Below are positions 1-64,000 of a DNA stretch of 64,000 nucleotides, one piece after another. Numbering within the stretch: the stretch's first letter is position 1; every line of letters begins with the position of its first letter. The stretch covers positions 53,053 through 117,052 of the forward strand of contig JAFEGM010000004.1 in assembly GCA_018240025.1 (NCBI GenBank), in the 5' to 3' direction. This DNA is from Verrucomicrobiota bacterium. Lineage in GTDB: Bacteria; Verrucomicrobiota; Verrucomicrobiia; Chthoniobacterales; SZAS-18. The notes beneath the pieces were generated by a model, which had not been told where the DNA came from, did not search any database, and saw only the letters and a program-made list of their open reading frames with translations. A program made the position numbers and the translations under genes.

Positions 1-2
1 GC

Positions 3-140
3 CCGCGCGGGGTGAAAAACGACTGCCAGAGCTGCCACCACTACCACGCGCCCGGCTACAAGACGGTCAACGCGCCGAAGATCGCCGAGGCGGAAGGCCA
101 GACGTTGCCGACCACGCGCGAAATGATGCTGGCCCGCTGA
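3..140 (+). CDS. C-terminal fragment of a c-type cytochrome-like protein
   Basis: The open frame enters from the left edge and stops at the TGA at 138-140. The 45 visible codons contain one CQSCH heme-c attachment motif (CxxCH) followed by HYHAPGY and end in TTREMMLAR. This supports a periplasmic or exported electron-transfer protein with at least one covalently bound heme near its C-terminus. The rest of the gene, and so the family and heme count, lies outside the window. The frame is consistent to the edge, but 45 residues cannot separate a monoheme from a multiheme cytochrome. Confidence 0.6.
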   Translation, partial: PRGVKNDCQSCHHYHAPGYKTVNAPKIAEAEGQTLPTTREMMLAR

Positions 141-165
141 TCGGCCGCCGGGTGGCGCCGGCGGC

Positions 166-603
166 TCAGTCGGGCGTGGCGGCCAGATCGAGCCGCGGCG
201 CGGAGGCGGCCGTCCACGGATTGACCCGGAAATTCGAGGCCTCCAGCCCGCGCCGGAGGCGATCGCACAGGTGGCAGACCTGCCCGACGGCCAGTTGGTG
301 GTGCTGGTCGGGGTAGAGGCTGAGGTTCTTCTGCGCCAGGGCGAACAGCCGGGCGGCCGGGCTCAGGCGGCCTTTCTGCAAATGCACGAAGGCTCCCGCG
401 AGTTGAATGAGTCCCTTGTAGAAGAGCGCGTCGGGCTGGTCGCGGGAGGCCAGCCAGAGATCCTCCAGGACATCGTGCGCCTCGTAGTACTCCCGTGCAT
501 TGAAGAGGGCGAAGTAGCCGGCATAGCGGGGGTCGAGCACGACTTCATCGTTTTCCGCCGCCAACCCGGCCAGCAGCTTGGCCACGCGTTGGTTCTTCTT
601 CAC
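166..603 (-). CDS. DUF309 family protein
   Basis: The 145 or so residues match the small helical DUF309 family: FNAREYYEAHDVLEDLW, then FYKGLIQLAGAFVHLQKG, then ALAQKNLSLYP. The paired His/Glu residues in the first motif are the family hallmark; the biochemical role is not established. I chose the GTG at 601-603 (VKKNQRVAKLL) because the frame upstream is only antisense of the neighbouring gene and has no ATG close by; no clear ribosome binding site supports it, so the start is uncertain. It is divergent from the CNNM-type gene at 721. Confidence 0.75.
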   Translation of the reverse strand: MKKNQRVAKLLAGLAAENDEVVLDPRYAGYFALFNAREYYEAHDVLEDLWLASRDQPDALFYKGLIQLAGAFVHLQKGRLSPAARLFALAQKNLSLYPDQHHQLAVGQVCHLCDRLRRGLEASNFRVNPWTAASAPRLDLAATPD

Positions 604-720
604 CGAGCCAGTCTCGGCGTCTGGATCCGTGCTGTCGAGTCTGCGGCCCGGCGGGTCGAGCCTGATGAGAAAGTCCGGTTCGACGATTTGCCCCGACCGC
701 GGTAGGCTCGGCGCTTCCCG

Positions 721-1983
721 ATGCCCACTCTGACCCTCGCCATGCTCGGTGCGATCCTGGTGCTGGGGGCGCTTTCCGCCTTTTTTTCCGCCGCGGAGAC
801 CGCCATGTTCGCCCTGCGCGGAGCGCAGATCGATGCGATCAAGGCCTCGCGCCCGCGGGACGCCGAACTGATCGCCGGCTTCCTGGCCCGCCCTCGGCAA
901 CTGCTGGGCATGCTGGTCCTGGCCGATGTGGCGGCCAACATTCCCCTCTGCCTGCTCTGCCTGCTGCTGATGGAGGAGCAGATTCCCCGCTTGTTCGCCT
1001 GGGAAATGCCCCGCTGGGCGGCCGCGCCCATCCTCTTCGCCATCGTGATCGGCGCCTGCGACCTCGTGCCGAAGATGCTGGCTCTGCGCCGTCCCCTTCC
1101 CATCGCCAGCCTGGCGGTTGGCGTGCTGCATTTCGTCAAGCCCGTGCTGGCCCCGCTCGGCGACGCGCTGGAGCGGCTGAGCGAACGACTGAGCGACCGC
1201 TTCACGCCGCGACTGTGGCAGCAATCGGCCCCCCTGACCGCAGAGGAGTTCGAAACGATGACCCAGCTGGCCGCGGAATCGGGGACGCTGCGCGGCAGCG
1301 AAGGTCCCATTCTGGCCGAGATCCTGAATCTCGGGCACAAGACCGTGAAGGACGTGATGACCCCGCGGGTCGACGCCTTTGCTTTGCCTGACGACCTCGG
1401 CGTGGACGAGGTGGTCGCCCGTCTGCGCGGGGCCGGGCGGCGGTACGTGCCGGTTTATGGCGATACGCCGGACGACATTCTCGGCGTGCTCGATGCCCGC
1501 GAGTTTCTGCTTCAGCCGGCCGGGGAATCCTACGTCGAACGGCTGCTCCCGCCGTCCTTCGTGCCGGAAACGATGGGCGCATTGAACCTGCTCCAGTCAT
1601 TCCTCAACCGGAAGCAGGGTCTGGCGCTCGTCGTGGATGAGTTCGGCGGTTACGAAGGCGTGGTCACCCCGGCCGACCTGCTGGAGGAAGTCCTGCAGGA
1701 CGCCATGCCGGGCGGCGAGGAGCCGCTCAAGATCGTGGAAGCGCCCGACGGCTCGATCAAGGCGAGCGGGCAGGCGCGGCTGGACGATCTATCCGAGCGC
1801 CTCGGCATCGAACTGGCGGCCGACGGGATCGACACCCTGAGCGGCCTGATCGTCCACCAACTCGGTCACGTCCCGCGCACCGGCGCCGAGTTGTCGCTCG
1901 GCGATGGTTGGAAGGCTCGCGTCGAACGCGCGTCGCGACGGCGGGTGGAAGCAGTGCGTCTGGAACGGGAGGAAGCGGCATGA
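721..1983 (+). CDS. CNNM/HlyC-CorC family membrane protein with CBS pair
   Basis: This 420-residue protein has the order DUF21 (CNNM) transmembrane domain at about 1-190, a CBS domain pair at about 200-310 and a C-terminal CorC_HlyC domain at about 325-410. Three to four hydrophobic helices lie in the first 150 residues. VKDVMTPRVDAFAL marks the start of the CBS pair, and VVDEFGGYEGVVTPADLLEEV is the usual second CBS segment. Members are linked to magnesium or cobalt efflux or homeostasis and are often misnamed hemolysins; the ion specificity here is not readable. Its stop codon overlaps the start of the next gene, a second DUF21 protein. Confidence 0.88.
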   Translation: MPTLTLAMLGAILVLGALSAFFSAAETAMFALRGAQIDAIKASRPRDAELIAGFLARPRQLLGMLVLADVAANIPLCLLCLLLMEEQIPRLFAWEMPRWAAAPILFAIVIGACDLVPKMLALRRPLPIASLAVGVLHFVKPVLAPLGDALERLSERLSDRFTPRLWQQSAPLTAEEFETMTQLAAESGTLRGSEGPILAEILNLGHKTVKDVMTPRVDAFALPDDLGVDEVVARLRGAGRRYVPVYGDTPDDILGVLDAREFLLQPAGESYVERLLPPSFVPETMGALNLLQSFLNRKQGLALVVDEFGGYEGVVTPADLLEEVLQDAMPGGEEPLKIVEAPDGSIKASGQARLDDLSERLGIELAADGIDTLSGLIVHQLGHVPRTGAELSLGDGWKARVERASRRRVEAVRLEREEAA

Positions 1984-2969
1984 CGAAGTCTTTCCTGCTT
2001 CTGGCCGCGCTGCCGGCGTCGCTCCCGCTGGCCGGGCTCTGTCTGGCCATTTCCTTCCTCTTCACCGGCATCGAGGCCGGCTTGCTGGCGGTAAATCCCG
2101 CCCGCCTGCGCGCCCGAGCCCGGGCCGGCGAGGCGGCGGCGCAGCGCCTCGAGCGCCTACTGGAGCGCCCCGAACGGCTCTTCGCCACGGCACTGCTGGT
2201 GACGAATTTCATGGATCTTGCCGCCCTGGCGCTGGTCACCGGCGTACTGGCGGCGGAATTCGGGCTGCAGGGCTATCTGCTCGCCCTCGTGCTCGCCTTT
2301 CCCGTGTATCTGCTGGGCGTCCGGCTGCTCCCGAAAGCGCTCTTCCGGCGCTTCCCGTTTCGCACCCTGGCCCTGCTCGCCGGGATGCTCGAGTGGGCCT
2401 CCGTGCTGGTTTCCCCGGTGCTGGCCCTCGGAGGCTGGCTCTCCCGCCGGCTCGGGCTGGGCAGCGCCTTCAACCCGCTGCGTCTGTCCATCGCCCGCGA
2501 GCAGTTCGCCTCGCTGCTCACTTCCGACTCCTCCAGTCTCAGCCCGCGGCAGCGGGAAATGGCGTTGCACGCGCTCGGCTTCCGCCGGGTGCAGGTCGGC
2601 ACCCTATCCCGTACGCTGCCCGACCCGCTCGAGCTCCGAGCCGACGCCACCCTGAGCGAGTTGCTGGCGCAGGTGCCGGCCGGAGCCGAAGTCGTGCAGC
2701 TGCGCCGGCCCGGCACGACCGAGCCGGCCGCGCTCGAGCGGCTCAGCGATCTGGTCCTCGGCCGCAATCCCGACTCGCGGGTGGGCGATCTGCCCGCTCC
2801 GCTCGAAGTGGCCGCGGCCGATCCGGCCCACCGCGTACTGCGCCAACTGCGCGCCGAGCGCCGCGAAGCCGCGCTCGTGCGGCTGCCCGAAGGCGGCCTG
2901 AGGGTGATCCTGGCCGACGACCTGGCTTTCGCGCTCCTGGCCGGAGCGCGCGGACGGTCCGCCCGCTGA
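1980..2969 (+). CDS. DUF21 (CNNM) membrane protein without recognisable CBS domains
   Basis: The 329-residue product begins at the ATG that overlaps the previous stop codon (ATGA), indicating translational coupling. The N-terminal 190 residues are a DUF21-type membrane domain (FTGIEAGLLAVNPARLRARA, then hydrophobic helices, then RLLPKALFRRFPF). The C-terminal part keeps the length of a CBS pair but has lost its usual motifs (no VMTPR or DEFGG). Tandem CNNM-like genes with a degenerate second copy suggest a heteromeric transporter; this is inference. The gene ends 6 bp from the convergent PilP-like gene. Confidence 0.8.
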   Translation: MTKSFLLLAALPASLPLAGLCLAISFLFTGIEAGLLAVNPARLRARARAGEAAAQRLERLLERPERLFATALLVTNFMDLAALALVTGVLAAEFGLQGYLLALVLAFPVYLLGVRLLPKALFRRFPFRTLALLAGMLEWASVLVSPVLALGGWLSRRLGLGSAFNPLRLSIAREQFASLLTSDSSSLSPRQREMALHALGFRRVQVGTLSRTLPDPLELRADATLSELLAQVPAGAEVVQLRRPGTTEPAALERLSDLVLGRNPDSRVGDLPAPLEVAAADPAHRVLRQLRAERREAALVRLPEGGLRVILADDLAFALLAGARGRSAR

Positions 2970-2975
2970 GCCGAT

Positions 2976-3380
2976 TCAGCGGCGACCGCCCTGAGGTACC
3001 ACGATCTCCCGATCGCGGTGCAGCAGGATGACCTGTCCGTCTTCGATGCGTTTGACGGTCACGGCTTCGTTGCCCACGGGAATGCGGTCACCGACTCCCC
3101 GGTCCTTCCCGTTGATGATCGCGATCGGGGGGTTGCCGAGCAGAATGGCCGAGATCTTGAACTGCTCGGCCCGGATCTCGGTGAATGTCGGGGTCGCGAC
3201 CGATTCCACCTTTTTGGTGTGGCCGATCGGCAGGAAAGGACTGCGCCGGATGCCTTCCCGGGAGAAGGACGAACGGTTGGTGAGCTTGATGTCGGCCGCC
3301 GAAGACGGAGCCGCCGGGGTTTGCGCACCCAGCGAGGCGGTGAGGCAGACGCCGGAGATGAGAAGGGCGAGAGACTTCAT
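2976..3380 (-). CDS. PilP-like secreted protein
   Basis: The 134-residue product has a signal peptide (MKSLALLISGVCLTASLGAQ) and a small C-terminal domain (FKISAILLGNPPIAIINGKD, then DRIPVGNEAVTVKRIEDGQVILLHRDREIVV). That pattern, a short beta domain asking whether a value is regulated in mature form, is typical of PilP/GspC-type periplasmic HR domains that bridge the inner-membrane PilMNO complex to the secretin. It is last in a pilM-pilN-pilO-pilP order, directly behind pilO, which supports the call. Sequence similarity to classical PilP is weak, so position counts as much as sequence. Confidence 0.6.
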   Translation of the reverse strand: MKSLALLISGVCLTASLGAQTPAAPSSAADIKLTNRSSFSREGIRRSPFLPIGHTKKVESVATPTFTEIRAEQFKISAILLGNPPIAIINGKDRGVGDRIPVGNEAVTVKRIEDGQVILLHRDREIVVPQGGRR

Positions 3381-3381
3381 G

Positions 3382-3969
3382 CTATTGGGCCTTCAGGATG
3401 GAGTGCACTTCGAAGGTGCAGGAGACCAATTCGGGATTCTCGCGCATCGCGATGGTCAGCGAGGTGATCTCGGTCATGACCTCTTCGTTCTCGAGCCCCG
3501 TGAGAGCGATCGCCAAGGTAAAGAAGTCCGCGTTCGGGATCTGCATCTGCCAGTTCGAGATGACGAACTTCTTGTCGAATTCGCGATCCCCGGAGGAATC
3601 GTTGCCCTTGTTCACCACGGAAACGGAGTCCTTGGGGAACCCTTGTCGGGTAAAGAACCCCTTCACCCGGGGCGGATACCAGGCGACTGGGGCGCCGTCG
3701 GGGATGAAAGCCTGCGCCTGAGCGATGAGCCCGGACGCCGCGGCCGCCTTCGTCTTCAGATCGCCCAGTCCGCGCAGCCGGACGTTGGCCTCGGCAATCT
3801 TCTTTTCCAGGGAGGCCGATTCGGTCTTGGCGCGACCTACGCTCACCTGCAAGGGTTTGAGCAGAAACTCGAAGTATCCGTAGATGACGAAGCAAAGCAG
3901 CAGAAAACTCAAAAAGATCTTCTGTTGCTGATCCTTGTTCAGCGTGATCTTGGGAAGCTGGAAGCTCAT
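3382..3969 (-). CDS. pilO: type IV pilus assembly protein PilO-like
   Basis: 195 residues: a short cytoplasmic N-terminus, one transmembrane helix (FLSFLLLCFVIYGYFEFLL, about 20-40), a coiled-coil (VGRAKTESASLEKKIAEAN) and a C-terminal ferredoxin-like domain. This is the PilO layout of the inner-membrane alignment complex that couples the PilM/PilN platform to the outer-membrane secretin. It follows the pilN-like gene by 12 bp and precedes the PilP-like gene with a 1-bp gap. The family is poorly conserved, so the call rests on topology, size and gene order. Confidence 0.72.
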   Translation of the reverse strand: MSFQLPKITLNKDQQQKIFLSFLLLCFVIYGYFEFLLKPLQVSVGRAKTESASLEKKIAEANVRLRGLGDLKTKAAAASGLIAQAQAFIPDGAPVAWYPPRVKGFFTRQGFPKDSVSVVNKGNDSSGDREFDKKFVISNWQMQIPNADFFTLAIALTGLENEEVMTEITSLTIAMRENPELVSCTFEVHSILKAQ

Positions 3970-3981
3970 GGGGCAAAAAGG

Positions 3982-4641
3982 CTAGCGGGTGCCGCGGCGG
4001 GGAGTGGGCGTCGGCGTGGGGGCAGGCGGCTCCGGCGGATGCGGCTTCACGAATTCGATCCGCAACGAAAAGCGAGCCGTGGGCAGATCCTTGTCGTCGA
4101 CCTTGGCTGTGCCCCCTGATTCGTCCAGCGTGCGGAAATTGACGCTGACGCGCTCGAAGCACTTCCCGATCCCCGCGATCAGCGTGTTGCGGAACTTCTC
4201 CGCCGCGGCGCGCGGTTCAGCGCCGGCCGCCAAGCCATCGAGTGTGACCGAGATCGAGTTCGACTTGCGGATGTTCACTCCACTGAGGCTCACGATCTGC
4301 ACTTCCGGCGGGACGTTCCGCGTCAGGCACTCGAGGAAGGGCCCCCAATAGAAGCGGTTTTCGATGCGGTAACTCAGCAGCGTCGACTGGGCGATGGTCG
4401 TACGCGCCTCGGTCTCCGCCTGGGCGATGCCGCTGATCTCCTTCTCCTTCTTCGACCACTGCGCGCGCAGATCGTCGCGCTGGCCGAAGGCCGACTGCGA
4501 GGAGATGTATTCGTAGACGTAATAGACGACGAAGAACGCCACGATGCTGGCGATCAGGTACGTTCCGAGTTTCAGTGGATCGAGCTGCTTTTGGCGCTCG
4601 AGCTTCTGCTGCTCGTGGAGGAGATTGATCGTGAGAGCCAC
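3982..4641 (-). CDS. pilN: type IV pilus assembly protein PilN-like
   Basis: 219 residues. The start ALTINLLHEQQKLERQKQ resembles the N-terminal INLLPxR motif that PilN uses to bind the PilM groove; here it reads INLL. One transmembrane helix follows (LGTYLIASIVAFFVVYYVYEYI, about 26-47), then a coiled-coil and a periplasmic ferredoxin-like fold, and a proline/threonine-rich C-terminal tail. It sits between pilM (21 bp upstream) and pilO. The His in place of the usual Pro-x-Arg after INLL is a minor deviation from the canonical motif. Confidence 0.75.
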   Translation of the reverse strand: MALTINLLHEQQKLERQKQLDPLKLGTYLIASIVAFFVVYYVYEYISSQSAFGQRDDLRAQWSKKEKEISGIAQAETEARTTIAQSTLLSYRIENRFYWGPFLECLTRNVPPEVQIVSLSGVNIRKSNSISVTLDGLAAGAEPRAAAEKFRNTLIAGIGKCFERVSVNFRTLDESGGTAKVDDKDLPTARFSLRIEFVKPHPPEPPAPTPTPTPRRGTR

Positions 4642-4662
4642 GGGATCGGGAGTTGGAAAGGG

Positions 4663-5736
4663 TCAAATGCCTTCGCGGAGGACTTCCAGCGCGGCGCCGC
4701 AGGCCGCATTCAACTGGTGTTGGTCGATCTGGAACGCGTCGCGTTTCGACTTGGGCAGCGCCATTTCGCAGCGCTCGAACGGGTCCCAAAGCTCGCAGGG
4801 TATGTCCAGTTCGTCGCTCAGGATTTGCAGCGGCAGATCCGCCCGAACGAGGGCGCCGCTGAGGTGCACGCGGCGGATTTCCTGATCGCGCTGGCCCTCG
4901 AAGAATCCGATCGAACTGCGTAACTGGTAAGCGAGCGAGGACAGCGAAGCACGGCCCGCCTCGGTCAGACCAGGGTCCCCCTTCTCGATGAGCGTGATGG
5001 CCGCTTGGCGGTCGATGGCCCCGTCGCCCGAGATGGCGTCGACGAAGTGCCGCCCTCCGTATTCCACCACCCGGACCAGCACCAGCTCCCGTTTGAAGCC
5101 GACCAGCACGACCGTCTCGTCGTTGCCGATGTCCACCAGCATGAAGGCCTCGTTGTTGAAGAGTTCGGGCTTGGCGAATTCGAAGGCGTTAAACGTCGCC
5201 AGCGGGGTGACCTGCAGGCGATTGAGGTCGATTTTGTTCTTTTCGAAGGCTGCACTGATCGACAGCACGTCGGTGCGGGGCAACCCGGCCACGATGTACT
5301 TGAGATACTTGTCCGGGGGCGGGGTGTTGAGGGCCTCCTCACCCTCCTTCGCCTCGGTCGGCTTGGGCGGCTCGCCGAGCAGGTAGTCGCAATCCAGGAC
5401 GTATTCTTTGCAGTCCTGATTGAGCAGCGTCATGTCGTTGAACTTCAGCGCGTCGCGCAGCAGCTTCGGCGGCGTGGGCGGCTGCTCGATGACCCGGACG
5501 ATGGCCTTCGGATGCGAGACCGCGGCCGCATAGCCTTTGGCGGACCCTCCCAGATCGCTCAGCAGCAGCTTCAGGTGGTGGGCCATCTGTTCGGGCGTGT
5601 GAGGCCCGCTGCCGATCTGGCGGATGGCGTAGCTATTGAGGTGGAATCGGTTGGCGGCCTTTTTTTGCAGGGTCACAGCCTTCAGGCTGTGCTGACCGAG
5701 GTCGATTCCGATGGCGGTGCTGATCGCTTTTGGCAT
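4663..5736 (-). CDS. pilM: type IV pilus assembly protein PilM
   Basis: 357 residues with an actin-like ATPase fold: phosphate-1 segment IGIDLGQHSLKAVTL near the N-terminus, a central INLV-like ADIGNDETVVLVG type motif (MLVDIGNDETVVLVGF, phosphate-2) and a LSGALVRADLP adenosine-type segment. PilM is the cytoplasmic ring protein that binds the N-terminal tail of PilN. The start at 5736 (MPKAISTAIGIDLG) is chosen because the conserved domain begins at once; the frame remains open upstream to 5901, but that stretch is not PilM-like. First gene of the pilMNOP-like operon; no pilQ secretin or pilB/C/T gene is nearby. Confidence 0.85.
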   Translation of the reverse strand: MPKAISTAIGIDLGQHSLKAVTLQKKAANRFHLNSYAIRQIGSGPHTPEQMAHHLKLLLSDLGGSAKGYAAAVSHPKAIVRVIEQPPTPPKLLRDALKFNDMTLLNQDCKEYVLDCDYLLGEPPKPTEAKEGEEALNTPPPDKYLKYIVAGLPRTDVLSISAAFEKNKIDLNRLQVTPLATFNAFEFAKPELFNNEAFMLVDIGNDETVVLVGFKRELVLVRVVEYGGRHFVDAISGDGAIDRQAAITLIEKGDPGLTEAGRASLSSLAYQLRSSIGFFEGQRDQEIRRVHLSGALVRADLPLQILSDELDIPCELWDPFERCEMALPKSKRDAFQIDQHQLNAACGAALEVLREGI

Positions 5737-5759
5737 GGGAGATAGGCGCGAACGACAAC

Positions 5760-5774
5760 GAGCTGCCGCAGCTC
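5760..5774. promoter_or_regulatory. inverted repeat in the pilM/lipoprotein divergent region
   Basis: GAGCTG-CCG-CAGCTC is a perfect 6-bp dyad with a 3-bp centre, 24 bp upstream of pilM and about 170 bp upstream of the divergent lipoprotein gene. It could be an operator or a small hairpin in the pilM leader. I found no convincing -35/-10 pair in this 209-bp gap, so function is speculative. Confidence 0.3.
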
Positions 5775-5945
5775 TCACCTCTTCTAGCGGAGCGAAATTG
5801 GAAAGCAACCACGGCGAGTGGTGGGTTGCAGGTGGGCAGCAGGCGGAATGCCGTGCTTTTGGGGAATCGCTCCCGGGTCGGGGCGATTTTGGGAATGGCA
5901 TTGTGGAAAGCGGCTTTTCGCCTTTCTTCCGGCATCCGCATTCAC

Positions 5946-6365
5946 ATGCCGCGCTTCCTATCCGTACCCCTCGCCCTGCTCGCCCTGGCCCTCGGCGCCT
6001 GCTCCACCCCGCTGTACTACGACGATCCGCCTCCGCGGTTCAACACGTATGGCCGCGGAGACAATCCGCCGCCTCCGGCCTACGCGCCGCCGATCGACCA
6101 GCCGCCCGGGGCGGGATCGCGCAGCCCGGCTTCTCCGCCGATCGCCTCCGACGTGGTCCCGGAACCGCCGCAGCCCGCGGTGCCCCGCGTCACACCGCCG
6201 CCGGCCCCGCCGCAGCAGCTGCCGAGCGGTACGCCGGTGGCCGGCAAGCCGGGTTTTGTGACCAGCCCCTACGCCCCGCGCGCCGGCTACGTCGACACCC
6301 GCGGCTTCTCGCCCGGCGAGCAGGTCAAGTGTCCTTACTCGGGGAAGATTTTCCTTGTTCCGTAA
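5946..6365 (+). CDS. proline-rich lipoprotein with C-terminal GKPGFVT/SPGEQ domain
   Basis: 139 residues. The start at 5946 gives a clean lipoprotein signal (SVPLALLALALGAC, lipobox LGAC) and a proline-rich middle. The C-terminal 35-residue module reads GKPGFVTSPYAPRAGYVDTR, then GFSPGEQVKCPYSGKIFLVP. The same module closes the next gene, so the two are paralogues. It is probably anchored to a membrane by a diacylated cysteine; its role is unknown. The proline-rich stretch is likely a spacer across periplasm or peptidoglycan. Confidence 0.8.
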   Translation: MPRFLSVPLALLALALGACSTPLYYDDPPPRFNTYGRGDNPPPPAYAPPIDQPPGAGSRSPASPPIASDVVPEPPQPAVPRVTPPPAPPQQLPSGTPVAGKPGFVTSPYAPRAGYVDTRGFSPGEQVKCPYSGKIFLVP

Positions 6366-6398
6366 CCGCCTTCAACGCCACGCTCTCCCTTCCTAGCC

Positions 6399-6737
6399 AT
6401 GTCACGCCTCCTCCTCGTTCCCGTCGTCGCCGCCTTTGCGGCGCTTGGCATCGCTTCCTGCAACTCCACCGACCGCCCGGTGCAGCGCCCTGTGCAGGAG
6501 GCTCTTCCGACGCCCAAGCCCTCGCCCACGCCGACGCCGACGCCGGCCCTCACTGCGCCGTCCGTGACCCCTCCTCCGGTGCAGTCGACCGGCGACGTGA
6601 AGTACGCCAAGCCCGCTCCGGGCAAGCCTGGTTTCGTGACCCTGCCGGGCAATCCGGCCCTGATCGACGTCCGCGGCCTCTCCCCAGGTGAGCAGGCCAA
6701 GGATCCGGTGACCGGTCAGCTCTTCCTCGTGCCCTGA
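6399..6737 (+). CDS. lipoprotein, paralogue of the preceding gene
   Basis: 112 residues with lipobox IASC (cleavage before Cys22), a PTPTPTP spacer and the C-terminal module GKPGFVTLPGNPALIDVRGL, SPGEQAKDPVTGQLFLVP. It differs from its neighbour in the spacer composition but keeps the closing module almost intact, which points to a tandem duplication with selection on the C-terminal end. The gap to the upstream copy is 33 bp, and to tyrA 8 bp, so all may be co-transcribed. Function unknown. Confidence 0.8.
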   Translation: MSRLLLVPVVAAFAALGIASCNSTDRPVQRPVQEALPTPKPSPTPTPTPALTAPSVTPPPVQSTGDVKYAKPAPGKPGFVTLPGNPALIDVRGLSPGEQAKDPVTGQLFLVP

Positions 6738-6745
6738 CGACCGCG

Positions 6746-7591
6746 GTGGCGCTGCCGCTGCAAACGCTCGCTGTCGCGGGCCCCGGTCTGATCGGTGGCT
6801 CGCTTGCACTGGCTGCGCGTCTGGCCGGTCTCACGGTCGTGGTTTGGAGCCACGATCCGGAGGAGGTCGAACTCGTGCGCGCGGCCGGGTTCGTCGCCTC
6901 GCCAGACCCCGCCATCCTGGCGGAGGCTGATGCCGTGGCGCTCTGTACACCGCCGCCGACGCTCACGACCGTGGCTGATCGAATCGGCCCCTATCTTTCG
7001 CCCGCCGCGTCCGTGACGGAGGTGGCCAGTGTGAAAGGAGGGATCGAGTCGGCCCTGCGCCAGCGCTTCGGCGCACGCTACGTCAGCTCCCACCCAATGG
7101 CCGGGACCGCCCGGGCCGGCTTTGGCGCAGCCCAAACCGATCTGTTCCATGGCCGGCGCTGCCTGCTGCTCCCGGGCGGCGCCCCCGAGCACGAGGAACG
7201 TATCGGACGGCTCTGGCGGACCGTGGGCGGCGAACTCCTGTCTCTGCCCGCCGGTCGGCACGATGCGACGGTGGCCCGCATCAGTCACCTGCCGGTGCTG
7301 ATCGCCACCGCCATGGTGCACACCGCCGGCCGGCAGCCCGATTGTCTGGCCGCCAGCGGGCCCGGGTTCCTCGACACCACCCGCATCGCCAGCGGGCCCC
7401 CGCCCCTCTGGCGGAGCATTCTCACCGCCAACCGCGCTGCCGTACAGGCGGCGCTGGCCGACTTTTCCGCGGAGCTGGAGGCGCTTCGTGGCGCCCTGGC
7501 CGAGCCCGATGGCGGCGAGCGGCTCGAGCAACTGCTCGCCCGGGCCTCATCCCTCCGATCCGACCTGACGCCGGGGTCGGCCAAATCTTAG
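6746..7591 (+). CDS. tyrA: prephenate/arogenate dehydrogenase
   Basis: 281 residues starting at GTG. The N-terminal Rossmann fold carries VAGPGLIGGSLALAAR (GxGxxG NAD(P)-binding loop). The family motif SHPMAGTARAGFGAAQTDLF supplies the catalytic His and substrate-binding residues, and the helical C-terminal dimerisation domain follows (ISHLPVLIATAMV). The enzyme oxidatively decarboxylates prephenate (or arogenate) in tyrosine synthesis. It is monofunctional, with no chorismate mutase or ACT domain visible. It lies immediately upstream of aroA, a shikimate pathway gene. Confidence 0.9.
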   Translation: MALPLQTLAVAGPGLIGGSLALAARLAGLTVVVWSHDPEEVELVRAAGFVASPDPAILAEADAVALCTPPPTLTTVADRIGPYLSPAASVTEVASVKGGIESALRQRFGARYVSSHPMAGTARAGFGAAQTDLFHGRRCLLLPGGAPEHEERIGRLWRTVGGELLSLPAGRHDATVARISHLPVLIATAMVHTAGRQPDCLAASGPGFLDTTRIASGPPPLWRSILTANRAAVQAALADFSAELEALRGALAEPDGGERLEQLLARASSLRSDLTPGSAKS

Positions 7592-7629
7592 CTGGCGTTT
7601 TTCGTCGTCTTCGCCACCCTCCGCCCGCC

Positions 7630-8994
7630 ATGGCTTCTCTTCGCGTTCGCAAAGCTCCGCGCATTTCCGCGGAGATTCGTGTGCCCGGAGATAAGAGCAT
7701 CTCGCACCGCGCGGTCATGCTGGCCTCGCTCAGCAACGGCACCTGCGTGCTGCGCGGCTTCCTGCCCGGCGAGGATTGTCTGGCCACGGTCAATGCCTTG
7801 CGGGCGCTCGGCGTGGACATCGAGCAGCCGGAGCCGACCACCCTGATCGTCCGCGGCGCGCGCCGCAAACTCGCGCCCGCCGGCAAGCCCATCGACTGCG
7901 GCAACTCCGGCACGACCATGCGTCTGCTGGCCGGATTGCTGGCCGGGCAGGAATTTACGACCACCCTGGTGGGCGATCCCTCGCTTTCTCGCCGGCCCAT
8001 GCGCCGGGTCATCGAGCCCCTGACCCTCATGGGTGGCCGACTCCTCGCGCACGGAGAGAAGGACGCGCCGCCGCTCGAGATCGTCGGGCAGCCGCTGCGG
8101 GGCACGGAATACCGGCTCCCCATCGCCAGCGCCCAGATCAAGAGCTGCGTGCTGCTGGCCGGCCTTTTCGCCGAGGGGCGGACCACGGTCATCGAGAGTG
8201 CCCCCAGTCGGGATCACACCGAGCGGTTGCTGGATTACTTCCTCGTCCCCTTGCAGCGCGAGATGGTCGATGTGGACGGCAAACGCGAGTCGCGCCTGAC
8301 CATCGAAGGCGGTGCCATGCCGGAGTCGCGCGACTTCAATATCCCCGGTGACATCTCGGGGGCCGCCTTCTGGCTGGCTGCCGCTGCGGCTCAGCCAGGC
8401 GCCCACCTGCTGGTGAAGGACGTGGGGCTGAACGACACCCGCACGGGGATCCTCAGCGTTCTGCTCCGCATGGGCGCACGCGTCCGCGAGGTGGTCGAGA
8501 GCATCGACCAGATCGAACGCATCGGCAGCATCGAGATCGCGGGCGGCGAACTGCGTGGCACGGTCATCGAAGGCGGGGAAATCCCCAACGTGATCGACGA
8601 ACTGCCCATCATCGCGGTGCTCGGCGCGCTGGCCGAGGGAGAGACGATCATCCGCGACGCCGCCGAGCTGCGGGTCAAGGAAACCGACCGTCTGGCCGCG
8701 CTGGCTGCCAACCTCCGCGCCATGGGTGGTGAGGTGGAAGAGCAGCCGGATGGCCTCGTCATCCAGGGAGGTCGGCCGCTGAAGGGCGCCACGCTGCCGA
8801 GTTTCGGCGATCACCGCATCGCCATGGCCTTCGCCATCGCCGGCCTCTTTGCGAGCGGCGAAACCGTGATCGAAGACACCGACTGCATCGCCACCTCCTA
8901 TCCGGGCTTCGAGGAGACGCTGCAGCGCGTGCTCGAACTCTCCGTCGAAGGCGAGGCCCCGACGCCCGTGATTTCCACGGCCCCGCCGACGTAG
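7630..8994 (+). CDS. aroA: 3-phosphoshikimate 1-carboxyvinyltransferase (EPSP synthase)
   Basis: 454 residues. Start ATG at 7630 gives MASLRVRKAPRISAEIRVPG, followed by DKSISHRAVMLASLSNG. Other signatures are CGNSGTTMRLLAGLLAGQ (GNSGTT PEP/S3P site), SLSRRPMRRVIEPL and the C-terminal DHRIAMAFAIAG. The enzyme joins shikimate-3-phosphate and PEP in the sixth shikimate step. Length and motifs are full and normal. The residue after the RLLAG loop keeps the ordinary class pattern; I do not infer inhibitor sensitivity. Follows tyrA by 38 bp. Confidence 0.95.
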   Translation: MASLRVRKAPRISAEIRVPGDKSISHRAVMLASLSNGTCVLRGFLPGEDCLATVNALRALGVDIEQPEPTTLIVRGARRKLAPAGKPIDCGNSGTTMRLLAGLLAGQEFTTTLVGDPSLSRRPMRRVIEPLTLMGGRLLAHGEKDAPPLEIVGQPLRGTEYRLPIASAQIKSCVLLAGLFAEGRTTVIESAPSRDHTERLLDYFLVPLQREMVDVDGKRESRLTIEGGAMPESRDFNIPGDISGAAFWLAAAAAQPGAHLLVKDVGLNDTRTGILSVLLRMGARVREVVESIDQIERIGSIEIAGGELRGTVIEGGEIPNVIDELPIIAVLGALAEGETIIRDAAELRVKETDRLAALAANLRAMGGEVEEQPDGLVIQGGRPLKGATLPSFGDHRIAMAFAIAGLFASGETVIEDTDCIATSYPGFEETLQRVLELSVEGEAPTPVISTAPPT

Positions 8995-9147
8995 GCGCGG
9001 GTGGACCCGGCCCGCCTTCGGAAGGGGGAGGGATTTCACGAGAAACCGGTTTCGAGTTGCGAGTTCTCTCCGAGGCTGCCCTGTTGCGGGAAGCGCCCGA
9101 GGGGAGACCTCGTGGCCTTCGGTTTCGACCACGCCTCTCGTCCCCCA

Positions 9148-9819
9148 ATGCATCTAGTGATCGCCATCGACGGACCCGCTGCCTCGGGCAAAAGCAGCGT
9201 GGCCCGCGCGCTCGCCTATTCGTTCGGTTTCGCCTACATCAACACCGGCGCCATGTACCGCGCCGCCACCTGGCAGGTCCTGCGCCGCGGGGTGGATCCG
9301 CTCGACGAAGCCGCGGTGGCCGCGGCGATGGAAGCCAGCCAGATCGTGACCGGGCTGAATGGGCTGAAGGAATCGACCATCACGCTCGACGGCGACGATC
9401 CCACGCCCTTCCTGCGCGACGAGGCGATCAACCACCACGTCTCCAACGTCTCGACCGTGCCGCGCGTGCGCGAGTTGCTCGTGGCCCGGCAGCGGGCCTA
9501 CGCCGAGCGGGACGACATCGTCATGGAGGGCCGAGACATCGGTTCGGCGGTCTTCCCGCAGACCCCTTACAAATTCTACGTCGACGCCTCTCCGGAGGTT
9601 CGGGCGCAGCGCCGCGCGGCCCAGGGCGAGGGCGATTCGATCGCCCAGCGCGACCGCATCGACAGCACCCGCCGGGCCTCGCCGCTGATGATCGCGGAGG
9701 ACGCGCAGGTCATCGACAGCTCCCGCCTGACGATCGAGGGCGTGGTCGGCGAGATCATCGGCCGGCTGAAGCTCAAGCGCTTTCCGCTGCCGCCGCTGGC
9801 CCGCCTGACACGGGAATGA
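9148..9819 (+). CDS. cmk: cytidylate kinase
   Basis: 223 residues. The P-loop IAIDGPAASGKSSVARAL and the following FAYINTGAMYRAAT are diagnostic for CMP/dCMP kinase; DIVMEGRDIGSAVFP and RRAAQGEG/RDRIDSTR complete the LID and NMP-binding regions. It phosphorylates CMP and dCMP. The ATG at 9148 is right before the P-loop strand, and the 49-residue in-frame extension upstream is not family-like. Placement after aroA is common in several phyla. It faces the convergent SulP gene with a 21-bp gap. Confidence 0.95.
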   Translation: MHLVIAIDGPAASGKSSVARALAYSFGFAYINTGAMYRAATWQVLRRGVDPLDEAAVAAAMEASQIVTGLNGLKESTITLDGDDPTPFLRDEAINHHVSNVSTVPRVRELLVARQRAYAERDDIVMEGRDIGSAVFPQTPYKFYVDASPEVRAQRRAAQGEGDSIAQRDRIDSTRRASPLMIAEDAQVIDSSRLTIEGVVGEIIGRLKLKRFPLPPLARLTRE

Positions 9820-9840
9820 GTCTTCGCGCTGCCTGAGGGC

Positions 9841-12078
9841 TCACCACTCGTACAGCGCGCGCAGTTCCATATCGGTGCGCCGCAGCCGGCGGGCCAACGT
9901 GCGGGCGAGGCGCGCGAAGACCTTCACTCCGATGAGCGGGTCACGGTGCGAAGCTTGGTCGAAACGTTTGCGCGAGATGGCGTAGAGCTTCACGTCGGTC
10001 GTGGCCACCGCCGAGGCCGAGCGCTGGCCTTCGTGCAGGAAGGCCATCTCGCCGAAAAAGTTCCCGCGGCCCATCGCGGCCAGATTGTGGTAGCCGGTCT
10101 CGCGCAGATGCAGGACCATGCGGACGATTCCGCTGCGGACGAGGAAGAGCCGGTCGTCCGTGCTCCCGCTTTCGAAGATGGTCGCCCCGGCCGGGAAGGT
10201 GACTTCCTCCAGGCACTCGGCCACGAACTGGATGGTCTGATCCGCCTCGAACTCGCGGAAGAGGTCGAACTCGGCCAGTTCCAGCGGGCGGGCCTCGTCC
10301 GGTCGGGCGGGCGACTCCTCTGCCAGAATGCGGTCCTCCACCCACTGCAGGGCGTCGTCGAGCGTCCCGAAACTGCGCACGTTGGGCCGCATGACGCCGA
10401 CGTGCTGGAAGTACTCCTCCAGATTGTGCCCGCTGGGCAGACTGGCAGGCAGGCGGGAAAAGATGAGATAGCCCTTTCGTTCGGCCAGCCGAGCCTCGAA
10501 CTGCTCGAGCAGATGGGCGGCGCTGAAATCGACCGACTTCACCCGCCGCAGATCGAGGATGAGGTAGCGACACGACTTCAAATCCTGCGCCAGTTCGTTG
10601 TAGAGCTGATCCGTGGTCCCGAAGAAGAGGTTGCCCTGCAGTTCGCAGACCGTGGTCTGGGCGCCGCAGCGCTGCAGGGTGGCCACGTCCTCGGGCAGGC
10701 GGTGCTGTTTGGAGGAAATCTGTTCGCCCGAGATCTTGCGGCGAATGACCGAGGTCTGGATCTGCTCGCGCAGGAACAGGATGATGGCGAAGGCCACGCC
10801 TGCCCCCGCCGCGGCGATCAGATTCGTGCTGACCGCCACCACCACGACCGTGGCGATGACGGTGAAATCCAGCATCGTGGCCCGCTGGCGGAGGAGCTTG
10901 AAGCTGCCCCAATCCACCATCCGCACCGCCACCACGAGGAGGATTCCGGCCAGGCCGGCCACCGGCACCCAAGCGATCCATTGACCGAAGAGCAGGAAGG
11001 CCGCCAGCACGAAGCCCCCTTCCAGCATTCCGCTGAGGCGCGTCTTGCCGCCGCTCTCGAGGTTGACCAGCGTGGCACCCATCGTGCCTGCACCGGGCAT
11101 GCCGCCGACCAACGCGGACAGGGTGTTGCCGATGCCTTGCGCAAGCAGGACCCGGTTCGAATCGTGCCGCGTGCGGGTGAGGGCATCGACCACCACGCAG
11201 GTCTTCAGCGTGTCGACCGAAAGCAGCACGGAGAGCGTGATGGCCGGCACCGCCAGCGCGGCTAAATCGGCCAGCCGCAGGCTCGTGACGGCGTTCCAGG
11301 GTCCGGAGAGGCCGGCCACGATGTGCGAGAGATCTCCGCCGATCGGACCGATGACGAGCTTGTTCTTTTCCAGCGTCAGCAACTCCGGCCGGATCAAGCC
11401 GAGGAGGAAATACACCAGCACGCCGATGGTCAGGCCGATGATCGGTGCCGGGACCCGGCGGGTCAGGCGCGGCGCCAGCAGCACGCCGGCGATGGTGGCC
11501 AGGCCGACCACGATGGCGGGCCATTGCCACAGACTGGGCGAGTTCAGCCCGGTCAGCAGCGGCACGCCGCCACCGAGCCCGAGAAACTTCGGGAACTGTC
11601 CGAGGAAAATGATGACGCCAACGGCGCTGAGGTAGCCCGAGACCACCGGGAACGGGATGTATTTGATCAGCCTTCCGCCGCCAGAAAGGCCATAGACCAC
11701 CTGCAACAGCCCCGACAGGACGGCCACCAGGACCAGCACGACCGCCAGGCGCTCCGGCGGGACCGGTCCCTTCACGCCACTCAGCGTCTCGGTGCAGAGC
11801 GCCGCCAGCACCGCTGCCGCCGGCGCACATGGCGCCGAAATGAGACGGGGAGCACCCCCGACGAACGAGGCCGCCAGCCCGAGCACGATGGCCCCCAGGA
11901 TGCCCGAGCGCACCCCGCTCGCCACGTAGTCGGCCCCGAGGAGCGAGTATACCGCCACACCGAACGCGATGGCCGACGGCAGGGCCACCAGCATGGCGGC
12001 AAATCCGCCCCAAAGTTCACCGGCCCAGCCACCGCTCGCTTGGGCAGGCTGCACGGAAGCGGAAGAGGAAGATGACAT
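9841..12078 (-). CDS. SulP anion transporter with STAS and cyclic-nucleotide-binding domains
   Basis: 745 residues. The first 420 form a SulP (SLC26) membrane domain with 12-14 helices (ELWGGFAAMLVALPSAIAFG; PVVSGYLSAVGVIIFLGQFP; GGMPGAGTMGATLVNLESGG). A STAS domain follows at about 460-570 (YLILDLRRVKSVDFSAAHLL). The C-terminal cNMP-binding domain spans about 610-735 (FPAGATIFESGSTDDRLFLV, GNFFGEMAFLHEGQRSASA). Substrate may be sulfate, bicarbonate or a dicarboxylate. The fused cNMP domain suggests direct ligand or allosteric control of transport. Start at 12078 chosen for MSSSSSASV just before the membrane domain. Confidence 0.87.
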   Translation of the reverse strand: MSSSSSASVQPAQASGGWAGELWGGFAAMLVALPSAIAFGVAVYSLLGADYVASGVRSGILGAIVLGLAASFVGGAPRLISAPCAPAAAVLAALCTETLSGVKGPVPPERLAVVLVLVAVLSGLLQVVYGLSGGGRLIKYIPFPVVSGYLSAVGVIIFLGQFPKFLGLGGGVPLLTGLNSPSLWQWPAIVVGLATIAGVLLAPRLTRRVPAPIIGLTIGVLVYFLLGLIRPELLTLEKNKLVIGPIGGDLSHIVAGLSGPWNAVTSLRLADLAALAVPAITLSVLLSVDTLKTCVVVDALTRTRHDSNRVLLAQGIGNTLSALVGGMPGAGTMGATLVNLESGGKTRLSGMLEGGFVLAAFLLFGQWIAWVPVAGLAGILLVVAVRMVDWGSFKLLRQRATMLDFTVIATVVVVAVSTNLIAAAGAGVAFAIILFLREQIQTSVIRRKISGEQISSKQHRLPEDVATLQRCGAQTTVCELQGNLFFGTTDQLYNELAQDLKSCRYLILDLRRVKSVDFSAAHLLEQFEARLAERKGYLIFSRLPASLPSGHNLEEYFQHVGVMRPNVRSFGTLDDALQWVEDRILAEESPARPDEARPLELAEFDLFREFEADQTIQFVAECLEEVTFPAGATIFESGSTDDRLFLVRSGIVRMVLHLRETGYHNLAAMGRGNFFGEMAFLHEGQRSASAVATTDVKLYAISRKRFDQASHRDPLIGVKVFARLARTLARRLRRTDMELRALYEW

Positions 12079-12184
12079 GGCAAACCGCAGAACCGGCCGG
12101 GGGACCGGATGCGGCGTTTTAGGGGGCCGCGCTGAATGCGGCAAGCCTGTAACAAAACTCCCGCCCGCTTTCCACTCGGCTCGA

Positions 12185-13033
12185 TCAGCTGCGCTCCGTT
12201 TGCCCGGCCTGCGCTCCGCTCCTCAGCCGTCGTGTCAGCGCCCCCGCCAGACACATTGCCGCCACCACCCCGCCGACCACCGTGCCGGGCTCGGGAATGG
12301 CATAGAAGAAGGTCCGCGCGTTGCCGCTGAAGGCGCCCAGCGTGTAGGTCCCCCGGATGAAGTAGTTCGGGGTGGAGACGGCGAAGATGTTCAGCCGATC
12401 CTGATTGTCCGCGCCGGGCGAACTCGAGAGCACCGCCAAGGCGAGGCCCGTGCCGCGACCGAAGACGGCGTCCACCAATTGGGTGTTGGGCCCGCTGGTG
12501 ATGTACGTGTCGTCGCCCCCGCCGAGCATGCCGTCCAAGCCGAAGAGCACACCGATGGTCCGGTCGTTATAGACATAGCCGCCGGCCGGGACTGTGAACA
12601 TGATCTCCGGAAGGTTGCTGTCCGCCTGGAAGGAGACGTCGGCGATGCTGAATTGCGCATCGCCCGCTCCCCGGACGATGCCGAAGCCGAAGAAGAGCCG
12701 GTTGCCGAGTTCATTCGCAAAGGCTGGCCCGAAGGTACCGCCGGGATCGGCATCGCCCATCCAGGACGGAAAATCGGTCACCACGTTGGCCGTGTTCGGG
12801 AGTGAGGCATCGTTGGGCAGTCCCTGGTAGTAGCCCGGCGTGCCAGGGGTGCCGAGGGAGCCCGCACCCTGCAGCAGGGCATTGGCGGCATTGCCGTTGT
12901 AGGTCGGCCCATTGGGCGAGAACTGCGCGTTCGGACCGATCGACGGCACGACGAACATGTTCGGATCCGCCTGCAGTCCGGCGGTGGCAAGGCATCCCAG
13001 GGCGATGCAGACGGCGAGCCGCAGTACGTTCAT
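12185..13033 (-). CDS. PEP-CTERM sorting domain protein
   Basis: 282 residues with an N-terminal signal peptide (MNVLRLAVCIALGCLATAGL) and a C-terminal PEP-CTERM tail: AIPEPGTVVGGVVAAMCLAG followed by an arginine-rich end (TRRLRSG). The tail is recognised by exosortase, which is encoded at 41006-42283 in this window. The body is rich in Gly/Asn/Asp and has no domain I recognise. It is presumably exported, processed and placed in the envelope or extracellular matrix. Confidence 0.85.
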   Translation of the reverse strand: MNVLRLAVCIALGCLATAGLQADPNMFVVPSIGPNAQFSPNGPTYNGNAANALLQGAGSLGTPGTPGYYQGLPNDASLPNTANVVTDFPSWMGDADPGGTFGPAFANELGNRLFFGFGIVRGAGDAQFSIADVSFQADSNLPEIMFTVPAGGYVYNDRTIGVLFGLDGMLGGGDDTYITSGPNTQLVDAVFGRGTGLALAVLSSSPGADNQDRLNIFAVSTPNYFIRGTYTLGAFSGNARTFFYAIPEPGTVVGGVVAAMCLAGALTRRLRSGAQAGQTERS

Positions 13034-13131
13034 TCGGCGAGGTTACCTGGCGCCGCCGCCGATGGGAAGATCGAAGCGACCGTCCATAGCCGCGCCAAGG
13101 CGCGTCCGTTGGCTCACAAGCCGTCTCCGGG

Positions 13132-14001
13132 TCAGGGCTGGATCAGCGCGCTCTGCGCTGCCCGAATGCGATAGAATCCCTTCGCGTTCGGATCGGTCGC
13201 GCTAGTCGTCGAGGTCGTGCCGCCGCTGGGGAGAATCGTCCCACCCAGCGCCGCGAACGCGCCGGGATTCAGATTTGCGTTGTACTCCAGCGTGTAGAAA
13301 CGCGACGGCACGCTGGTGAAGGTGATGTTCAGATTGGAAGCGGCCTTCACGAACGAGGTGATCTTCAGCGTCGAATTGGGATCGTTCGGATCGGTCCCGT
13401 CGAGATACTCCTGCAGGTCGCTGATGCCGTCGCCGTCGCGATCGGTCACCGCACTGGCGATGGCCAGGCTGCCGAAATTCTGCAGCTCCCAGGCGTCGGT
13501 GATGCCGTCGCCGTCGGAGTCCACGCCCTTCTTGATCTTGTCGGTGAAGACCAGGACGGTCAGATCGCCCAGATTGATCCAGCCGATGTTGGCCCCGTAG
13601 GCGTAGCCGGTCAGTTTGCCCGTTTGCAGGTCGACCTTGGGATCGCCGGTGGCCTCGAAATTGATCCAGCCCACGTTGGCCCCGTAGGCGAACCCACGCA
13701 GACGCCCGTCCTGCTGACGGTTGACGCCGAAGTCCGTGGCCGACGTGTTGCTGTATTGAATCTGGTTGCTCGGGGTGCCGCCGCCGAAGTTGATCCAGCC
13801 GATGTTCGCTCCGTAGGCGTACCCGGAACAGACGTATTCCCCGATGACGACGCCGTTGGTCGCGTCCCCGCGCATTCCGATCCAGCCCGCGTTGGCCGCG
13901 TAGGCGTACTGGTTGGTCGAGTTGATGGTCGTCTGCGCGGAAGCGGAGAGCGCCGCCGCACAGAGGAGGGCGGCGGAGAGGGCATGGCGGCGGGAGTTCA
14001 T
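13132..14001 (-). CDS. secreted protein with YGANxGWINF repeats and TSP3-type calcium repeats
   Basis: 289 residues with a signal peptide ending ALSASAQ. Residues 30-160 hold four copies of a motif: YAYAANAGWIGM, YAYGANIGWINF, FAYGANVGWINF and YAYGANIGWINL, spaced about 40 residues apart. Next come two calcium-binding thrombospondin type 3-like repeats (DSDGDGITDAWEL and DRDGDGISDLQEYLDGTDP), then a beta domain ending in FYRIRA. AAAGGT upstream of the ATG is a good ribosome binding site and fixes the start at 14001. No membrane anchor is visible, so it is likely a secreted or matrix protein. Function unknown. Confidence 0.85.
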   Translation of the reverse strand: MNSRRHALSAALLCAAALSASAQTTINSTNQYAYAANAGWIGMRGDATNGVVIGEYVCSGYAYGANIGWINFGGGTPSNQIQYSNTSATDFGVNRQQDGRLRGFAYGANVGWINFEATGDPKVDLQTGKLTGYAYGANIGWINLGDLTVLVFTDKIKKGVDSDGDGITDAWELQNFGSLAIASAVTDRDGDGISDLQEYLDGTDPNDPNSTLKITSFVKAASNLNITFTSVPSRFYTLEYNANLNPGAFAALGGTILPSGGTTSTTSATDPNAKGFYRIRAAQSALIQP

Positions 14002-14210
14002 GGGCGGACCTTTGAGGTGTATACCGGTTCGATACGCCATCGTTACAGGAAAAGTTGCACCCTGGGAATACGACCTTTGGGGGATACGGCGATCTGGGAA
14101 GCAGCTTCGCCTCCTTCGAGGGCGAATCGGCCCCGGCCGGGAAAGGCGGCCCGCGACCTTCGCCAAAGTCGGGTTTGGACATCCCTCAACGCTTGCCGTC
14201 GGCCCCCGGG

Positions 14211-14795
14211 ATGTGTTTGCTCGAATACGTGTACGGCATGGTCAACAAGGCGGTGCAGGATCTCGTCACTTCCCGCTTCGGCGCGGAGAAATGGCAGGAG
14301 ATTCGCGAGAAAGCAGGCGTGGACGACGAACTCTTCGTCACCAACCAGGGCTACCCCGACGAATTGACCTACCGGCTGGTCGAGGTCGCTTCCAGCGTGC
14401 TGCAACTCCCGGCGGAACAGGTGCTGCAGGCCTTCGGGGAGTACTGGATCCTGGAAACGGCGCAGGTCGGCTACGGCGCCATGATGCGCGCCGGCGGCAA
14501 ATCGCTCCGCGAATTCCTGGTCAATCTGCCCAACTTCCACACGCGGGTGAGCATGATCTTTCCGCATCTCCAGCCGCCCCGCTTCGGCTGCACAGAGATC
14601 ACCGACAGCTCGCTGGAGCTGCACTACCACACCCACCGGCCCGGCCTGCTGCCCTTCGTGCTGGGGCTGCTTTCCGGCCTGGGGAAAATGTACTCCACGC
14701 CGGTGCAGGTCGAGACGCTGGCCAGCCGTGCGGACGGCGCCGATCACGACGTTTTGCGGGTCCGCTGGGGCGAGCCTGAACTTTCCGCGACATGA
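14211..14795 (+). CDS. H-NOX (heme nitric oxide/oxygen binding) sensor protein
   Basis: About 190 residues matching the stand-alone H-NOX fold. Visible features: YGMVNKAVQDLV at the N-terminus; AFGEYWILETAQVGYG; LVNLPNFHTRV, whose His is the proximal heme ligand; and LHYHTHRPGL, the Y-x-S-x-R heme-propionate motif with Thr in place of Ser. The distal-pocket position equivalent to the O2-stabilising Tyr aligns with Phe, so it is expected to be NO-selective (inference). ATG 14211 is used, but GTG 14229 would give the family-typical MYG start and put the heme His at 104. Its stop overlaps the next start (ATGA), pairing it with the hybrid kinase. Confidence 0.9.
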   Translation: MCLLEYVYGMVNKAVQDLVTSRFGAEKWQEIREKAGVDDELFVTNQGYPDELTYRLVEVASSVLQLPAEQVLQAFGEYWILETAQVGYGAMMRAGGKSLREFLVNLPNFHTRVSMIFPHLQPPRFGCTEITDSSLELHYHTHRPGLLPFVLGLLSGLGKMYSTPVQVETLASRADGADHDVLRVRWGEPELSAT

Positions 14796-17700
14796 ACTTT
14801 TCGGCGCCCGTGGCCCAGCAGGCCCGCATCGGACTTCCTCCTCAGATTTTCGCCCGGGCATTCCCGTTTCATTTCGCCCTCGATGCCCACGGCCGCATCG
14901 TCCAAACCGGCGTCACGCTTCGCCGGCTCTGCCCGGATCTGACCGGCGCGGCGACGGTCGACGAGGTGTTCGACGTCATCCAGCCGGCGGAGCGGGGGCC
15001 GCTCAGCTCCCTGATGCACGAGCACGGGTCGTTGCTCTTCATCGAGCATCGGCCGACGAAGATCCGCCTGCGCGGCCAGTTCGCGCGGGGCGACGCCCCC
15101 GGCACGGCCGTGTTTCTGGGCTCGCTCTGGCTGACCGATCCCGGCGATCTCGACCGACTCGGGCTCTCGTTCGAGGACTTCGCGGTCCACGACCCCATCG
15201 TCGACCTCCTGCAGGTCGTACAGGCGCAGAAGATCGCCTTCGAGGACATGCAGCGGCTGGCGCAGAGCCTCACCCAGCAGCGCGGCCAGCTGCGGGCCAT
15301 CAACGAGCAGGCGCGCAAGGGCGAGGCCGAAGCCCGCAAGCTGGCCCACGTCGCCGCGCGCACGGACAACCTGGTCGTCGTGACCGACGCGGCCGGACAC
15401 GTCGAGTGGGTCAATGAAGCCTTCGTCCGCGCCACCGGCTACCAGCTCGAAGACATCCGGGGACGGCGACCGGGCGACCTGCTGCAGGGCCCCGAGACGG
15501 ATCCGGCCACGGTGGCGCTGATGCGCAATCGTCTGCGCGAAGGCGAGGGCTTCGAGACCGAAATTCTCAACTACCGCAAGGACGGCACGACGTACTGGCT
15601 CCACGTCGAGGTGCAGCCGATCAAGGACGAGACCGGCGCGATCACCAATTTCATCGCGGTCGAGCGGGACATCACCGCGCAGCGCCGCGAGGCGCAGCGG
15701 CATCGCCTGCAGGCTGCGGTTTCGCGCGCCCTGGCCAACGCCGATTCGCTGCGCGAGGGCATCGCCCGCGTCATGCAGGCCATCTGCCACGGCCTGGGCT
15801 GGCAGTTCGCCGCCTTCTGGGTGCGCGAGCCCGACGAACCCGAATTGCATTATGTCGAACTCTGGCACGAGCCGGGGGAGGACTACGGCGATTTCGAAAA
15901 GAAGACGCGGACCCTGCGCTACGCCCCGGGCGACGGTATGCCCGGGAGAACCTGGGCCACGCGCGACTTGCTCTGGATTCAGGACGTGGCCCAGGACCGC
16001 ACGCTGCCGCGAGGCCCGCTGGCCGGGCTCGTCGGGCTGCATGGCGCGGTGGGGATCCCGCTGGAGAAACGGGGCGAAGTCGTCGGCGTGATGGAGTTCT
16101 TCGCCCGCCGCATCGACCAGCCCGATGCGGAGACCGCGCGTCTGCTGGCCGGCTTCGGCGCGCAGATCGGGCAGTTCGTTTCGCGGCAGAATGCGGAGGC
16201 GCAGTTGCGAGCCAACGAGCAGCGCCTCTCGCTCGTGCTGGAGGCGTCCAGCTTCGACTACTGGGATTACGACCTGCGGACGCGGAACGTGGTCTCGAGC
16301 CAGCGCTGGCTGCGTCGGCTCGGCTACGAACCCGACGAACTGCCGGGCTCGGACATGGAGGCTTTGCAACACCCCGACGACAAGCCGCGGGTGGAGGCCG
16401 CCATGCGGGCCCACCTCGAGGGGCGGACGCCGGGGTTCGGGGTGGAGTATCGCCTCGCGGAAAAGAACGGCGGCTGGCGCTGGTTCTATCTGCGCGGCCG
16501 GGTGGTGGAGAGCGACGAAAACGACCGCCCGGTCCGGCTGGCCGGCGTGTCGCTCGACATCTCGGATCGGAAACAGCTCGAGTTCGAGCTCCGCGAGGCC
16601 AAGGAGGCTGCGGAAAGCGCGAGCCGGGCCAAGAGCGAGTTCCTGGCCACGATGAGCCACGAAATTCGCACGCCGATGAACGGCATCATCGGCATGGCCG
16701 GCGTGTTGCGCGGAACGCCCCTCACCACGCTCCAGCGGGAGTGTCTCGACGCGCTCGGCACCAGCGCGGAGGCGTTGCTGGAGATCCTCAACGACATCCT
16801 CGATTTCTCGAAGATCGAGTCGAGCAAGCTGGAGCTGTCGCCGACCGAGTTCTCGCTGCGCGAACTGGTCGAGAGCGTGGTGGATCTGCTCGCCCCGCGC
16901 GCCCACGCCAAGGGCCTCGAACTCTCCTCGGTCCTGCGCGCGCCGCTGCCCGAGCGCGTCCGCGCCGACGAGGGGCGGCTGCGCCAGATTCTCGTCAATC
17001 TGGTCAGCAACGCGGTCAAATTCACCGAGCGCGGGGAAGTGCTGCTGCGGGTGCAGGCGCTGGGTCCGACCAATGGCGCCGCCCGGCTGCGCTTTTCCAT
17101 TCGCGACACGGGCGTCGGCATCCCGGCGGAAGCCGTCACGCGGCTCTTCTCGCCGTTCGTGCAGGTCGATGCCGGCACAGCCCGCCGCTACGGCGGCACC
17201 GGCCTCGGGCTGGCCATCTGCAAGCGTCTGGTCGAACTGATGGACGGGCAGATCGGGGTCGACAGCGAACCCGGGGTCGGCTCCACGTTCTGGTTCGAGG
17301 TGCAATTGGCCGTCGTGACGAGCGCCGACGAGATGGCCTTCGACGCTCACCTGGCCGGCATTCGCGTGCTCATCGCCGACCCGCACCCGGCCGTCTGCGA
17401 ATCGATCGTCGCCATGCTCGCGCCGTGGGGCGTCACCTGCGAAAGCGCAGCCACCATGACCGCGCTGCGGGCCGAGCTCGCGCATGGGCTGAAGATCGGG
17501 GAGCCTTATGCCTCCGTCCTGCTCGATCGCGATCTGCCGGGCGGTTCGCTCGACGAACTGATCCGCGATCTGCGACTGGAGCTGGACGAAGCTGCCCCGC
17601 GCTTCGTTTTCCTTGCACCGCTCGAAGCGCAGAACGAGCTCAGTCCCGCGGCCGCGCGCGCCGATGCGGTGCTGACGAAGCCGGTGAAACAGTCGTCGCT

Positions 17701-18601
17701 CTTCGATGCACTGCTCTCGCTCTTCGCCCGGCGGCGGGCGGCACGCAGCGAACGGGTCGAGTCCTCGGCAGCCGGCGCGCCCGGAGCCACGCTCCGCCCG
17801 TTGCGCATCCTGGTGGCGGAGGACCACGAGATCAACCGGCGCGTGGCCATGCTCATGCTCGGCCAGCTCGGCTACGAGGCCGAATACGCCGCCGACGGCG
17901 AGAAGGCCCTGCGCCGGCTGGAGGAGCAGGAGTTCGACCTCGTGCTGATGGATTGCCAGATGCCCGTGCTCGACGGCTACCAGACCGCCAGCGAGATTCG
18001 GCAGCGCGAAGCGCGCGGTCATTACGGCGGTCGGCGGCGCGTCCGCATCGTGGCCGTGACCGCCAATGCGCTGGCGGGCGAGCGCGAACGCTGCCTCGCG
18101 GCCGGCATGGACGATTACATCAGCAAGCCGGTGAAGCTCGATGTGCTGCAGCGCGCCTTGGACGGAACGCCTCTGCCGGCCATCGGCCCCGCCGTGTCCG
18201 CCGGCCCGGGGGAATTCGCGACCGACCTCGGTCCCGAGGTCGAGGCGGCGCTCACCATGCTGGCCCGCGATCTCGGCGCCGCCTCACTCGCAGAGCTGCT
18301 GGAGTCCTTCCTCCGCGACACGCCGTCGAGCCTCGACGAGCTCACCCGCCTCGCCAGCACTGGCACGCGAGAGCAGTTCGGCCGCGCGGCCCACTCGCTG
18401 GCCGGCAGCTGCAGCATTTACGGATTGAATGCGTTGCGCACTTCCGCACTCGCTTTGGAGGATCTTGCAACTGACGGTCAGTCTTTGGCAGAACTCGGGG
18501 AGTCCATTCCGCGCCTGCGTGACATGTACGAGCATGCGGTGCCGGAGCTGCGACGACTTCTCGCCTGCGCCCGAGCCCATGAGGATCCTCTTCGTCCATG
18601 A
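14792..18601 (+). CDS. HNOBA-PAS-GAF-PAS hybrid histidine kinase with two receivers and Hpt
   Basis: 1269 residues, soluble. Order: HNOBA-like H-NOX partner domain (about 20-130, [20 protein letters not shown]), coiled-coil (150-190), PAS/PAC (190-310), GAF (315-470), PAS/PAC (475-600), HisKA with [10 protein letters not shown] (phospho-His about 623), HATPase_c (N box [10 protein letters not shown] boxes DTGVGIP and GGTGLGLAI), receiver 1 (about 855-970, Asp 912/914, weak acidic pair ADPHP), canonical receiver 2 ([22 protein letters not shown], Asp about 1054) and Hpt ([13 protein letters not shown], His about 1201). It probably relays H-NOX state through an internal phosphorelay. No output domain, so it needs a partner regulator such as the receiver at 23408. 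Confidence 0.9.
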
Positions 18602-19781
18602 GCGCCTCGGCGCCTGGGGAGGCGCGGAGGCGAACGCCCTGGTTACGGCCGCCGAGCTGCGGCGCCGCGGGCACTGCGTCGGGCTGGCCCACGGCGCCTC
18701 CACCGGCCGGGGCGAGGCGGCTTGGCAGGACACCTTCGAGGCGCGGTTTCCGCTCCCGCCAGGGGCCTCCGCGGCCGCGCTGGAGGAGGCGGTGCGGACG
18801 TTCCAACCCGAGGTTGTCTACCTTCATAAGATGGCCGACCTCGACGTGATCGCTGCCCTCGCCGACGGCCGCGTGCCGGTCGTGCGGATGGTCCACGACC
18901 ACGACCTGTACTGCATGCGCAGCTACAAGTACGACTACTTCACCCGCGCGGTCTGCCACCGCCCCGTTTCGCTGGCCTGCCTGGTGCCTTGTCTCGCCTG
19001 CGTAGCCCGCAATCCCGAAGGTCGCTGGCCGCTCAAGTGGGTCTCCTATCGCGCCAAGCAGCGCGAGTTGCGGCTGAACCGCTGCTTCGCGCGTCTCGTC
19101 GTCGCCACCCGCTACATGGAGCGCGAGCTGGTGCAGAACGGCTTCGCGCCCGACCGCATCCGGCTGCACGCCCCTGTGCCCCGCAGCGGTGACCCCGGCG
19201 TGCGGGCGGATTTCGGCCCGCGCAATCTGCTCATCTACGCCGGCCAGATCATCCGCGGCAAAGGCGTGGATGTGCTGCTCGAAAGTCTCGCGCAGGTCCA
19301 GGCGCCGTTCGAGCTGCTCGTCCTCGGCGAGGGCAATCACCGCCCGCATTGCGAGCAACTGGCGCAGCAGCTCGGTCTGGGCGGAAAGGTGCGCTTCGCC
19401 GGCTTCGTGCCGCAGGACGAACTGAAACGCCACTACGCCGCAGCCACCGCCATGGTCATGAGCTCGCTCTGGCCCGAACCCATGGGCGCGGTCGGACTGG
19501 AGGCGATGCGCTACGGCCTGCCGGTCGTCGCCTTCGATGCCGGAGGAATCGGCGAATGGCTGCACGACGGCGAGAACGGCTTCCTCGTGCCATGGAGCGA
19601 CCGGCGCGCCTACGCGGCCCGGGTCGACCAGCTGCTGACCGACAAGGATCTGGCCCGCCGCCTCGGCGCGCAGGCACTGCGCTTCGTGACCGAGCGCTTC
19701 CATTTCGACACCTACATCGACGGCCTCGAGGCGCTCTTCGCTGAGACGGCCGCCCTCGTCCCGCGCGCCACCGCCGCATGA
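18579..19781 (+). CDS. glycosyltransferase family 4 protein
   Basis: 400 residues, GT-B fold. The N-terminal half starts [20 protein letters not shown]; the C-terminal half has [20 protein letters not shown] and [20 protein letters not shown], the EX7E nucleotide-sugar site of GT4 enzymes. A Cys-rich insert ([19 protein letters not shown]) near residues 125-145 is typical of some EPS GT4 proteins. The ATG overlaps the end of the kinase gene by 23 bp, and the stop overlaps the next start (ATGA). Presumed to add one sugar to the lipid-linked repeat unit; donor and acceptor unknown. Confidence 0.88.
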
Positions 19782-20539
19782 ATCGCCCCGACCCCCAGGA
19801 AGTCTCCGCGCGCATGGCCGAGCGGCTGCACGCGGCCCAGTCGCCCTGGGAACGCCGCCGGCTCAATGCGCGCGTGGCACTGCGCCGCCTGACCTGGCGG
19901 GTAGTGGTAGGCGGCACTTTCGCGCTCAAGCGCTTCCTCGACATCGTCATCAGCCTGACCTGCCTGATCCTCTTCGCGCCGCTCTTCCTGCTCCTGGCGC
20001 TGCTCGTGAAACTCGACGGCGGCCCGGTCTTCTTCGCCCAGACCCGCGTGGGCTTCCGGGGCAAGGAGTTCAAAATGCTGAAGTATCGCTCGATGATCGT
20101 GAACGCGGAAGCCCGGCTCGCCGAGCTGCTGGCGCAGAACGAAAAGGTCGGCGGCGTGACCTTCAAGATGAAGAACGATCCGCGCGTCACGAAAGTGGGC
20201 CGCTTCCTGCGCAAGTCCTCGCTCGACGAGCTGCCGCAGTTCCTCAACGTCCTGCGCGGCGAGATGTCGATCGTGGGTCCCCGCCCCGCCATCCCGCGCG
20301 AGGTGGAGCAGTATTCGCAGGCCGACCGCCGCCGCCTGCTCGCCAAGCCCGGCATCACCTGCCTCTGGCAAGTCGGCGAACGCGAAGGGCGCGTCTTCGA
20401 GATCGGCGACCGCAACGCCATCGGCTTCGACGAACAGGTCGAGCTCGATGTCCGCTACATCGAGACCCACTCGTTCTGGCGCGATCTCTGGCTCATGCTC
20501 AAAACGGTGCCCGCCATCCTGTTCGGAAAGGGAATGTAG
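19778..20539 (+). CDS. undecaprenyl-phosphate sugar phosphotransferase (initiating EPS transferase)
   Basis: 253 residues of the bacterial sugar transferase (ExoY/WbaP C-terminal) type. A single membrane hairpin ([20 protein letters not shown]) is followed by [40 protein letters not shown] and [18 protein letters not shown], the catalytic core. The enzyme transfers a sugar-1-phosphate from a nucleotide sugar to undecaprenyl phosphate, the first step of the repeat unit. It lacks the N-terminal multi-span domain of WbaP, so it is of the short ExoY form. ATGA-coupled to the upstream glycosyltransferase. Confidence 0.92.
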
Positions 20540-20541
20540 CC

Positions 20542-21348
20542 ATGTCCGATTTCCTGCTCTGCTGCCCTGCGATCGGGCCCGGTTTCGACCTGCTCGGGCG
20601 GCCCCGCCCGCTGGCGCTCTTTCCCTTCCTGGGCCGGCCGCTGCTCGATTTGGCGTTGGCCGATCTCGCCGCGCGCGGACGTCGCTCCGGCCTCGTGCTG
20701 ACCAACGACCGGCCGGCGGAAATCGCGGCCTTTCTGCTCGAGGGCAAGCCGTGGGGCCTGCGGACCGAACTCGTGACCACCGCCGGCGAGCCTGCGGCCG
20801 AGGCCGCGCAGCACTTGCCGGCGGGGGCCGAGTTGGTTGTGCTCGACCATCTCCCCGGGGCCGCCCCGGGCGGCCTGTGGGATGCGCCGGCCGCGCTTTT
20901 CGCGGCGCTTTCGTCGGAACTCGGGCGCTCCGGCGCGGACCGCCTGGGCATCGTGCAGACGCAGCCCGGCGTGTTCGTCCACCGACGCGCCCGCGTTTCG
21001 CCGCAGGCTCATCTCAGCGGGCCGTGTTGGATCGGCGAAGGCGCGGGCATCGGTCCCGGCGCGGAGATCGGCCCCGGCGCGATCATCGAGCAGCACAGTC
21101 TGGTCGATGCCCAGGCCACGGTGGTCGAGAGCTTCGTCGGTCCCGAAACGTACGTCGGTCAGATGACGGAACTCCGGCAGTCCTTCGCCTGGGGCAGCGG
21201 CCTGGTGAAATGGAGCACCGGCTCGCAAACCGAGGTGACTGATCGCTTCCTCTTGGCCGCTCTCGGCACGCGCGCGCCGACCGACGGCAGTTTCCTCGGG
21301 CGCGTGAAAGCCGCCTGGAAGGCCGCGTTTTCCAGCGCGCGCGACTGA
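20542..21348 (+). CDS. nucleotidyltransferase-like protein with left-handed beta-helix
   Basis: 268 residues. The N-terminal half resembles a sugar nucleotidyltransferase Rossmann domain (RPRPLALFPFLGRPLLDLAL) but has no LAAGxGTR pyrophosphorylase signature. The C-terminal half has hexapeptide repeats (ARVSPQAHLSGPCWIGEGAG, IGPGAEIGPGAIIEQ) of a left-handed beta-helix, as in GlmU-like proteins. It may bind rather than activate a sugar nucleotide. Located 2 bp after the initiating transferase and 19 bp before the STAS gene. The precise function is not recognised. Confidence 0.65.
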   Translation: MSDFLLCCPAIGPGFDLLGRPRPLALFPFLGRPLLDLALADLAARGRRSGLVLTNDRPAEIAAFLLEGKPWGLRTELVTTAGEPAAEAAQHLPAGAELVVLDHLPGAAPGGLWDAPAALFAALSSELGRSGADRLGIVQTQPGVFVHRRARVSPQAHLSGPCWIGEGAGIGPGAEIGPGAIIEQHSLVDAQATVVESFVGPETYVGQMTELRQSFAWGSGLVKWSTGSQTEVTDRFLLAALGTRAPTDGSFLGRVKAAWKAAFSSARD

Positions 21349-21367
21349 TCCCTGATTCCCCTCCCCC

Positions 21368-21670
21368 ATGAAAACCCTCTCTCAATCCGCCTCGCTGACG
21401 GTCTCTGACCTGACCGAAATGAACGCCGCCAACAGCGCCGGCCTGCGGGACGAGATCCGCGCCTCGCTGCTCGAATCCCAGCTCGAGCTCAACCTCGACC
21501 TCTCGGCCACGCGTTTCATCGACAGCAGCGGTCTAGGCGCCCTCATCGCGCTGCAGAAGACGATGCGGGCCCGCGGCGGGCAGCTCCGTCTCCTGCGACC
21601 ATCCCCGGTGGTGCTGCAGATCCTCGAACTCACCCGGCTCCATCGCGTGCTCGAAATTGTCCCCGCCTGA
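21368..21670 (+). CDS. STAS domain anti-sigma factor antagonist-like protein
   Basis: 100 residues forming one STAS domain. The phosphorylation loop ATRFIDSSGLGALIAL has the DSSGLG motif with the Ser that SpoIIAA/RsbV-type proteins use as a switch residue. In known systems an HPK-like kinase phosphorylates it and a PP2C phosphatase removes the phosphate. Both activities are predicted for the next gene, whose TTG start overlaps this stop by 14 bp. A pyrimidine-rich stretch precedes the ATG with no ribosome binding site. Confidence 0.9.
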   Translation: MKTLSQSASLTVSDLTEMNAANSAGLRDEIRASLLESQLELNLDLSATRFIDSSGLGALIALQKTMRARGGQLRLLRPSPVVLQILELTRLHRVLEIVPA

Positions 21671-23411
21671 TCCCCAGTTCGAAACCGGCGCAGGCGCGAC
21701 CTTCCGTCACCGCGCCGCCTGCAACCTCGTCGCGGTGCGGGAAGCCACGCGTCTGCTGCGGACCTTCCTGCAGGCCAGCGGCGTAGCGGAGGCCGAGGCG
21801 GACGCGCTCGAACTCGTCTGTGCCGAAGCGGCGAACAACGCCGTGCGTTACGCTACCGAGGCGGGCCGGGAGCGGTTGGTGGTGATCGAGGCGCTCTTGG
21901 GCGCCGGCTCGGTGGAACTCCGGGTGACCGATCACACACCCGGTTTCGACCTCCCGCTGGAGGTGGAACTGCCCGATCTCGACGCCGAGTCGGGCCGGGG
22001 GCTGTTTCTCATCCGGTCGATCATGGACGAGGTCGATTACCTCCGCGGCCGGGACGAGAACGTGCTCATCGCCCGCCGCGCCCTGCCGCGTCTGCCGGGA
22101 CGCGCGCCGACCGCGCGGGAGCTGGAGCTCGAGGCGGAACTCGGCCAGATGACCGAGGAGCTGGCCTCGGCCTACGAAAGTCTCTCCGCCATCTTTCGAT
22201 TCTCGACCGCGCTCGGTGGTTCCGAACGCGGCCCGGCCTGGATCGAGAAGTGGATGCTCGAGCTGTGCCGGGTCACCGGCGCCGATTGGTTCCAGTTTCG
22301 GCTGGCCGACCCGAAGGATCTTTCGCTCCGGATCGTCGCCTCGTCCGCGGTGGAGCCTGCGCCACCGCTAACCGCCAAAGCGGGCGGCGAAGACCTGGCG
22401 GAGGTCCGCGCCATCCTGACGCGACAGGACGTCTGGTTCGATCGACGCCAGGCCCTGGCCGAGGCGGACCCACTCCTCGCCTTTGGCCGGCGCATGAGCG
22501 GCGTGGTGCATCCGATCTTCGTCGGCGCCGACCCGACCGGAGTGCTCACGCTCGGTCGGGAAATCGAGGCGGACCCCTTCAGCGCCGGGCAGGTCAACGT
22601 CATCCACACGCTCGCCGATTTCCTCGGCATCGAGGTCTGCAATGCCCGCGTGCAGGACGAGAATCTGCGCGCCCGGGTGCTGCATCGAGAGCTGGAAATC
22701 GCCTCCAGCATCCAGGCTTCGCTGCTGCCCGCGGTCATCCCGCAGCAGCCCGGGCTCGCCCTGGCCGCCACCATGGCGGCGGCGAGCGAAATGGGTGGCG
22801 ACTTCTACGACGTCATCGAGATCCCCGGCACGGGCACGCTCCTGGTCATCGCCGACGTCATGGGCAAGGGCATGTCGGCCGCGCTCTTCGCGGCCATCTT
22901 CCGCAGCCACCTGCGTTCTCGGCTGGATCTGGCCCGCCAGCCCGAGCAGCTCCTGACCTGGGTGAACCGCACCCTCTTCGCCGACCTCGATCGGGTGGAC
23001 ATGTTCATCACCGCCCAACTCGCCCTGGTCGATCTCCCAGGGCGGCAGGTGCGCATCGCTTCCGCCGGCCACTGCCCGCTGCTCTTGGCCCAACCCGGCG
23101 GCGAGGTGCTGGAGTTCGGCTCGGAAGGACCTCCGCTCGGCATCGAGGCCGAAACCGCCTATCTCGGTTCCGCGCTCCCCCTGCGCCCGGGCGACACCGG
23201 CATCCTGTTCACGGATGGCGTGCCCGAGATGAGCGATCGCGAGGGCGATTTTTACGGCCTCGCGCGCTTCAAGTCGTGGTGGGGAGAGCGCGCCGGCGGC
23301 ACGCCCCCGGGCGAACTCGGCCGCGCCCTGATGGCGGAACTGGACGCTTTCCGCACCACCCGTCCGGCCCGTGACGATGTGGCCTTCGTCATCTTCCAAC
23401 ACCCTGCATGA
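21657..23411 (+). CDS. HATPase (RsbW-like)-GAF-PP2C (RsbU/SpoIIE-like) switch protein
   Basis: 584 residues starting at TTG 21657. Residues 10-140 form an anti-sigma-type HATPase domain (N box ELVCAEAANNAVRYA, G1 DHTPGFD, G2 GRGLFLI). A coiled-coil (145-175) and a GAF-like domain (180-335) follow. The C-terminal PP2C/SpoIIE phosphatase domain (about 370-580) has EMGGDFYDVIEI, VIADVMGKGMSAALFA and GILFTDGVPEM, with the metal-binding Asp residues present. One chain thus carries predicted kinase and phosphatase for STAS proteins. Overlaps the STAS gene upstream and the receiver gene downstream (ATGA). Confidence 0.88.
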   Translation: MSPPDPQFETGAGATFRHRAACNLVAVREATRLLRTFLQASGVAEAEADALELVCAEAANNAVRYATEAGRERLVVIEALLGAGSVELRVTDHTPGFDLPLEVELPDLDAESGRGLFLIRSIMDEVDYLRGRDENVLIARRALPRLPGRAPTARELELEAELGQMTEELASAYESLSAIFRFSTALGGSERGPAWIEKWMLELCRVTGADWFQFRLADPKDLSLRIVASSAVEPAPPLTAKAGGEDLAEVRAILTRQDVWFDRRQALAEADPLLAFGRRMSGVVHPIFVGADPTGVLTLGREIEADPFSAGQVNVIHTLADFLGIEVCNARVQDENLRARVLHRELEIASSIQASLLPAVIPQQPGLALAATMAAASEMGGDFYDVIEIPGTGTLLVIADVMGKGMSAALFAAIFRSHLRSRLDLARQPEQLLTWVNRTLFADLDRVDMFITAQLALVDLPGRQVRIASAGHCPLLLAQPGGEVLEFGSEGPPLGIEAETAYLGSALPLRPGDTGILFTDGVPEMSDREGDFYGLARFKSWWGERAGGTPPGELGRALMAELDAFRTTRPARDDVAFVIFQHPA

Positions 23412-23791
23412 ACGCTCGCATCCTCATCGCCGACGACGAGCCGCACATGCGCCGGGTCATCGAACTCAGTCTCCGTCGCGGCGGCTACGAACTGGTCATC
23501 GCGCGCGACGGCCACGAAGCCGTCCGGCTGGCGCGCTCGGAGCAACCCGCGCTCATCGTCATGGACGTCAACATGCCCGAGCTCAACGGCGTCGAGGCGT
23601 TGCGGACGCTCAAGCAGACGCCGGAGACCGCCGCGATCCCCGTCATCATGCTGACCGCCCGCGGCCATGTGCTGACGCGCCACGAAGCGGAAAGCTCCGG
23701 CGCCGCGCTCTTCCTGACCAAGCCCTTCAGCCCGACCCAGCTGCTCGACGAAGTTCGTCGGTTGCTGCCCCCTGCCTCTGCGACGCCATGA
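23408..23791 (+). CDS. single-domain response regulator (receiver)
   Basis: 127 residues, a receiver domain only: ILIADDEPHMRRVIELSL (acidic pair), LIVMDVNMPELNGVEAL (phospho-Asp), IPVIMLTARG (Thr switch) and FLTKPFSP (Lys). All five key residues are present, so it should be phosphorylated. It could be the endpoint of the phosphorelay from the hybrid kinase at 14792, or an input to the phosphatase upstream. ATGA overlaps with both neighbours. Confidence 0.92.
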   Translation: MNARILIADDEPHMRRVIELSLRRGGYELVIARDGHEAVRLARSEQPALIVMDVNMPELNGVEALRTLKQTPETAAIPVIMLTARGHVLTRHEAESSGAALFLTKPFSPTQLLDEVRRLLPPASATP

Positions 23792-24963
23792 AACCCATTC
23801 TTCCGCTTTTCATCATGCTGGATGCCGCGGGCTGGGAGATCCTGCGCGACCGCGACTTCCTCACCGCCGAAGCGCCGCATCGGCGCAAGCTCGAGAGCGT
23901 CTTCGGCTACAGCTCGGCCTGCGTGCCGAGCATCGTCTCCGGCCGCTGGCCCGATTCGCACCGCAACTGGTCGTACTTCGTCTACGACCCGCCGAATTCG
24001 CCCTTCCGCAAACTGAAGGGCCTCCGCCTGCTGCCCAATGCGCTGACCAGCCGGCGCATCGTCCGCCGCATTCTCACCCGGCTGCTCAAGCGCGGCCTCG
24101 GCTTCCGCGGCTACTTCGATCTCTACAACATCCCGTTCCAGTACATCTCGCTCTTCGACTTCTCCGAGAAGAAGAGCCCGTTCACGCCCGGCGGGATGAA
24201 CCGCGGGGAGAACATCTTCGATTTCCTCACGCAGCGCGGGATTCCCTACTACATGAACGACATCGAGCGGCCCGAGCCGGAGACGCGGGACCAGCTCATC
24301 GAACGGATCCGTTCGGAGTCGATCGACTTCGCTTTCGTGTATTGGCCGGGCCTGGACGGGCTGATGCACCTGCACGGCAACGACTCGCCGCGCATCGTCG
24401 ACCAGCTCGCCGGCTATCAGGACTGGATCGGCGCCATCATGGCCGCGGCGCGCGAGCACTACGCGGACTTGCGGCTCTTCGTCTTCTCCGACCACGGCAT
24501 GGCCAATTGCGACGAACATCTCGATCTGCGCGCCGTCATCGAACGGCTGCCGCTGCGGTTCGGCGAGGACTACACCGCGGTCTACGATTCGACCATGGCG
24601 CGGTTCTGGTTTCATCGGCCGGCCGCGCGGGGGGCGATCGAGGCGGCGCTGCGGACCGTGCCGGAGGGCCGTGTCATCGAAGACGCCGAGCTGGCCGAAC
24701 TGCACACGCTCTTCGAAGACCGGTATTTCGGCGAACTCATCTTCCTGCTCCGCGAGGGCGTGCTGCTCGTGCCCAGCCACATGGGGGAGCGGCCCATTCG
24801 CGCCATGCACGGCTACCATCCGGCCGACCGCCACAGCAAGGCGTCGCTGCTGACCAACCGGACCGATGTGCCTGAAAGCATCACGGCCATTCCGCATATC
24901 TACCAGCTCATGACCACCCACGCGCTCGCCGCCCAGGCGGCCAACGGGGGCGCCCCGGCCTGA
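23788..24963 (+). CDS. alkaline phosphatase-superfamily (nucleotide pyrophosphatase/phosphodiesterase-like) protein
   Basis: 391 residues. Metal-site motifs of the alkaline phosphatase superfamily are in order: IMLDAAGWEI (Asp), SSACVPSIVSGRWP (Ser/Thr nucleophile region), WPGLDGLMHLHG (Asp/His), FVFSDHGMANC (SDHGM) and MHGYHPADRHSK (His). The protein has no signal peptide, so it probably acts on cytoplasmic or membrane-face substrates. Related genes occur in polysaccharide loci, where they may modify or release phosphorylated glycans. Substrate unknown. ATGA-coupled to the receiver gene. Confidence 0.8.
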   Translation: MKPILPLFIMLDAAGWEILRDRDFLTAEAPHRRKLESVFGYSSACVPSIVSGRWPDSHRNWSYFVYDPPNSPFRKLKGLRLLPNALTSRRIVRRILTRLLKRGLGFRGYFDLYNIPFQYISLFDFSEKKSPFTPGGMNRGENIFDFLTQRGIPYYMNDIERPEPETRDQLIERIRSESIDFAFVYWPGLDGLMHLHGNDSPRIVDQLAGYQDWIGAIMAAAREHYADLRLFVFSDHGMANCDEHLDLRAVIERLPLRFGEDYTAVYDSTMARFWFHRPAARGAIEAALRTVPEGRVIEDAELAELHTLFEDRYFGELIFLLREGVLLVPSHMGERPIRAMHGYHPADRHSKASLLTNRTDVPESITAIPHIYQLMTTHALAAQAANGGAPA

Positions 24964-24965
24964 CC

Positions 24966-26240
24966 ATGCAACCGTCGGGCCCCAGGTGCATCGTCCACGT
25001 CCCGCGCCGCTTCATCGCGGAGGAATGGGGCGGCACGGAGACCGTCATCCTGGAGATCGCCCGCCGGCAGCAGCGCGCCGGCTTGGAGCCGCGCATTCTC
25101 ACCAGCATGGCGCTGGCCCGGCAGCGCACCGAGGAGATCGGCGGCATCCCGGTGGAGCGATTTCCGTATTTCTACCCCTTCTTCGGTCTGACCGCCGCCG
25201 ACCGCGCCGCCATGGACAAGAAGGGCGGCAATCTCGTCTCCTTCTCGCTGCTGCACCGGCTGCTGCGCCTGTCGGATGTCCGTCTTTTCCATGCCCATGC
25301 GCTCAAGCGCCTCGGGGGCGAGATCCGCACCGCGGCGCGGCTGCGGCGCAAGCCCTACGTCGTCTCGCTACACGGCGGCGTGTTCGACGTCCCGCCGGCC
25401 GAGCTGGCCTCCATGGCGGAGCCGATCGCCGGTCGCTTCGAGTGGGGGCGCTTCCTCGGGGCGCTCTTCGGCTCGCGCCGTCTGCTCGACGAAGCGGACC
25501 ACGTCATCTGCGTCGGCCAGAGCGAGCTGGAGAAGGCGCGGCAGGCGCTGCCGCACGATCGCGTCAGCTACCTGCCCAACGGCGTCGACACCGCCCGCTT
25601 CGCCCAGGCCGACGGCGCTGGCTTCCGCGCCAGGCACGGCCTCGCGCCCGATGCCTTCGTGGTGCTCAATGCCGGGCGCATCGCCGCGCAGAAGAACCAG
25701 CATCTGCTCGTGGAAGCCTTCGCCCGCGTGCTGGCGGAACGGCCGGGCTCGGTGCTGCTGCTGATGGGACCGGAGACCGATCCCGACTACGGCGCCCGGG
25801 TGCGGGCCGCGGCCGAACCGCTGGGCGGCGCCGTCCGCCTGCTCGGCAGCGTGCGCAACGACGATCCCGACCTCGTGGCCGCCTTCCACGCGGCCGACCT
25901 GTTCGCGCTCCCCTCGCGTCACGAGCCGTTCGGCATCGTGGTGCTCGAGGCCTGGAGCGCCGGCCTGCCCGTGGTGGTCAGCAGCGTGGGCGGATTGCGC
26001 GCCCTCGTGCGGCAGGACGAGACCGGGCTGTTCTTCGATCCAGAGGGCGAGTCCGCCGCCGAGCGACTGGCCGAGCGCATCCTCTTCGCCGCCGCCCGGC
26101 CGGAACTCCGCCGCCGCCTCGGCGCCGCCGGCCTGGCCGAGGCGCGGGCGCAGTATGACTGGGACCGCATTCACGACCGCCTGGAGGGCATCTATGCCCG
26201 CGCCGAAGCCCATGCCGCCAGCCGCGGCCGCCCGTCATGA
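24966..26240 (+). CDS. glycosyltransferase family 4 protein
   Basis: 424 residues, GT-B fold. N-terminal part: IVHVPRRFIAEEWGGTETVI, with a Gly-Gly-x-Glu acceptor-side loop. Donor half: VVLNAGRIAAQKNQHLLVEA, then DLFALPSRHEPFGIVVLEAW, the EX7E motif. Likely adds one sugar of the EPS repeat unit on the cytoplasmic face. Begins 2 bp after the phosphodiesterase-like gene and ends in an ATGA overlap with the flippase gene. Confidence 0.9.
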   Translation: MQPSGPRCIVHVPRRFIAEEWGGTETVILEIARRQQRAGLEPRILTSMALARQRTEEIGGIPVERFPYFYPFFGLTAADRAAMDKKGGNLVSFSLLHRLLRLSDVRLFHAHALKRLGGEIRTAARLRRKPYVVSLHGGVFDVPPAELASMAEPIAGRFEWGRFLGALFGSRRLLDEADHVICVGQSELEKARQALPHDRVSYLPNGVDTARFAQADGAGFRARHGLAPDAFVVLNAGRIAAQKNQHLLVEAFARVLAERPGSVLLLMGPETDPDYGARVRAAAEPLGGAVRLLGSVRNDDPDLVAAFHAADLFALPSRHEPFGIVVLEAWSAGLPVVVSSVGGLRALVRQDETGLFFDPEGESAAERLAERILFAAARPELRRRLGAAGLAEARAQYDWDRIHDRLEGIYARAEAHAASRGRPS

Positions 26241-27790
26241 AGGCCGGCTCCGTCACCAGCACGCTTTGGCGCACCTCGGTTTCGAGCTATCTGCGCACGC
26301 TCCTCCGCCTCGGCCTCGGGCTCGTCACGTTTCGCCTGCTTTTTCAGTCGCTCAGCCCGGAGGATTTCGGCTTCTGGGCGCTCCTCTGGAGCGTCTTCGG
26401 CTACGGCGTGCTGATCGACTTCGGCCTCGGCTTCGCCACCCAGAAACGCGTGGCCGAACTCGTGGCCCACGCGCGCTGGGACGAGCTGAGCCGCGTGCTC
26501 TCGACCGTGCTGGTCAGCTTCTGCGGGCTGGCGGTGGTCATCTTCGTGGCGGCGTGGTTCGGGACCGATTTCGCGCTTCGCCTGCTGAACGTCACGCCTG
26601 AGAACCTGCCGCGGTATCGCGACGTCACCCTCCTCTTTTTCGGCGGCATGGCGCTCGGCTTTCCGCTCGGACTCTTCCCCGAGATCCTGCGCGGCCTGCA
26701 GCGCGTCGAGACCGCCAATCTCGTGGCCAGCGTCTCGCTGGTGGCCAATTTCGTGCTCGTCGTCGCCGCCGTGCAGCTCGGCTGGGGACTGAAGGCGCTC
26801 GTGCCGATGGCCCTTGCCTGCACGCTCGGCCAGGACCTCGTCTGCGGTCTGCTCGCGCTGCGCCTGCTTCCCGAGGTGCGCCTGCGGCTGCGCCTGTTCG
26901 AGACACGGATCGCCCGGGAGACGATGCAGTTCTCGATCTTCGCCTACCTCATTACCGCAACCAACCTGATCCTCGGGAAGTCCGACCAGTTGGTGCTCGG
27001 CGCGATGCTCTCGGTGGCCAGCGTGGCGGTCTACACCGCCGGCGCGAAAGTCGCGGAGATCTTCGCCCTCGGCACCAAACAACTGCAGGAGACGCTCTCG
27101 CCCGCGGCCGCCAAAATGCAGGCCACCGGCGACACCGCCGGCCTGCGCGAATTGCTCCTGCAGGGCACGCGACTCAGCCTGCTGGTCGCGCTGCCGGCTT
27201 ACGCGCTCTTCGCCCTGCGCCTGCCGGAATTCATGCGTCTCCTGACCGGCTCCGGGTCTCTGCCCGACGACGCCTGGTGGACCGGCCAGCTGCTGCTCGC
27301 CTGGACGCTCAGCACGGTCGCCACGAATGCGGCCAGCAAGCGGATCTTCATCATGACCGGGCATGAACGCCGCCTGCTTTGGATCGGCGTGATCGAGGCC
27401 GTGGCCAATCTCGGCTGCACCATCGGCCTGCTCTGGCTCTATCCACGCGTCTCCAGCGCCGCGCTCGGTTCGCTCATCCCGGGCGCGCTGCTCGGCTGGC
27501 TCGTCATCTGGCCCTGGGCCGCGCGCGAGGCGGGCTCGACGTCCTTCGCGCTGTTCCAATTCGCGGTCCGGCCCGCATTGCTGGCCGCGGTGCCGGTGGC
27601 GCTGGTCCTGGGCGGACTCGGCTTCGTGCCGCATCCGAGCGCGATTCCGCCCACCCTCGTTTTCCTGGTCGAATGCGGCCTCGCCACCGCCGCCGGCCTC
27701 GCGGGCGTGGTCGCCTTCGGGCTTTCCCCGGAAGAGCGCGCCGCGCTGACGCGCCGACTTCGCCGCACCCCCGCCCCGTCCACGCCATGA
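26237..27790 (+). CDS. Wzx-type polysaccharide flippase
   Basis: 517 residues with about 12-14 hydrophobic helices through its length (for example FCGLAVVIFVAAWFG, VSLVANFVLVVAAVQLGW, LLVALPAYALFALRL). The N-terminal segment SSYLRTLLRLGLGLVTFRLL and the loop QRVETANLVASVS are typical of oligosaccharide flippases of the MOP superfamily. It would move the lipid-linked repeat unit to the periplasmic face. The matching Wzy-like polymerase is at 46568 outside this operon. ATGA-coupled on both sides. Confidence 0.88.
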   Translation: MKAGSVTSTLWRTSVSSYLRTLLRLGLGLVTFRLLFQSLSPEDFGFWALLWSVFGYGVLIDFGLGFATQKRVAELVAHARWDELSRVLSTVLVSFCGLAVVIFVAAWFGTDFALRLLNVTPENLPRYRDVTLLFFGGMALGFPLGLFPEILRGLQRVETANLVASVSLVANFVLVVAAVQLGWGLKALVPMALACTLGQDLVCGLLALRLLPEVRLRLRLFETRIARETMQFSIFAYLITATNLILGKSDQLVLGAMLSVASVAVYTAGAKVAEIFALGTKQLQETLSPAAAKMQATGDTAGLRELLLQGTRLSLLVALPAYALFALRLPEFMRLLTGSGSLPDDAWWTGQLLLAWTLSTVATNAASKRIFIMTGHERRLLWIGVIEAVANLGCTIGLLWLYPRVSSAALGSLIPGALLGWLVIWPWAAREAGSTSFALFQFAVRPALLAAVPVALVLGGLGFVPHPSAIPPTLVFLVECGLATAAGLAGVVAFGLSPEERAALTRRLRRTPAPSTP

Positions 27791-28668
27791 GCACGCCCGC
27801 CCTCAGCATCGCCGTCCGGTCCTTCAACGAAGCCTGGGCGCTCAAGGACACGCTGCCCGCCATCGCCGCGCAGGACTTCACGGACTGGGAGCTGATCGTC
27901 ATCGACTCCGGTTCGACCGACGGCTCGCAGGATCTCATCCGGGCCGCCCAGCCTGCGCATTTCATTCAGATCGAGCCGCACGAGTACAATCCGGGCCGGG
28001 TGATGAACCGGGCCATGCGTCTGGCCCGCGCCGACCGGGTCATCTTCCTCAACTCGGACGCCACTCCGCAGCATCGCGAATGGCTCTCGCGCCTGTCCGC
28101 GCCGCTGCTCGATCCGCAGGTCGCCGCGGTCTTCGGCCGGCAGATTCCGCGGACCGATTGCGAGGCGGTCTATGCCTGCGACTACGACCGCTGCTTCGGC
28201 CCGAAGCGCGAATCCGCCCGCTGGGATCACTTCTTCAGCATGGTCAGCAGCGGCCTGCGCAAGGATGTCTGGTCGCGCCGGGGTTTCGACGAGGCGCTGC
28301 AGCTTTCCGAGGACGACGAATACACGCGCTGGTGCCGCGCCCAGGGCTTCGAGGTCCTCTACGTGCCCGACGCCATCGTCATGCACTCGCACAACTACAC
28401 CCTGCCGCAGGCCTATAAGCGGAGCTTCGGCATGGCCCGGGACATCGGCTACGGCTGGCGCGGTCCCGCCACGCAGTGGACCTGGCTGCGCACGGTACTG
28501 CTCGGGACGCTGAGCGACCTGCGCCACGATGTCCGCTTTTGTGCCCGGCACGGCCGGCTGGGGGAATTGCCGCACGCCGTGCGGGTCCGCTGGCGTCAGC
28601 GGCAGGCCAAGCTGGATGGATTTCGCAAGGGCCTGGCCGAGCAAACCGCGACCCCGAAGGAGGCATGA
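27787..28668 (+). CDS. glycosyltransferase family 2 protein
   Basis: 293 residues, GT-A fold. LSIAVRSFNEAWALKDTLPA, then WELIVIDSGSTDGSQDLI, then VIFLNSDATPQHREWLSRL (DxD-like nucleotide site as NSDA), and FDEALQLSEDDEYTRWC, the ED acceptor motif. A short C-terminal amphipathic region follows. Typical inverting GT2 enzyme of surface polysaccharide synthesis, specificity unknown. The gene overlaps the flippase gene and the following GT4 gene by ATGA. Confidence 0.9.
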   Translation: MSTPALSIAVRSFNEAWALKDTLPAIAAQDFTDWELIVIDSGSTDGSQDLIRAAQPAHFIQIEPHEYNPGRVMNRAMRLARADRVIFLNSDATPQHREWLSRLSAPLLDPQVAAVFGRQIPRTDCEAVYACDYDRCFGPKRESARWDHFFSMVSSGLRKDVWSRRGFDEALQLSEDDEYTRWCRAQGFEVLYVPDAIVMHSHNYTLPQAYKRSFGMARDIGYGWRGPATQWTWLRTVLLGTLSDLRHDVRFCARHGRLGELPHAVRVRWRQRQAKLDGFRKGLAEQTATPKEA

Positions 28669-29933
28669 AGGTTCTCTTTCTCACGAATCTTTACGCGCCC
28701 CACCACATCGGCGGCTACGAGCTGATCGCCGGTACGGTCAGCGCCGGCCTGCGCCGCCGCGACCACGAAACGCGCGTCCTGACCTCCACGCACCGGGTGC
28801 CCGGCCGCGGCGAGGCCGAGGATGAATCGAGGGTCGAGCGCAGCCTCCGTCTGCACGGCATGGACGGGTATCCATGGCTCGGCATCCAGGCGGTGCGGGA
28901 GATCGAGCTGCACAACAACCGCGTCCTGCGCGCGACGCTGGCGGGATTCCAGCCGGACCTGGTACACGTCTTCAATCCGGCCGGGCTCTCCAAATCGCTG
29001 CTGCTCACGCTGCAACGCCTGGACTTGCCGACCGTCTACTTCGTCTCCGACCACTGGATCGTCCGCAACCTCGCGGCCGACGTCTGGCTGAACTGGTGGA
29101 ATCGCGACGAGGCCGGCGCCGCCCACCGCCTCCTCCGCGCGGCCTGGACCATGCTCGGCCGGCGCCGCGCCTGGGATACGCTCGCGCCGACCGACCCGAC
29201 TAGCGCGATCGAGTTCCGGCGGATCTACTTCTGCAGCCGCTATCTCCGCGAGGAAGCCGTGGCGAAGGGACACCGGGTCGGTCACGGCGAGGTCATCTAC
29301 AATTCCGCCGACACCGTCCGCTTCCACGGTCCGCCGCGCCGGGCCGACCAGCCGCTGCGCCGGCTCCTCTACGTCGGGCGGCTGCATCCAGACAAGGGCG
29401 TCCTGACGCTGCTCGAGGCGTTGGCGGCGGCGCGGGATCGGTGGCCCGGCGAGCTCACGCTCTGCGGCGGGGGCGCGGCGGACTTCGAGGCGCAGCTGCG
29501 TGCGCGGGTCGAGCGCGACGGATTGCCGGTCCACTTCCGCCGGGCCGGCGCAGACGAAATGCCGGAGGTCTATCGCAGTCACGACGCGCTCGCCTTCACC
29601 TCCGAATGGGGCGAGCCCTTCGCGCTCACGCCGCTCGAGGCGATGGCCTCGGGCCTGCCGGTGATCGGCACCACCACCGGCGGCAGCGCCGAGATCTTCC
29701 GCGACGGCGAGAACGCGCTCACCTATCCGGCGGGCGACGCCGCCGCCCTGTCCGCCTGCCTTCTGCGCCTGGCCGGAGACGACGCTCTCCGCGCCCGGCT
29801 GGCCGCGGACGGTCAAGCGGAAGTGGCCGCCCGCTTCGGCGAGGAACGCATGCTTGCCCAAGTCGCGGCCTACCTCGAAGCCTCCCCGGCGCACTGGCCC
29901 GCCCGCGGCCGGCAGAAAGGAGGTGCGGCATGA
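28665..29933 (+). CDS. glycosyltransferase family 4 protein
   Basis: 422 residues. N-terminal half: MKVLFLTNLYAPHHIGGYEL; donor half: RRLLYVGRLHPDKGVLTLLE and FTSEWGEPFALTPLEAMASG, the EX7E site. GT-B retaining enzyme expected to extend the lipid-linked repeat unit. Coupled to the GT2 gene upstream. The end of this gene contains AAAGGAGG 7 bp ahead of the next ATG, one of the few strong ribosome binding sites in the operon. Confidence 0.9.
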   Translation: MKVLFLTNLYAPHHIGGYELIAGTVSAGLRRRDHETRVLTSTHRVPGRGEAEDESRVERSLRLHGMDGYPWLGIQAVREIELHNNRVLRATLAGFQPDLVHVFNPAGLSKSLLLTLQRLDLPTVYFVSDHWIVRNLAADVWLNWWNRDEAGAAHRLLRAAWTMLGRRRAWDTLAPTDPTSAIEFRRIYFCSRYLREEAVAKGHRVGHGEVIYNSADTVRFHGPPRRADQPLRRLLYVGRLHPDKGVLTLLEALAAARDRWPGELTLCGGGAADFEAQLRARVERDGLPVHFRRAGADEMPEVYRSHDALAFTSEWGEPFALTPLEAMASGLPVIGTTTGGSAEIFRDGENALTYPAGDAAALSACLLRLAGDDALRARLAADGQAEVAARFGEERMLAQVAAYLEASPAHWPARGRQKGGAA

Positions 29934-31075
29934 GCGCAGGACGCTTCACCGTCGATGGCGATGCCGCTTTGGAGGCTCACCTCGCGAATGTCTGCACCGC
30001 CATGGCCGCCGAGGTCGAGGGCATCTTCGGATCGGAGGTGGAAGGCCTGCTGCTCGGCGGCGGCTACGGTCGCGGCGAAGGCGGGGTTCTGCGCACGCCG
30101 GCGGGAGATCGTCCCTACAACGACCTCGAGAGCTACATCTTCGTCCGCGGCAGCACGCTCCTGGCGGACCGCCGGCACCACGCGGCGCTGCACGCCGCCG
30201 CGGAGCGGCTGACTGCGCTGGCCGGGATCGAGGTCGAGTTCAAGCTCGTCAATCGCCGCAAGCTGCGCGGCGGCACGACCATGTTCTTCTACGATCTGGC
30301 CTGCGGACATCGGCGCCTGCTCGGTTCCGCGGATCTGCTGGCCGACTGCGCGCATCAGCAGAATGCCAGCGCCATTCCGCTCGATGAGGTCACCCGGCTG
30401 CTGTTGAATCGGTGCACGGGCCTGCTGCTGGCCGGCGACCGGCTGCGGGCGGAGCCCGTGACCTCGGCCGAGACCGACTTCGCCCAGCGCAATCTCGCCA
30501 AGGCGGAACTCGCGCTCGGCGATGTCGCCCTGGCGGCGCACGGCGAGTACCATTTCAGCTGCCGCACGCGGCACGAGCGGCTGGAGCGCTTCGCCGCCCA
30601 GGGCGTGCCCGGGCTGGCGGAAATCGTGCAAATGCATGGCAACGGCGTGGCCTTCAAACTGCATCCGCACGCGGCGTCCGCGACCGAAGCAGGCGCCATC
30701 CGCGAGCGTTGGGAAAAAATCCTGCCGACCGCGCGCGATCTTTGGTTCTGGCTCGAGGAGCGCCGTCTGGGCGCCTCCTTCGGCTCGGTGCGGGCCTACG
30801 CGCTGAGTCCGCTGAACAAGTGCCCGGAGACGCACGGTCTCAGGAATCGGCTGGTCAATGCCAAGGCGTTCGGGCCCCGCGCGGGCTTCGCGCCTTCGGG
30901 TCGAGGCCATCCGCGGGAGCGCCTGCTTTCCACGCTTCCGATCCTCCTCTGGGAGCCGGCGTTGCTGCAAGACGACGAAGTGCGCGCGTTCGTGGCAAGC
31001 CGCCTGCTAAGCCCGGGCTCTTCTCTTCCCGATGCTATCCGAGCCTACGAACGCCTCTGGCTGCGCTTTCGCTGA
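29930..31075 (+). CDS. nucleotidyltransferase-fold protein of unknown function
   Basis: 381 residues. Near residue 40 lies EGLLLGGGYGRGEGGVL, which resembles the GG-x-GRGE start of a pol-beta nucleotidyltransferase site. Acidic residues follow at DLESYIFVRG and at VEFKLVNRRK, suggesting Asp/Glu metal ligands. The rest is mostly helical with no further match. It could transfer a nucleotide or phosphate group, or be a glycan-modifying enzyme. Position amid glycosyltransferases suggests a role in polysaccharide synthesis; this is inference. ATGA overlap with the upstream gene and a strong Shine-Dalgarno. Confidence 0.55.
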   Translation: MSAGRFTVDGDAALEAHLANVCTAMAAEVEGIFGSEVEGLLLGGGYGRGEGGVLRTPAGDRPYNDLESYIFVRGSTLLADRRHHAALHAAAERLTALAGIEVEFKLVNRRKLRGGTTMFFYDLACGHRRLLGSADLLADCAHQQNASAIPLDEVTRLLLNRCTGLLLAGDRLRAEPVTSAETDFAQRNLAKAELALGDVALAAHGEYHFSCRTRHERLERFAAQGVPGLAEIVQMHGNGVAFKLHPHAASATEAGAIRERWEKILPTARDLWFWLEERRLGASFGSVRAYALSPLNKCPETHGLRNRLVNAKAFGPRAGFAPSGRGHPRERLLSTLPILLWEPALLQDDEVRAFVASRLLSPGSSLPDAIRAYERLWLRFR

Positions 31076-31082
31076 ATTTCCG

Positions 31083-31667
31083 ATGAACGCCGCCCCCGTC
31101 GCCGACCCCGCCCCGCCGCCCGCGGCCGCGAGCCAGTGGGGGTTGCTGCAGGCGGACGTCCGCCGCAATCTGCGCGACTACGAGCCCTGCTCGGGCCTGC
31201 GCCGGCTCGCGCTCTGCCTCACGCTGAACAGCATCCACGCGCTCGTGCTCCTCCGCCTCCAGCTCTGGTGCGCGGCCCACGGACTGCCCGGCATCTTCTT
31301 CAGCAAGCCACTCTTCTGGTTCTTCGGCATCGAGGTCGCCAACTCGGCACGCATCGGCCCGGGCCTGCGCCTGCCGCATCCGATGGGCATCATCATCGCG
31401 CCGAACACGACCATCGGAGCCAATTGCGATCTCTACGCCGACACCCGACTCGTGCTCGGTCATGGCAGCAAACGCGGTCCTACGCTCGGCGACGGCGTTT
31501 TCCTCGGCGACGGAGCCAAGGTGGTCGGCGGAGTCACGGTCGGCGCCGGCACCGTGGTCGGCGTTTCGTCGGTCGTGACCAAGGACCTGCCCGCCGACGT
31601 CACGGCGGTCGGCATTCCCGCCCGCGTCATTCGCCAGGGCCGGCCGGAACTTTCCCCCGAGGCATGA
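31083..31667 (+). CDS. serine acetyltransferase-like hexapeptide acyltransferase
   Basis: 194 residues. The N-terminal 85 residues are hydrophobic/helical, and the rest is a left-handed beta-helix: ANSARIGPGLRLPHPMGIII, then GVFLGDGAKVVGGVTVGAGT, then VVGVSSVVTKDLPADVTAVG. This matches the CysE/EpsC-type O-acetyltransferases found in EPS operons, with the catalytic His in LPHP. It probably acetylates a sugar of the repeat unit, though a housekeeping CysE role cannot be excluded. Starts 7 bp after the previous stop; ATGA with the next gene. Confidence 0.82.
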   Translation: MNAAPVADPAPPPAAASQWGLLQADVRRNLRDYEPCSGLRRLALCLTLNSIHALVLLRLQLWCAAHGLPGIFFSKPLFWFFGIEVANSARIGPGLRLPHPMGIIIAPNTTIGANCDLYADTRLVLGHGSKRGPTLGDGVFLGDGAKVVGGVTVGAGTVVGVSSVVTKDLPADVTAVGIPARVIRQGRPELSPEA

Positions 31668-32860
31668 AGATCCTCTCGCTCTATCCCACCGTGCCCTGGC
31701 CGCTCGACCGCGGCACGCACCAGCGGAGCTATCACCTGCTGCGCGCGCTCGGCGAGCGGCACGAAGTGGATGCCGTCATGCTGACCGAGGACGGCACCGA
31801 CGCCTCGCCGGAGCCGTTCGCTCCGTTCTGCCGGCAGGTCGAGTTCCTGCCCTTCCGGCATCCGCAATGGAAGACGCTCCTCGGCGGACGCCTGCTCGAT
31901 CCGCTGCCGTCGAATGTCGCGCATTGGGCCGATCCGGAAGTCGCGCGCCGACTGCAGGAGCGGATCGCACGCGAACGCTACGACCACATTCACCTCTGCG
32001 ACCTGATCCTCGCGCCCTACGTGCTCGGGTCCGGCGTGCCCTTCTCGGTCGATCGCTCGCGGGTCGATCTGCAATACCAATGGATGGAGCACCGCAGCCT
32101 GCAGCTCGGCTTCGGCACGCGTCTGCTGCGCTGGGAGAATTACGCCAAGCTGTGGTGGTTCGAACGCCGCATCGCCCGCGCGGCCGCCTTCGAGGTGGTC
32201 TGCGGCCCGGACGACGAGACGTTCCTCCGTCGGCACATCACCCGCCGGGGCCGCATCCATGTGGTCGGCAATGGGGTCGACCTCGGCTTCTTCCGGCCGG
32301 ATGCAGCCAGCGAGCCGCGCGACGCGGAGCCGACCGTCCTGTTCTGCGGGGCGATGGACTACAATCCGAACGTCGACGCGCTCGACTGGTTCTTCCGCGA
32401 GATCCACAGCGCCGTCCTCGCCCAGGTGCCGCAGCTGCGTGTGCTCATCGTCGGCAAGAATCCGGTGCCGGCGGTGCAGGCCCACGCGACGCGGCCCGGC
32501 GTGACGGTCACGGGCACAGTGCCCGACGTCCGCGCCTACTACCGCCGCGCCTGGGCGCAGATCGTGCCGCTGCGCATCGGCGGCGGCACGCGGCTGAAGA
32601 TCCCCGAGAGCATGGCCATGGGCACGCCCGTGGTCAGCACGCCGATCGGCGCGCAGGGGCTCGACCTGCAGCACGGCTCCGAAGCGCTGCTGGCGGAAAG
32701 CGCGGACGATTTCGCGCGCGAGACCATCCGCCTCCTGACCGACGCCAGCCTCCGCTCCGCCGTGGAAGCGACCGGCCGCGCCGCCGCGCAGGCCCGCTTT
32801 TCCTGGGCCCGCATGGGCGATCTGCTCTGCCAGGCCTTCTCCCCTCGCCCGCAGCCATGA
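31664..32860 (+). CDS. glycosyltransferase (GT4), possibly PEP-CTERM/EPS-associated type
   Basis: 398 residues. MKILSLYPTVPWPLDRGTHQ and RSYHLLRALGERHEVDAVML form the N-terminal GT-B half; the donor half has TVLFCGAMDYNPNVDALDWF and PLRIGGGTRLKIPESMAMGT. This pattern is that of GT4 proteins often labelled sugar transferase, PEP-CTERM/EpsH1 system associated (TIGR03087-like); I cannot confirm the subfamily by score. It would elongate the EPS repeat unit. Coupled to the acetyltransferase gene and to the WecG-STAS gene by ATGA overlaps. Confidence 0.85.
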   Translation: MKILSLYPTVPWPLDRGTHQRSYHLLRALGERHEVDAVMLTEDGTDASPEPFAPFCRQVEFLPFRHPQWKTLLGGRLLDPLPSNVAHWADPEVARRLQERIARERYDHIHLCDLILAPYVLGSGVPFSVDRSRVDLQYQWMEHRSLQLGFGTRLLRWENYAKLWWFERRIARAAAFEVVCGPDDETFLRRHITRRGRIHVVGNGVDLGFFRPDAASEPRDAEPTVLFCGAMDYNPNVDALDWFFREIHSAVLAQVPQLRVLIVGKNPVPAVQAHATRPGVTVTGTVPDVRAYYRRAWAQIVPLRIGGGTRLKIPESMAMGTPVVSTPIGAQGLDLQHGSEALLAESADDFARETIRLLTDASLRSAVEATGRAAAQARFSWARMGDLLCQAFSPRPQP

Positions 32861-34338
32861 ACGCCGCCGCCCCCGCTCCCGCGCTCGAATCCGGCCAGCC
32901 CATCGCCATGCTGGGCGTGCCGTTCGACAACGTCACCCGGCAGCAGGTCCTGGCGCGGGTGGATGCCATGGTGCAGTCGCGCCGGCCGCACTACATCGCG
33001 ACCGCCAACGTCGACTTCCTCGTGCAGGCGCTGGAGGACATCGAGCTGCGCCGCATCCTTTTCGATGCGGATCTCGTGGTCTGCGACGGCACTCCGCTGC
33101 TCTGGGCCTCGAGCTGGCTGGGCAATCCGCTCCCCGAGCGCGTGGCCGGCTCCGACCTCGTGCCGGTGCTGCTCGAAGTGGCCGCGCAGAAGGGATATCG
33201 CATCTTCTTTCTCGGCGGACGCGACGACATCGCGAAGAAGGCCGAGGCGAATCTCCGCACACGCTATCCCGGACTCGTGATCGCCGGCCGCTACAGCCCG
33301 CCGCTCGCGACCTTGCTGGAGATGGACCACGCCGACATCCGTCGCCGTATCCAGGATGCGCAGCCGGACATCGTGCTGGTTTCGTTCGGCTGCCCGAAGC
33401 AGGAGAAATGGATCGCCATGAACTACCGCGAGTCCGGCGTGCCGGTCTCGATGGGCGTGGGCGCCACCATCGATTTTCTGGCCGGCGCGGTCTCGCGCGC
33501 GCCAGTCTGGATGCAGCGGTCCGGTCTGGAATGGATCTATCGCCTGCTGCAGGAGCCCAAGCGTCTCGCCCGGCGCTACGGCCACGATCTGCGCGTCTTC
33601 GGCCTGGCCATCGTGCAGCAGTGGTGGCGCATGAAACAGCGGCCCGCGCGTGGCGCTGGCCCGGCTGTGCCATCCACGCCGGCTGCCACCCCGCCGGCCG
33701 AGGCGGCGGCCCCTGCGGGCATCTCCGTCCTGCGACTGCCGGAGCGCCTCGACGCCGCCGCGGTCAACACCGAGCGCGCGGCCTGGGAGGCGGTCGATCG
33801 CCGCTCCGGCCTCGTGCTCGATCTCAGCGGCACCACGTTCATCGACAGCACCGGCGTCGGCTTTCTCATGCGCCTGCGCCGCCGCGCCCGCGAGGAAGGC
33901 GTGGGCTTCGCGCTGGCCGCGCTGCAGCCGGCCGTGGCCCGGGCGCTGACCATGATGAAGCTGGCCGACTTCTTCCCCACGGCGGCGGACGTGGCGGCAG
34001 CCCGCGTGCTGCTCGCCCAGGCCGCGCCGGCCTCGGTGTCGAGCGCGGCCGCGCGGCAGCTGGCGCTGCACGGCGAGGTGACCTCGCTGACGCTCGCCTC
34101 CACCACGCAACCGGCCGAAGCGGGGCTCGCCGCGCTGCCAACGGGAGACGAATTCACCATCGACCTCGCGGGCGTGACCTTCATCGACAGCAGCGGCATC
34201 GGCGCACTCGTCCGTCTGCGGAAGCTCGCCACGCGCGGCGGAGTGCGGCTGCATTTCCGGAATGCGACCGAACCGGTGCGCAACGTCCTGCGCCTCACCC
34301 GCCTGACCGAGTACATCCTGGGAGGCCCGGCGACATGA
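32857..34338 (+). CDS. WecG/TagA/CpsF glycosyltransferase fused to two STAS domains
   Basis: 493 residues. Residues 15-255 are a WecG/TagA/CpsF (GT26) domain: IATANVDFLVQALEDIELRR, LVVCDGTPLLWASSWLG, RIFFLGGRDDIAKKAEANL, VLVSFGCPKQEKWIAMNY and MGVGATIDFLAGAVSRAP. A proline/alanine linker leads to two STAS domains at about 288-385 and 400-493. Their loops are TTFIDSTGVGFLMRL (Thr about 332 at the switch position) and VTFIDSSGIGALVRL (Ser about 446). Both are phosphorylatable in principle. The GT26 domain would transfer ManNAc-like or other sugars to a lipid-linked precursor. The fusion would let an RsbW/RsbU-like module act directly on a glycosyltransferase. ATGA-coupled both sides. Confidence 0.92.
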   Translation: MNAAAPAPALESGQPIAMLGVPFDNVTRQQVLARVDAMVQSRRPHYIATANVDFLVQALEDIELRRILFDADLVVCDGTPLLWASSWLGNPLPERVAGSDLVPVLLEVAAQKGYRIFFLGGRDDIAKKAEANLRTRYPGLVIAGRYSPPLATLLEMDHADIRRRIQDAQPDIVLVSFGCPKQEKWIAMNYRESGVPVSMGVGATIDFLAGAVSRAPVWMQRSGLEWIYRLLQEPKRLARRYGHDLRVFGLAIVQQWWRMKQRPARGAGPAVPSTPAATPPAEAAAPAGISVLRLPERLDAAAVNTERAAWEAVDRRSGLVLDLSGTTFIDSTGVGFLMRLRRRAREEGVGFALAALQPAVARALTMMKLADFFPTAADVAAARVLLAQAAPASVSSAAARQLALHGEVTSLTLASTTQPAEAGLAALPTGDEFTIDLAGVTFIDSSGIGALVRLRKLATRGGVRLHFRNATEPVRNVLRLTRLTEYILGGPAT

Positions 34339-35468
34339 GGATCGGCCTCACCACCTCCGTCATGCAGCGGGGCCGATCCGGCGTCGGCCAGTACATCCTG
34401 AGCCTGGCGCGGACGCTGGCCCAGCGCCCGGCCGACGGCCACGAGTTCGTCCTCTTTGTCCTGCGGGAGGATCTGCCGCTCTTCGATTTCGCCGCAGGCC
34501 GGCTCCAGCTCGAGGTCGTCGAGGAGGCGCAGCGCAGCGCGGTCCGCGACATCCTCTGGCATCACACCCAGCTGCCTGGACGGGCGCGGCGGCTCGGCCT
34601 GGACGTGGTCCACGTGCCCAGTTATCGCCGACTGACGGCCCGCGGCGACTACGCGCGCGTCGCCACCATTCACGATCTCGCGCCGTTTCGACTGGCCGGG
34701 AAATACGATTGGGCCCGCATGCTCTACGGCCAGCAGGTCGTGCCGCGGCTGGCCCGGCGACAGCATGCGGTCATCGCGGTGAGCGAAACCACCGCGGCTG
34801 ACATCCGTCATTTCCTCGGCGTCCGCGACGACCGGCTCTCGGTCATCCTCAACGGCATCGACCACACGCGCTTCCGCCCGGATCCGACGGCGACGCGCGA
34901 GGGCTCCTTCCTCTACGTCTCGCGTCTGGAGCATCCGGCGAAGAACCACGTCCGGCTGATCGAGGCGTTCGAGCAGTATCGGGCGGCCGGCGGCACGTGG
35001 GAGCTGCATCTGGCCGGCAGCGACTGGCACGGCGCGGAGGAGATCCACGCCCGCATCGCCCGCAGTCCCTGCGCCGGTGCGATCCGCCGGCTGGGCTTCG
35101 TGGCCGACGCCGATCTCCCGGGCCTCTACCAGCACGCCGGCGCCCTGGTCTATCCTTCGCTCTTCGAAGGTTTCGGCCTGCCGGTGGTCGAGGCCATGGC
35201 CTGCGCCTGCCCGGTGCTCTGCAGTACCCGCGGCTCGCTCGGCGAGGTCTCGGCCGACGCCGCGCGGCACATCGACCCCGAGGCGCCGGCCGACCTCGCC
35301 GCCGGCCTGCGCGCCCTGGCGGAGGACGAGGGCCTCCGCGCTGAACTGACAACCCGCGGGCTGCGCCGGGCGCAGGACTTCGCCTGGGAGCGGGCGGCGC
35401 AGCAATGCCTCGCGGTGTACGCCGCCGCCCTCGCCCGCGCACGGGGCAGGACAACCGCGGACGAGTAA
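34335..35468 (+). CDS. glycosyltransferase family 4 protein
   Basis: 377 residues, GT-B fold: MRIGLTTSVMQRGRSGVGQY, then HDLAPFRLAGKY, then FLYVSRLEHPAKNHVRLIEA, and YPSLFEGFGLPVVEAMACAC (EX7E). The class resembles mannosyl- or rhamnosyl-transferase-like GT4 enzymes that act in polysaccharide chains. Last glycosyltransferase of the long operon, with an ATGA overlap to the WecG-STAS gene and a 3-bp gap to the export gene. Confidence 0.9.
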   Translation: MRIGLTTSVMQRGRSGVGQYILSLARTLAQRPADGHEFVLFVLREDLPLFDFAAGRLQLEVVEEAQRSAVRDILWHHTQLPGRARRLGLDVVHVPSYRRLTARGDYARVATIHDLAPFRLAGKYDWARMLYGQQVVPRLARRQHAVIAVSETTAADIRHFLGVRDDRLSVILNGIDHTRFRPDPTATREGSFLYVSRLEHPAKNHVRLIEAFEQYRAAGGTWELHLAGSDWHGAEEIHARIARSPCAGAIRRLGFVADADLPGLYQHAGALVYPSLFEGFGLPVVEAMACACPVLCSTRGSLGEVSADAARHIDPEAPADLAAGLRALAEDEGLRAELTTRGLRRAQDFAWERAAQQCLAVYAAALARARGRTTADE

Positions 35469-35471
35469 TGT

Positions 35472-38400
35472 ATGGCTGCAGACGCCGATCCGCCTCCCGC
35501 CGAAACGCGCGGTGCCGGCGTGCCTGCATCCGTCTCCGCGGACATGACCGATCCCAACGCATCTCCAGCCAGCGGCGCGCCGCTCTCCGCCCCTTTGGCG
35601 GAGGCGGCCAAGCCCGGCTTTCAGCTGCCGGTGGATCCCTTCCGGGCGCTCGATGCGGTCGTCCGACATGCCCGGCAGATCCTCATTGTGGCTGCGGTGG
35701 TTGCGCAGGTGCTCGCCCTGCTCGCCTTCCTGCGAGTGCGCGACCAATACGTGGCCGCCGTCCAGCTGATCCGCCAGGAGCCGCCCAACGCGTTCCGGGT
35801 CTCCGAGTCGGGCGAGGCCTTCAAGCCGCGCGCGCTGACGGTGCAGACGGTCCTCAGCCTGATGAAATCCAACACGCTTCTTCAGCGCGTGAGCGCAAAG
35901 CTGAAGGGTGCGATCACGCCGGGCGAACTGCTGCGCAGCCTGAACATCGTGGCGGAGAAGAACACCGAGATCATCCGGGTGGAGTTCAAGACCGCCGCGG
36001 GGTCGGAGACCGCGGCCCGCGTGATCAACGCCTACGTCGGCGAAGTGGTGGCCTTGACCCGCGAGATGCAGTCGGACGAGGCCACGGTGGTGAATCGATT
36101 CCTCAAGCAGCAGATCGCCCGCTCGGACGAGGAGCTGCGGCGCATCGGTCTGGAAATCCAGGCGTTCAGCCGCGAGGCCAAGTTCCTCAGTGCGGACAAG
36201 GAGATCGATGCCGCCCTGCGCCGGGTGAGTGAGATCGAGCTGAAGTTCGAGGGCACCCGCATCGAGTTCGAGTCGATCGCCGTCCGCATCGCCGCGACCG
36301 AGGCGGAGCTCGCGAAGCACAGCCCGAGCGCCGCCAAGCTGCAGAGCGCCCGGGACGAGCTTTCCAGCCTGCTCACGCGCCTGACGGACGAGAATCCGCT
36401 GGTGAAGGAGCAGCGCGCCCGCATCGCCGCGCTGGAGAAACAGGCGGCTGAGGCGCCGGCCGGTCCGATGGCCTTTCCGCAGAAGGGCGAGAACGGCGTG
36501 GCGGAGAACCTCTTCCTTTCGCTGGTGCAGCTGCGCGCGCAGCAGAAGTCGCTGGCCGAGCAGACGCGCATGCTCGACGAACTGCGCAAGAACCTGACCA
36601 AGGAGCTCGGCGAGCTGCCGGAGAAGGAGCAGCGCTTCGCCCGGCTGCGCGCCCGCCAGCAGTCGGTCGAGACCGCCCGGCTGATGATGGCCGGCCGGCA
36701 GCGCGAGGCCGAGCTCTTCGAGGAGAATGCGCTCGGCTACTATCGCATCATGGCCGCCGCCGGCGCCGACGACGTGGAGGTGCTCTCGCGCTGGCGCAAG
36801 ATCTTCCTCGCCCTCGGCGCCGGGCTCGTGCTCGGCCTGGGCGGCGCGGCCGTCTGGTTCGCCTGGCGCGCGACCCGCGACGGCGTGCTGCGCTCGCCGG
36901 CCGATTTCTCGCGGGTGGTCGGTCAGCCCGTGCTGGCCACGCTGCCGGAGGGCGTGACGACCGCCACGGCGCGCGAGGCCTGGGCCTTCCGGACCTGGAC
37001 GACGCTGCGCAACCGCCTCGCGCTGGGCGACGGCGGACTCGTTTGTGGCTGGCTTGCGCCCGCCCCCGGCGTGGCGGGGCCGCTGCTGGACCTCTTCGGC
37101 CGCGCTGCGGCGCAGCGCGGAGCCCAGGCGATCATGCTGGCGCATTTCGAGGCGGTGGAATCGCCCCTGCTCGATCAAGTCCTGGCCCAGCCGGCCGACG
37201 TCCTGCCGCTGCTCGAGACCGATCCGCTGCTGCACGTCCACATCCCGGGCGACTTCGCCTGGGACGCCGCGCGCCGGAAGGCCTGGCGCCAGGCGGAAGC
37301 GCTCTGGCGCGAATACGGAATCGTCGTCTTCCTCGAAATCACGCGCCCCGAAGAGCCGGAGTCGGTCCTGCTCGCCGAGCAGCTGCCGCAGGTGGTCTGC
37401 CTCGGCCGGAGCGGCGAGGCCAGGGAGGAGGACTTCGCGCATCTGCTCGTGCCCTACCAAACCGGCGAATGCCAGCTGCGCGGCGTGGCGGTGGATCGGG
37501 CCCCGCTCCTCCGTCCGCGCTGGCTGGTCGAACGATTCGGCGTCCTGCTCGCCTCCGCGGCGCTCGGGCTCGGCGCGCTGGTCTTCCCGCCGACCACCTG
37601 CGCGGAAACCCTGCCCGCCCGGTCCAGCGCGGTCCGACCGAAGCGCGCGGCCTGGCAGGAGAAGCTCACGCTGGGCGCCGGTGACATCGTGCGCATCTCC
37701 GTCTACGGGCATCCCGAACTTGGCCAGCCCGAGGTTACGCTCGGGGCCGACGGACGCATCACCTTCCTCAATGTGAACGGCTTCCCGGCGGCCGGGCTGA
37801 CCATCGACGAGCTGCGCGAACGGCTGACCCGCGAGGTCAGCCGCTACTACCAGAACGCGCGCGTCGTGGTCGCTCCCGTGGCCTTCCTCAGCAAGCGCGT
37901 CTACGTCCTCGGCAAGGTCGTAAACAAGGGGGCGATCGTGCTGGAGCGCCCGCTCACCATCCTCGAAGCGGTGGCCGAGGCCGGCGGACTGGAGACGGGA
38001 CTTTACCAGCAGAACACCGTCGAACTGGCCGACCTCCCGCGCTCGCTGCTGGTCCGCAAGGGCAAGCGGCTGCCGGTCGATTTCGAAAAGCTCTTCATGA
38101 AGGGAGATCAGTCGCAAAATCTCGCGCTCGAACCCGACGACTACATCTTCTTCCCCTCCTCGAACACCAACGAGTTCCACCTGCTCGGCGCCGTGGCCCG
38201 GCCGGGGACCCAGGGCCTGACCGGTGGGTCCTCGGTCATCTCGGCCCTCAGCGTGGCCGGCGGCTTCACCGATCGCGCCTGGCGCCGGCGCATCCTGGTC
38301 GTGCGCGGTTCACTGACGCAGCCGAAGGCCTTCATCGTCGATCTCGACGCCATCCTGGCCGGCCGCTCGCCCGACTTCCGCATCGAGCCACGCGACCTCA

Positions 38401-38543
38401 TCTACGTCGCCGACCGCCCGTGGGCCAAGGTCGAGGATCTGCTTTCGGTGGCCATGAATGCCTTCACCCAGGCCGCGGTGGCCAGTTGGACCGGCGCGAA
38501 CATCGGCCCCATCATCAAGCGCCCGCTCATTCCCAGCCCATGA
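35472..38543 (+). CDS. copolymerase (Wzz/Wzc-like)-pseudo-tyrosine kinase-OPX export fusion
   Basis: 1023 residues in one uninterrupted frame. TM1 lies at about 67-89 (ILIVAAVVAQVLALLAFL), a periplasmic coiled-coil region at 90-435 with Wzz/GNVR character, and TM2 at about 443-463. Residues 470-685 sit where a BY-kinase would be, but Walker A reads APGVAGPLLD (no GK[ST]) and Walker A-prime and B acids are gone. A third hydrophobic segment (688-706, FGVLLASAALGLGALVF, then FPPTTCAET) leads to a polysaccharide export (Wza-like) domain (LTLGAGDIVRISVYGHPEL, about 732) with SLBB repeats (RVYVLGKVVNKG). One protein would thus bridge inner membrane to outer-membrane exporter. Start at 35472, 3 bp after the GT4 stop. 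Confidence 0.88.
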   Translation: MAADADPPPAETRGAGVPASVSADMTDPNASPASGAPLSAPLAEAAKPGFQLPVDPFRALDAVVRHARQILIVAAVVAQVLALLAFLRVRDQYVAAVQLIRQEPPNAFRVSESGEAFKPRALTVQTVLSLMKSNTLLQRVSAKLKGAITPGELLRSLNIVAEKNTEIIRVEFKTAAGSETAARVINAYVGEVVALTREMQSDEATVVNRFLKQQIARSDEELRRIGLEIQAFSREAKFLSADKEIDAALRRVSEIELKFEGTRIEFESIAVRIAATEAELAKHSPSAAKLQSARDELSSLLTRLTDENPLVKEQRARIAALEKQAAEAPAGPMAFPQKGENGVAENLFLSLVQLRAQQKSLAEQTRMLDELRKNLTKELGELPEKEQRFARLRARQQSVETARLMMAGRQREAELFEENALGYYRIMAAAGADDVEVLSRWRKIFLALGAGLVLGLGGAAVWFAWRATRDGVLRSPADFSRVVGQPVLATLPEGVTTATAREAWAFRTWTTLRNRLALGDGGLVCGWLAPAPGVAGPLLDLFGRAAAQRGAQAIMLAHFEAVESPLLDQVLAQPADVLPLLETDPLLHVHIPGDFAWDAARRKAWRQAEALWREYGIVVFLEITRPEEPESVLLAEQLPQVVCLGRSGEAREEDFAHLLVPYQTGECQLRGVAVDRAPLLRPRWLVERFGVLLASAALGLGALVFPPTTCAETLPARSSAVRPKRAAWQEKLTLGAGDIVRISVYGHPELGQPEVTLGADGRITFLNVNGFPAAGLTIDELRERLTREVSRYYQNARVVVAPVAFLSKRVYVLGKVVNKGAIVLERPLTILEAVAEAGGLETGLYQQNTVELADLPRSLLVRKGKRLPVDFEKLFMKGDQSQNLALEPDDYIFFPSSNTNEFHLLGAVARPGTQGLTGGSSVISALSVAGGFTDRAWRRRILVVRGSLTQPKAFIVDLDAILAGRSPDFRIEPRDLIYVADRPWAKVEDLLSVAMNAFTQAAVASWTGANIGPIIKRPLIPSP

Positions 38544-39607
38544 AGGCGCGTCCGCTCCGCCTCGCTTGCTGCCTGCTGCTCGCCGGCGCGTCGGGACTCG
38601 GCGCCGCCGAGGCCGTCCGCTTCGACCCGCGGGCCCCGGCCAAGGCGGCCGCGCCGGACTTCAAGCAGGTCTCGCGCACGAAGCGCGCCCCGACCGATCT
38701 GCTCAAGCCGCCGGCCGATCCCTACACGGTCGGCGCAGGCGACAAGCTCGAGGTCGAGATCCTCGGCCAGGCCGGCAGCAAGCAGGTGCTCCTGGCCGGT
38801 CCCGACGGGCGCATCTACTACGATCTGCTCCCATCGACCGATGTCCTCGGCCTCACGCTGGCGGAAGTGCGCGAGCTCCTGCAACAGCGGTTGCGCGAAT
38901 TCTACCGTGAGCCGCAGGTCTCGGTGAATGTGGTCTCCGCGCGCAGCAAGCGCGTCTGGGTGCTCGGGCGGGTCAACAAGCCGGGGAACTACCCGCTCCT
39001 CCGCCCGACCACGATCATCGACGCCATCTCGCAGGCCGGCGGGCTCTTCACCTCGCGCTTCTCCGGCAGGACCGAGGAACTGGCCGACCTCGAGCACAGC
39101 TTCATCATGCGCGGCGGCCGGGTGCTGCCGGTGAATTTCCACCGCCTGCTGCGCGAGGGCGACATGAGCCATAACATCTACGTGCGGCCCGACGACTTCG
39201 TCTATCTGCCGTCGGCGCTCTCGCAGGAGATCTACGTCATCGGCGCCGTCCGCGCGCCCCGCGCGGTGGGCTTCACGCAGGACATGAGCCTCGTCGCGGC
39301 CATCACCACGGCCTTCGGCCCGCTGCCCGGCGCCGACCTGCGGCAGGTCTGCATCGTGCGCGGCTCGCTGGCCGATCCGAAGATCGCGGTGGTCGACTTC
39401 CACGAGATCACGCAGGGCCGTGCGACCAACATCCGGCTCGAGCCGCGGGACATCGTCTACGTGCCCGTGCGCCGCTGGAACTCGCTGCTCGCGGTGGCCG
39501 ATCTCATCGTCAACACCTTCGTCCGCACGGTCGCGGCCAACGAGGGCAATCGCGCCGGCGCGGCCAACGCCCAGCCGGTGGGCGTGAACATCAACATCGG
39601 CAAGTAG
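38540..39607 (+). CDS. polysaccharide export protein (OPX/Wza-like)
   Basis: 355 residues with signal peptide (RLACCLLLAGASGLGAAEA). The Poly_export domain begins YTVGAGDKLEVEILGQAGSK, and SLBB-like repeats follow: KRVWVLGRVNKPGNYPLLRP and IYVIGAVRAPRAVGFTQDM. A closing stretch resembles the end of the preceding fusion protein (IRLEPRDIVYVPVRRW), so the two OPX domains are paralogous. No lipobox Cys is obvious in the mature start. Probably forms the outer-membrane or periplasmic channel for the EPS. ATGA-coupled to the fusion gene; convergent with the GT2 gene 6 bp away. Confidence 0.9.
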   Translation: MKARPLRLACCLLLAGASGLGAAEAVRFDPRAPAKAAAPDFKQVSRTKRAPTDLLKPPADPYTVGAGDKLEVEILGQAGSKQVLLAGPDGRIYYDLLPSTDVLGLTLAEVRELLQQRLREFYREPQVSVNVVSARSKRVWVLGRVNKPGNYPLLRPTTIIDAISQAGGLFTSRFSGRTEELADLEHSFIMRGGRVLPVNFHRLLREGDMSHNIYVRPDDFVYLPSALSQEIYVIGAVRAPRAVGFTQDMSLVAAITTAFGPLPGADLRQVCIVRGSLADPKIAVVDFHEITQGRATNIRLEPRDIVYVPVRRWNSLLAVADLIVNTFVRTVAANEGNRAGAANAQPVGVNINIGK

Positions 39608-39613
39608 CGCCGC

Positions 39614-40414
39614 TCAGCGCTCGACGGTGTGGCGCTGGAAGCGTCCGTAGAGCCAGGCCCGGAAGCGGCTGGAATGCAGCGCGCGTTCGGCGGCCTCGCC
39701 CTTCCGCACCGCCCGCCACCAGGCCAGCGCGGTCGCCTTCGGACCGAGCCAGCGCACCTGCAGCCCGTGGCGTGCGGCCAGCTGAAAGGCGATGGAGGCG
39801 AGCGCGAAGTCGCGCGCCCCACCCGAGCGCAGATAACGGAAGCGGAAGCGCAGCCGGCAGCATTTCCAACCCTGCCGCACCTGGCTCAGCGCCCAGGCGT
39901 AGTCCTCCATGCCGACCAGCGTCTCGTCGAACGGCTCGCGCTCCCAGAGCGAGCGCCGGAGCACGCCCATGCTGTTCGAATAGATGGAGCCGAACTTCAG
40001 GCCCTTGGCCTGCAGCTCCGCCCAGGTGATGGCCTCGCTGAAGAACGGATCGTCGTCCCAGCAGCCGCTGGCGCAGGCGCCATCGGTGCCCAGCGCCCGC
40101 ACCATCCGGTCGAGGGTGTCGGCATCCTCCAGCACGGTGTGCGAGCTGAGCACCGCGATGAACTCCTGCGGGCAGGCGCCGACGGCGAAGTTGAGCACGC
40201 GCGAATGGTGGTAGGACTGCCGCCAGTCGAGGATGCGCGCGCCGGCCGCCTCCAGCAGCGCGCGCGAGCCGTCGCGGCTGCCGCTGTCCACCGCCACGAT
40301 CTCCGCCGGCGGCAGCGTCTGCGCGGCCAGCGCCGCGAGCACCCCGGGCAGCGTGGCGGCGGAATCCTTGAAACGGATGATCACGCCGACGCGCGGAGCG
40401 GGAGCTGGGGCCAT
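39614..40414 (-). CDS. glycosyltransferase family 2 protein
   Basis: 266 residues. RVGVIIRFKDSAATLPGVLA, then PAEIVAVDSGSRDGSRALLE, then FIAVLSSHTVLEDADTLDRM, and ETLVGMEDYAWALSQVRQG are the GT-A donor and ED-type acceptor motifs. In this family the DxD site usually reads NSDx; here it is SSHT, a clear deviation that may alter metal use. Last gene of the minus-strand exosortase operon, 13 bp after epsI, suggesting a role tied to exosortase substrates. The ATG at 40414 is right before the Rossmann strand. Confidence 0.85.
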   Translation of the reverse strand: MAPAPAPRVGVIIRFKDSAATLPGVLAALAAQTLPPAEIVAVDSGSRDGSRALLEAAGARILDWRQSYHHSRVLNFAVGACPQEFIAVLSSHTVLEDADTLDRMVRALGTDGACASGCWDDDPFFSEAITWAELQAKGLKFGSIYSNSMGVLRRSLWEREPFDETLVGMEDYAWALSQVRQGWKCCRLRFRFRYLRSGGARDFALASIAFQLAARHGLQVRWLGPKATALAWWRAVRKGEAAERALHSSRFRAWLYGRFQRHTVER

Positions 40415-40427
40415 GAGATCGTGAGGC

Positions 40428-41009
40428 TCAGAGTTGCTGCAGTTCCGGAAAATCGCGCAGGAGCGTGGGCCAGTCGAGAGCGCGCGCACCGGCCGGCTGC
40501 AGCATGACCAAAACGGTTTCACCGGACCAGCGGCGAAGCTGGAGGCGCTGCAGAATGGTGCCGGTCCAGGCGCGCCAGGCGTTGGGCTGCCGGGTGCGGC
40601 CATCGCTGTACCAATAGACCGCCTCGCTCCGCTCCTGGCCGCGCCGCAGCTGCACGCGGCGGGCCTCGCCGCCATCCAGCGCCAGGGTCTGCTGCCCGAC
40701 GATCTCCCAGCCCGCGCCGCGAAAGCAGTAGGTCGGATCGTGCAGCGCGTGCCGATTCCCCGTGCCGTCGATGGCGATGAGCACGCACTGCTGTCCGCCG
40801 ACGTCGTAGGTCCGCTTGCGCCACGTGGCGCCGGCGAGCACCGCCTGCTCGACCGGCTGCAGCGCCAGCTCCGCGCCGCGGAAACCCGCGCCCTTGAGCG
40901 GCAGCCGGAGCAGTCGCCCGCTGCCCGCCGGGGGGAATAGGCGGGCGCAGGCGAGCCAGACTCCGACTGCCGCCAGGAGCAGTCCTAGAAAAACGTGGCG
41001 CGGCCTCAC
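40428..41009 (-). CDS. epsI: EpsI-family exosortase partner (DUF3485)
   Basis: 193 residues. An N-terminal membrane anchor (HVFLGLLLAAVGVWLACARL) is followed by the EpsI fold: DGTGNRHALHDPTYCFRGAGW contains the conserved PTYCFRG-type segment, and EAVYWYSDGRTRQPNAW is also typical. EpsI is a companion of exosortases, often fused to them or encoded next to them. The start is GTG at 41009, which overlaps the exosortase stop (GTGA), giving translational coupling. The longer open frame upstream on this strand is a shadow of the TPR and exosortase genes. Confidence 0.85.
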   Translation of the reverse strand: MRPRHVFLGLLLAAVGVWLACARLFPPAGSGRLLRLPLKGAGFRGAELALQPVEQAVLAGATWRKRTYDVGGQQCVLIAIDGTGNRHALHDPTYCFRGAGWEIVGQQTLALDGGEARRVQLRRGQERSEAVYWYSDGRTRQPNAWRAWTGTILQRLQLRRWSGETVLVMLQPAGARALDWPTLLRDFPELQQL

Positions 41010-42283
41010 GCGCGCCTCCCTTCCCGGAATTCCAGCCACAGCACGCTTGCCGCACCCGCGCCCGCCAGCAGCAGGCGCAGGCCAAGACTGACGGTGGGCG
41101 GGAGCGCGTGCAGCGCCCAGCCGGCGGCTGGCATCCAGGCAAAGGCCGAGATGATCCAGGGCGCCAGCCGCCAGCGTCCGTCGAGGAAGGCCGCCGCGGC
41201 GAACGGTGCGCCGAAGAGGGCGAGCGCATGCACGCCGAGCGCGAGTCCGAGCAGCGTGAGCGCGAGCGAAGCGCCAGCCAACCGCGCGCGCCGGCCCGCG
41301 CCCGCCGGCCTCGCCGGGCCGGGGCCGCGCAGGAGCACCGGAGCGAACCAGAGCACGAAGATCAGCCAGCTGTGGCGCTCCAGCGGGGCGTGCAGCCAGT
41401 GCACGGCCATCGGCACAAGGGCGCAGACGGCGGCGCCGGCGGCAAGCCAGGCCAGAAGCGAATCCGGGCCCTTGGCGTCGGCGCCTCGGCGCAACGGTGG
41501 CTGCCGGCGCGGGAGCGGCAGCGCGGCCACGGCCCCGACGACACCCGCGATGACCACGAGACCGATGAGCTCGTGCGCGGTGCCGGTCGGCGTGCGCTCG
41601 CCCAGCGAGAGCGCCAGTCCGCTCAGCACGCCGATCCGCACCGTATTGGCCACCCACGCGAGCAACGGCAGCATGCACAGACCGAGCAGGAGCCCCCGCC
41701 GCGTGCGCACGCGCAGCGCGAGCAGCAGGGCTCCCGCCAGCAGAATGGCCGGCAGCGTCTGCAGGCCGGAGCAGGCGGCCTCGACGGAGATCGGAGTTCC
41801 CTCGACGTTCAGCAGCGTGCCCTCCCGGGTCACGGCCAGACCAAACGCGGCGAACGCCTGTTCGGTCACCCAGGCGCCGCTCAGTCGGAACCACCAGCCG
41901 AGTTCGGTCGTCTCGTGCGCCACCCAGGGCATCGCCAGCACCAGCAGCGGCAGCAGGCGCGCGGCGCGGTTCCGCGCCTCCGGTGACCGACGCCGACGCA
42001 GCCAGCTCCAGGCCGCGGCGGCGAGGCCGAGCGCGCCGAGCGAGCCGGCGCCGAGCGCCAGCTGAGCGGCGATGAGCGTGGCGCTCAGGCCCTCCCAGCG
42101 GCGGTGCGTGGCGGGCTCCAGCGCGCCGCCCCACGGCCCGCCGAAGCGATGGAAGAGCAAGAGCCCGGCGACGGCGCGGAGGAGATCGGTCCCCAGGTCC
42201 TGCTCCAGCGGGGAGGCGGCGAAGACGACCCCGGCCACGAGGGTCAGGAGCGCCAGGTGCGGTCGTTCGTCGAGGGTCTTCAT
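41006..42283 (-). CDS. exosortase (PEP-CTERM protein-sorting transpeptidase)
   Basis: 425 residues, polytopic. The catalytic residues are present: Cys171 in VEAACSGLQTL, Arg216 in WVANTVRIGVLSG and His237 in TAHELIGLVV. In the family these cut PEP-CTERM tails and attach the product to a carrier. The core fold is within about 1-265; residues 270-425 form four to five further hydrophobic segments (RHSWLIFVLWFAP, ALTLLGLALGVHALALFGA), longer than a minimal exosortase. Target proteins in this window are at 12185, 44223 and 55620. Coupled upstream to the TPR gene (ATGA) and downstream to epsI (GTGA). Confidence 0.9.
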   Translation of the reverse strand: MKTLDERPHLALLTLVAGVVFAASPLEQDLGTDLLRAVAGLLLFHRFGGPWGGALEPATHRRWEGLSATLIAAQLALGAGSLGALGLAAAAWSWLRRRRSPEARNRAARLLPLLVLAMPWVAHETTELGWWFRLSGAWVTEQAFAAFGLAVTREGTLLNVEGTPISVEAACSGLQTLPAILLAGALLLALRVRTRRGLLLGLCMLPLLAWVANTVRIGVLSGLALSLGERTPTGTAHELIGLVVIAGVVGAVAALPLPRRQPPLRRGADAKGPDSLLAWLAAGAAVCALVPMAVHWLHAPLERHSWLIFVLWFAPVLLRGPGPARPAGAGRRARLAGASLALTLLGLALGVHALALFGAPFAAAAFLDGRWRLAPWIISAFAWMPAAGWALHALPPTVSLGLRLLLAGAGAASVLWLEFREGRRA

Positions 42284-44190
42284 TTTCCAGCTTCAGCGGC
42301 ATCGATGCGCACGAGATTGGCGCGCAGTTCCAAGGCGTCGGGGAGCTCCCGCAGCAGCTCGAGGGTGAGGCGACGGGCCTCGGCCCAGTTTCGCTCGGCA
42401 AAGGCGCGGCGCGCCTGCTCGACCCGGGCCGCCAGCGATTCCGGCGCGGCCGGGCGCTGCTCGGCCAGATCGAGGCGGGCCAGCTGTTCGCGCCCGGCCT
42501 CGCTCGCGACCAGAGCCGGCTGCGCCTGGACGTAGCGGCGCGCCGCGACCAGATCGCCACGCTCGAACGCCGCTTCGGCCAGCAGCCAGGCGGCGCGCGC
42601 GCCGGCCGGACCGGGCTGGGCGCTGAGAGGCACGAGGCGGGCCAGACCGGCCTCAGATTGGCGGTCGGCGAGGAGGAGCTCGGCCGCCAGCACCTGCAGC
42701 GTGGGCGTCTGCTTCCGACCCTCGAGGAAAGCCAGCGCCTGGGCCGGGCCGGACGGCCCCCGATAGCGCAGGCATTGCGCATAGCCGTAAATCAGCCACT
42801 CCGGCGTCGAGGCCTCGTCGGCCCAGGTTCCCTCCGGCAGCGCCTGCAGCGCGGCGGCCCGAAAGCCGGCCGCGAGCAGAGCCCCGCCCAGGACGCTCGG
42901 GCCGGTCAGGAATGTGTGTGCCTCCGCCGACGGACTGACGCCCGTCTTTTCCTGCCGCGCCAGTTCCTCGAGTTCGCCGAAGAAGGCGTGCGCCGTCGCG
43001 TCGCTCGCGCTCGGGGCGGCCACCGGCAGACCCGGTGGATTGAGCGAGCCGTGGGCCCGATAGTTCAGAAGGCGCGCCAAGGCCCGCTCGAAGCGCGGAG
43101 CGGCCGCCCGGCCGCGCTGCAGCCGCGAAGGCAGCGCCTCGCGCACCGCGGCTTCGTCGCCGCGCAGAAGCGCATCGACCGTGCGCAGCAGCTCGACGTC
43201 GTCGCGCCCGCGCGCGGCCAGGGCGACATTGCCGTCGCGCTGCTGCGCGGATTCATCCCAGAACCGCCCGGGCGGCAGCGCCGAGAGCCAATGCACGAAG
43301 GGCGCGAGTCGGCCCGCCAGGCCAGCCGGCGGCGTGGACGGCGCCAGCGACGGATCGACGAGGCGCGACCAGACGGCCGCCTTCAGCCAGACGAAATCGA
43401 GCGTGCCGATCTGCGTCGCTTCCTTCCAGGTGGCGAGCGCGAGTTCGAGGCTGCCCTGCCGGCGGTAGAACTCGGCCAGCTGATCGCGCAGCAGCGGATT
43501 CCCCGGCGCGGCCACGACGGCCGCGACGTACTCGACGCGCGCAGCGGCGAAGCGGCCGGTGCTCTCGAGCAGCTGTCCGCGGAAGCTGCGCACCTCCGGA
43601 TTGCGCGGATCGGCCAGCTGGGCCTGTTCGAGCAGGCGCCAGGACTTGGTCAGATCGCGCGGCGCCTCCAGCAGCGCGCGACGCACCAGGCGCATCGCCT
43701 CTTCCGCATTGGAACCGCCGGGAATCTCCAGCAGTTGCGTGGCGCCGGCGACATCGCCCGTGCGCACGAGGTGATCCGCCTCGAGCAAGCGCCAGGACGC
43801 CGGACGCGTCTCGCGACCACGCCAGGCGGCGCGCACGGTCTCCCAGCTTTCGCTCCGGCGGCCCTGCATGAGCGCGTGCCCGACCGCGAGACAGGCCGAC
43901 TCGTCGGCCAGCACACGGGCCGGCTGCTGGTCGAAGGTGCGGAGCAGTGCCGGCAGATTGCGCTGGGCCGCCTGGGCCGAAACCTCCAGCGCATTCCAAT
44001 CCAGCTCCTTCGCCCGCGGACGATGCACGGACGCGAGCGCCAGAGCATCGGCGGGGCGACCGCTCGCGACGAGTTCGCCGGCGCGAGCGAAAGCCCGCTC
44101 GCTTTGGCGGACCAGCACCCACTCGCGCCAGGCCCGGAGGCCGAGCACGACGGCGGCGACGACGAGCGCGAAGATCAGGAAGCGACGCAT
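42280..44190 (-). CDS. membrane-anchored TPR-repeat protein of the exosortase operon
   Basis: 636 residues. One N-terminal transmembrane helix (FLIFALVVAAVVLGLRAW) anchors a long periplasmic or cytoplasmic domain made of helical repeats (SERAFARAGELVASGRPADA, ALLEAPRDLTKSWRLLEQAQ, LAEFYRRQGSLELALATWKE), as in TPR proteins of PEP-CTERM/EPS loci. It probably scaffolds the exosortase or the polysaccharide machinery. It lies between the PEP-CTERM gene (32 bp upstream) and the exosortase gene (ATGA overlap). Confidence 0.82.
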   Translation of the reverse strand: MRRFLIFALVVAAVVLGLRAWREWVLVRQSERAFARAGELVASGRPADALALASVHRPRAKELDWNALEVSAQAAQRNLPALLRTFDQQPARVLADESACLAVGHALMQGRRSESWETVRAAWRGRETRPASWRLLEADHLVRTGDVAGATQLLEIPGGSNAEEAMRLVRRALLEAPRDLTKSWRLLEQAQLADPRNPEVRSFRGQLLESTGRFAAARVEYVAAVVAAPGNPLLRDQLAEFYRRQGSLELALATWKEATQIGTLDFVWLKAAVWSRLVDPSLAPSTPPAGLAGRLAPFVHWLSALPPGRFWDESAQQRDGNVALAARGRDDVELLRTVDALLRGDEAAVREALPSRLQRGRAAAPRFERALARLLNYRAHGSLNPPGLPVAAPSASDATAHAFFGELEELARQEKTGVSPSAEAHTFLTGPSVLGGALLAAGFRAAALQALPEGTWADEASTPEWLIYGYAQCLRYRGPSGPAQALAFLEGRKQTPTLQVLAAELLLADRQSEAGLARLVPLSAQPGPAGARAAWLLAEAAFERGDLVAARRYVQAQPALVASEAGREQLARLDLAEQRPAAPESLAARVEQARRAFAERNWAEARRLTLELLRELPDALELRANLVRIDAAEAGK

Positions 44191-44222
44191 GGCGGAGCGA
44201 GGCGCGTGGTGATTGGGGGAAC

Positions 44223-45062
44223 TCAGGCCGCCGCGGTGGCCCGACGACGGCGCAAAACGAGGGCGAGGCCGGTCACGCCGGCGAGGCTCAGCCAGGCCGC
44301 CGGCTCCGGGGTGGCCGTCAGGCGGGCGACATTGGCGAAGCCGATGTCGACGGCGAAGAGCACGTCGTTGAAGTCGCGATCGCCCCCGCCCAGCAGATCC
44401 TCGAAGCCCAGGATCAGATACGACGTTCCGGGCACCGCGAAGGCGACCACGTGGTTGATGTGGTCGGGATTCGCGCCGGCGTTGGTCGAATAGACGTTGC
44501 GCCCGCCGGCCGCGCCGTTGGCGATGAGGAAGAAGTCCAGCAGCGTGCCGGCATTGAAATGCCCGAGGTCGACGAAATCGCCCGGCAGCAGCGGATTCGA
44601 CGGCGTGCGGCCGGTCGTCTGGCTGGGGTCGTAGGTCGAAACCGAACTCGAGGCGTTGGGGAAAATCAGCTGCGGATTGCCCGAACTGGTGCCCGTCCCG
44701 CTGGGGTTGAAGCCGAGCGTGTTCTGATAGCCGGCACCCTCGCCGAGGAAGGTCACGCGAACGTCGGACGCATTCTGCAGCAGCAGGCGGGTCGGATCGA
44801 GCCGGAGCGCCGCGTCATTGATCGCGTGGCCTTCGCCGAGCTGCTGGCTGAGCAGCGCGGTCAGGGCCGGAAGCTGCGTGGCGTTGAACTGGGCCGAACG
44901 GGCATCGGAACCTCCGGCCATGACGGGCGAGACGATCGAGAGACCGCCGGGCCGCGGCGTCGCCTGCACCGGACTGGCCGTCTGGGCCGAAAGCGGGCGC
45001 GTGGCCCCGAAAAGGCCGCAAAGGCCGAGCACGAAAGCGAGCGTCTGATTATGGTAATTCAT
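44223..45062 (-). CDS. PEP-CTERM protein with DUF4114-like domain
   Basis: 279 residues. Signal peptide (TLAFVLGLCGLFGATRPLSA), then a beta-rich body with FVDLGHFNAGTLLDFFLIAN and GTSYLILGFEDLLGGGDRDF, NDVLFAVDIG, which is the DUF4114 signature, and a PEP-CTERM tail (TPEPAAWLSLAGVTGLALVL, then RRRRA). Expected exosortase substrate. AAGGGGG lies 12 bp ahead of the ATG as ribosome binding site. It is first in the operon that contains the exosortase, and divergent from the sigma-54 activator. Confidence 0.9.
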   Translation of the reverse strand: MNYHNQTLAFVLGLCGLFGATRPLSAQTASPVQATPRPGGLSIVSPVMAGGSDARSAQFNATQLPALTALLSQQLGEGHAINDAALRLDPTRLLLQNASDVRVTFLGEGAGYQNTLGFNPSGTGTSSGNPQLIFPNASSSVSTYDPSQTTGRTPSNPLLPGDFVDLGHFNAGTLLDFFLIANGAAGGRNVYSTNAGANPDHINHVVAFAVPGTSYLILGFEDLLGGGDRDFNDVLFAVDIGFANVARLTATPEPAAWLSLAGVTGLALVLRRRRATAAA

Positions 45063-45077
45063 GACGCCGGCCCCCTT

Positions 45078-45093
45078 AGCACGGGCCGTGCCA
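45078..45093 (-). promoter_or_regulatory. possible sigma-54 promoter, also a perfect palindrome
   Basis: On the minus strand TGGCACGGCCCGTGCT has GG and GC separated by 10 bp and matches the TGGCACG -24 element exactly. The -12 element is GTGCT rather than TTGCW. The same bases 45079-45091 form a 13-bp palindrome. The predicted start would lie only about 5 bp ahead of the ATG at 45062 and downstream of the apparent ribosome binding site, which weakens the promoter reading; an operator is the alternative. Confidence 0.4.
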
Positions 45094-45126
45094 GGCGCGT
45101 TTTTCAGAGATATTCCGCTCCAAGGC

Positions 45127-45141
45127 GGGCGAAAATCGCCC
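45127..45141. promoter_or_regulatory. dyad in the exosortase/PrsR divergent region
   Basis: GGGCGA-AAA-TCGCCC is a perfect 6-bp inverted repeat with a 3-bp centre. It lies midway between the divergent PEP-CTERM gene and the sigma-54 activator gene, where an upstream activator site would be expected. Confidence 0.4.
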
Positions 45142-45156
45142 GTGCAAAATCCGTCT

Positions 45157-45174
45157 GCATTGCAGATGCAATGC
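45157..45174. promoter_or_regulatory. 8-bp inverted repeat overlapping the first possible PrsR start
   Basis: GCATTGCA-GA-TGCAATGC is a perfect 18-bp dyad covering the ATG at 45171. This size and symmetry fit a binding site for a dimeric Fis-type helix-turn-helix activator, here perhaps the neighbouring sigma-54 regulator itself, which would give autoregulation. Its overlap with the ATG at 45171 favours the ATG at 45201 as the real start. Confidence 0.45.
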
Positions 45175-46571
45175 TGCCGACCCATGCCATCTTAGCTTGC
45201 ATGCTCCTGATCCCGCCCTGCCGGACCGCGCCGCTGTGCGAGCAGCGTGCGACCCGCCTCGGCTATGCCTGCCGACGGCTGGAACCAACCGAGGTACCCG
45301 GCCTGGAAGCAGGGAATGTGGATGATCTTTGCCTGATTCCCTTCGAGCTGCTGGCGGAGCCGGCGTGGCCGGCGCTGCGGGCGCGACTCTGGCGGGCCAA
45401 TCGAACCTTTGTCGTGGCCGGCTCGAAGCTGACGACCGCCCAGGTGATGCAGGCGGCCCGCGATGGCGCGCAGGACGTGCTCGACCAGCGCGACACGGAG
45501 GAACGCTGGCGCGACAGCCTCGCCCGGGCCACCGAATCGCAGCAGCTCTGGCTCCGCCTCTACGGCAGCCAGGCTTTGCAGCTCGGCAGCGGGCTGCTGG
45601 GCGATTCGCCTGCAATGAAGCGGCTGCGGCTGGCGGTCGATCGCATCGGCCCGAGCGGCGCGACGGTGCTACTGCTGGGCGAATCGGGCGCGGGCAAGGA
45701 GCGCGTGGCGCAGGCGCTGCACGAGGCCGGCGGCGGCGGTCCCTTCGTCGCGCTGAACTGCGCGGCCGTGCCGAAGGACCTGCTCGAATCGGAACTCTTC
45801 GGCGCGGAGAAGGGCGCCTTCACCGGCGCGCTGAAAGATCGGCCGGGCTTGGTCGAGCAGGCGGCGGGCGGCACGCTGTTCCTCGACGAGGTCGGCGAAA
45901 TGGACCTCGCGCTGCAGCCAAAACTGCTCCGCTTCCTCGAGACGCGACAGGCCCGGCGGGTCGGCGGCACGCGCGAATACCAGACGCAGGTCCGCATCGT
46001 CAGCGCGACCAACCGTATCTTGGAGGACGAGGTCGCCCGCGGCGCGTTCCGGGCCGATCTGTTTTATCGGCTCGCGGAGATGACCCTGCCCATCCCGCCG
46101 CTGCGCGAGCGCCCGGAGGACATTCCGCGGCTGGTGACCGCTTTTCTCGCGGCCGCCTCGGAGCGCTTCGGCAAGCATTTCGACCGGATCGAGCCGGAGC
46201 TGATCCGCCGCTTCCAGGCCCACTCCTGGCCCGGCAACGCGCGCGAGCTGCGCAGCGCCATCGACCGCCTCGTCATCCTCTTCGATGGCCCCATCCTGCG
46301 CGCCGGTTGGTGGGAGCCGCCGCGGTCCTTGGCTCTCCCGATCGCGGAAAGCCGGGCGCTGCCCGCGCTCCCGCCCCTGCCGCCGGCGCGTCCCGAGCCG
46401 CTCGGCGCCGCGCTGCCCAATCGGCGGCAGAAGCAGGAGCTGGCCACGCGCCTGCTGGCGGAGAGCGACAACAACTACAGCTGGGTGGCGGCGCAGCTCG
46501 GGATCGACATCACGACCCTCTTCCGCTGGCGCAAGGCCGGCAAGGTGCGCGAAGCGAGCCCGCCGCCATGA
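45171..46571 (+). CDS. prsR: sigma-54-dependent activator of the PEP-CTERM/exosortase locus (PrsR-like)
   Basis: About 466 residues from ATG 45171 (456 from ATG 45201, which may be the true start). The N-terminal 120 residues resemble a receiver fold, but the position of the phospho-Asp reads LCLIPFE, so it is likely a pseudo-receiver. The AAA+ domain has LLGESGAGKE (Walker A), GAFTGA intact for sigma-54 contact, GGTLFLDEVGEMD (Walker B) and WPGNARELRSAIDRL. The Fis-type HTH is NNYSWVAAQLGIDITTLFRW. It probably activates RpoN-dependent promoters of the exosortase operon and PEP-CTERM genes. ATGA-coupled to the polymerase gene. Confidence 0.85.
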   Translation: MLPTHAILACMLLIPPCRTAPLCEQRATRLGYACRRLEPTEVPGLEAGNVDDLCLIPFELLAEPAWPALRARLWRANRTFVVAGSKLTTAQVMQAARDGAQDVLDQRDTEERWRDSLARATESQQLWLRLYGSQALQLGSGLLGDSPAMKRLRLAVDRIGPSGATVLLLGESGAGKERVAQALHEAGGGGPFVALNCAAVPKDLLESELFGAEKGAFTGALKDRPGLVEQAAGGTLFLDEVGEMDLALQPKLLRFLETRQARRVGGTREYQTQVRIVSATNRILEDEVARGAFRADLFYRLAEMTLPIPPLRERPEDIPRLVTAFLAAASERFGKHFDRIEPELIRRFQAHSWPGNARELRSAIDRLVILFDGPILRAGWWEPPRSLALPIAESRALPALPPLPPARPEPLGAALPNRRQKQELATRLLAESDNNYSWVAAQLGIDITTLFRWRKAGKVREASPPP

Positions 46572-47944
46572 TCGACTTCATCAAGGCGGGCATCGTCCTT
46601 CCGCTGTACTTCCTCGTCGGCCCAGCGCTCGGATTCTGGCTGGCCGACCGCCGTCCGGCGCAGCGCGGGGTCTTCTGCCTGATGGTCTTCATGACCGCCT
46701 GGTTCCCGACCAAGTTCACGCTCACGCTCGGCTCCATCGAGCTGTATCGCGGACACACCAAAGGCTTCGAATTCTCCCTCATCGAGGTCCTGGCCATCGC
46801 GCTGCTGGTCGCGGCCTCGCGCACGCGGACGCAACTCCGACCCACCCCGCCGCTCATCCCCGGCGGCGCCTGGCTCTACCTGGGCTGGTGCGCGCTCATG
46901 ACCATCTCGATTTTCGCCGCCTACAACTCGCTCTACGTCTGGATGGCGGTGCACAAGTTCACCAAGATCGTGCTGCTCTTCATCGCCGGTTTCCATTTCC
47001 TGCGCGAGGAAATCGATCTGACGTGGCTGACGCGCACCATGGCCGGAATGGTCCTGCTCATGGCCGCCATCTGCCTGAAGATGCGCCTGCTCGACGGCGC
47101 CTTCCGCACCACGGGCTGGTTCGAGCACCAGAATCCGATGGCCATGTGGGCGTACTTCGCGGCCCTGCCGGCCTTCGCGCTCGGTCTCCGGCGCGAGACA
47201 CCGCCGCGCGATGCGCTGCTCTATCTGGCCGGCGGCGGCGCGGCCGGGCTCTGCGCGCTGCTCTCGGTTTCGCGCGGCGCGCTGGCGGCCTTCGCCGTGG
47301 GCGCCGGGCTGATCCTGGGGCTGGCGTATCTGCGCGGCCCCTCGCGTCGCCTGACGGCCGTCAGCATCTGCGCGGCCCTCGGCGCCGTGGTGGTGGCTTC
47401 GACGATGATGAAATCGGTCTTCGATCGCGTGGCCCAGGAGAAGGAGCGCGCCAGCTCCGAGGTCGATCTGCGCGTGGTCATGATCGACCAGGCGAAGGCC
47501 ATGCTGCGCGACTCGCGCATCGGCATAGGCTGGAACAACTACGGCATCGCCAACAGCCGCCCGCACGGACGCTACAGCGAGATCCTGGAGGAATGGGACG
47601 CCAGCCGCGGCTTCGCGGTCATCGACGACTTCTACTTCAGCAATCCGCTGACCGAGAGCTACTACTGGCTGTTGCTGGGCGAGAACGGCTACCCCGGCTT
47701 CGCCGGCTGCCTGCTCTTTTTTGCCGCCACCGTCTACTGGGCGCTGCGCAGCACCTTCGCGTACTGGCGCGAGCCCCACGGCTGGTTCTCCGGCGGCGTG
47801 CTGGTCGTGCTCAGCCTGCTCTATCTGCACTCCACCGTGGAGCGCGTACTGAGCCAGACGAAAAACCTCTCCTTGCTTCTACTCGTGGTCGGCGTGATCG
47901 CGCGGCTCGATTGGGAACGTCGGCAGCGCAAGGCCCTGCGCTGA
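46568..47944 (+). CDS. Wzy-like O-antigen ligase/polymerase family membrane protein
   Basis: 458 residues with 10-12 hydrophobic helices. The large periplasmic loop between late helices carries the Wzy_C/O-antigen ligase pattern (SRIGIGWNNYGIANSRPHGR, SNPLTESYYWLLLGENGYPG). LLSVSRGALAAFAVGAGLI is a typical mid-protein segment. It would polymerise flipped repeat units or ligate chains. The flippase and glycosyltransferases are in the operon at 18.6-39.6 kb, so this may be the missing Wzy. Transcribed with the sigma-54 activator. Confidence 0.87.
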   Translation: MIDFIKAGIVLPLYFLVGPALGFWLADRRPAQRGVFCLMVFMTAWFPTKFTLTLGSIELYRGHTKGFEFSLIEVLAIALLVAASRTRTQLRPTPPLIPGGAWLYLGWCALMTISIFAAYNSLYVWMAVHKFTKIVLLFIAGFHFLREEIDLTWLTRTMAGMVLLMAAICLKMRLLDGAFRTTGWFEHQNPMAMWAYFAALPAFALGLRRETPPRDALLYLAGGGAAGLCALLSVSRGALAAFAVGAGLILGLAYLRGPSRRLTAVSICAALGAVVVASTMMKSVFDRVAQEKERASSEVDLRVVMIDQAKAMLRDSRIGIGWNNYGIANSRPHGRYSEILEEWDASRGFAVIDDFYFSNPLTESYYWLLLGENGYPGFAGCLLFFAATVYWALRSTFAYWREPHGWFSGGVLVVLSLLYLHSTVERVLSQTKNLSLLLLVVGVIARLDWERRQRKALR

Positions 47945-48234
47945 GAAGCGGGTGGAGAATACGGCTGCAAAGACTCGGCCTCAAAGAACGCAAAAGAAAC
48001 AGGCCGCCCGACAGGCTGAAAAGGCGGAGGCAGGGTGCGGGAGGCCGGCATCTTTTTGGGCCGCAAAGACGCAAAAAGTGCAAAGATCAGCAGAGTCGGC
48101 GTCAGGGTCGGGAAGGTCGACGAGATCGCGGAGACGGACCGTCCCTATCTAGATGGTTTTTGTTTTTTGAGGTCTTTGAGTTCTTTGAGGCTAAGCTTTT
48201 CTGATCCAGTCGATCCGAAGCAACCTTCGACGAC
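47945..48234. repeat. intergenic region with degenerate CAAAGA(A/C)GCAAA-type repeats
   Basis: No gene is visible in these 290 bp. The stretch has several copies of a short purine motif: CTCAAAGAACGCAAAAG near 47982, CCGCAAAGACGCAAAAAG near 48061, and the opposite orientation near 48170-48192 (GAGGTCTTTGAGTTCTTTGA). The two orientations could pair as a long hairpin behind the polymerase and lysA genes, which converge here. A related string occurs at 59716-59743. Confidence 0.5.
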
Positions 48235-49542
48235 CTACAACCAGGCCGGCAGATGCGTGCCGCGGGTCAGGTCGTCCATCGTCTGGCGCTCCCGCACGAC
48301 CGCGGCCTGCGCGCCGCTGACCAGCACCTCGGCCGGGTGCGGGCGGGTGTTGTAATTCGAGGCCATGACGAAGCCGTAGGCACCGGCGCTCATGAGCGCC
48401 AGCAGTTCGCCGCTCTGGGTGACCGGCAGCTCGCGCGCCTGGGCGAAGAAATCGCCGCTCTCGCAGACGGGGCCGACGACATCGGCCGATTCCCGCATGG
48501 CATCGGCTGCGCGCTGATGCACGGGCACGATCTCGTGGTAGCTGCTGTAGAGCGCGGGGCGGATGAGGTCGTTCATGCCGGCGTCGACGATGACGAAGCG
48601 CTTGGCCGGCGTGGTCTTGCGATAAAGCACGCGGGTCAGCAGCACGCCGGCATTGCCCACCAGCAACCGGCCGGGTTCGAGCAGAATGCGCACGCCGAGT
48701 CCGCGCAGGAGCGGGGCCACGGCGGCGGCGTAGCCTTCGAGGGTCAGCGCGGGCTGGGCTCCGACGTCGCGGCGGTGCCACCACTCGTTGTCGCCGCTGG
48801 CCAGCGAGGATTGGTACATGATCCCGATGCCCCCGCCGATGCTGAAAAACTCGAGGTCGTAGGCCGCCTTCAACCTCTGCACGAGCGGCAGCATGCGCTC
48901 GACGGCCAGCGCGAACGGCCCCGCCTCGGTGATCTGCGAGCCGATGTGCATCTGCACGCCGACCGGACGCAATCCGCCCAGGCGCGCAGCGTCGGCATAG
49001 ACCTGCTCCACGCGCTCGAGGCCGATGCCGAATTTGTTCTCCGACTTGCCGGTGGTGATGAACTTGTGCCCGCCCGCGCCGACGTCCGGATTCACCCGCA
49101 CGGCGAAGGGCGCGACCCGGCCCGTTTCCTTGGCCACCTCCGAGATGGCTTCCAGCTCGGCCTCGGACTCGACGTTGAAGCTGTGCACCCCGTGTTCGAG
49201 GGCGTAGGCAATCTCCGCCTTCGTCTTCCCGACTCCGGCGAACGTGCATTTGCCGGCCTCGCCGCCGGCCGCGCGCACGAGGTGCAGTTCGCCGCCGGAG
49301 ACGATGTCGAAGCCCGCGCCTTCCTGGGCCAGCAGGCGCAGGACGGCCGGATTCGAGTTCGCCTTCACCGCGTAGCAGATGAGGTGGTCGATGCCGTGGA
49401 GAGCCTGATCCAGCCGCCGGTAGTGGTCGCGGATGGTGGCGGCGGAATAGACGTAGAGCGGCGTGCCGTGCTGCGCGGCCAGCGCCTCGAGATCGGCGTC
49501 CTCGCAGTGCAGGACGCCGTTTCGGTAGTGGAAGGAATGCAT
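48235..49542 (-). CDS. lysA: diaminopimelate decarboxylase
   Basis: 435 residues, PLP-dependent group IV decarboxylase. The PLP-binding Lys lies in LICYAVKANSNPAVLRLL; FSIGGGIGIMY supplies the phosphate-binding glycines; LLEPGRLLVGNAGVLLTRVL and VCESGDFFAQARELP (C-E-S-G-D) complete the active site across the dimer. It forms lysine from meso-diaminopimelate. It lies 66 bp downstream of pal on the same strand. Length and motifs are normal. Confidence 0.95.
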   Translation of the reverse strand: MHSFHYRNGVLHCEDADLEALAAQHGTPLYVYSAATIRDHYRRLDQALHGIDHLICYAVKANSNPAVLRLLAQEGAGFDIVSGGELHLVRAAGGEAGKCTFAGVGKTKAEIAYALEHGVHSFNVESEAELEAISEVAKETGRVAPFAVRVNPDVGAGGHKFITTGKSENKFGIGLERVEQVYADAARLGGLRPVGVQMHIGSQITEAGPFALAVERMLPLVQRLKAAYDLEFFSIGGGIGIMYQSSLASGDNEWWHRRDVGAQPALTLEGYAAAVAPLLRGLGVRILLEPGRLLVGNAGVLLTRVLYRKTTPAKRFVIVDAGMNDLIRPALYSSYHEIVPVHQRAADAMRESADVVGPVCESGDFFAQARELPVTQSGELLALMSAGAYGFVMASNYNTRPHPAEVLVSGAQAAVVRERQTMDDLTRGTHLPAWL

Positions 49543-49608
49543 GAGAGAAGCCGCCCGGGCCGCGGGCGGCGGGTTGAAGGTGACGGACGAGCCGCGGAGC
49601 CAGCGGCC

Positions 49609-50127
49609 TCAGCGTGCGATGCCGAACTCGGCGCGGCGGTTCTGCGCGTGATCGGACTCCGAATTCCCCGGCGAGACCGGCATTTCCATGCCGAAGCTGA
49701 CCGTCTGGATGCGCTGGCCGCTGATGCCGAACGAGATGAGCCGCTCGCGGACCGCGCCGGCGCGCTTCTCGCCCAGAGCGCGGTTGTATTCCGCCGTGCC
49801 GCGCGAATCGGTGAAGCCGGCGATGATCAGGCTGGCCTGACTGCCGCGCAGAAAATCAGCCACTGCGCGCACCTTGCCCTCCTCGCTGCCGCGGATGGCG
49901 AAGGAATCGAAGTCGAACTGCACCGAGGCGAACTGCCCGCGCTGCACGTTGGGGCCGAAGAACGCGGTGCCTTCGCGACGCTCGGGCAGCGGAGTGCCGG
50001 TGACGCTGTCGCTGTCGTAGCCCGTGCGGCCGGAGGCGTCGGTGTTGCCCTGCTTCTGCGCACAGCCCGCGAAGAGCAGGAGGGCGAGCATGGGGATGAG
50101 AGTGAGGAGGCGGGTGAGCGCGTGCAT
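49609..50127 (-). CDS. pal: OmpA/Pal-family peptidoglycan-associated lipoprotein
   Basis: 172 residues. Lipoprotein signal with lipobox FAGC, a short linker and an OmpA-like domain: VQFDFDSFAIRGSEEGKVRA, ASLIIAGFTDSRGTAEYNRA, LGEKRAGAVRERLISFGI. The Asp and Arg that bind diaminopimelate (FTDSRG, EKRA) are present. Pal links the outer membrane to peptidoglycan in the Tol-Pal system. The gene is 75 bp downstream of tolB; tolA, tolQ and tolR are not in the window. Confidence 0.9.
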   Translation of the reverse strand: MHALTRLLTLIPMLALLLFAGCAQKQGNTDASGRTGYDSDSVTGTPLPERREGTAFFGPNVQRGQFASVQFDFDSFAIRGSEEGKVRAVADFLRGSQASLIIAGFTDSRGTAEYNRALGEKRAGAVRERLISFGISGQRIQTVSFGMEMPVSPGNSESDHAQNRRAEFGIAR

Positions 50128-50202
50128 GGTCGAAGGAAGGATGGGCGCCGCGGCCCGCTCGGGCCCCGGCAGGGTGGCGAAAGAGGTGGGCGCGAGCCGC
50201 GC

Positions 50203-51126
50203 TCAGCGGCTCATGGTGGGCTCGGAGATGCGGCCGAGGCCGCTGGCCAGCGTCTTCTGCGCGCCGGTGGCGGTGTCGAGCATGACCAGCGCGGAGCCGC
50301 TGCTGAAGACGAGATGGCGCGAGTCGCCGGCCCAGGCGGGATCCTCGCCGGCGGCCACGGTGCGCGCATTGCCGGTGTTCAGGTCGAGCACCACGATCTG
50401 GAAGCCGCCGCTGCGGGTGACGAAGGCCAGCTTGGTGCCGTCGGGCGACCAGTTGGGCTCGGTGCAATAGCTGTAGCCCGTGCTGATGCGGCTGCCCGTG
50501 CCGCCGCCGGCATTGATCCGATACAGCTGCGGCGATCCGCCCTGGTCGGACACGTAGATGAGCTCATCGCCCCGCGGGGACCAGGTGGGCGAGGACTCGA
50601 CCCCCGGCGTGCGGGTGAGGCGGCTGGCTCCGCCGCCACCGGCGCTGCTGACGTAGAGCTCGGGATTGCCGTCGCGCGATGCGGTGAAAGCGAGACGCGA
50701 GCCGTCGGGGGAGAAAGCCGCGCCGGTGTTGGTGCCGGGGAATTTCACCACCCGGTCGCGCGAGCCGCTGGCGAGGTCGATGACGTAGATGTCCGCGTAG
50801 CCGCTCTGGTAGCCAGTGTAGGCGAGCTTACGACCGTCCGCGCTGAGCGCAGGGCCGACGCTGATATTGTTATCGCGCGTCAACTGCACCACGCCGGAGC
50901 CGTCGCCGTTGCAGGTGTAGACCTCCTTGCGGCCGGTCTTCGTGGCGATGAAGGCGATCTTGGCCCGGGCGAGTTCCGGTGGGAACGAAAAGCCCTGCTT
51001 GCGGATCGTGATGGAGGGCTCGTCCTGGGCGATCAGGGGCAGGGCGAGAACGGCGGACGCGGTGAACGCGAACAGAAATCGGCTGGGAATCACGGTGGTT
51101 TCGGACGAGAGAATCCTTCGTGTCAT
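50203..51126 (-). CDS. tolB: TolB-like periplasmic beta-propeller protein, short form
   Basis: 307 residues, shorter than usual TolB (about 430). Signal segment FLFAFTASAVLALPLIAQ, then five to six PD40/WD40-like blades: GKPA-type motifs LSADGRKLAYTGYQSGYADI, FSPDGSRLAFTASRDGNPEL, WSPRGDELIYVSDQGGSPQL, WSPDGTKLAFVTRSGGFQIV. The N-terminal D1 domain of TolB is missing or reduced, so contact with TolA may differ. GTG at 51093 is an alternative start that would tidy the signal peptide. Followed by pal, which supports the Tol-Pal role. Confidence 0.8.
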   Translation of the reverse strand: MTRRILSSETTVIPSRFLFAFTASAVLALPLIAQDEPSITIRKQGFSFPPELARAKIAFIATKTGRKEVYTCNGDGSGVVQLTRDNNISVGPALSADGRKLAYTGYQSGYADIYVIDLASGSRDRVVKFPGTNTGAAFSPDGSRLAFTASRDGNPELYVSSAGGGGASRLTRTPGVESSPTWSPRGDELIYVSDQGGSPQLYRINAGGGTGSRISTGYSYCTEPNWSPDGTKLAFVTRSGGFQIVVLDLNTGNARTVAAGEDPAWAGDSRHLVFSSGSALVMLDTATGAQKTLASGLGRISEPTMSR

Positions 51127-51176
51127 TCGACGACAGTCGCAAGCGCGGCGGGCCGAGGCCTGCTATGCTGACACAC

Positions 51177-52268
51177 ATGCGCGCCGTTTCCGTCGCTCTG
51201 CTCCTGGCCTTCGCCGGCTCCGTCGGCGCCCAAAATTCCGCCCCGCGCCAATCGAACGGCGGCCTCGCGACCGAGCGTCGCGAACTCATCGACGCCCTCG
51301 GCGCCGCCGAATTGCCCGAGGCGTTCAAACTGCTCCGGCAGTATTACATCGACCCCGGCGCGCTGAAGGACGAATCGCTCCAGCGCGCCCAGCTCGAAGG
51401 CCTGCTGGCGCGGCTCGGCCCGGGCGCGCGCCTGGCGCCTCGACGCACCACTGCGGAGCCGGCGGCCAAGGCGGATCCCGCCAGTCCCTACCGCGCCGAG
51501 GTGCTGAAGGGTCGCATCGGCTGCATCCGGCTCGGGGCCTTGAGCCGCGAAAATTTGTCGCTCCTGGACCAGACGCTGCGCGACTACGCCCAGCAGAAAA
51601 TCCCGCACCTCATTTTCGATCTGCGCGCCACGCCGGCGGCGACCGATTTCGATCTGGCCGCGCAGGTCATCAATCGCTTCGCGCCCAAGGGCCGGCCGCT
51701 CTTCTCGCTGCGCAAGCCCAACGGCAAGGACGAGCGGCTCTTCACCTCGAATGCGGACCCGCTCTACAGCGGCTTCGTGGTGGTGGTGGTCGATGCCGGC
51801 ACGGTCGGCGCCGCGGAAATCGTGGCCGCCGGCGTGCGGCTCAACACGCGCTCCATGACGGTCGGGACGGCCACCGGCGGACAGGCGGTGGAATACGCCG
51901 ATCTCGCGCTCGGTCAGGAGACGCTGCTGCGCGTGGCCGTGGCCGAGGCCGTGCCTTCGGCCGGACCGCGCATTTTTCCCGAAGGCGTGAAGCCCGATCT
52001 GACGGTCGAGGGTGCGCCCAGCGGCGCAGAGCGTGAACGCGTGCTCAAGGCCGCGCTCGACAAAACCGGCTTCGCCGGCGTGCTCGACGACCCTGAACGC
52101 ATGCGCATCAACGAGGCCTCCCTCGTGGCGGGGCTCAATCCGGAGGTCGAGCTGCTGCAGGAAGCCCAGCGCCGCCGCGGCAAGCCGGTCACCATCATCC
52201 CGCGCGACGTCGTGCTGCAGCGGGCGGTCGACACGGTCACGACGGTTACGTCGCTTGAGCCTCGCTGA
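51177..52268 (+). CDS. S41 (CtpA-like) family pseudo-protease
   Basis: 363 residues with signal peptide (SVALLLAFAGSVGAQ). The tail-specific protease core is recognisable: HLIFDLRATPAATDF, VVVVVDAGTVGAAEIVAAGV, VGTATGGQAVEYADL and AGPRIFPEGVKPDLTV. At the catalytic NEGSASASE site the protein reads DAGTVGAAE, so the nucleophilic Ser is Gly, and the general-base Lys (usually TFGKG) is also absent (TGGQ). No PDZ domain. It is probably a non-proteolytic periplasmic adaptor. ATG 51177 is preferred for the signal peptide; ATG 51165 is possible. Divergent from tolB. Confidence 0.75.
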   Translation: MRAVSVALLLAFAGSVGAQNSAPRQSNGGLATERRELIDALGAAELPEAFKLLRQYYIDPGALKDESLQRAQLEGLLARLGPGARLAPRRTTAEPAAKADPASPYRAEVLKGRIGCIRLGALSRENLSLLDQTLRDYAQQKIPHLIFDLRATPAATDFDLAAQVINRFAPKGRPLFSLRKPNGKDERLFTSNADPLYSGFVVVVVDAGTVGAAEIVAAGVRLNTRSMTVGTATGGQAVEYADLALGQETLLRVAVAEAVPSAGPRIFPEGVKPDLTVEGAPSGAERERVLKAALDKTGFAGVLDDPERMRINEASLVAGLNPEVELLQEAQRRRGKPVTIIPRDVVLQRAVDTVTTVTSLEPR

Positions 52269-52276
52269 GGCTCGGC

Positions 52277-52310
52277 ATAGGCGATAGGGGGTATAGGCGA
52301 TAGGCGATAG
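52277..52310. repeat. ATAGGCG heptanucleotide tandem repeat
   Basis: Four near-perfect ATAGGCG units with a 2-bp break occur between the S41-like gene and the ABM gene. Such short tandems are prone to slippage; no function can be assigned. Confidence 0.6.
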
Positions 52311-52357
52311 TGAAGGCTGGGCTTGGCCTGGTGCCGGACCCGGTGTTGGCTGGGCGG

Positions 52358-52723
52358 ATGAACTACCCGCGCAATGTCGTCAGCATCCATCCGTACTTCA
52401 AAGTCAGCCCCGAGCGCATGGCCGAGTTCCGGGCCGGGCTCGCGGCCTTCATCGAGCGGACCTCCAGCGAGCCGGGGGCGCTCTTCTACGAATTCACCGC
52501 GCAAGGCGACGAGATTTTCTGCCGCGAAGGGTACGCGGGGGCCGAGGCGGCGCTGGCGCATCTGCAGAACGTCGGCGACCTGCTGGCGGCGGGGCTGAAA
52601 ATCGCCACGCTGACCCGGCTGGAATTCCACGGGCCGGCCGAGGAGCTGGCGAAGATGCGCGGGCCGCTGGCGCACCTGCCGGCGGTCTGGTTTGAACGCA
52701 TCGCCGGGCTGCGGGTCGATTAA
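52358..52723 (+). CDS. antibiotic biosynthesis monooxygenase (ABM) domain protein
   Basis: 121 residues with the dimeric alpha-beta barrel ABM pattern: VVSIHPYFKVSPERMAEFRA, then EPGALFYEFTAQGDEIFCRE, then YAGAEAALAHLQNVGDLL. Members include quinol monooxygenase YgiN-like and heme-degrading proteins; no heme-degradation residues are identifiable, so the activity is open. ATG 52358 is chosen at the first family-like residue; an in-frame ATG is at 52310. Confidence 0.78.
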   Translation: MNYPRNVVSIHPYFKVSPERMAEFRAGLAAFIERTSSEPGALFYEFTAQGDEIFCREGYAGAEAALAHLQNVGDLLAAGLKIATLTRLEFHGPAEELAKMRGPLAHLPAVWFERIAGLRVD

Positions 52724-52780
52724 CGAAAGTCAAGCGCGAATTCTAAGCGCAGCCGGCCCACGTCCGAAACGGTCGCAAGA

Positions 52781-52797
52781 TTGGCAGAGTGATTGCG
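52781..52797 (+). promoter_or_regulatory. sigma-54 (RpoN) promoter
   Basis: TTGGCAGAGTGATTGCG carries GG and GC with exactly 10 bp between, matching TGGCA at -24 and TTGC at -12. The predicted start at about 52808 gives a 40-bp leader to the ATG at 52850. Known PEP-CTERM systems use RpoN with PrsR, and a PrsR-like activator is encoded at 45171, so this is a likely target. Confidence 0.65.
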
Positions 52798-52849
52798 CTC
52801 GCCTCCGCCATCCTTTTGCGGAATTCTCGCGGCCGGCTCCTCCCCAAGT

Positions 52850-55597
52850 ATGCGCAATCTCACTCGCTCCTCTTTCGCAGTTCCGCTGCTTGCTCTCACC
52901 GGCTCCTGCCTGCTCGCCTTTTCGGCCTCGGCGCAGGCTCCGACCGTCGCCTGGCAGGCAACGGTCGTGAACGGCACCCATGGGCGGGCCAACGCGACCG
53001 GCGTGGTCAGCAACGGCGACATCATCTCGGCCGGGCAGATCACGGGGACCAACGCCACTTCGGACCTCCGCGTCACGCGGCACCGCGGCTCCGATGGTGT
53101 CGCGCTCTGGACCCGCGACATCAACAACGGAACCAACAGCGAGAACGTGAACGACCTGCTGGTCGACCCGGCGACGGGCGATGCGTACGTCTGCGCCCGG
53201 GCCTCAGTCACCGGCCAGCAGCTGAACTGGTGGGTCATCAAGATCAACGGCGCCGATGGCACGGTCGCCTGGACCTACACCTTCGACTCCACCACGGTGA
53301 CCAACGGCAACGACGAGTCGCGCGCGATCGCCCGCACCAGCGACGGCAACATCGTGGCAGTGGGCAATGCGGACGGCGGCACCCGGGCGCGCGTGGCCAA
53401 GATCAACGCCACCACCGGAGCGCAGATCTGGAGCTTCACCAACCCCGATACCGTTCAGCTGAGCGACTTCTTCACGGTCGCGACCGATAGCTCAGGGAAT
53501 ATCTACGCCGGTGGCACCTACAACGCCATCGTCGGGCCCAACATCATCACCCGGGGTTATCTGGTGAAGCTCTCCAGCAGCGGCACGGCCGTCTGGTCCG
53601 TCACGCCGGTCGGCCCGGCCACTTCGAACCAGAACGACAGCGTGCAGGCCCTGACCGTCGATCCTTCGGGCAATCCGATCGCCGCCATGTCCAGCCGCCA
53701 GGCTCCCGGCACGGCCACGGTGACCGATTACGTCATCGTCAAATTCAACCCCGGCACCGGCGCGGAAGTCTGGCGCCGCACGACCAACGGCGCCGCCAGC
53801 GTTTCGGACGCTCCGGCCGATATCACCACCGATGCATCCGGCGACGTTTATTCGGCCGGCTTCATCCGGGAGGGCACCGGCACCGGGAATCGGGTCGGCT
53901 TCATCCAGAAGCTGAGCGGGACGGACGGCAGCGTGCTCTGGCAGGTCAAGAAGGACGGCCCGGACCAGACCGCCAACGGCGGCGATCGCTACATCAATCT
54001 CGCCCTGTTCGGCGGCTCCGTGTACGCCCTCGGCACCCTGCAAAACACCACCACGGACCTCATCGTCACCCGGGTGGATGCCACCTCGGGCACCGAGCTT
54101 TGGACGGCCACGTTCGACTCGGGCTTCGCTGATACCCTGACGCAGACGCGCCACCAACTCAGCGTGCTGGGAGCGGATACCGTCGCTTTCGGCGGCGAAT
54201 TTCTCAACACCACGACTTCGGGCGTGGTGGTGAAGCTGGCTCCCTCGGCGCCGACGCCGACGCCGACCCCCACGCCGCAGCCGACGGCCACTCCGACTCC
54301 GACGCCGACGAACACGCCCACGCGGACGCCGACCCCGACGAACACGCCGACCAGCACGCCCACGGCGACTCCGGTGCCGACCGCGACCCCCACACCGACG
54401 CCGACGAACACGCCGACGAATACCCCGACGAACACGCCGACGCCGACCAATACCCCCACGAATACGCCGACGCCGACGAACACGCCGACCAGCACTCCTA
54501 CGGCGACCCCCGTTCCGACCGCCACCCCCACGCCGACGCCGACTCCGACGAACACGCCGACCGCGACTCCGACGCCGACCAATACGCCGACGAGCACCCC
54601 CACGGCGACGCCTCTGCCCACGGAAACTCCGACGCCCTCGCCCACGCCGACGAACACGCCGACGCCGACGCCCACGCCGACGAACACGCCGACCGCAACG
54701 CCGACGCCCACCAACACCCCGACGCTGACGCCCACGCCCACGGCGACGCCGACCAATACGCCGACGCCGACGCCCACGCCGACCCCGACCGTTACGCCCA
54801 CGCCGGCGCAGGCACCTGCGATCACCAGTGCGGCCTCCACCGTCTTCACCGCCGGCGTCTCCGGCTCGTTCCAGGTCACCGCCACCGGCCTGCCCACGCC
54901 GACCTTCGCCACCATGGGGCCGCTGCCGGGCGGCGTGACGCTCTCCCCGGCCGGGTTGCTTGCGGGCACGCCGAACGTCTCGACCGGCGGACAGACCTTC
55001 GCCTTCACCATCAGCGCCTCCAATGGCGTGCCGCCTGACGCGACGCAGTCCTTCTCGTTGCGCATCAACCGCCGACCGGTCTCGCAGTCCGCTGGCACGT
55101 TGGCCACCAATGCCAACGTCGCCGCCACCATCAGCGCCAGCAAACTGCGCGCGCTGATGTCGGACCCTGACGGCGATGCGCTCACGGTCACCGGAGTCGC
55201 AGCGACCTCAGCCCAGGGCGGTTCGGTCACCCTCGTAGGAAATACGGTGACCTACACTCCGCCGAATAACTTCACCGGCTCCGATTCGTTCACCTACACG
55301 GTCACGGACGGCTTCGCCGGCTCGACCGGCACTGGCACCGTGAACGTCTCGGTGCGCTCGAGTCAGGCGGCCTCCCTCAACATCGTTTCGGTGACCCAGG
55401 GAGCCGGAGGCACGCTGGTCGTCGCCCAGGGCATTCCGGGCTTGCGCTATGCCGTCGAAGCGTCGGATACCATGCAAAGCAGCTGGACAAATCTCTCCGG
55501 TACCCTCACAGCAGATACGAACGGTCGACTGCAGTATCTCGACCCGACGCAGCCGCCGCCCGCGCAGCGATTCTACCGGGTCGTGAGTGTGCCCTGA
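52850..55597 (+). CDS. large secreted protein: beta-propeller, Thr/Pro-rich linker, Ig/cadherin-like repeats
   Basis: 915 residues with signal peptide ([17 protein letters not shown]). Residues 30-460 are propeller-like blades ([44 protein letters not shown]), related to PQQ/SBBP beta-propellers. Residues about 465-655 are nearly pure TPTP/NTPT repeats, a long extended linker. Then come a putative Ig-like module ([20 protein letters not shown]) and cadherin-like/Big_9-type repeats ([20 protein letters not shown]). The end RFYRVVSVP is shared with secreted Verrucomicrobia-type proteins. No PEP-CTERM tail. Transcribed from the sigma-54 promoter and followed at 22 bp by a PEP-CTERM gene. Confidence 0.88.
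54245..54812 (+). repeat. in-frame (Thr-Pro)-coding low-complexity repeat
   Basis: About 570 bp of ACGCCGACG/ACNCCNACN type repeats encode some 190 residues of [11 protein letters not shown]. The antisense reading gives long GVGVGV frames that are artefacts. The array should vary in length between strains. Confidence 0.9.
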
Positions 55598-55619
55598 ACC
55601 CATCTCCCAGAGCCCTTCC

Positions 55620-56312
55620 ATGAAATCTCTTCCGCTCCTGACCGCTCTGGTCCTCGTCGGCAGCGCCGCCACCGCCGAAGCGCAGTTCCTCGAGGTCTAC
55701 AACGCGACGCCCAACGTCACCATTCCGGACAACGATCTGACCGGCGTGGCCAGCACGATCACGGTGCCGGGTTCCTCGATCCTCGACATCACCTCGCTCA
55801 CCGTCACGCTGACCGTCACCGGCGGCTTCAACGGCGACTTCTTCGCCTACCTCGTGCACACGGCGATCAACGGCTCGTCGGCTGGATTCGTCACGCTGCT
55901 CAACCGGGTGGGTACCACCAGCGGCAATCCGGATGGGTATGCGGACAGCGGATTTGACGTGACCTTCACGAACAGCGGCAGCGATATCCATCTCTACCAA
56001 CTGGTTTCCAATCCCGCCGGCGGCCAGCTGTTCGGCACCTGGTCGCCCGATGGGCGCGCGGTCAGCCCGTTCGCGGTGACCGACGCCACCCCGCGGACCG
56101 ATTCCCTGCTCTCCTTCAACGGCTTCGGCGCCGCCGGCACTTGGACGCTCTACATCGCCGACGTCGCCGGTGGCGACCAGGGTCAGTTCGTCTCCTGGGG
56201 CCTGCAGATCGCCGGGGTCCCGGAGCCGTCCACCTGGGCGGTCGGGGTCGGGGCTCTCTCTGCGCTCGGCTGGCGACTGCGCCGGCGTCGCACGCCGCAG
56301 GTCGAGTCCTGA
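55620..56312 (+). CDS. PEP-CTERM protein with P/Homo B-like domain
   Basis: 230 residues. Signal peptide MKSLPLLTALVLVGSAATAE, then a proprotein-convertase P-domain-like jelly roll: ITSLTVTLTVTGGFNGDFFA, VTFTNSGSDIHLYQLVSNPA, GTWTLYIADVAGGDQGQFVS, WGLQIA. A PEP-CTERM tail closes it (VPEPSTWAVGVGALSALGWR, then LRRRRT). Expected exosortase substrate. It starts 22 bp after the large adhesin-like gene and probably shares its sigma-54 promoter. Confidence 0.9.
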   Translation: MKSLPLLTALVLVGSAATAEAQFLEVYNATPNVTIPDNDLTGVASTITVPGSSILDITSLTVTLTVTGGFNGDFFAYLVHTAINGSSAGFVTLLNRVGTTSGNPDGYADSGFDVTFTNSGSDIHLYQLVSNPAGGQLFGTWSPDGRAVSPFAVTDATPRTDSLLSFNGFGAAGTWTLYIADVAGGDQGQFVSWGLQIAGVPEPSTWAVGVGALSALGWRLRRRRTPQVES

Positions 56313-56376
56313 GTCGGAGACCGAGCCGCGGGCTGCAAAACGGTGGCTTGAGCCGGGTCGAGTTCGCGCCCGTCAT

Positions 56377-56793
56377 CTAGCTTGGACGCGACACCAGCGG
56401 CAGCAAGGCTTCAGCCTCGGGCAGCGCTTGCCGCAGAGCATCGAAGAACGCCTCCTCTGTCACCCGATTGGTCGCCAGCAGGTGCACCGATTCCTGCGTG
56501 GCCGTCGGGACACGGGCGAGATCGTCCGGCGAGCAGATCACGATCTTCGGCGTGGAGCGGAACTCCTGGCTGATGACGGACTCCACGCCCTCCATTCCGA
56601 GCGGATCGACGCCGCAGTCGAACACCACCAGATCGAAGGTCCGCTCCTGCGCACGACGCAACGCGGCCTCGGCGGTGGTGGCGTGGAACAGGTGAACGCG
56701 CGGGGAGGTCAGCCAGCGTTCGAACTGCTCGCGCGAGGTGGCGTGATTCGTGATGATGAGCACGGCGAGGTCGGCGACGACGTTGGCATTCAT
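56377..56793 (-). CDS. degenerate receiver-domain protein
   Basis: 138 residues with receiver-like strand/helix order: LAVLIITNHATSREQFERWL, FDLVVFDCGVDPLGMEGVES, PKIVICSPDDLARV. A phospho-Asp-like residue remains in VVFDCGVDP, but the N-terminal acidic pair (here TNH) and the C-terminal Lys (LATNR) are lost, so phosphorylation is doubtful. The start is the ATG at 56793; the longer upstream frame is antisense to the EEP gene. Single-domain with no output; partner unknown. Confidence 0.7.
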   Translation of the reverse strand: MNANVVADLAVLIITNHATSREQFERWLTSPRVHLFHATTAEAALRRAQERTFDLVVFDCGVDPLGMEGVESVISQEFRSTPKIVICSPDDLARVPTATQESVHLLATNRVTEEAFFDALRQALPEAEALLPLVSRPS

Positions 56794-56895
56794 ACTCGGT
56801 GCTTTCGCGCCTGCCCTCCGCTGTGGATGGCCCACCCTCGACGTGCCTGAGGTCGCATCCGCGGGGACGCTCTCCCGCGAACCAGCGGCAGCGCC

Positions 56896-57672
56896 ATGCG
56901 AGTGCTTACCTACAATGTCCACAGCTGCCGCGGAACCGACGGAGTCGTCGCGCCGGAACGCATCGCCCGGGTCATCGCGGCCACCGGCGCTGATGTCGTC
57001 TGCCTGCAGGAGCTCGATGTCCACCGCCCCCGCAGCGGGCGCATCCACCAGGCGGAGGTGCTGGCCCGGACGTTGGAAATGGATTTCCACTTCCACCCGG
57101 CCCTGCGGCTCGCGGCGGAGGAATACGGCGATGCGATCCTCTCGCGCTATCCGCTCCGCTTGATCCGCTCGGGTCCGCTCCCGCAGCCCTCGCGCCTGCA
57201 CGAACCGCGCGGCGCCCTCTGGGTCGAGTTGGACGTCGACGGAACGCGCTGGCAGCTGCTCAACACCCACCTCGGGCTCGCCCCAGGCGAGCGGCGTCAG
57301 CAGGCGCTCGCGCTCTCCGCGTGGCTCGAGGCAGCCCACGAGCTGCCGCCGGTGCTGCTCTGCGGCGATCTCAACTCGCTCCCCGGCAGCCGTGTGCATC
57401 GGGTCCTCGGCTCGAGCCTGCGCGAGGCCCAGCGCGCGCTCCGGCCGGCCCGGCCGCGGCCGACCTTCTCCACGCGCTTCCCCTGGATCTGCCTCGATTA
57501 CATCTACGCCAGTCGGGAGGTCGAGGTGGTTTCGGCCGAGGTGGTCGATACCGCCCTCGCCCGCGTGGCCAGCGATCACTTCCCCCTGCTCGTGGAGGTC
57601 CGACACGCTCCCGTCCAGTCCCGCCAGACCCACGCAGCCGCCCGGTCAGACGCGATGCAGCCACACGCATGA
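56896..57672 (+). CDS. endonuclease/exonuclease/phosphatase family protein
   Basis: 258 residues with complete EEP motifs: MRVLTYNVHSCRG, DVVCLQELDVHRP (Glu metal ligand), YGDAILSRYPL, LLNTHLGLAPGERRQQ, LLCGDLNSLPGS and VASDHFPLLVEVR (DH pair). Family members include nucleases and lipid phosphodiesterases. Its ATGA overlap with a cardiolipin synthase gene suggests a phospholipid-related role. No signal peptide. Confidence 0.87.
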   Translation: MRVLTYNVHSCRGTDGVVAPERIARVIAATGADVVCLQELDVHRPRSGRIHQAEVLARTLEMDFHFHPALRLAAEEYGDAILSRYPLRLIRSGPLPQPSRLHEPRGALWVELDVDGTRWQLLNTHLGLAPGERRQQALALSAWLEAAHELPPVLLCGDLNSLPGSRVHRVLGSSLREAQRALRPARPRPTFSTRFPWICLDYIYASREVEVVSAEVVDTALARVASDHFPLLVEVRHAPVQSRQTHAAARSDAMQPHA

Positions 57673-59078
57673 AGACCTCGTGGATCCTCCTCGCCGGCTA
57701 CGCTCTCAGTCTGGCCGTCATCCCGCATGTCCTGCTGGCCAAGAAACGCCCCGGCGCCACGCTGGCCTGGGTTTGGTTCATCCTGCTGGTCCCATACCTT
57801 GGCGTGCTGCTCTATTTCGCGCTCGGCACCGACCGTCTCAGACGCCGCCGCCTCCGCCAAGCCGAGGCGCGCCAGCGGCAGAATACGACGCCGAGCGCCA
57901 CGGCCGCGGCTTTGCTGGCCGGGGAGGCGCCCGGGCGACAGCATCTGCTGCGTTCCCTCGCCGCCATCAACGAGGTGCCCGTGAGTTCAGCCTGCTCGCC
58001 GCAGCTGCTGATCGATGCCACCGCCTTCTACCCGGCGCTCGAGGAGGCCATCCGCGGGGCCCGCTCGCATGTGCACGTTGAATTCTACGTTTGGAAGGAG
58101 GATGCGGTCGGCCGGCGCTTTCTCGACCTGCTCATCGCGGCCTGCCAGCGCGGCGTGGAGGTGCGGCTGCTGCTCGATCAGATGGGCTGCCTGCACACGC
58201 GCACCGCCTTCTTCGAGCCGCTGCGCGCCGCGGGCGGAAAATTCTCCTGGTTCTACTCGGGCCCCTACCACCGGCACCTGCGCTTCGTGAACCTGCGCAA
58301 CCACCGCAAGCTGCAGATCATCGACGGCACCGTCGCGTTCGTCGGCGGCATGAACATCGGCGAGGAGCACCTCGGCAGCGGCGAAAGTCCGTCCTGGCGC
58401 GACGCGCAGATCGAGCTGCGCGGCGAGATCCTCGGCCAGCTGCAGGAGTGCTTCGCCACCGACTGGTTTTTCGCCACCGGCGAGGAGCTGCGCGATCGCG
58501 CCTACTACCCAGCGTGCGCGGGCGGCGAGTCCGGTCTGGCGCAGGTCGTGGCCGGCGGCCCCGACCTCCCGCGCGAGCCCGTGGCCAAGTCGCTCGTCGC
58601 GCTTTGCACCGCGGCCGAGCGCCGGCTCTGGCTCGCCACGGGCTATTTCTGTCCGGACAACCTCATCGTCTCCGCCCTGCAGATCTGCGCGGCCCGGGGG
58701 GTCGACGTCCGCCTGCTCGTGTCCGAGAAAAACGACCATCCCTACCTCGTGCGCATCGGCCGCTCGTTCTACGCCGATCTCCTGCGCTTCGGCGTGCGCG
58801 TCTACGAATACTCCGCCGGCATCAACCACACGAAGGCGATCCTCTTCGACGACGACTGGCTGATGGTCGGTTCGGCCAACTCCGACCATCGTTCCATGCG
58901 GCTGAACTTCGAGCTCAACGTCCTGCTGCATTCCGCCCCGGCCGCCGCGCAGCTGGAGGCGATGATGACGGAGGACTTCGCCGCCAGCACCGAAATGCAC
59001 CTGCGCGAATTCACCGATCTCCCGCTGCCGCGTCGCCTGCTGGAAGCCGCGCTCCGGCCGCTGGCGCCGATGCTGTGA
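57669..59078 (+). CDS. cls: cardiolipin synthase (PLD family)
   Basis: 469 residues. Two N-terminal membrane helices (WILLAGYALSLAVIPHVLLA; LAWVWFILLVPYLGVLLYFA) and two HKD catalytic motifs: NHRKLQIIDGTVAFVGGMNI and NHTKAILFDDDWLMVGSANS. This is the ClsA-type layout, which joins two phosphatidylglycerol molecules. Length and motifs are normal. Coupled to the EEP gene and followed by the repeat-rich spacer. Confidence 0.93.
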   Translation: MKTSWILLAGYALSLAVIPHVLLAKKRPGATLAWVWFILLVPYLGVLLYFALGTDRLRRRRLRQAEARQRQNTTPSATAAALLAGEAPGRQHLLRSLAAINEVPVSSACSPQLLIDATAFYPALEEAIRGARSHVHVEFYVWKEDAVGRRFLDLLIAACQRGVEVRLLLDQMGCLHTRTAFFEPLRAAGGKFSWFYSGPYHRHLRFVNLRNHRKLQIIDGTVAFVGGMNIGEEHLGSGESPSWRDAQIELRGEILGQLQECFATDWFFATGEELRDRAYYPACAGGESGLAQVVAGGPDLPREPVAKSLVALCTAAERRLWLATGYFCPDNLIVSALQICAARGVDVRLLVSEKNDHPYLVRIGRSFYADLLRFGVRVYEYSAGINHTKAILFDDDWLMVGSANSDHRSMRLNFELNVLLHSAPAAAQLEAMMTEDFAASTEMHLREFTDLPLPRRLLEAALRPLAPML

Positions 59079-59815
59079 GCAGTTGATGGGTGACGAAGCG
59101 TCAGGCGCCTGTCGCGATGGAGTGGTCCATCGGCACGGACGCGCTCCTGCGCGTTCGCGAAGCGCCCCAGATGTCGCGTTCGTCCACGACCTGGTGGGGA
59201 CGCGTTCCTGCGCGTCCGCGAAACGCCCCCGACGTGGCCTTCGCCCACGACCCTGGTAGGGATGCGCTCCTGCGCGTCCGCGAACGTGGGCCCAACGCCG
59301 CCTTCGCCCACGACGTGGGAGGACGCGCTCCAGCCCCTCCGCTGACAGCCGGAGTCCCTCCGGTTTGCTTAGTTTGTCCGCTTCTGTTCGCAAGCAACCC
59401 GCAGAGGGCGGCACCGTTTTCACCCTCGCTGCCGCGCCTGAGCGCAGTCCCTACCGCATCGTCGACGCACGTCGAATCTTGGGCGACGCGCGGACGCGTA
59501 GGAGCGCGGTCCCTACCGCATCGTCGACGCACGCCGCGTCTTGGGCGACGCGCTGCCGCGCCTGAGCGCAGTCCCTACCGCATCGTCGACGCACGCCGCG
59601 TCTTGGGCGACGCCCGGACGCGCAGGAGCGCGTCCCCACCAGGTCCTGAACGCACCACACATCGTCGGAAGCTCGCGGACGCAGAAGTAGCCTCCTCCCG
59701 ACATCGACGCCTGTTCTTTGCGATCTCTGCGTTCTTTGAGGCAAGAATACCAGACGTCGCACTCGCGCCGGACTCGCGCCGCGCGCCCCTCCTACTTCCG
59801 CCGCAAGCCACGTCC
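59079..59815. repeat. 737-bp spacer: inverted arrays of a 61-62 bp palindromic repeat
   Basis: No gene is supported here. A first array (about 59135-59335) has units starting near 59138, 59199, 59261 and 59322. A second array (about 59427-59700), the same family in opposite orientation, has units at 59451, 59513 and 59575, a regular 62-bp step, plus a degenerate fourth. The unit core GGACGCG-6 nt-CGCGTCC is a perfect 7-bp hairpin at 59198-59217 and 59616-59635. The segment 59700-59760 holds the TTCTTTG-type string seen at 48.1 kb. Short open frames across it repeat the same peptides and are not genes. Confidence 0.85.
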
Positions 59816-62800
59816 CTACCACGCCAACCGCGCCGAAATCGGCCCGACCTCCGGCGACGCGGCGGGAAAATCAGGCGCCTCCCAATCGAGCCCGAGGGTC
59901 TTCAGCTCGCGCCGCAGATTCCGCAGGTCCCAGCGCCAGATGGCGCCATCGGAGCTGACGCCGACCAGCGTGGCGCCATGAGCACCGAAGTAGAGCCGGC
60001 TGGCGCGACCTTCCAGCATGGCCAGGCGGCGGCCCTCGGGCAGCGAGAACAGATGCACGCGGGAAGATTCATCGACCGCGGCCAGCAGGCGGTCGTCGGG
60101 CGAGAACGCCGCATCCTCCAGCTCGCCCGGCAGCTCGATCACTTGGCGCCAGGGCTCGAGCTCCCAGACGTGCGAGGGGCCGTTGGCGCTGGAATAGAGA
60201 TACCGCCCACTGCGGCTGAACGTCACGGTGCCGCCACGTCCGGACTGAAAGGCGCGGACCAATTCGCCAGTCTGCGCATTCCAAAGACGGCACGATTTGC
60301 GGTCGACCAGCAGATCGCGCGAAGCCGGCGCGGTGGCGACGAAGCGGCCATCGGGACTGACGGCGGCCTGCCAGATGCCGCTCTGCGGGAGCGTGAGGGT
60401 GACCTGGCCCGCGCCGGTCAGATCGCGCAGCAGCACCTGCTCGAAATCCTCGCGCACGAAGGCCCGCCGCGTGCCGAGGCCACCGGGCGAGGTCAGAAGG
60501 TAGTCCGGCGTGGGGTCCAGCACCTCGGCGGGTCCGACCTCCAGCTGCTCCGGCGAGTTCCACGTCAGCCGGTGCCGCTGGAGCCCGCTGCGGACGCTGC
60601 TGATCCACAGCCACCGGCCGTCCGCGTCGAACTGGGCCGATTTGCGCGCGCCGGGATCGAGCGGCCACGCGACCAGTTCGCGGCCGTCGCGACCGTCGCA
60701 CAGGCGCACGCCGCCGCGACCGGCCACGACGATGAGACGTCCATCGGCGGAGTAGTCGGCCGCGCCGAACTCGGCCAGCGCATCGCCATCGAGCCGATGC
60801 GGCACGTAGCGCAGCACATCGTTGGCCGCGACCTGCGCGGTGCCGGCGTCGGCGCCGTAGGGGCTTAGCGCCAGGCGCCGGCCGTCGCGGGTGAAGCGCA
60901 GCACGGGCTCCGCGGCGGGCGGGCTCAACAGCAGGAGCGGCGTGCCCGTGAGCGGCTCCCAGAGGCGCAGGGTGTAGTCGCGTCCCGAGGAGGCGAGCAG
61001 CGCGCCGTCGGGGGAGAATCCGAGCATCGTGGTCGTCCGGGTGTGCCCCCGCAGAGCGTGCCGCAACCGGCCAGTCGGCGCATCGAAGAGGAAGATCGGG
61101 CCGCGATTCGAACTCGCCGCCACCGTGCGACCGTCGGGGCTCCAGGCCAGCGCTTCCACGCCCATCTCGGCCTTGAGCGCGACCCGCACGCGGCCGTCGC
61201 TCGCGGAAATGATGCGCGCTTCCTCGGCGCGACGCCCCGCGACGACGAGTTCGCGGCCATCGGGTGACCAAGTCAGGCTGTCGGCCCGCGCCTCGGGTGC
61301 CAGACGCGCGAGTTCCGCGCCGGTATCCGCCGCTCGCAGTGAAACGCCGCCGGTTGGGACGCCCACCGCCACGCGGGCTTCGTCGGGAGCATAGGCCACG
61401 AAATTCTCCACTCCGACGGGTGGAGTGGGCGGATTCCAACCCGGGAGTTCCCAGGCCAGGGTGAGCGCGCCGTCGGCCCCGACACGAAAGAAGCGCACCG
61501 CGCCGTCGGCGTAGAGCGCACTGAGCCGCGTGCCCGATTCCGCCCACGGCCCGATGAACTTCACCCGCGCGCCGGGGCCGCCGGGCGGGGTCCAGCGCGC
61601 GACCTCCGCCTGATCCGACGCGCGGCGCACGGTCAGCACGCCGTCGGCCGGCTCATTGGCGTAGAACTGGAGCGTCGGATCGAAGGCCAGCGGGCCGTAG
61701 CTCAGGCGCTTGGCTGGCCAGAGGCGTTCAATGCGCAGGTCGGGCAGCGCAAGCGCCGCAATGGCCTCATTGCGCAGTTCCAGGTCGGGTCGGATGGCCG
61801 CGGCCTTGGCCACCGCCTCCAGCGTCGCAAAGCGCTGCCCGGCCCGCCCGGTCAGGCGCGAGGCGCGAGCCTGGGCCAGCAGCGCCTGCCGCAGTTGCGC
61901 GCGCTCCTCCCGCTCTGCCTCCTGCGCCCGGCGGGTGGCCTCGCGAAAGCGCGCCGCCGCGATGGTCGAGCCCACCGCCACGGCCACCAGCAGCAGGGCC
62001 GCGAAACCGAGCGTGGCCGCCAGCACCGGATTCGCCCGGGTCCAGCGCGCAGCCCGTTCGGGCAATGTGGCCGGCCGGGCCGAGATGGAGCGGCCCGCCA
62101 CGAACGCCTCCAGGTCGTCGGCCAGCGCGCGGGCCGAGCGGTAGCGCGCAGCCGGATCCTTCTCCAGGCACTTGAGGCAGATGATCTCGAGGTCGCGGGG
62201 AATTCCGGGATCGCGCGCCCGCAACGGCGGCGGTGAAGTCTCGATGACCAGACGGAGCGTCTCCAAAGCCGTCTCGCCGGCGAAGGGCGGACGGCCGGCC
62301 AATTGCGCATACAGGATCGCGCCGAGCGCATACACATCGCTCGCCACGGTCAGCGTACGCGTCTCGCCGCGGGCCTGCTCGGGCGAGACGAAATGCGGCG
62401 TACCCACGCCGGTCTGCGTGAGCGTGGGGTCATCGGTCCGCTGGTAGAATCGGGCCAGTCCGAAATCGGCCACGAACGGCTCCCCGGTCGCATCGAGCAG
62501 AATGTTGGCCGGCTTGAGATCGCGATGCAGAACTCCGCGCTCGTGCGCGTGCTGCACCGCCCGGGCCACCTTGGCCAGCAGGGCTGCGACCTCGCGAGGC
62601 GGCCGCCGCGGCGCGGTGGCAAGACTGCCGCCCTCGGCCAGCTTCATCGAGAAGAAGGGCACGCCTTCGGCCACTCCGACGTGATGGATCGGCAGGATGT
62701 GCGGATGATCCAGCGCTGCGGCCGCCTCGCTCTCGCGCTGGAAGCGCTCGCGCGCCCCGGGCACGGCGAGCAGGGCCGGCGAGATCGTCTTCAGTGCGAC

Positions 62801-63034
62801 GACCCGCTGGGTGCCTTGCTGGCGGGCGCGATAAACCACGCCCATCCCGCCGCGCGCGATCTCGCCCAACACGACGTATTCGCCGAAGCCGGTGGGCGCC
62901 GGATCGTCCGGCAGCGCGTCCCAAACTTCGTCGCCACCCGGCACATGGCCACCCGCCCCGGTCGAAGGCGGCGCGAAGATCCGCTCGAGCGCCGGGTCGG
63001 GGCGCGGGGCAGGAGCGGAATTCGGCGGAACCAT
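59816..63034 (-). CDS. serine/threonine protein kinase with WD40-like repeat sensor
   Basis: 1072 residues. Kinase domain at about 52-320: LGEIARGGMGVVYRA (P-loop), VVALK (Lys82), GVLHRDLKPANILLD (Asp about 172), VADFGLARF and GTPHFVSPEQ. A transmembrane helix follows (LAATLGFAALLLVAVAVGST, about 340-362), a coiled-coil, then seven or more WD40-like blades (LTWSPDGRELVVAG, LAWSPDGRTVAAS, LGFSPDGALLASSGRDYTLR, FSPDDRLLAAVDESS). The blades are presumably extracytoplasmic. Start at 63034, before the proline-rich leader. Confidence 0.9.
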   Translation of the reverse strand: MVPPNSAPAPRPDPALERIFAPPSTGAGGHVPGGDEVWDALPDDPAPTGFGEYVVLGEIARGGMGVVYRARQQGTQRVVALKTISPALLAVPGARERFQRESEAAAALDHPHILPIHHVGVAEGVPFFSMKLAEGGSLATAPRRPPREVAALLAKVARAVQHAHERGVLHRDLKPANILLDATGEPFVADFGLARFYQRTDDPTLTQTGVGTPHFVSPEQARGETRTLTVASDVYALGAILYAQLAGRPPFAGETALETLRLVIETSPPPLRARDPGIPRDLEIICLKCLEKDPAARYRSARALADDLEAFVAGRSISARPATLPERAARWTRANPVLAATLGFAALLLVAVAVGSTIAAARFREATRRAQEAEREERAQLRQALLAQARASRLTGRAGQRFATLEAVAKAAAIRPDLELRNEAIAALALPDLRIERLWPAKRLSYGPLAFDPTLQFYANEPADGVLTVRRASDQAEVARWTPPGGPGARVKFIGPWAESGTRLSALYADGAVRFFRVGADGALTLAWELPGWNPPTPPVGVENFVAYAPDEARVAVGVPTGGVSLRAADTGAELARLAPEARADSLTWSPDGRELVVAGRRAEEARIISASDGRVRVALKAEMGVEALAWSPDGRTVAASSNRGPIFLFDAPTGRLRHALRGHTRTTTMLGFSPDGALLASSGRDYTLRLWEPLTGTPLLLLSPPAAEPVLRFTRDGRRLALSPYGADAGTAQVAANDVLRYVPHRLDGDALAEFGAADYSADGRLIVVAGRGGVRLCDGRDGRELVAWPLDPGARKSAQFDADGRWLWISSVRSGLQRHRLTWNSPEQLEVGPAEVLDPTPDYLLTSPGGLGTRRAFVREDFEQVLLRDLTGAGQVTLTLPQSGIWQAAVSPDGRFVATAPASRDLLVDRKSCRLWNAQTGELVRAFQSGRGGTVTFSRSGRYLYSSANGPSHVWELEPWRQVIELPGELEDAAFSPDDRLLAAVDESSRVHLFSLPEGRRLAMLEGRASRLYFGAHGATLVGVSSDGAIWRWDLRNLRRELKTLGLDWEAPDFPAASPEVGPISARLAW

Positions 63035-63131
63035 GGAACGAACGACACTTCCGAAAATCGCCCGCACGGTTAAGGGCCCGTCCCGCACTTGGCGATTCCC
63101 ATTTGCCCGACTTCGTAGTTTTCTCGGCCCG

Positions 63132-63263
63132 ATGAAAGCCAAGCTCACCTTCGTCCTCCTCCTCGCCGCCCTCTCGCTCGGCGGCTGCGTGTATCTCAGC
63201 AACGAATCCACGCCGCTCGCGCAGAAGGCCGACTACGCCCGCCGCGCGGCGGAAAAGAAGTAG
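63132..63263 (+). CDS. small lipoprotein (43 aa)
   Basis: 43 residues: MKAKLTFVLLLAALSLGGC is a typical lipoprotein signal with lipobox LGGC, followed by 24 residues (VYLSNESTPLAQKADYARRA). The ATG at 63132 is in the middle of a longer open frame but matches the signal peptide exactly. Divergent from the kinase gene; about 98 bp separates them. Function unknown. Confidence 0.6.
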   Translation: MKAKLTFVLLLAALSLGGCVYLSNESTPLAQKADYARRAAEKK

Positions 63264-63404
63264 GCGCGAGGCGGCGTGGGGCGCTCGGGTGAGAAGCTTG
63301 GCGGCCCGAGGCGGTGCGCTCCGTTCCGCGGATGGATGCGTCTAGAGGCTACCCCCCCCAAGGCTGCAGTCCGGCGGTCAGGCTGGCTGGTGGTGCGCCG
63401 ATGT

Positions 63405-63968
63405 TCAGCCCGCGCGACCGGCCGCACTCGGAGAGTGCGGACTACTGACCCCTTTGCCACGATTGAAGGCGTCTGAGCCTCCGCGCGGGATCGAGAGGGA
63501 CTGGAACTGCTCGCCGCGGAACATTTTCCCGAGGAGCACAATCTGGCCGACGTGGTAGGGCACGTGGGCCAACTGGCGCGCGATGGCCTGGGCCACGCTG
63601 TGCGGCTCGGTGCGGATGGTGACGATGCGATCGAGGTCCGCGGGCCCGAGGGGAGCGAGCGCGCCGAGCAGGCATTCCCAGCCTTCGCGCCAGAGCCTCT
63701 CGACCTCGGCCCGGGAGGTCAGATCGTCCTCGAACTCCCGGTCACGCTGGCGCCAGGGCTTCTCGCCGTCGGTGGTCAGGAAGTCGGTCCAACGCGAGAG
63801 CATGTTGCCGTGCAGATGCTTCACGATGACCGCGATGCTGTTGCTGCCCGGCGCGGGGACGCGAAAAAAATCCGCGTCATCGGTCAGCTGGGCGAAGGTC
63901 TTCTCGCCGAGACCGCGGTAGTAGGCGAACTCGCGGCGAGCGCTGTCGAGGTAGTCTTGGACGGGCAT
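63405..63968 (-). CDS. DUF1572/DinB-like protein
   Basis: 187 residues. The DUF1572 (DinB-superfamily) four-helix pattern is clear: YLDSARREFAYYRGLGEKTF, then SNSIAVIVKHLHGNMLSRWT, then DFLTTDGEKPWRQRDREFED, then LAHVPYHVGQIVLLGK. His residues in KHLHGN, and HVPYHVGQ, are candidate metal ligands. The role is unknown in the family. The C-terminal 20 residues are low complexity. The start ATG at 63968 is 32 bp from the window edge. Confidence 0.85.
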   Translation of the reverse strand: MPVQDYLDSARREFAYYRGLGEKTFAQLTDDADFFRVPAPGSNSIAVIVKHLHGNMLSRWTDFLTTDGEKPWRQRDREFEDDLTSRAEVERLWREGWECLLGALAPLGPADLDRIVTIRTEPHSVAQAIARQLAHVPYHVGQIVLLGKMFRGEQFQSLSIPRGGSDAFNRGKGVSSPHSPSAAGRAG

Positions 63969-64000
63969 GGGCAGAAAAGGAGGAAGGAAAAAGGAAGAAG

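Follow-up and report, generated by a model that had tools for sequence, protein, structure and literature searches.

Partner switching is known mainly for freeing or holding sigma factors, and the locus described here raises the question of whether the same kind of switch could act on an enzyme of polysaccharide synthesis. In the window (the whole stretch of 64,000 nucleotides that was analysed, from a member of the Verrucomicrobiota, a phylum common in soil and fresh water and hard to study), a GT26 (WecG/TagA/CpsF) glycosyltransferase is followed in the same chain by two STAS domains. From the sequence comparisons presented below, we think it rather likely that a partner-switching circuit, encoded in the same cluster of predicted exopolysaccharide genes, has this fusion as its direct output.

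Architecture and conservation of the GT26-STAS fusion

The fusion gene and the parts of its product are as follows:

32857..34338, + strand: GT26-STAS-STAS fusion, 493 aa (profile and structure matches)
32899..33579, + strand: GT26 catalytic domain and C-terminal appendage, residues about 15-241 (alignment to 7mpk)
33556..33636, + strand: predicted long helix, residues 234-260, extending the TagA-like appendage (AlphaFold2 secondary structure, pLDDT)
33709..34002, + strand: STAS1, residues 285-382 (domain and structure matches)
33847..33849, + strand: codon of the switch serine S331 in D330-S331-T332-G333 (S331 kept in 120/120)
34084..34305, + strand: STAS2, residues 410-483 (domain and structure matches)
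34189..34191, + strand: codon of the switch serine S445 in D444-S445-S446-G447 (S445 kept in 120/120)

The GT26 match is over the curated cut-offs (PF03808, 222.2 bits against 27.4; TIGR00696, 154.7 bits against 69), and each STAS domain has both a profile match over cut-off and a STAS fold. These matches confirm the fusion proposed in an earlier note on this DNA, including the assignment of its C-terminal parts to STAS, and a frame artefact or chance match is excluded by the domain, relative and structure matches. Alignment to 7mpk equates T49, D77, R95, Q182, R229 and R236 of the fusion with T37, D65, R83, Q167, R214 and R221 of TagA and places R240 in the region of TagA R224, so that the catalytic Thr and Asp and the appendage arginines of TagA are all present. 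Among the best 120 database entries aligned, D77 is kept in 119 and the other six residues in all 120. We predict that the GT26 part transfers a sugar to a polyprenyl-diphosphate acceptor, although the product and donor sugar of TagA need not equal those of the fusion enzyme. The 244 aa chain of TagA/TarA from Thermoanaerobacter italicus, also of GT26, extends no further than the appendage and lacks STAS, whereas in the AlphaFold2 model of the fusion the helix 234-260 reaches STAS1 via a low-confidence linker (about 261-280).

The survey for the same fusion suggested by the earlier note found the same Pfam models in all 120 best database entries (query included) and fusion relatives at no fewer than 80 genome loci, 76 of which carry Verrucomicrobiota titles; these loci are the best 80 of 552 confirmed stretches, and the number of genomes with the fusion is accordingly a lower bound. 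Since the Pfam set recurs in 120/120 entries and in most of the 80 loci, a recent local fusion is ruled out. The full set of catalytic and appendage residues is present in 75 of these best 80 genome copies, and 9 of the loci terminate after STAS1.

Both STAS domains carry the Asp-Ser motif of the anti-sigma antagonist type (D330-S331 and D444-S445). D330, S331, G333, D444 and S445 are invariant in the 120 aligned entries, unlike position 446 and most of the STAS domains, which vary (mean column identity 0.54-0.56). The switch loops that the earlier note had described as intact are therefore so in both domains, while its phosphosites, T332 and S446, are each one residue off: conservation and the alignment of the free STAS protein of the cluster to SpoIIAA point to S331 and S445. 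Loss of the switch in orthologues, which the note had named as a finding that would speak against it, does occur, in a minority only: Asp-Ser is kept in 77 of the best 80 STAS1 domains and in 64 of the 68 readable STAS2 domains, and is lost in 3 and 4, respectively. One genome of the window's taxonomic order (G014) reads DAAG at the first site and DGDG at the second and so lacks both serines, yet the kinase module described below is present. The substitutions at the switch sites are Gly, Ala, Cys, Thr and one Ile, never Asp or Glu. In distant classes STAS1 takes a WL-x-x-x-E form in 13 of the 20 aligned, with the Ser kept in 12 and the Asp in 2.

These exceptions bear on the possibility that the STAS domains do no phospho-switching and instead serve, like those of MlaB or the SLC26 transporters, for dimerisation, docking or scaffolding, by which the glycosyltransferase would be held in an export complex. 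In structure comparison the fused domains also match the STAS folds of MlaB and SLC26, which do not switch by phosphorylation, and the loss of the classical STAS1 motif in distant classes and of both serines in G014 would fit such a role. It offers no ready account of an Asp-Ser pair that is invariant in both domains in 120/120 entries when position 446, like most of the domain, is variable.

A tree of 97 chosen STAS segments placed 34 free STAS proteins in one group (support 0.995) and 30 of the 31 STAS1 domains in another (0.962). The STAS2 domains are scattered, and with this pattern the tree does not show which came first.

The surrounding cluster and its predicted kinase/phosphatase

The fusion overlaps by 4 nt with the genes on either side of it, within a run of genes on the same strand that we predict to be an exopolysaccharide locus for an outer sugar coat:

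14792..18601, + strand: hybrid histidine kinase (PAS, GAF, HisKA, HATPase_c, receiver, Hpt), upstream of the cluster
19778..20539, + strand: Bac_transf polyprenyl-phosphate sugar transferase, predicted first pathway step
20542..21348, + strand: hexapeptide-repeat acyltransferase-like protein
21368..21670, + strand: free STAS protein, 100 aa, motif FIDSSG with S53 (profile and alignment)
21657..23411, + strand: protein with HATPase_c_2 (24-139), a weak GAF match and SpoIIE/PP2C (391-582); putative TTG start
23408..23791, + strand: stand-alone receiver (CheY-like), directly 3' of the kinase/phosphatase
23788..24963, + strand: type I phosphodiesterase-like protein (within frame 23371-24963; putative start, placed by overlap with the receiver)
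24966..26240, + strand: group 1 (GT4) glycosyltransferase
26237..27790, + strand: Wzx-like flippase
31136..32860, + strand: group 1 glycosyltransferase, just upstream of the fusion
34335..35468, + strand: group 1 glycosyltransferase, just downstream of the fusion (from frame 33408-35468)
35472..38543, + strand: polysaccharide chain-length-determinant-like and export (Poly_export, SLBB) protein

Promoter- and terminator-like sites between 18000 and 36000 were not above shuffles, and neither Rfam families nor tRNAs were detected in the window. Between 14000 and 40000 the DNA repeats are those among the three STAS cores, plus a small number of weak pairs.

The free STAS protein and the HATPase-GAF-PP2C protein, which the earlier note had placed in the same operon, the latter as the presumed kinase/phosphatase, are both present in the cluster, the latter with its kinase and phosphatase motifs intact. 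We predict that this protein both phosphorylates and dephosphorylates the STAS domains. Its kinase domain matches PF13581 (E 1.8e-23) and its phosphatase domain PF07228 (E 1.9e-42). The HATPase_c_2 motif (E57, N61, D92, G115) and the metal ligands of PP2C (D382, D400, D520, D573, D574), which we take to be the functional residues of the two activities, are kept in 61/61 homologues. The chain contains no receiver, which is encoded by the separate gene 23408-23791, and has a weak GAF match instead; the hybrid histidine kinase upstream is a possible input to the circuit. For the phosphatase domain the nearest solved sequence relative is 6k4e ('putative serine phosphatase', E 4.7e-11), presumably SiaA, a PP2C phosphatase from Pseudomonas, and the NCBIfam SiaA model gives a match under its cut-off.

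The neighbourhood of this kinase is itself conserved. In the 60 kinase places examined (of 71), a free STAS gene adjoins it on the same strand in 48, a receiver adjoins it in 49, and a relative of the sugar transferase, acyltransferase, flippase or phosphodiesterase lies around it in 48. The Ser of the free STAS protein aligns with the residue after the Asp in SpoIIAA, and the kinase-adjacent free STAS proteins have Asp-Ser in 49/49 by alignment (46/49 in a cruder motif scan).

Association of the fusion with the kinase across genomes

Relatives of the kinase/phosphatase at E <= 1e-40 were detected in 67 of the 80 fusion-carrying genomes (36/40 and 31/40, among the best 80 of 552 stretches); the other 13 have none at this cut-off. 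In the phylum-wide sample described below the corresponding figure is 7/194. Kinase and fusion share a contig in 21 genomes, with the same strand in 16 of them and a gap of 485 to 22,971 nt (median 9,241), against a chance expectation of 0.63 genomes, which assumes one such gene per genome and long contigs. In the complete genome of IMCC26134 the fusion, STAS, kinase/phosphatase and receiver genes stand side by side. Within the window's order, G042 and G014 combine the GT26-STAS fusion with a nearby kinase, free STAS and receiver, and the two closest STAS-free GT26 regions examined there (G053 and G026) showed no kinase and no STAS match. The recurrence of the kinase in 67/80 genomes, linked in 21, adds to the evidence against a purely structural role of the STAS domains, which the 13 genomes without it would favour; on both sets of observations we hold such a role to be unlikely.

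Co-occurrence in the 80 loci is confounded by descent, because these loci were collected by similarity to this fusion. A phylum-wide sample of 194 genomes (fusion matches at E <= 1e-60, kinase at E <= 1e-40; fusion and kinase counted in two draws of 194, the same genomes as far as listed) contained a fusion match in 27 genomes, 2 of which also had the kinase, and the kinase in 5 of the 167 genomes with no fusion match. With the kinase present in 7/194 genomes, a universal phylum gene is ruled out at the cut-off. This 2 x 2 count gives no support to a fusion-kinase link at the cut-offs used and in that respect tells against it. Of the 26 carriers besides the window's genome, 6 have a SpoIIE domain on the contig of the fusion match, at a distance of up to about 32 kb; in five the protein is a full-length kinase homologue (IMCC26134 and four by profile), and in one the order of the two domains is reversed.

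Given that linkage and co-occurrence follow descent, fusion and kinase might be neighbours only by inheritance of one polysaccharide block, without any interaction, and the fused STAS domains might obey another kinase; the window's genome indeed has RsbW-like HATPase together with PP2C in two other regions (C102 and C121). A block handed down intact is hard to reconcile with the side and strand of the kinase relative to the fusion, which vary among the linked genomes, or with the distance of only 0.5-0.9 kb between the two in IMCC26134, G100, G117 and G065, and we regard this explanation as very improbable.

The kinase/phosphatase could also act on the free STAS protein, whose own target would be some other enzyme or a regulator of transcription. 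The fused domains would then titrate the circuit, so that the enzyme informs the regulator and not the other way round. This would agree with the free STAS gene adjoining the kinase, in the same orientation, in 48/60 places and, in the accessible part of PMC8256260, with STAS proteins elsewhere that end on regulators. In several genomes, moreover, the kinase lies elsewhere than the fusion despite long contigs (e.g. G058, G087, G107, G127 and G130), so that the fusion is on another long contig. In two of the best 80 copies (L086 and L102) the enzyme part lacks the catalytic Asp as well as the appendage arginines and both switch motifs are kept, which indicates that the STAS part can serve without catalysis. 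One of them (L086, in genome G112) lies 1.3 kb from the kinase; retention of its switches is what would be expected if the kinase acts on the STAS domains. Against titration, the other 78 of the 80 copies have kept, alongside the switches, the catalytic Asp and the complete or almost complete set of other key residues. A sigma-factor target finds no support either: no SigB/F/G match over cut-off occurs in the window's genome (92.5% completeness), where two sigma-factor-like matches reach 123 and 119 bits against the required 234, and the proteins scanned with Pfam, from part of the window, include no sigma-factor domain. The lack of a SigB/F/G match over cut-off is also the reason why we do not file the system as sigma-B/F type. 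Titration appears to us quite improbable, if less so than inheritance of an inert block.

A glycosyltransferase as the proposed output of partner switching

Our best reading is a SypE/SypA-like partner-switching circuit in which the glycosyltransferase itself would be the output. The HATPase domain would bind the fused STAS domains and phosphorylate S331 and S445, the PP2C domain would reverse this, and the free STAS protein would compete with the fused domains for the same kinase. The histidine kinase, together with the receiver or the GAF-like part, may decide whether kinase or phosphatase activity dominates. By analogy with SypA, the enzyme would be on when unphosphorylated and off when phosphorylated, a sign that fits the absence of Asp and Glu among the switch-site substitutions. 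The gated step would be an early one, the addition of a sugar onto the carrier lipid following chain initiation by the Bac_transf enzyme. Coupling is likely to run through the appendage, from which the predicted helix extends toward the STAS domains. According to the proposal made for TagA (PMC6493773, accessible part), its C-terminal helices would dock onto the membrane and bring an arginine into the active site. With the modelled helix so placed, a partner bound to the STAS domains, or their phosphorylation, would prevent or allow such docking. If this is true, the circuit provides a candidate regulator for the appendage-gated mechanism of GT26 enzymes.

The components belong to known families. 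RsbW/RsbV/RsbU and SpoIIAB/SpoIIAA/SpoIIE from Bacillus comprise the same HATPase kinases, STAS switches and PP2C phosphatases; there the output is a sigma factor and the two activities reside in separate proteins, whereas here kinase and phosphatase are one protein. In Pseudomonas, SiaA acts on a STAS protein controlling a diguanylate cyclase, as against the glycosyltransferase proposed here. STAS has been joined to a glycosyltransferase in Anabaena as well, in all4160, which is reportedly needed for the heterocyst envelope polysaccharide (so the title of Wang et al. 2007). The available text of PMC8256260 describes all4160 as a glycosyltransferase with an N-terminal STAS domain, in contrast to the C-terminal pair of the fusion, and that of PMC4390870 as a probable glycosyltransferase; neither reports a partner kinase. 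The design, of which the earlier note knew no case in this enzyme family, thus has a partial precedent in all4160 as far as the pairing of STAS with a glycosyltransferase, of whichever family, is concerned. In the accessible portions of the open-licence literature searched, we found no description of GT26 together with STAS, nor of phospho-switch control of this enzyme family; PMC7159879, considered as a report of a STAS-glycosyltransferase in Verrucomicrobia, deals in its available part with conflict systems. The note's further proposal, direct post-translational control of EPS synthesis by partner switching, is partly supported by the comparisons given above.

The closest parallel is SypE/SypA from Vibrio fischeri, where, according to the available text of PMC4517449, partner switching controls polysaccharide-dependent biofilm through a bifunctional serine kinase/phosphatase, a STAS protein with a Ser switch, and input from a hybrid histidine kinase. 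The window system too sits in a polysaccharide locus with a hybrid histidine kinase. SypE is itself a response regulator, whereas the present system encodes its receiver separately and has a GAF-like stretch separating the kinase domain from the phosphatase domain. SypA occurs as a free STAS protein, whereas here STAS is fused to the glycosyltransferase as well. We see an even chance that, in a whole lineage of Verrucomicrobiota, catalysis has taken the place of transcription as the output of partner switching, with the STAS switch placed inside a lipid-linked glycosyltransferase and the kinase/phosphatase of the locus left to toggle it. If so, polysaccharide synthesis would be toggled directly, without new gene expression, and the fusion would be a candidate control point of capsule formation in this phylum. 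The mode of action and target of SypA are not established in the available text of PMC4517449 and PMC8256260, and a STAS switch fused to an enzyme makes this question directly testable: by the logic of gene fusion, free STAS proteins of the SypA kind in other bacteria may have their missing target in a glycosyltransferase of the export pathway.

Conservation of the fused STAS domains and their switch serines

Our analysis recovered the two intact switch loops that the earlier note had claimed, D330-S331-T332-G333 in STAS1 and D444-S445-S446-G447 in STAS2, in a fusion protein whose fold is predicted with confidence. The domain search suggested by that note returned the same three Pfam models (GT26, two STAS) in all of the best 120 of 2839 matched proteins (query included; 7993 candidates scored), and the genome survey returned at least 80 loci that encode relatives. 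In the alignment of the 120 entries D330, S331, G333, D444 and S445 are invariant, the mean column identity being 0.54 for STAS1 and 0.56 for STAS2. Thr332 and Ser446, originally named as the phosphosites, were rejected. The cluster's free STAS protein can be aligned to SpoIIAA and RsbV, whose phosphoserine is the residue directly after Asp (Ser58 and Ser56, respectively). By this reading the switch serines are S331 and S445, each one position before the residue first named.

Among the genome loci (the best 80 of 552 confirmed stretches), Asp-Ser is found in STAS1 of 77, whereas two read DG and one reads DC. For STAS2 the two columns are readable in 68, of which 64 have Asp-Ser, two DT, one DC and one DG, the last where its frame is cut off. 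The other 12 have no readable STAS2: three are cut by the sequence end (L078, L080, L093) and nine stop after STAS1 (L075, L079, L084, L085, L087, L088, L094, L096, L103; Akkermansiaceae, Akkermansia, Haloferula or Rubritalea appear in several of their titles). Loss of the switch in orthologues, which the earlier note gave as grounds for refutation, affects a minority, and both serines are lost in genome G014, where a GT26-STAS-STAS relative (L207, 8636-10150) reads DAAG and DGDG with kinase, free STAS and receiver nearby.

By title, 76 of the 80 loci belong to Verrucomicrobiota, two are labelled bacterium only (L046, L074), one lies on a contig filed as an archaeon (L108), and one is from Luteimonas panaciterrae, by name a gammaproteobacterium (L099, 9749-12184). 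The last encodes GT26-STAS-STAS in an 812-aa frame with an extra C-terminal part, and the HATPase-GAF-PP2C profile had no match in the 17 kb around it (L197). The fusion is patchy in the window's own order, being recognised in the window's genome, G042 and G014 (degenerate motifs) among 57 genomes including the window's own, of which 30 regions were examined. In a phylum-wide sample it was matched in 27 of 194 genomes (E <= 1e-60). From the 26 carriers besides the window's genome 20 regions were fetched, with a STAS profile match behind the GT26 part in 18; the STAS1 motif is replaced by a WL-x-x-x-E form in 13 (Ser kept in 12, Asp in two), while STAS2, alignable in 12, keeps Asp-Ser in 11. 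The WL-x-x-x-E form, with Asp and Gly lost, occurs in distant classes (L172-L179, L181, L182, L185, L186, L188, L189; L173, inside this range, is without any STAS), where STAS1 may by now be a different kind of domain.

The enzyme part and its TagA-like appendage

T49, R95, Q182, R229, R236 and R240 are found in all 120 database entries and D77 in 119. Alignment to TagA equates T49, D77, R95, Q182, R229 and R236 with its T37, D65, R83, Q167, R214 and R221, and places R240 in the region of R224. Position 49 is the catalytic threonine in the fused proteins and TagA; among the GT26 proteins without STAS fetched from the same order (L006-L030), most carry V, A or P there. The full catalytic and appendage set is present in 75 of the 80 genome loci, and one position is altered in three (L055, L091, L106). 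In the remaining two copies the catalytic Asp, R95 and the appendage arginines are all missing, but both switch motifs are retained:

9914-11353 of L086: degenerate-enzyme fusion copy, 1.3 kb from the kinase in genome G112
4264-5790 of L102: degenerate-enzyme fusion copy

As pseudo-enzymes, these may serve as regulators only. A second, partial match (residues 8-211) in genome G067, which also has an intact copy, may be of this kind too.

For TagA, PMC6493773 proposes that the C-terminal appendage docks to the membrane, with break-up of an inactive dimer and delivery of Arg221 to the active site. In the predicted structure of the fusion, helix 234-260 extends from the appendage region toward STAS1, and could be the physical basis for gating of the enzyme through the appendage.

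The proposed partner module and its link to the fusion

The free STAS protein and the HATPase-GAF-PP2C gene named in the earlier note lie in the same predicted polysaccharide cluster, a run of + strand genes between about 18.6 and 39.6 kb, with a hybrid histidine kinase gene upstream:

14792-18601, +: hybrid histidine kinase with Hpt
21368-21670, +: free STAS protein
21657-23411, +: HATPase_c_2 / weak GAF / SpoIIE protein (the predicted kinase/phosphatase)
23408-23791, +: receiver protein

The module's companions are a Bac_transf sugar transferase, an acyltransferase-like protein, several glycosyltransferases, a Wzx-like flippase and export proteins. We infer that the product is an exopolysaccharide; any sugar and acceptor assigned to the fused enzyme would be putative too. 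A type I phosphodiesterase-like protein (23788-24963, +) adjoins the module, and 39 of the 60 kinase regions examined encode a relative of it.

Relatives of the kinase/phosphatase are present in 67 of the genomes behind the best 80 loci (E <= 1e-40). In 21 the gene shares a contig with a fusion, at a distance of 485-22,971 nt (median 9,241), and in 16 of these the two have the same orientation. Chance would give 0.63, assuming long contigs and a single such gene in each genome. A large share of the remaining contigs do not reach far enough for a judgement, but some genomes have the two genes apart despite long contigs. Surroundings were examined for 60 of 71 kinase places: a STAS protein adjoins on the same strand in 48 and a receiver in 49, and at least one of four polysaccharide-locus markers is present in 48 (none in 12). 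Asp-Ser is found in all 49 adjoining STAS proteins, and all 61 kinase/phosphatase proteins (the 60 places and the window) retain intact motifs for both activities. In IMCC26134 the fusion, a STAS gene (opposite strand), the kinase/phosphatase and the receiver stand in a row, with a dihydrouridine synthase gene after them. IMCC26134 belongs to the class of the window's genome: the genome reached through its locus and G272, which is listed in that class, share their coordinates.

Against the link, the fusion was matched in 27 genomes of the phylum sample of 194, the kinase in seven and both in two. This low overlap is in part a matter of sensitivity, because SpoIIE domains lie 14-31 kb from the fusion match on the same contig in five further genomes; a profile built from the 61 kinases detects full-length homologues in G290, G173, G182 and G303, and a reversed domain order in G172. 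With IMCC26134 (G272), SpoIIE is near the fusion match in six of 26 carriers; in the other 20, the contig of the match shows no SpoIIE domain that close. G014, whose fusion lacks both switch serines in spite of the module nearby, also speaks against the link. L086, with its degenerate enzyme so near the kinase, is consistent with a connection between the kinase and the STAS domains, but together with L102 it shows that catalysis is not needed for the STAS part to matter. We consider the partner link well supported in the window's clade and possible in the rest of the phylum.

Proposed sign of control and neighbouring features

The kinase would phosphorylate the fused STAS domains, which may compete with the free STAS protein, and the enzyme would be on when they are unphosphorylated. 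This sign is suggested by precedent and by small numbers: unphosphorylated SypA promotes biofilm in Vibrio fischeri and is inactivated through phosphorylation by SypE (PMC4517449), and the switch serines are substituted by Gly, Cys, Thr, Ala and once Ile (L172, motif otherwise changed), never by Asp or Glu, which an active phospho-form might favour. Partner switching of polysaccharide-dependent biofilm is thus already known from Syp, and PMC8256260 mentions the Nostoc hmp locus and, once, a STAS domain on a glycosyltransferase (all4160 of Anabaena). Of GT26 joined with STAS we found no description in the open-licence literature: what would be new is the output of the circuit, its parts being known.

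In a single 1023-aa frame downstream of the fusion (35472-38543, +), residues 152-500 resemble a chain-length determinant (TIGR03007, below cut-off) and residues 730-946 form an outer-membrane export part (Poly_export and SLBB). It would be unusual for one chain to hold both inner- and outer-membrane export parts. Frame 38420-39607, after it, encodes another Poly_export/SLBB protein. A SulP-type transporter that carries STAS and, at its C-terminus, a cyclic-nucleotide-binding domain is encoded a few kb away from the cluster (9841-12144, -). Just past the cluster are a 784-aa frame with C-terminal DUF3485 (40428-42782, -), which the EpsI/exosortase-associated model matches below cut-off, and a gene for a DUF4114 protein (44223-45185, -); the two possibly represent an exosortase system.
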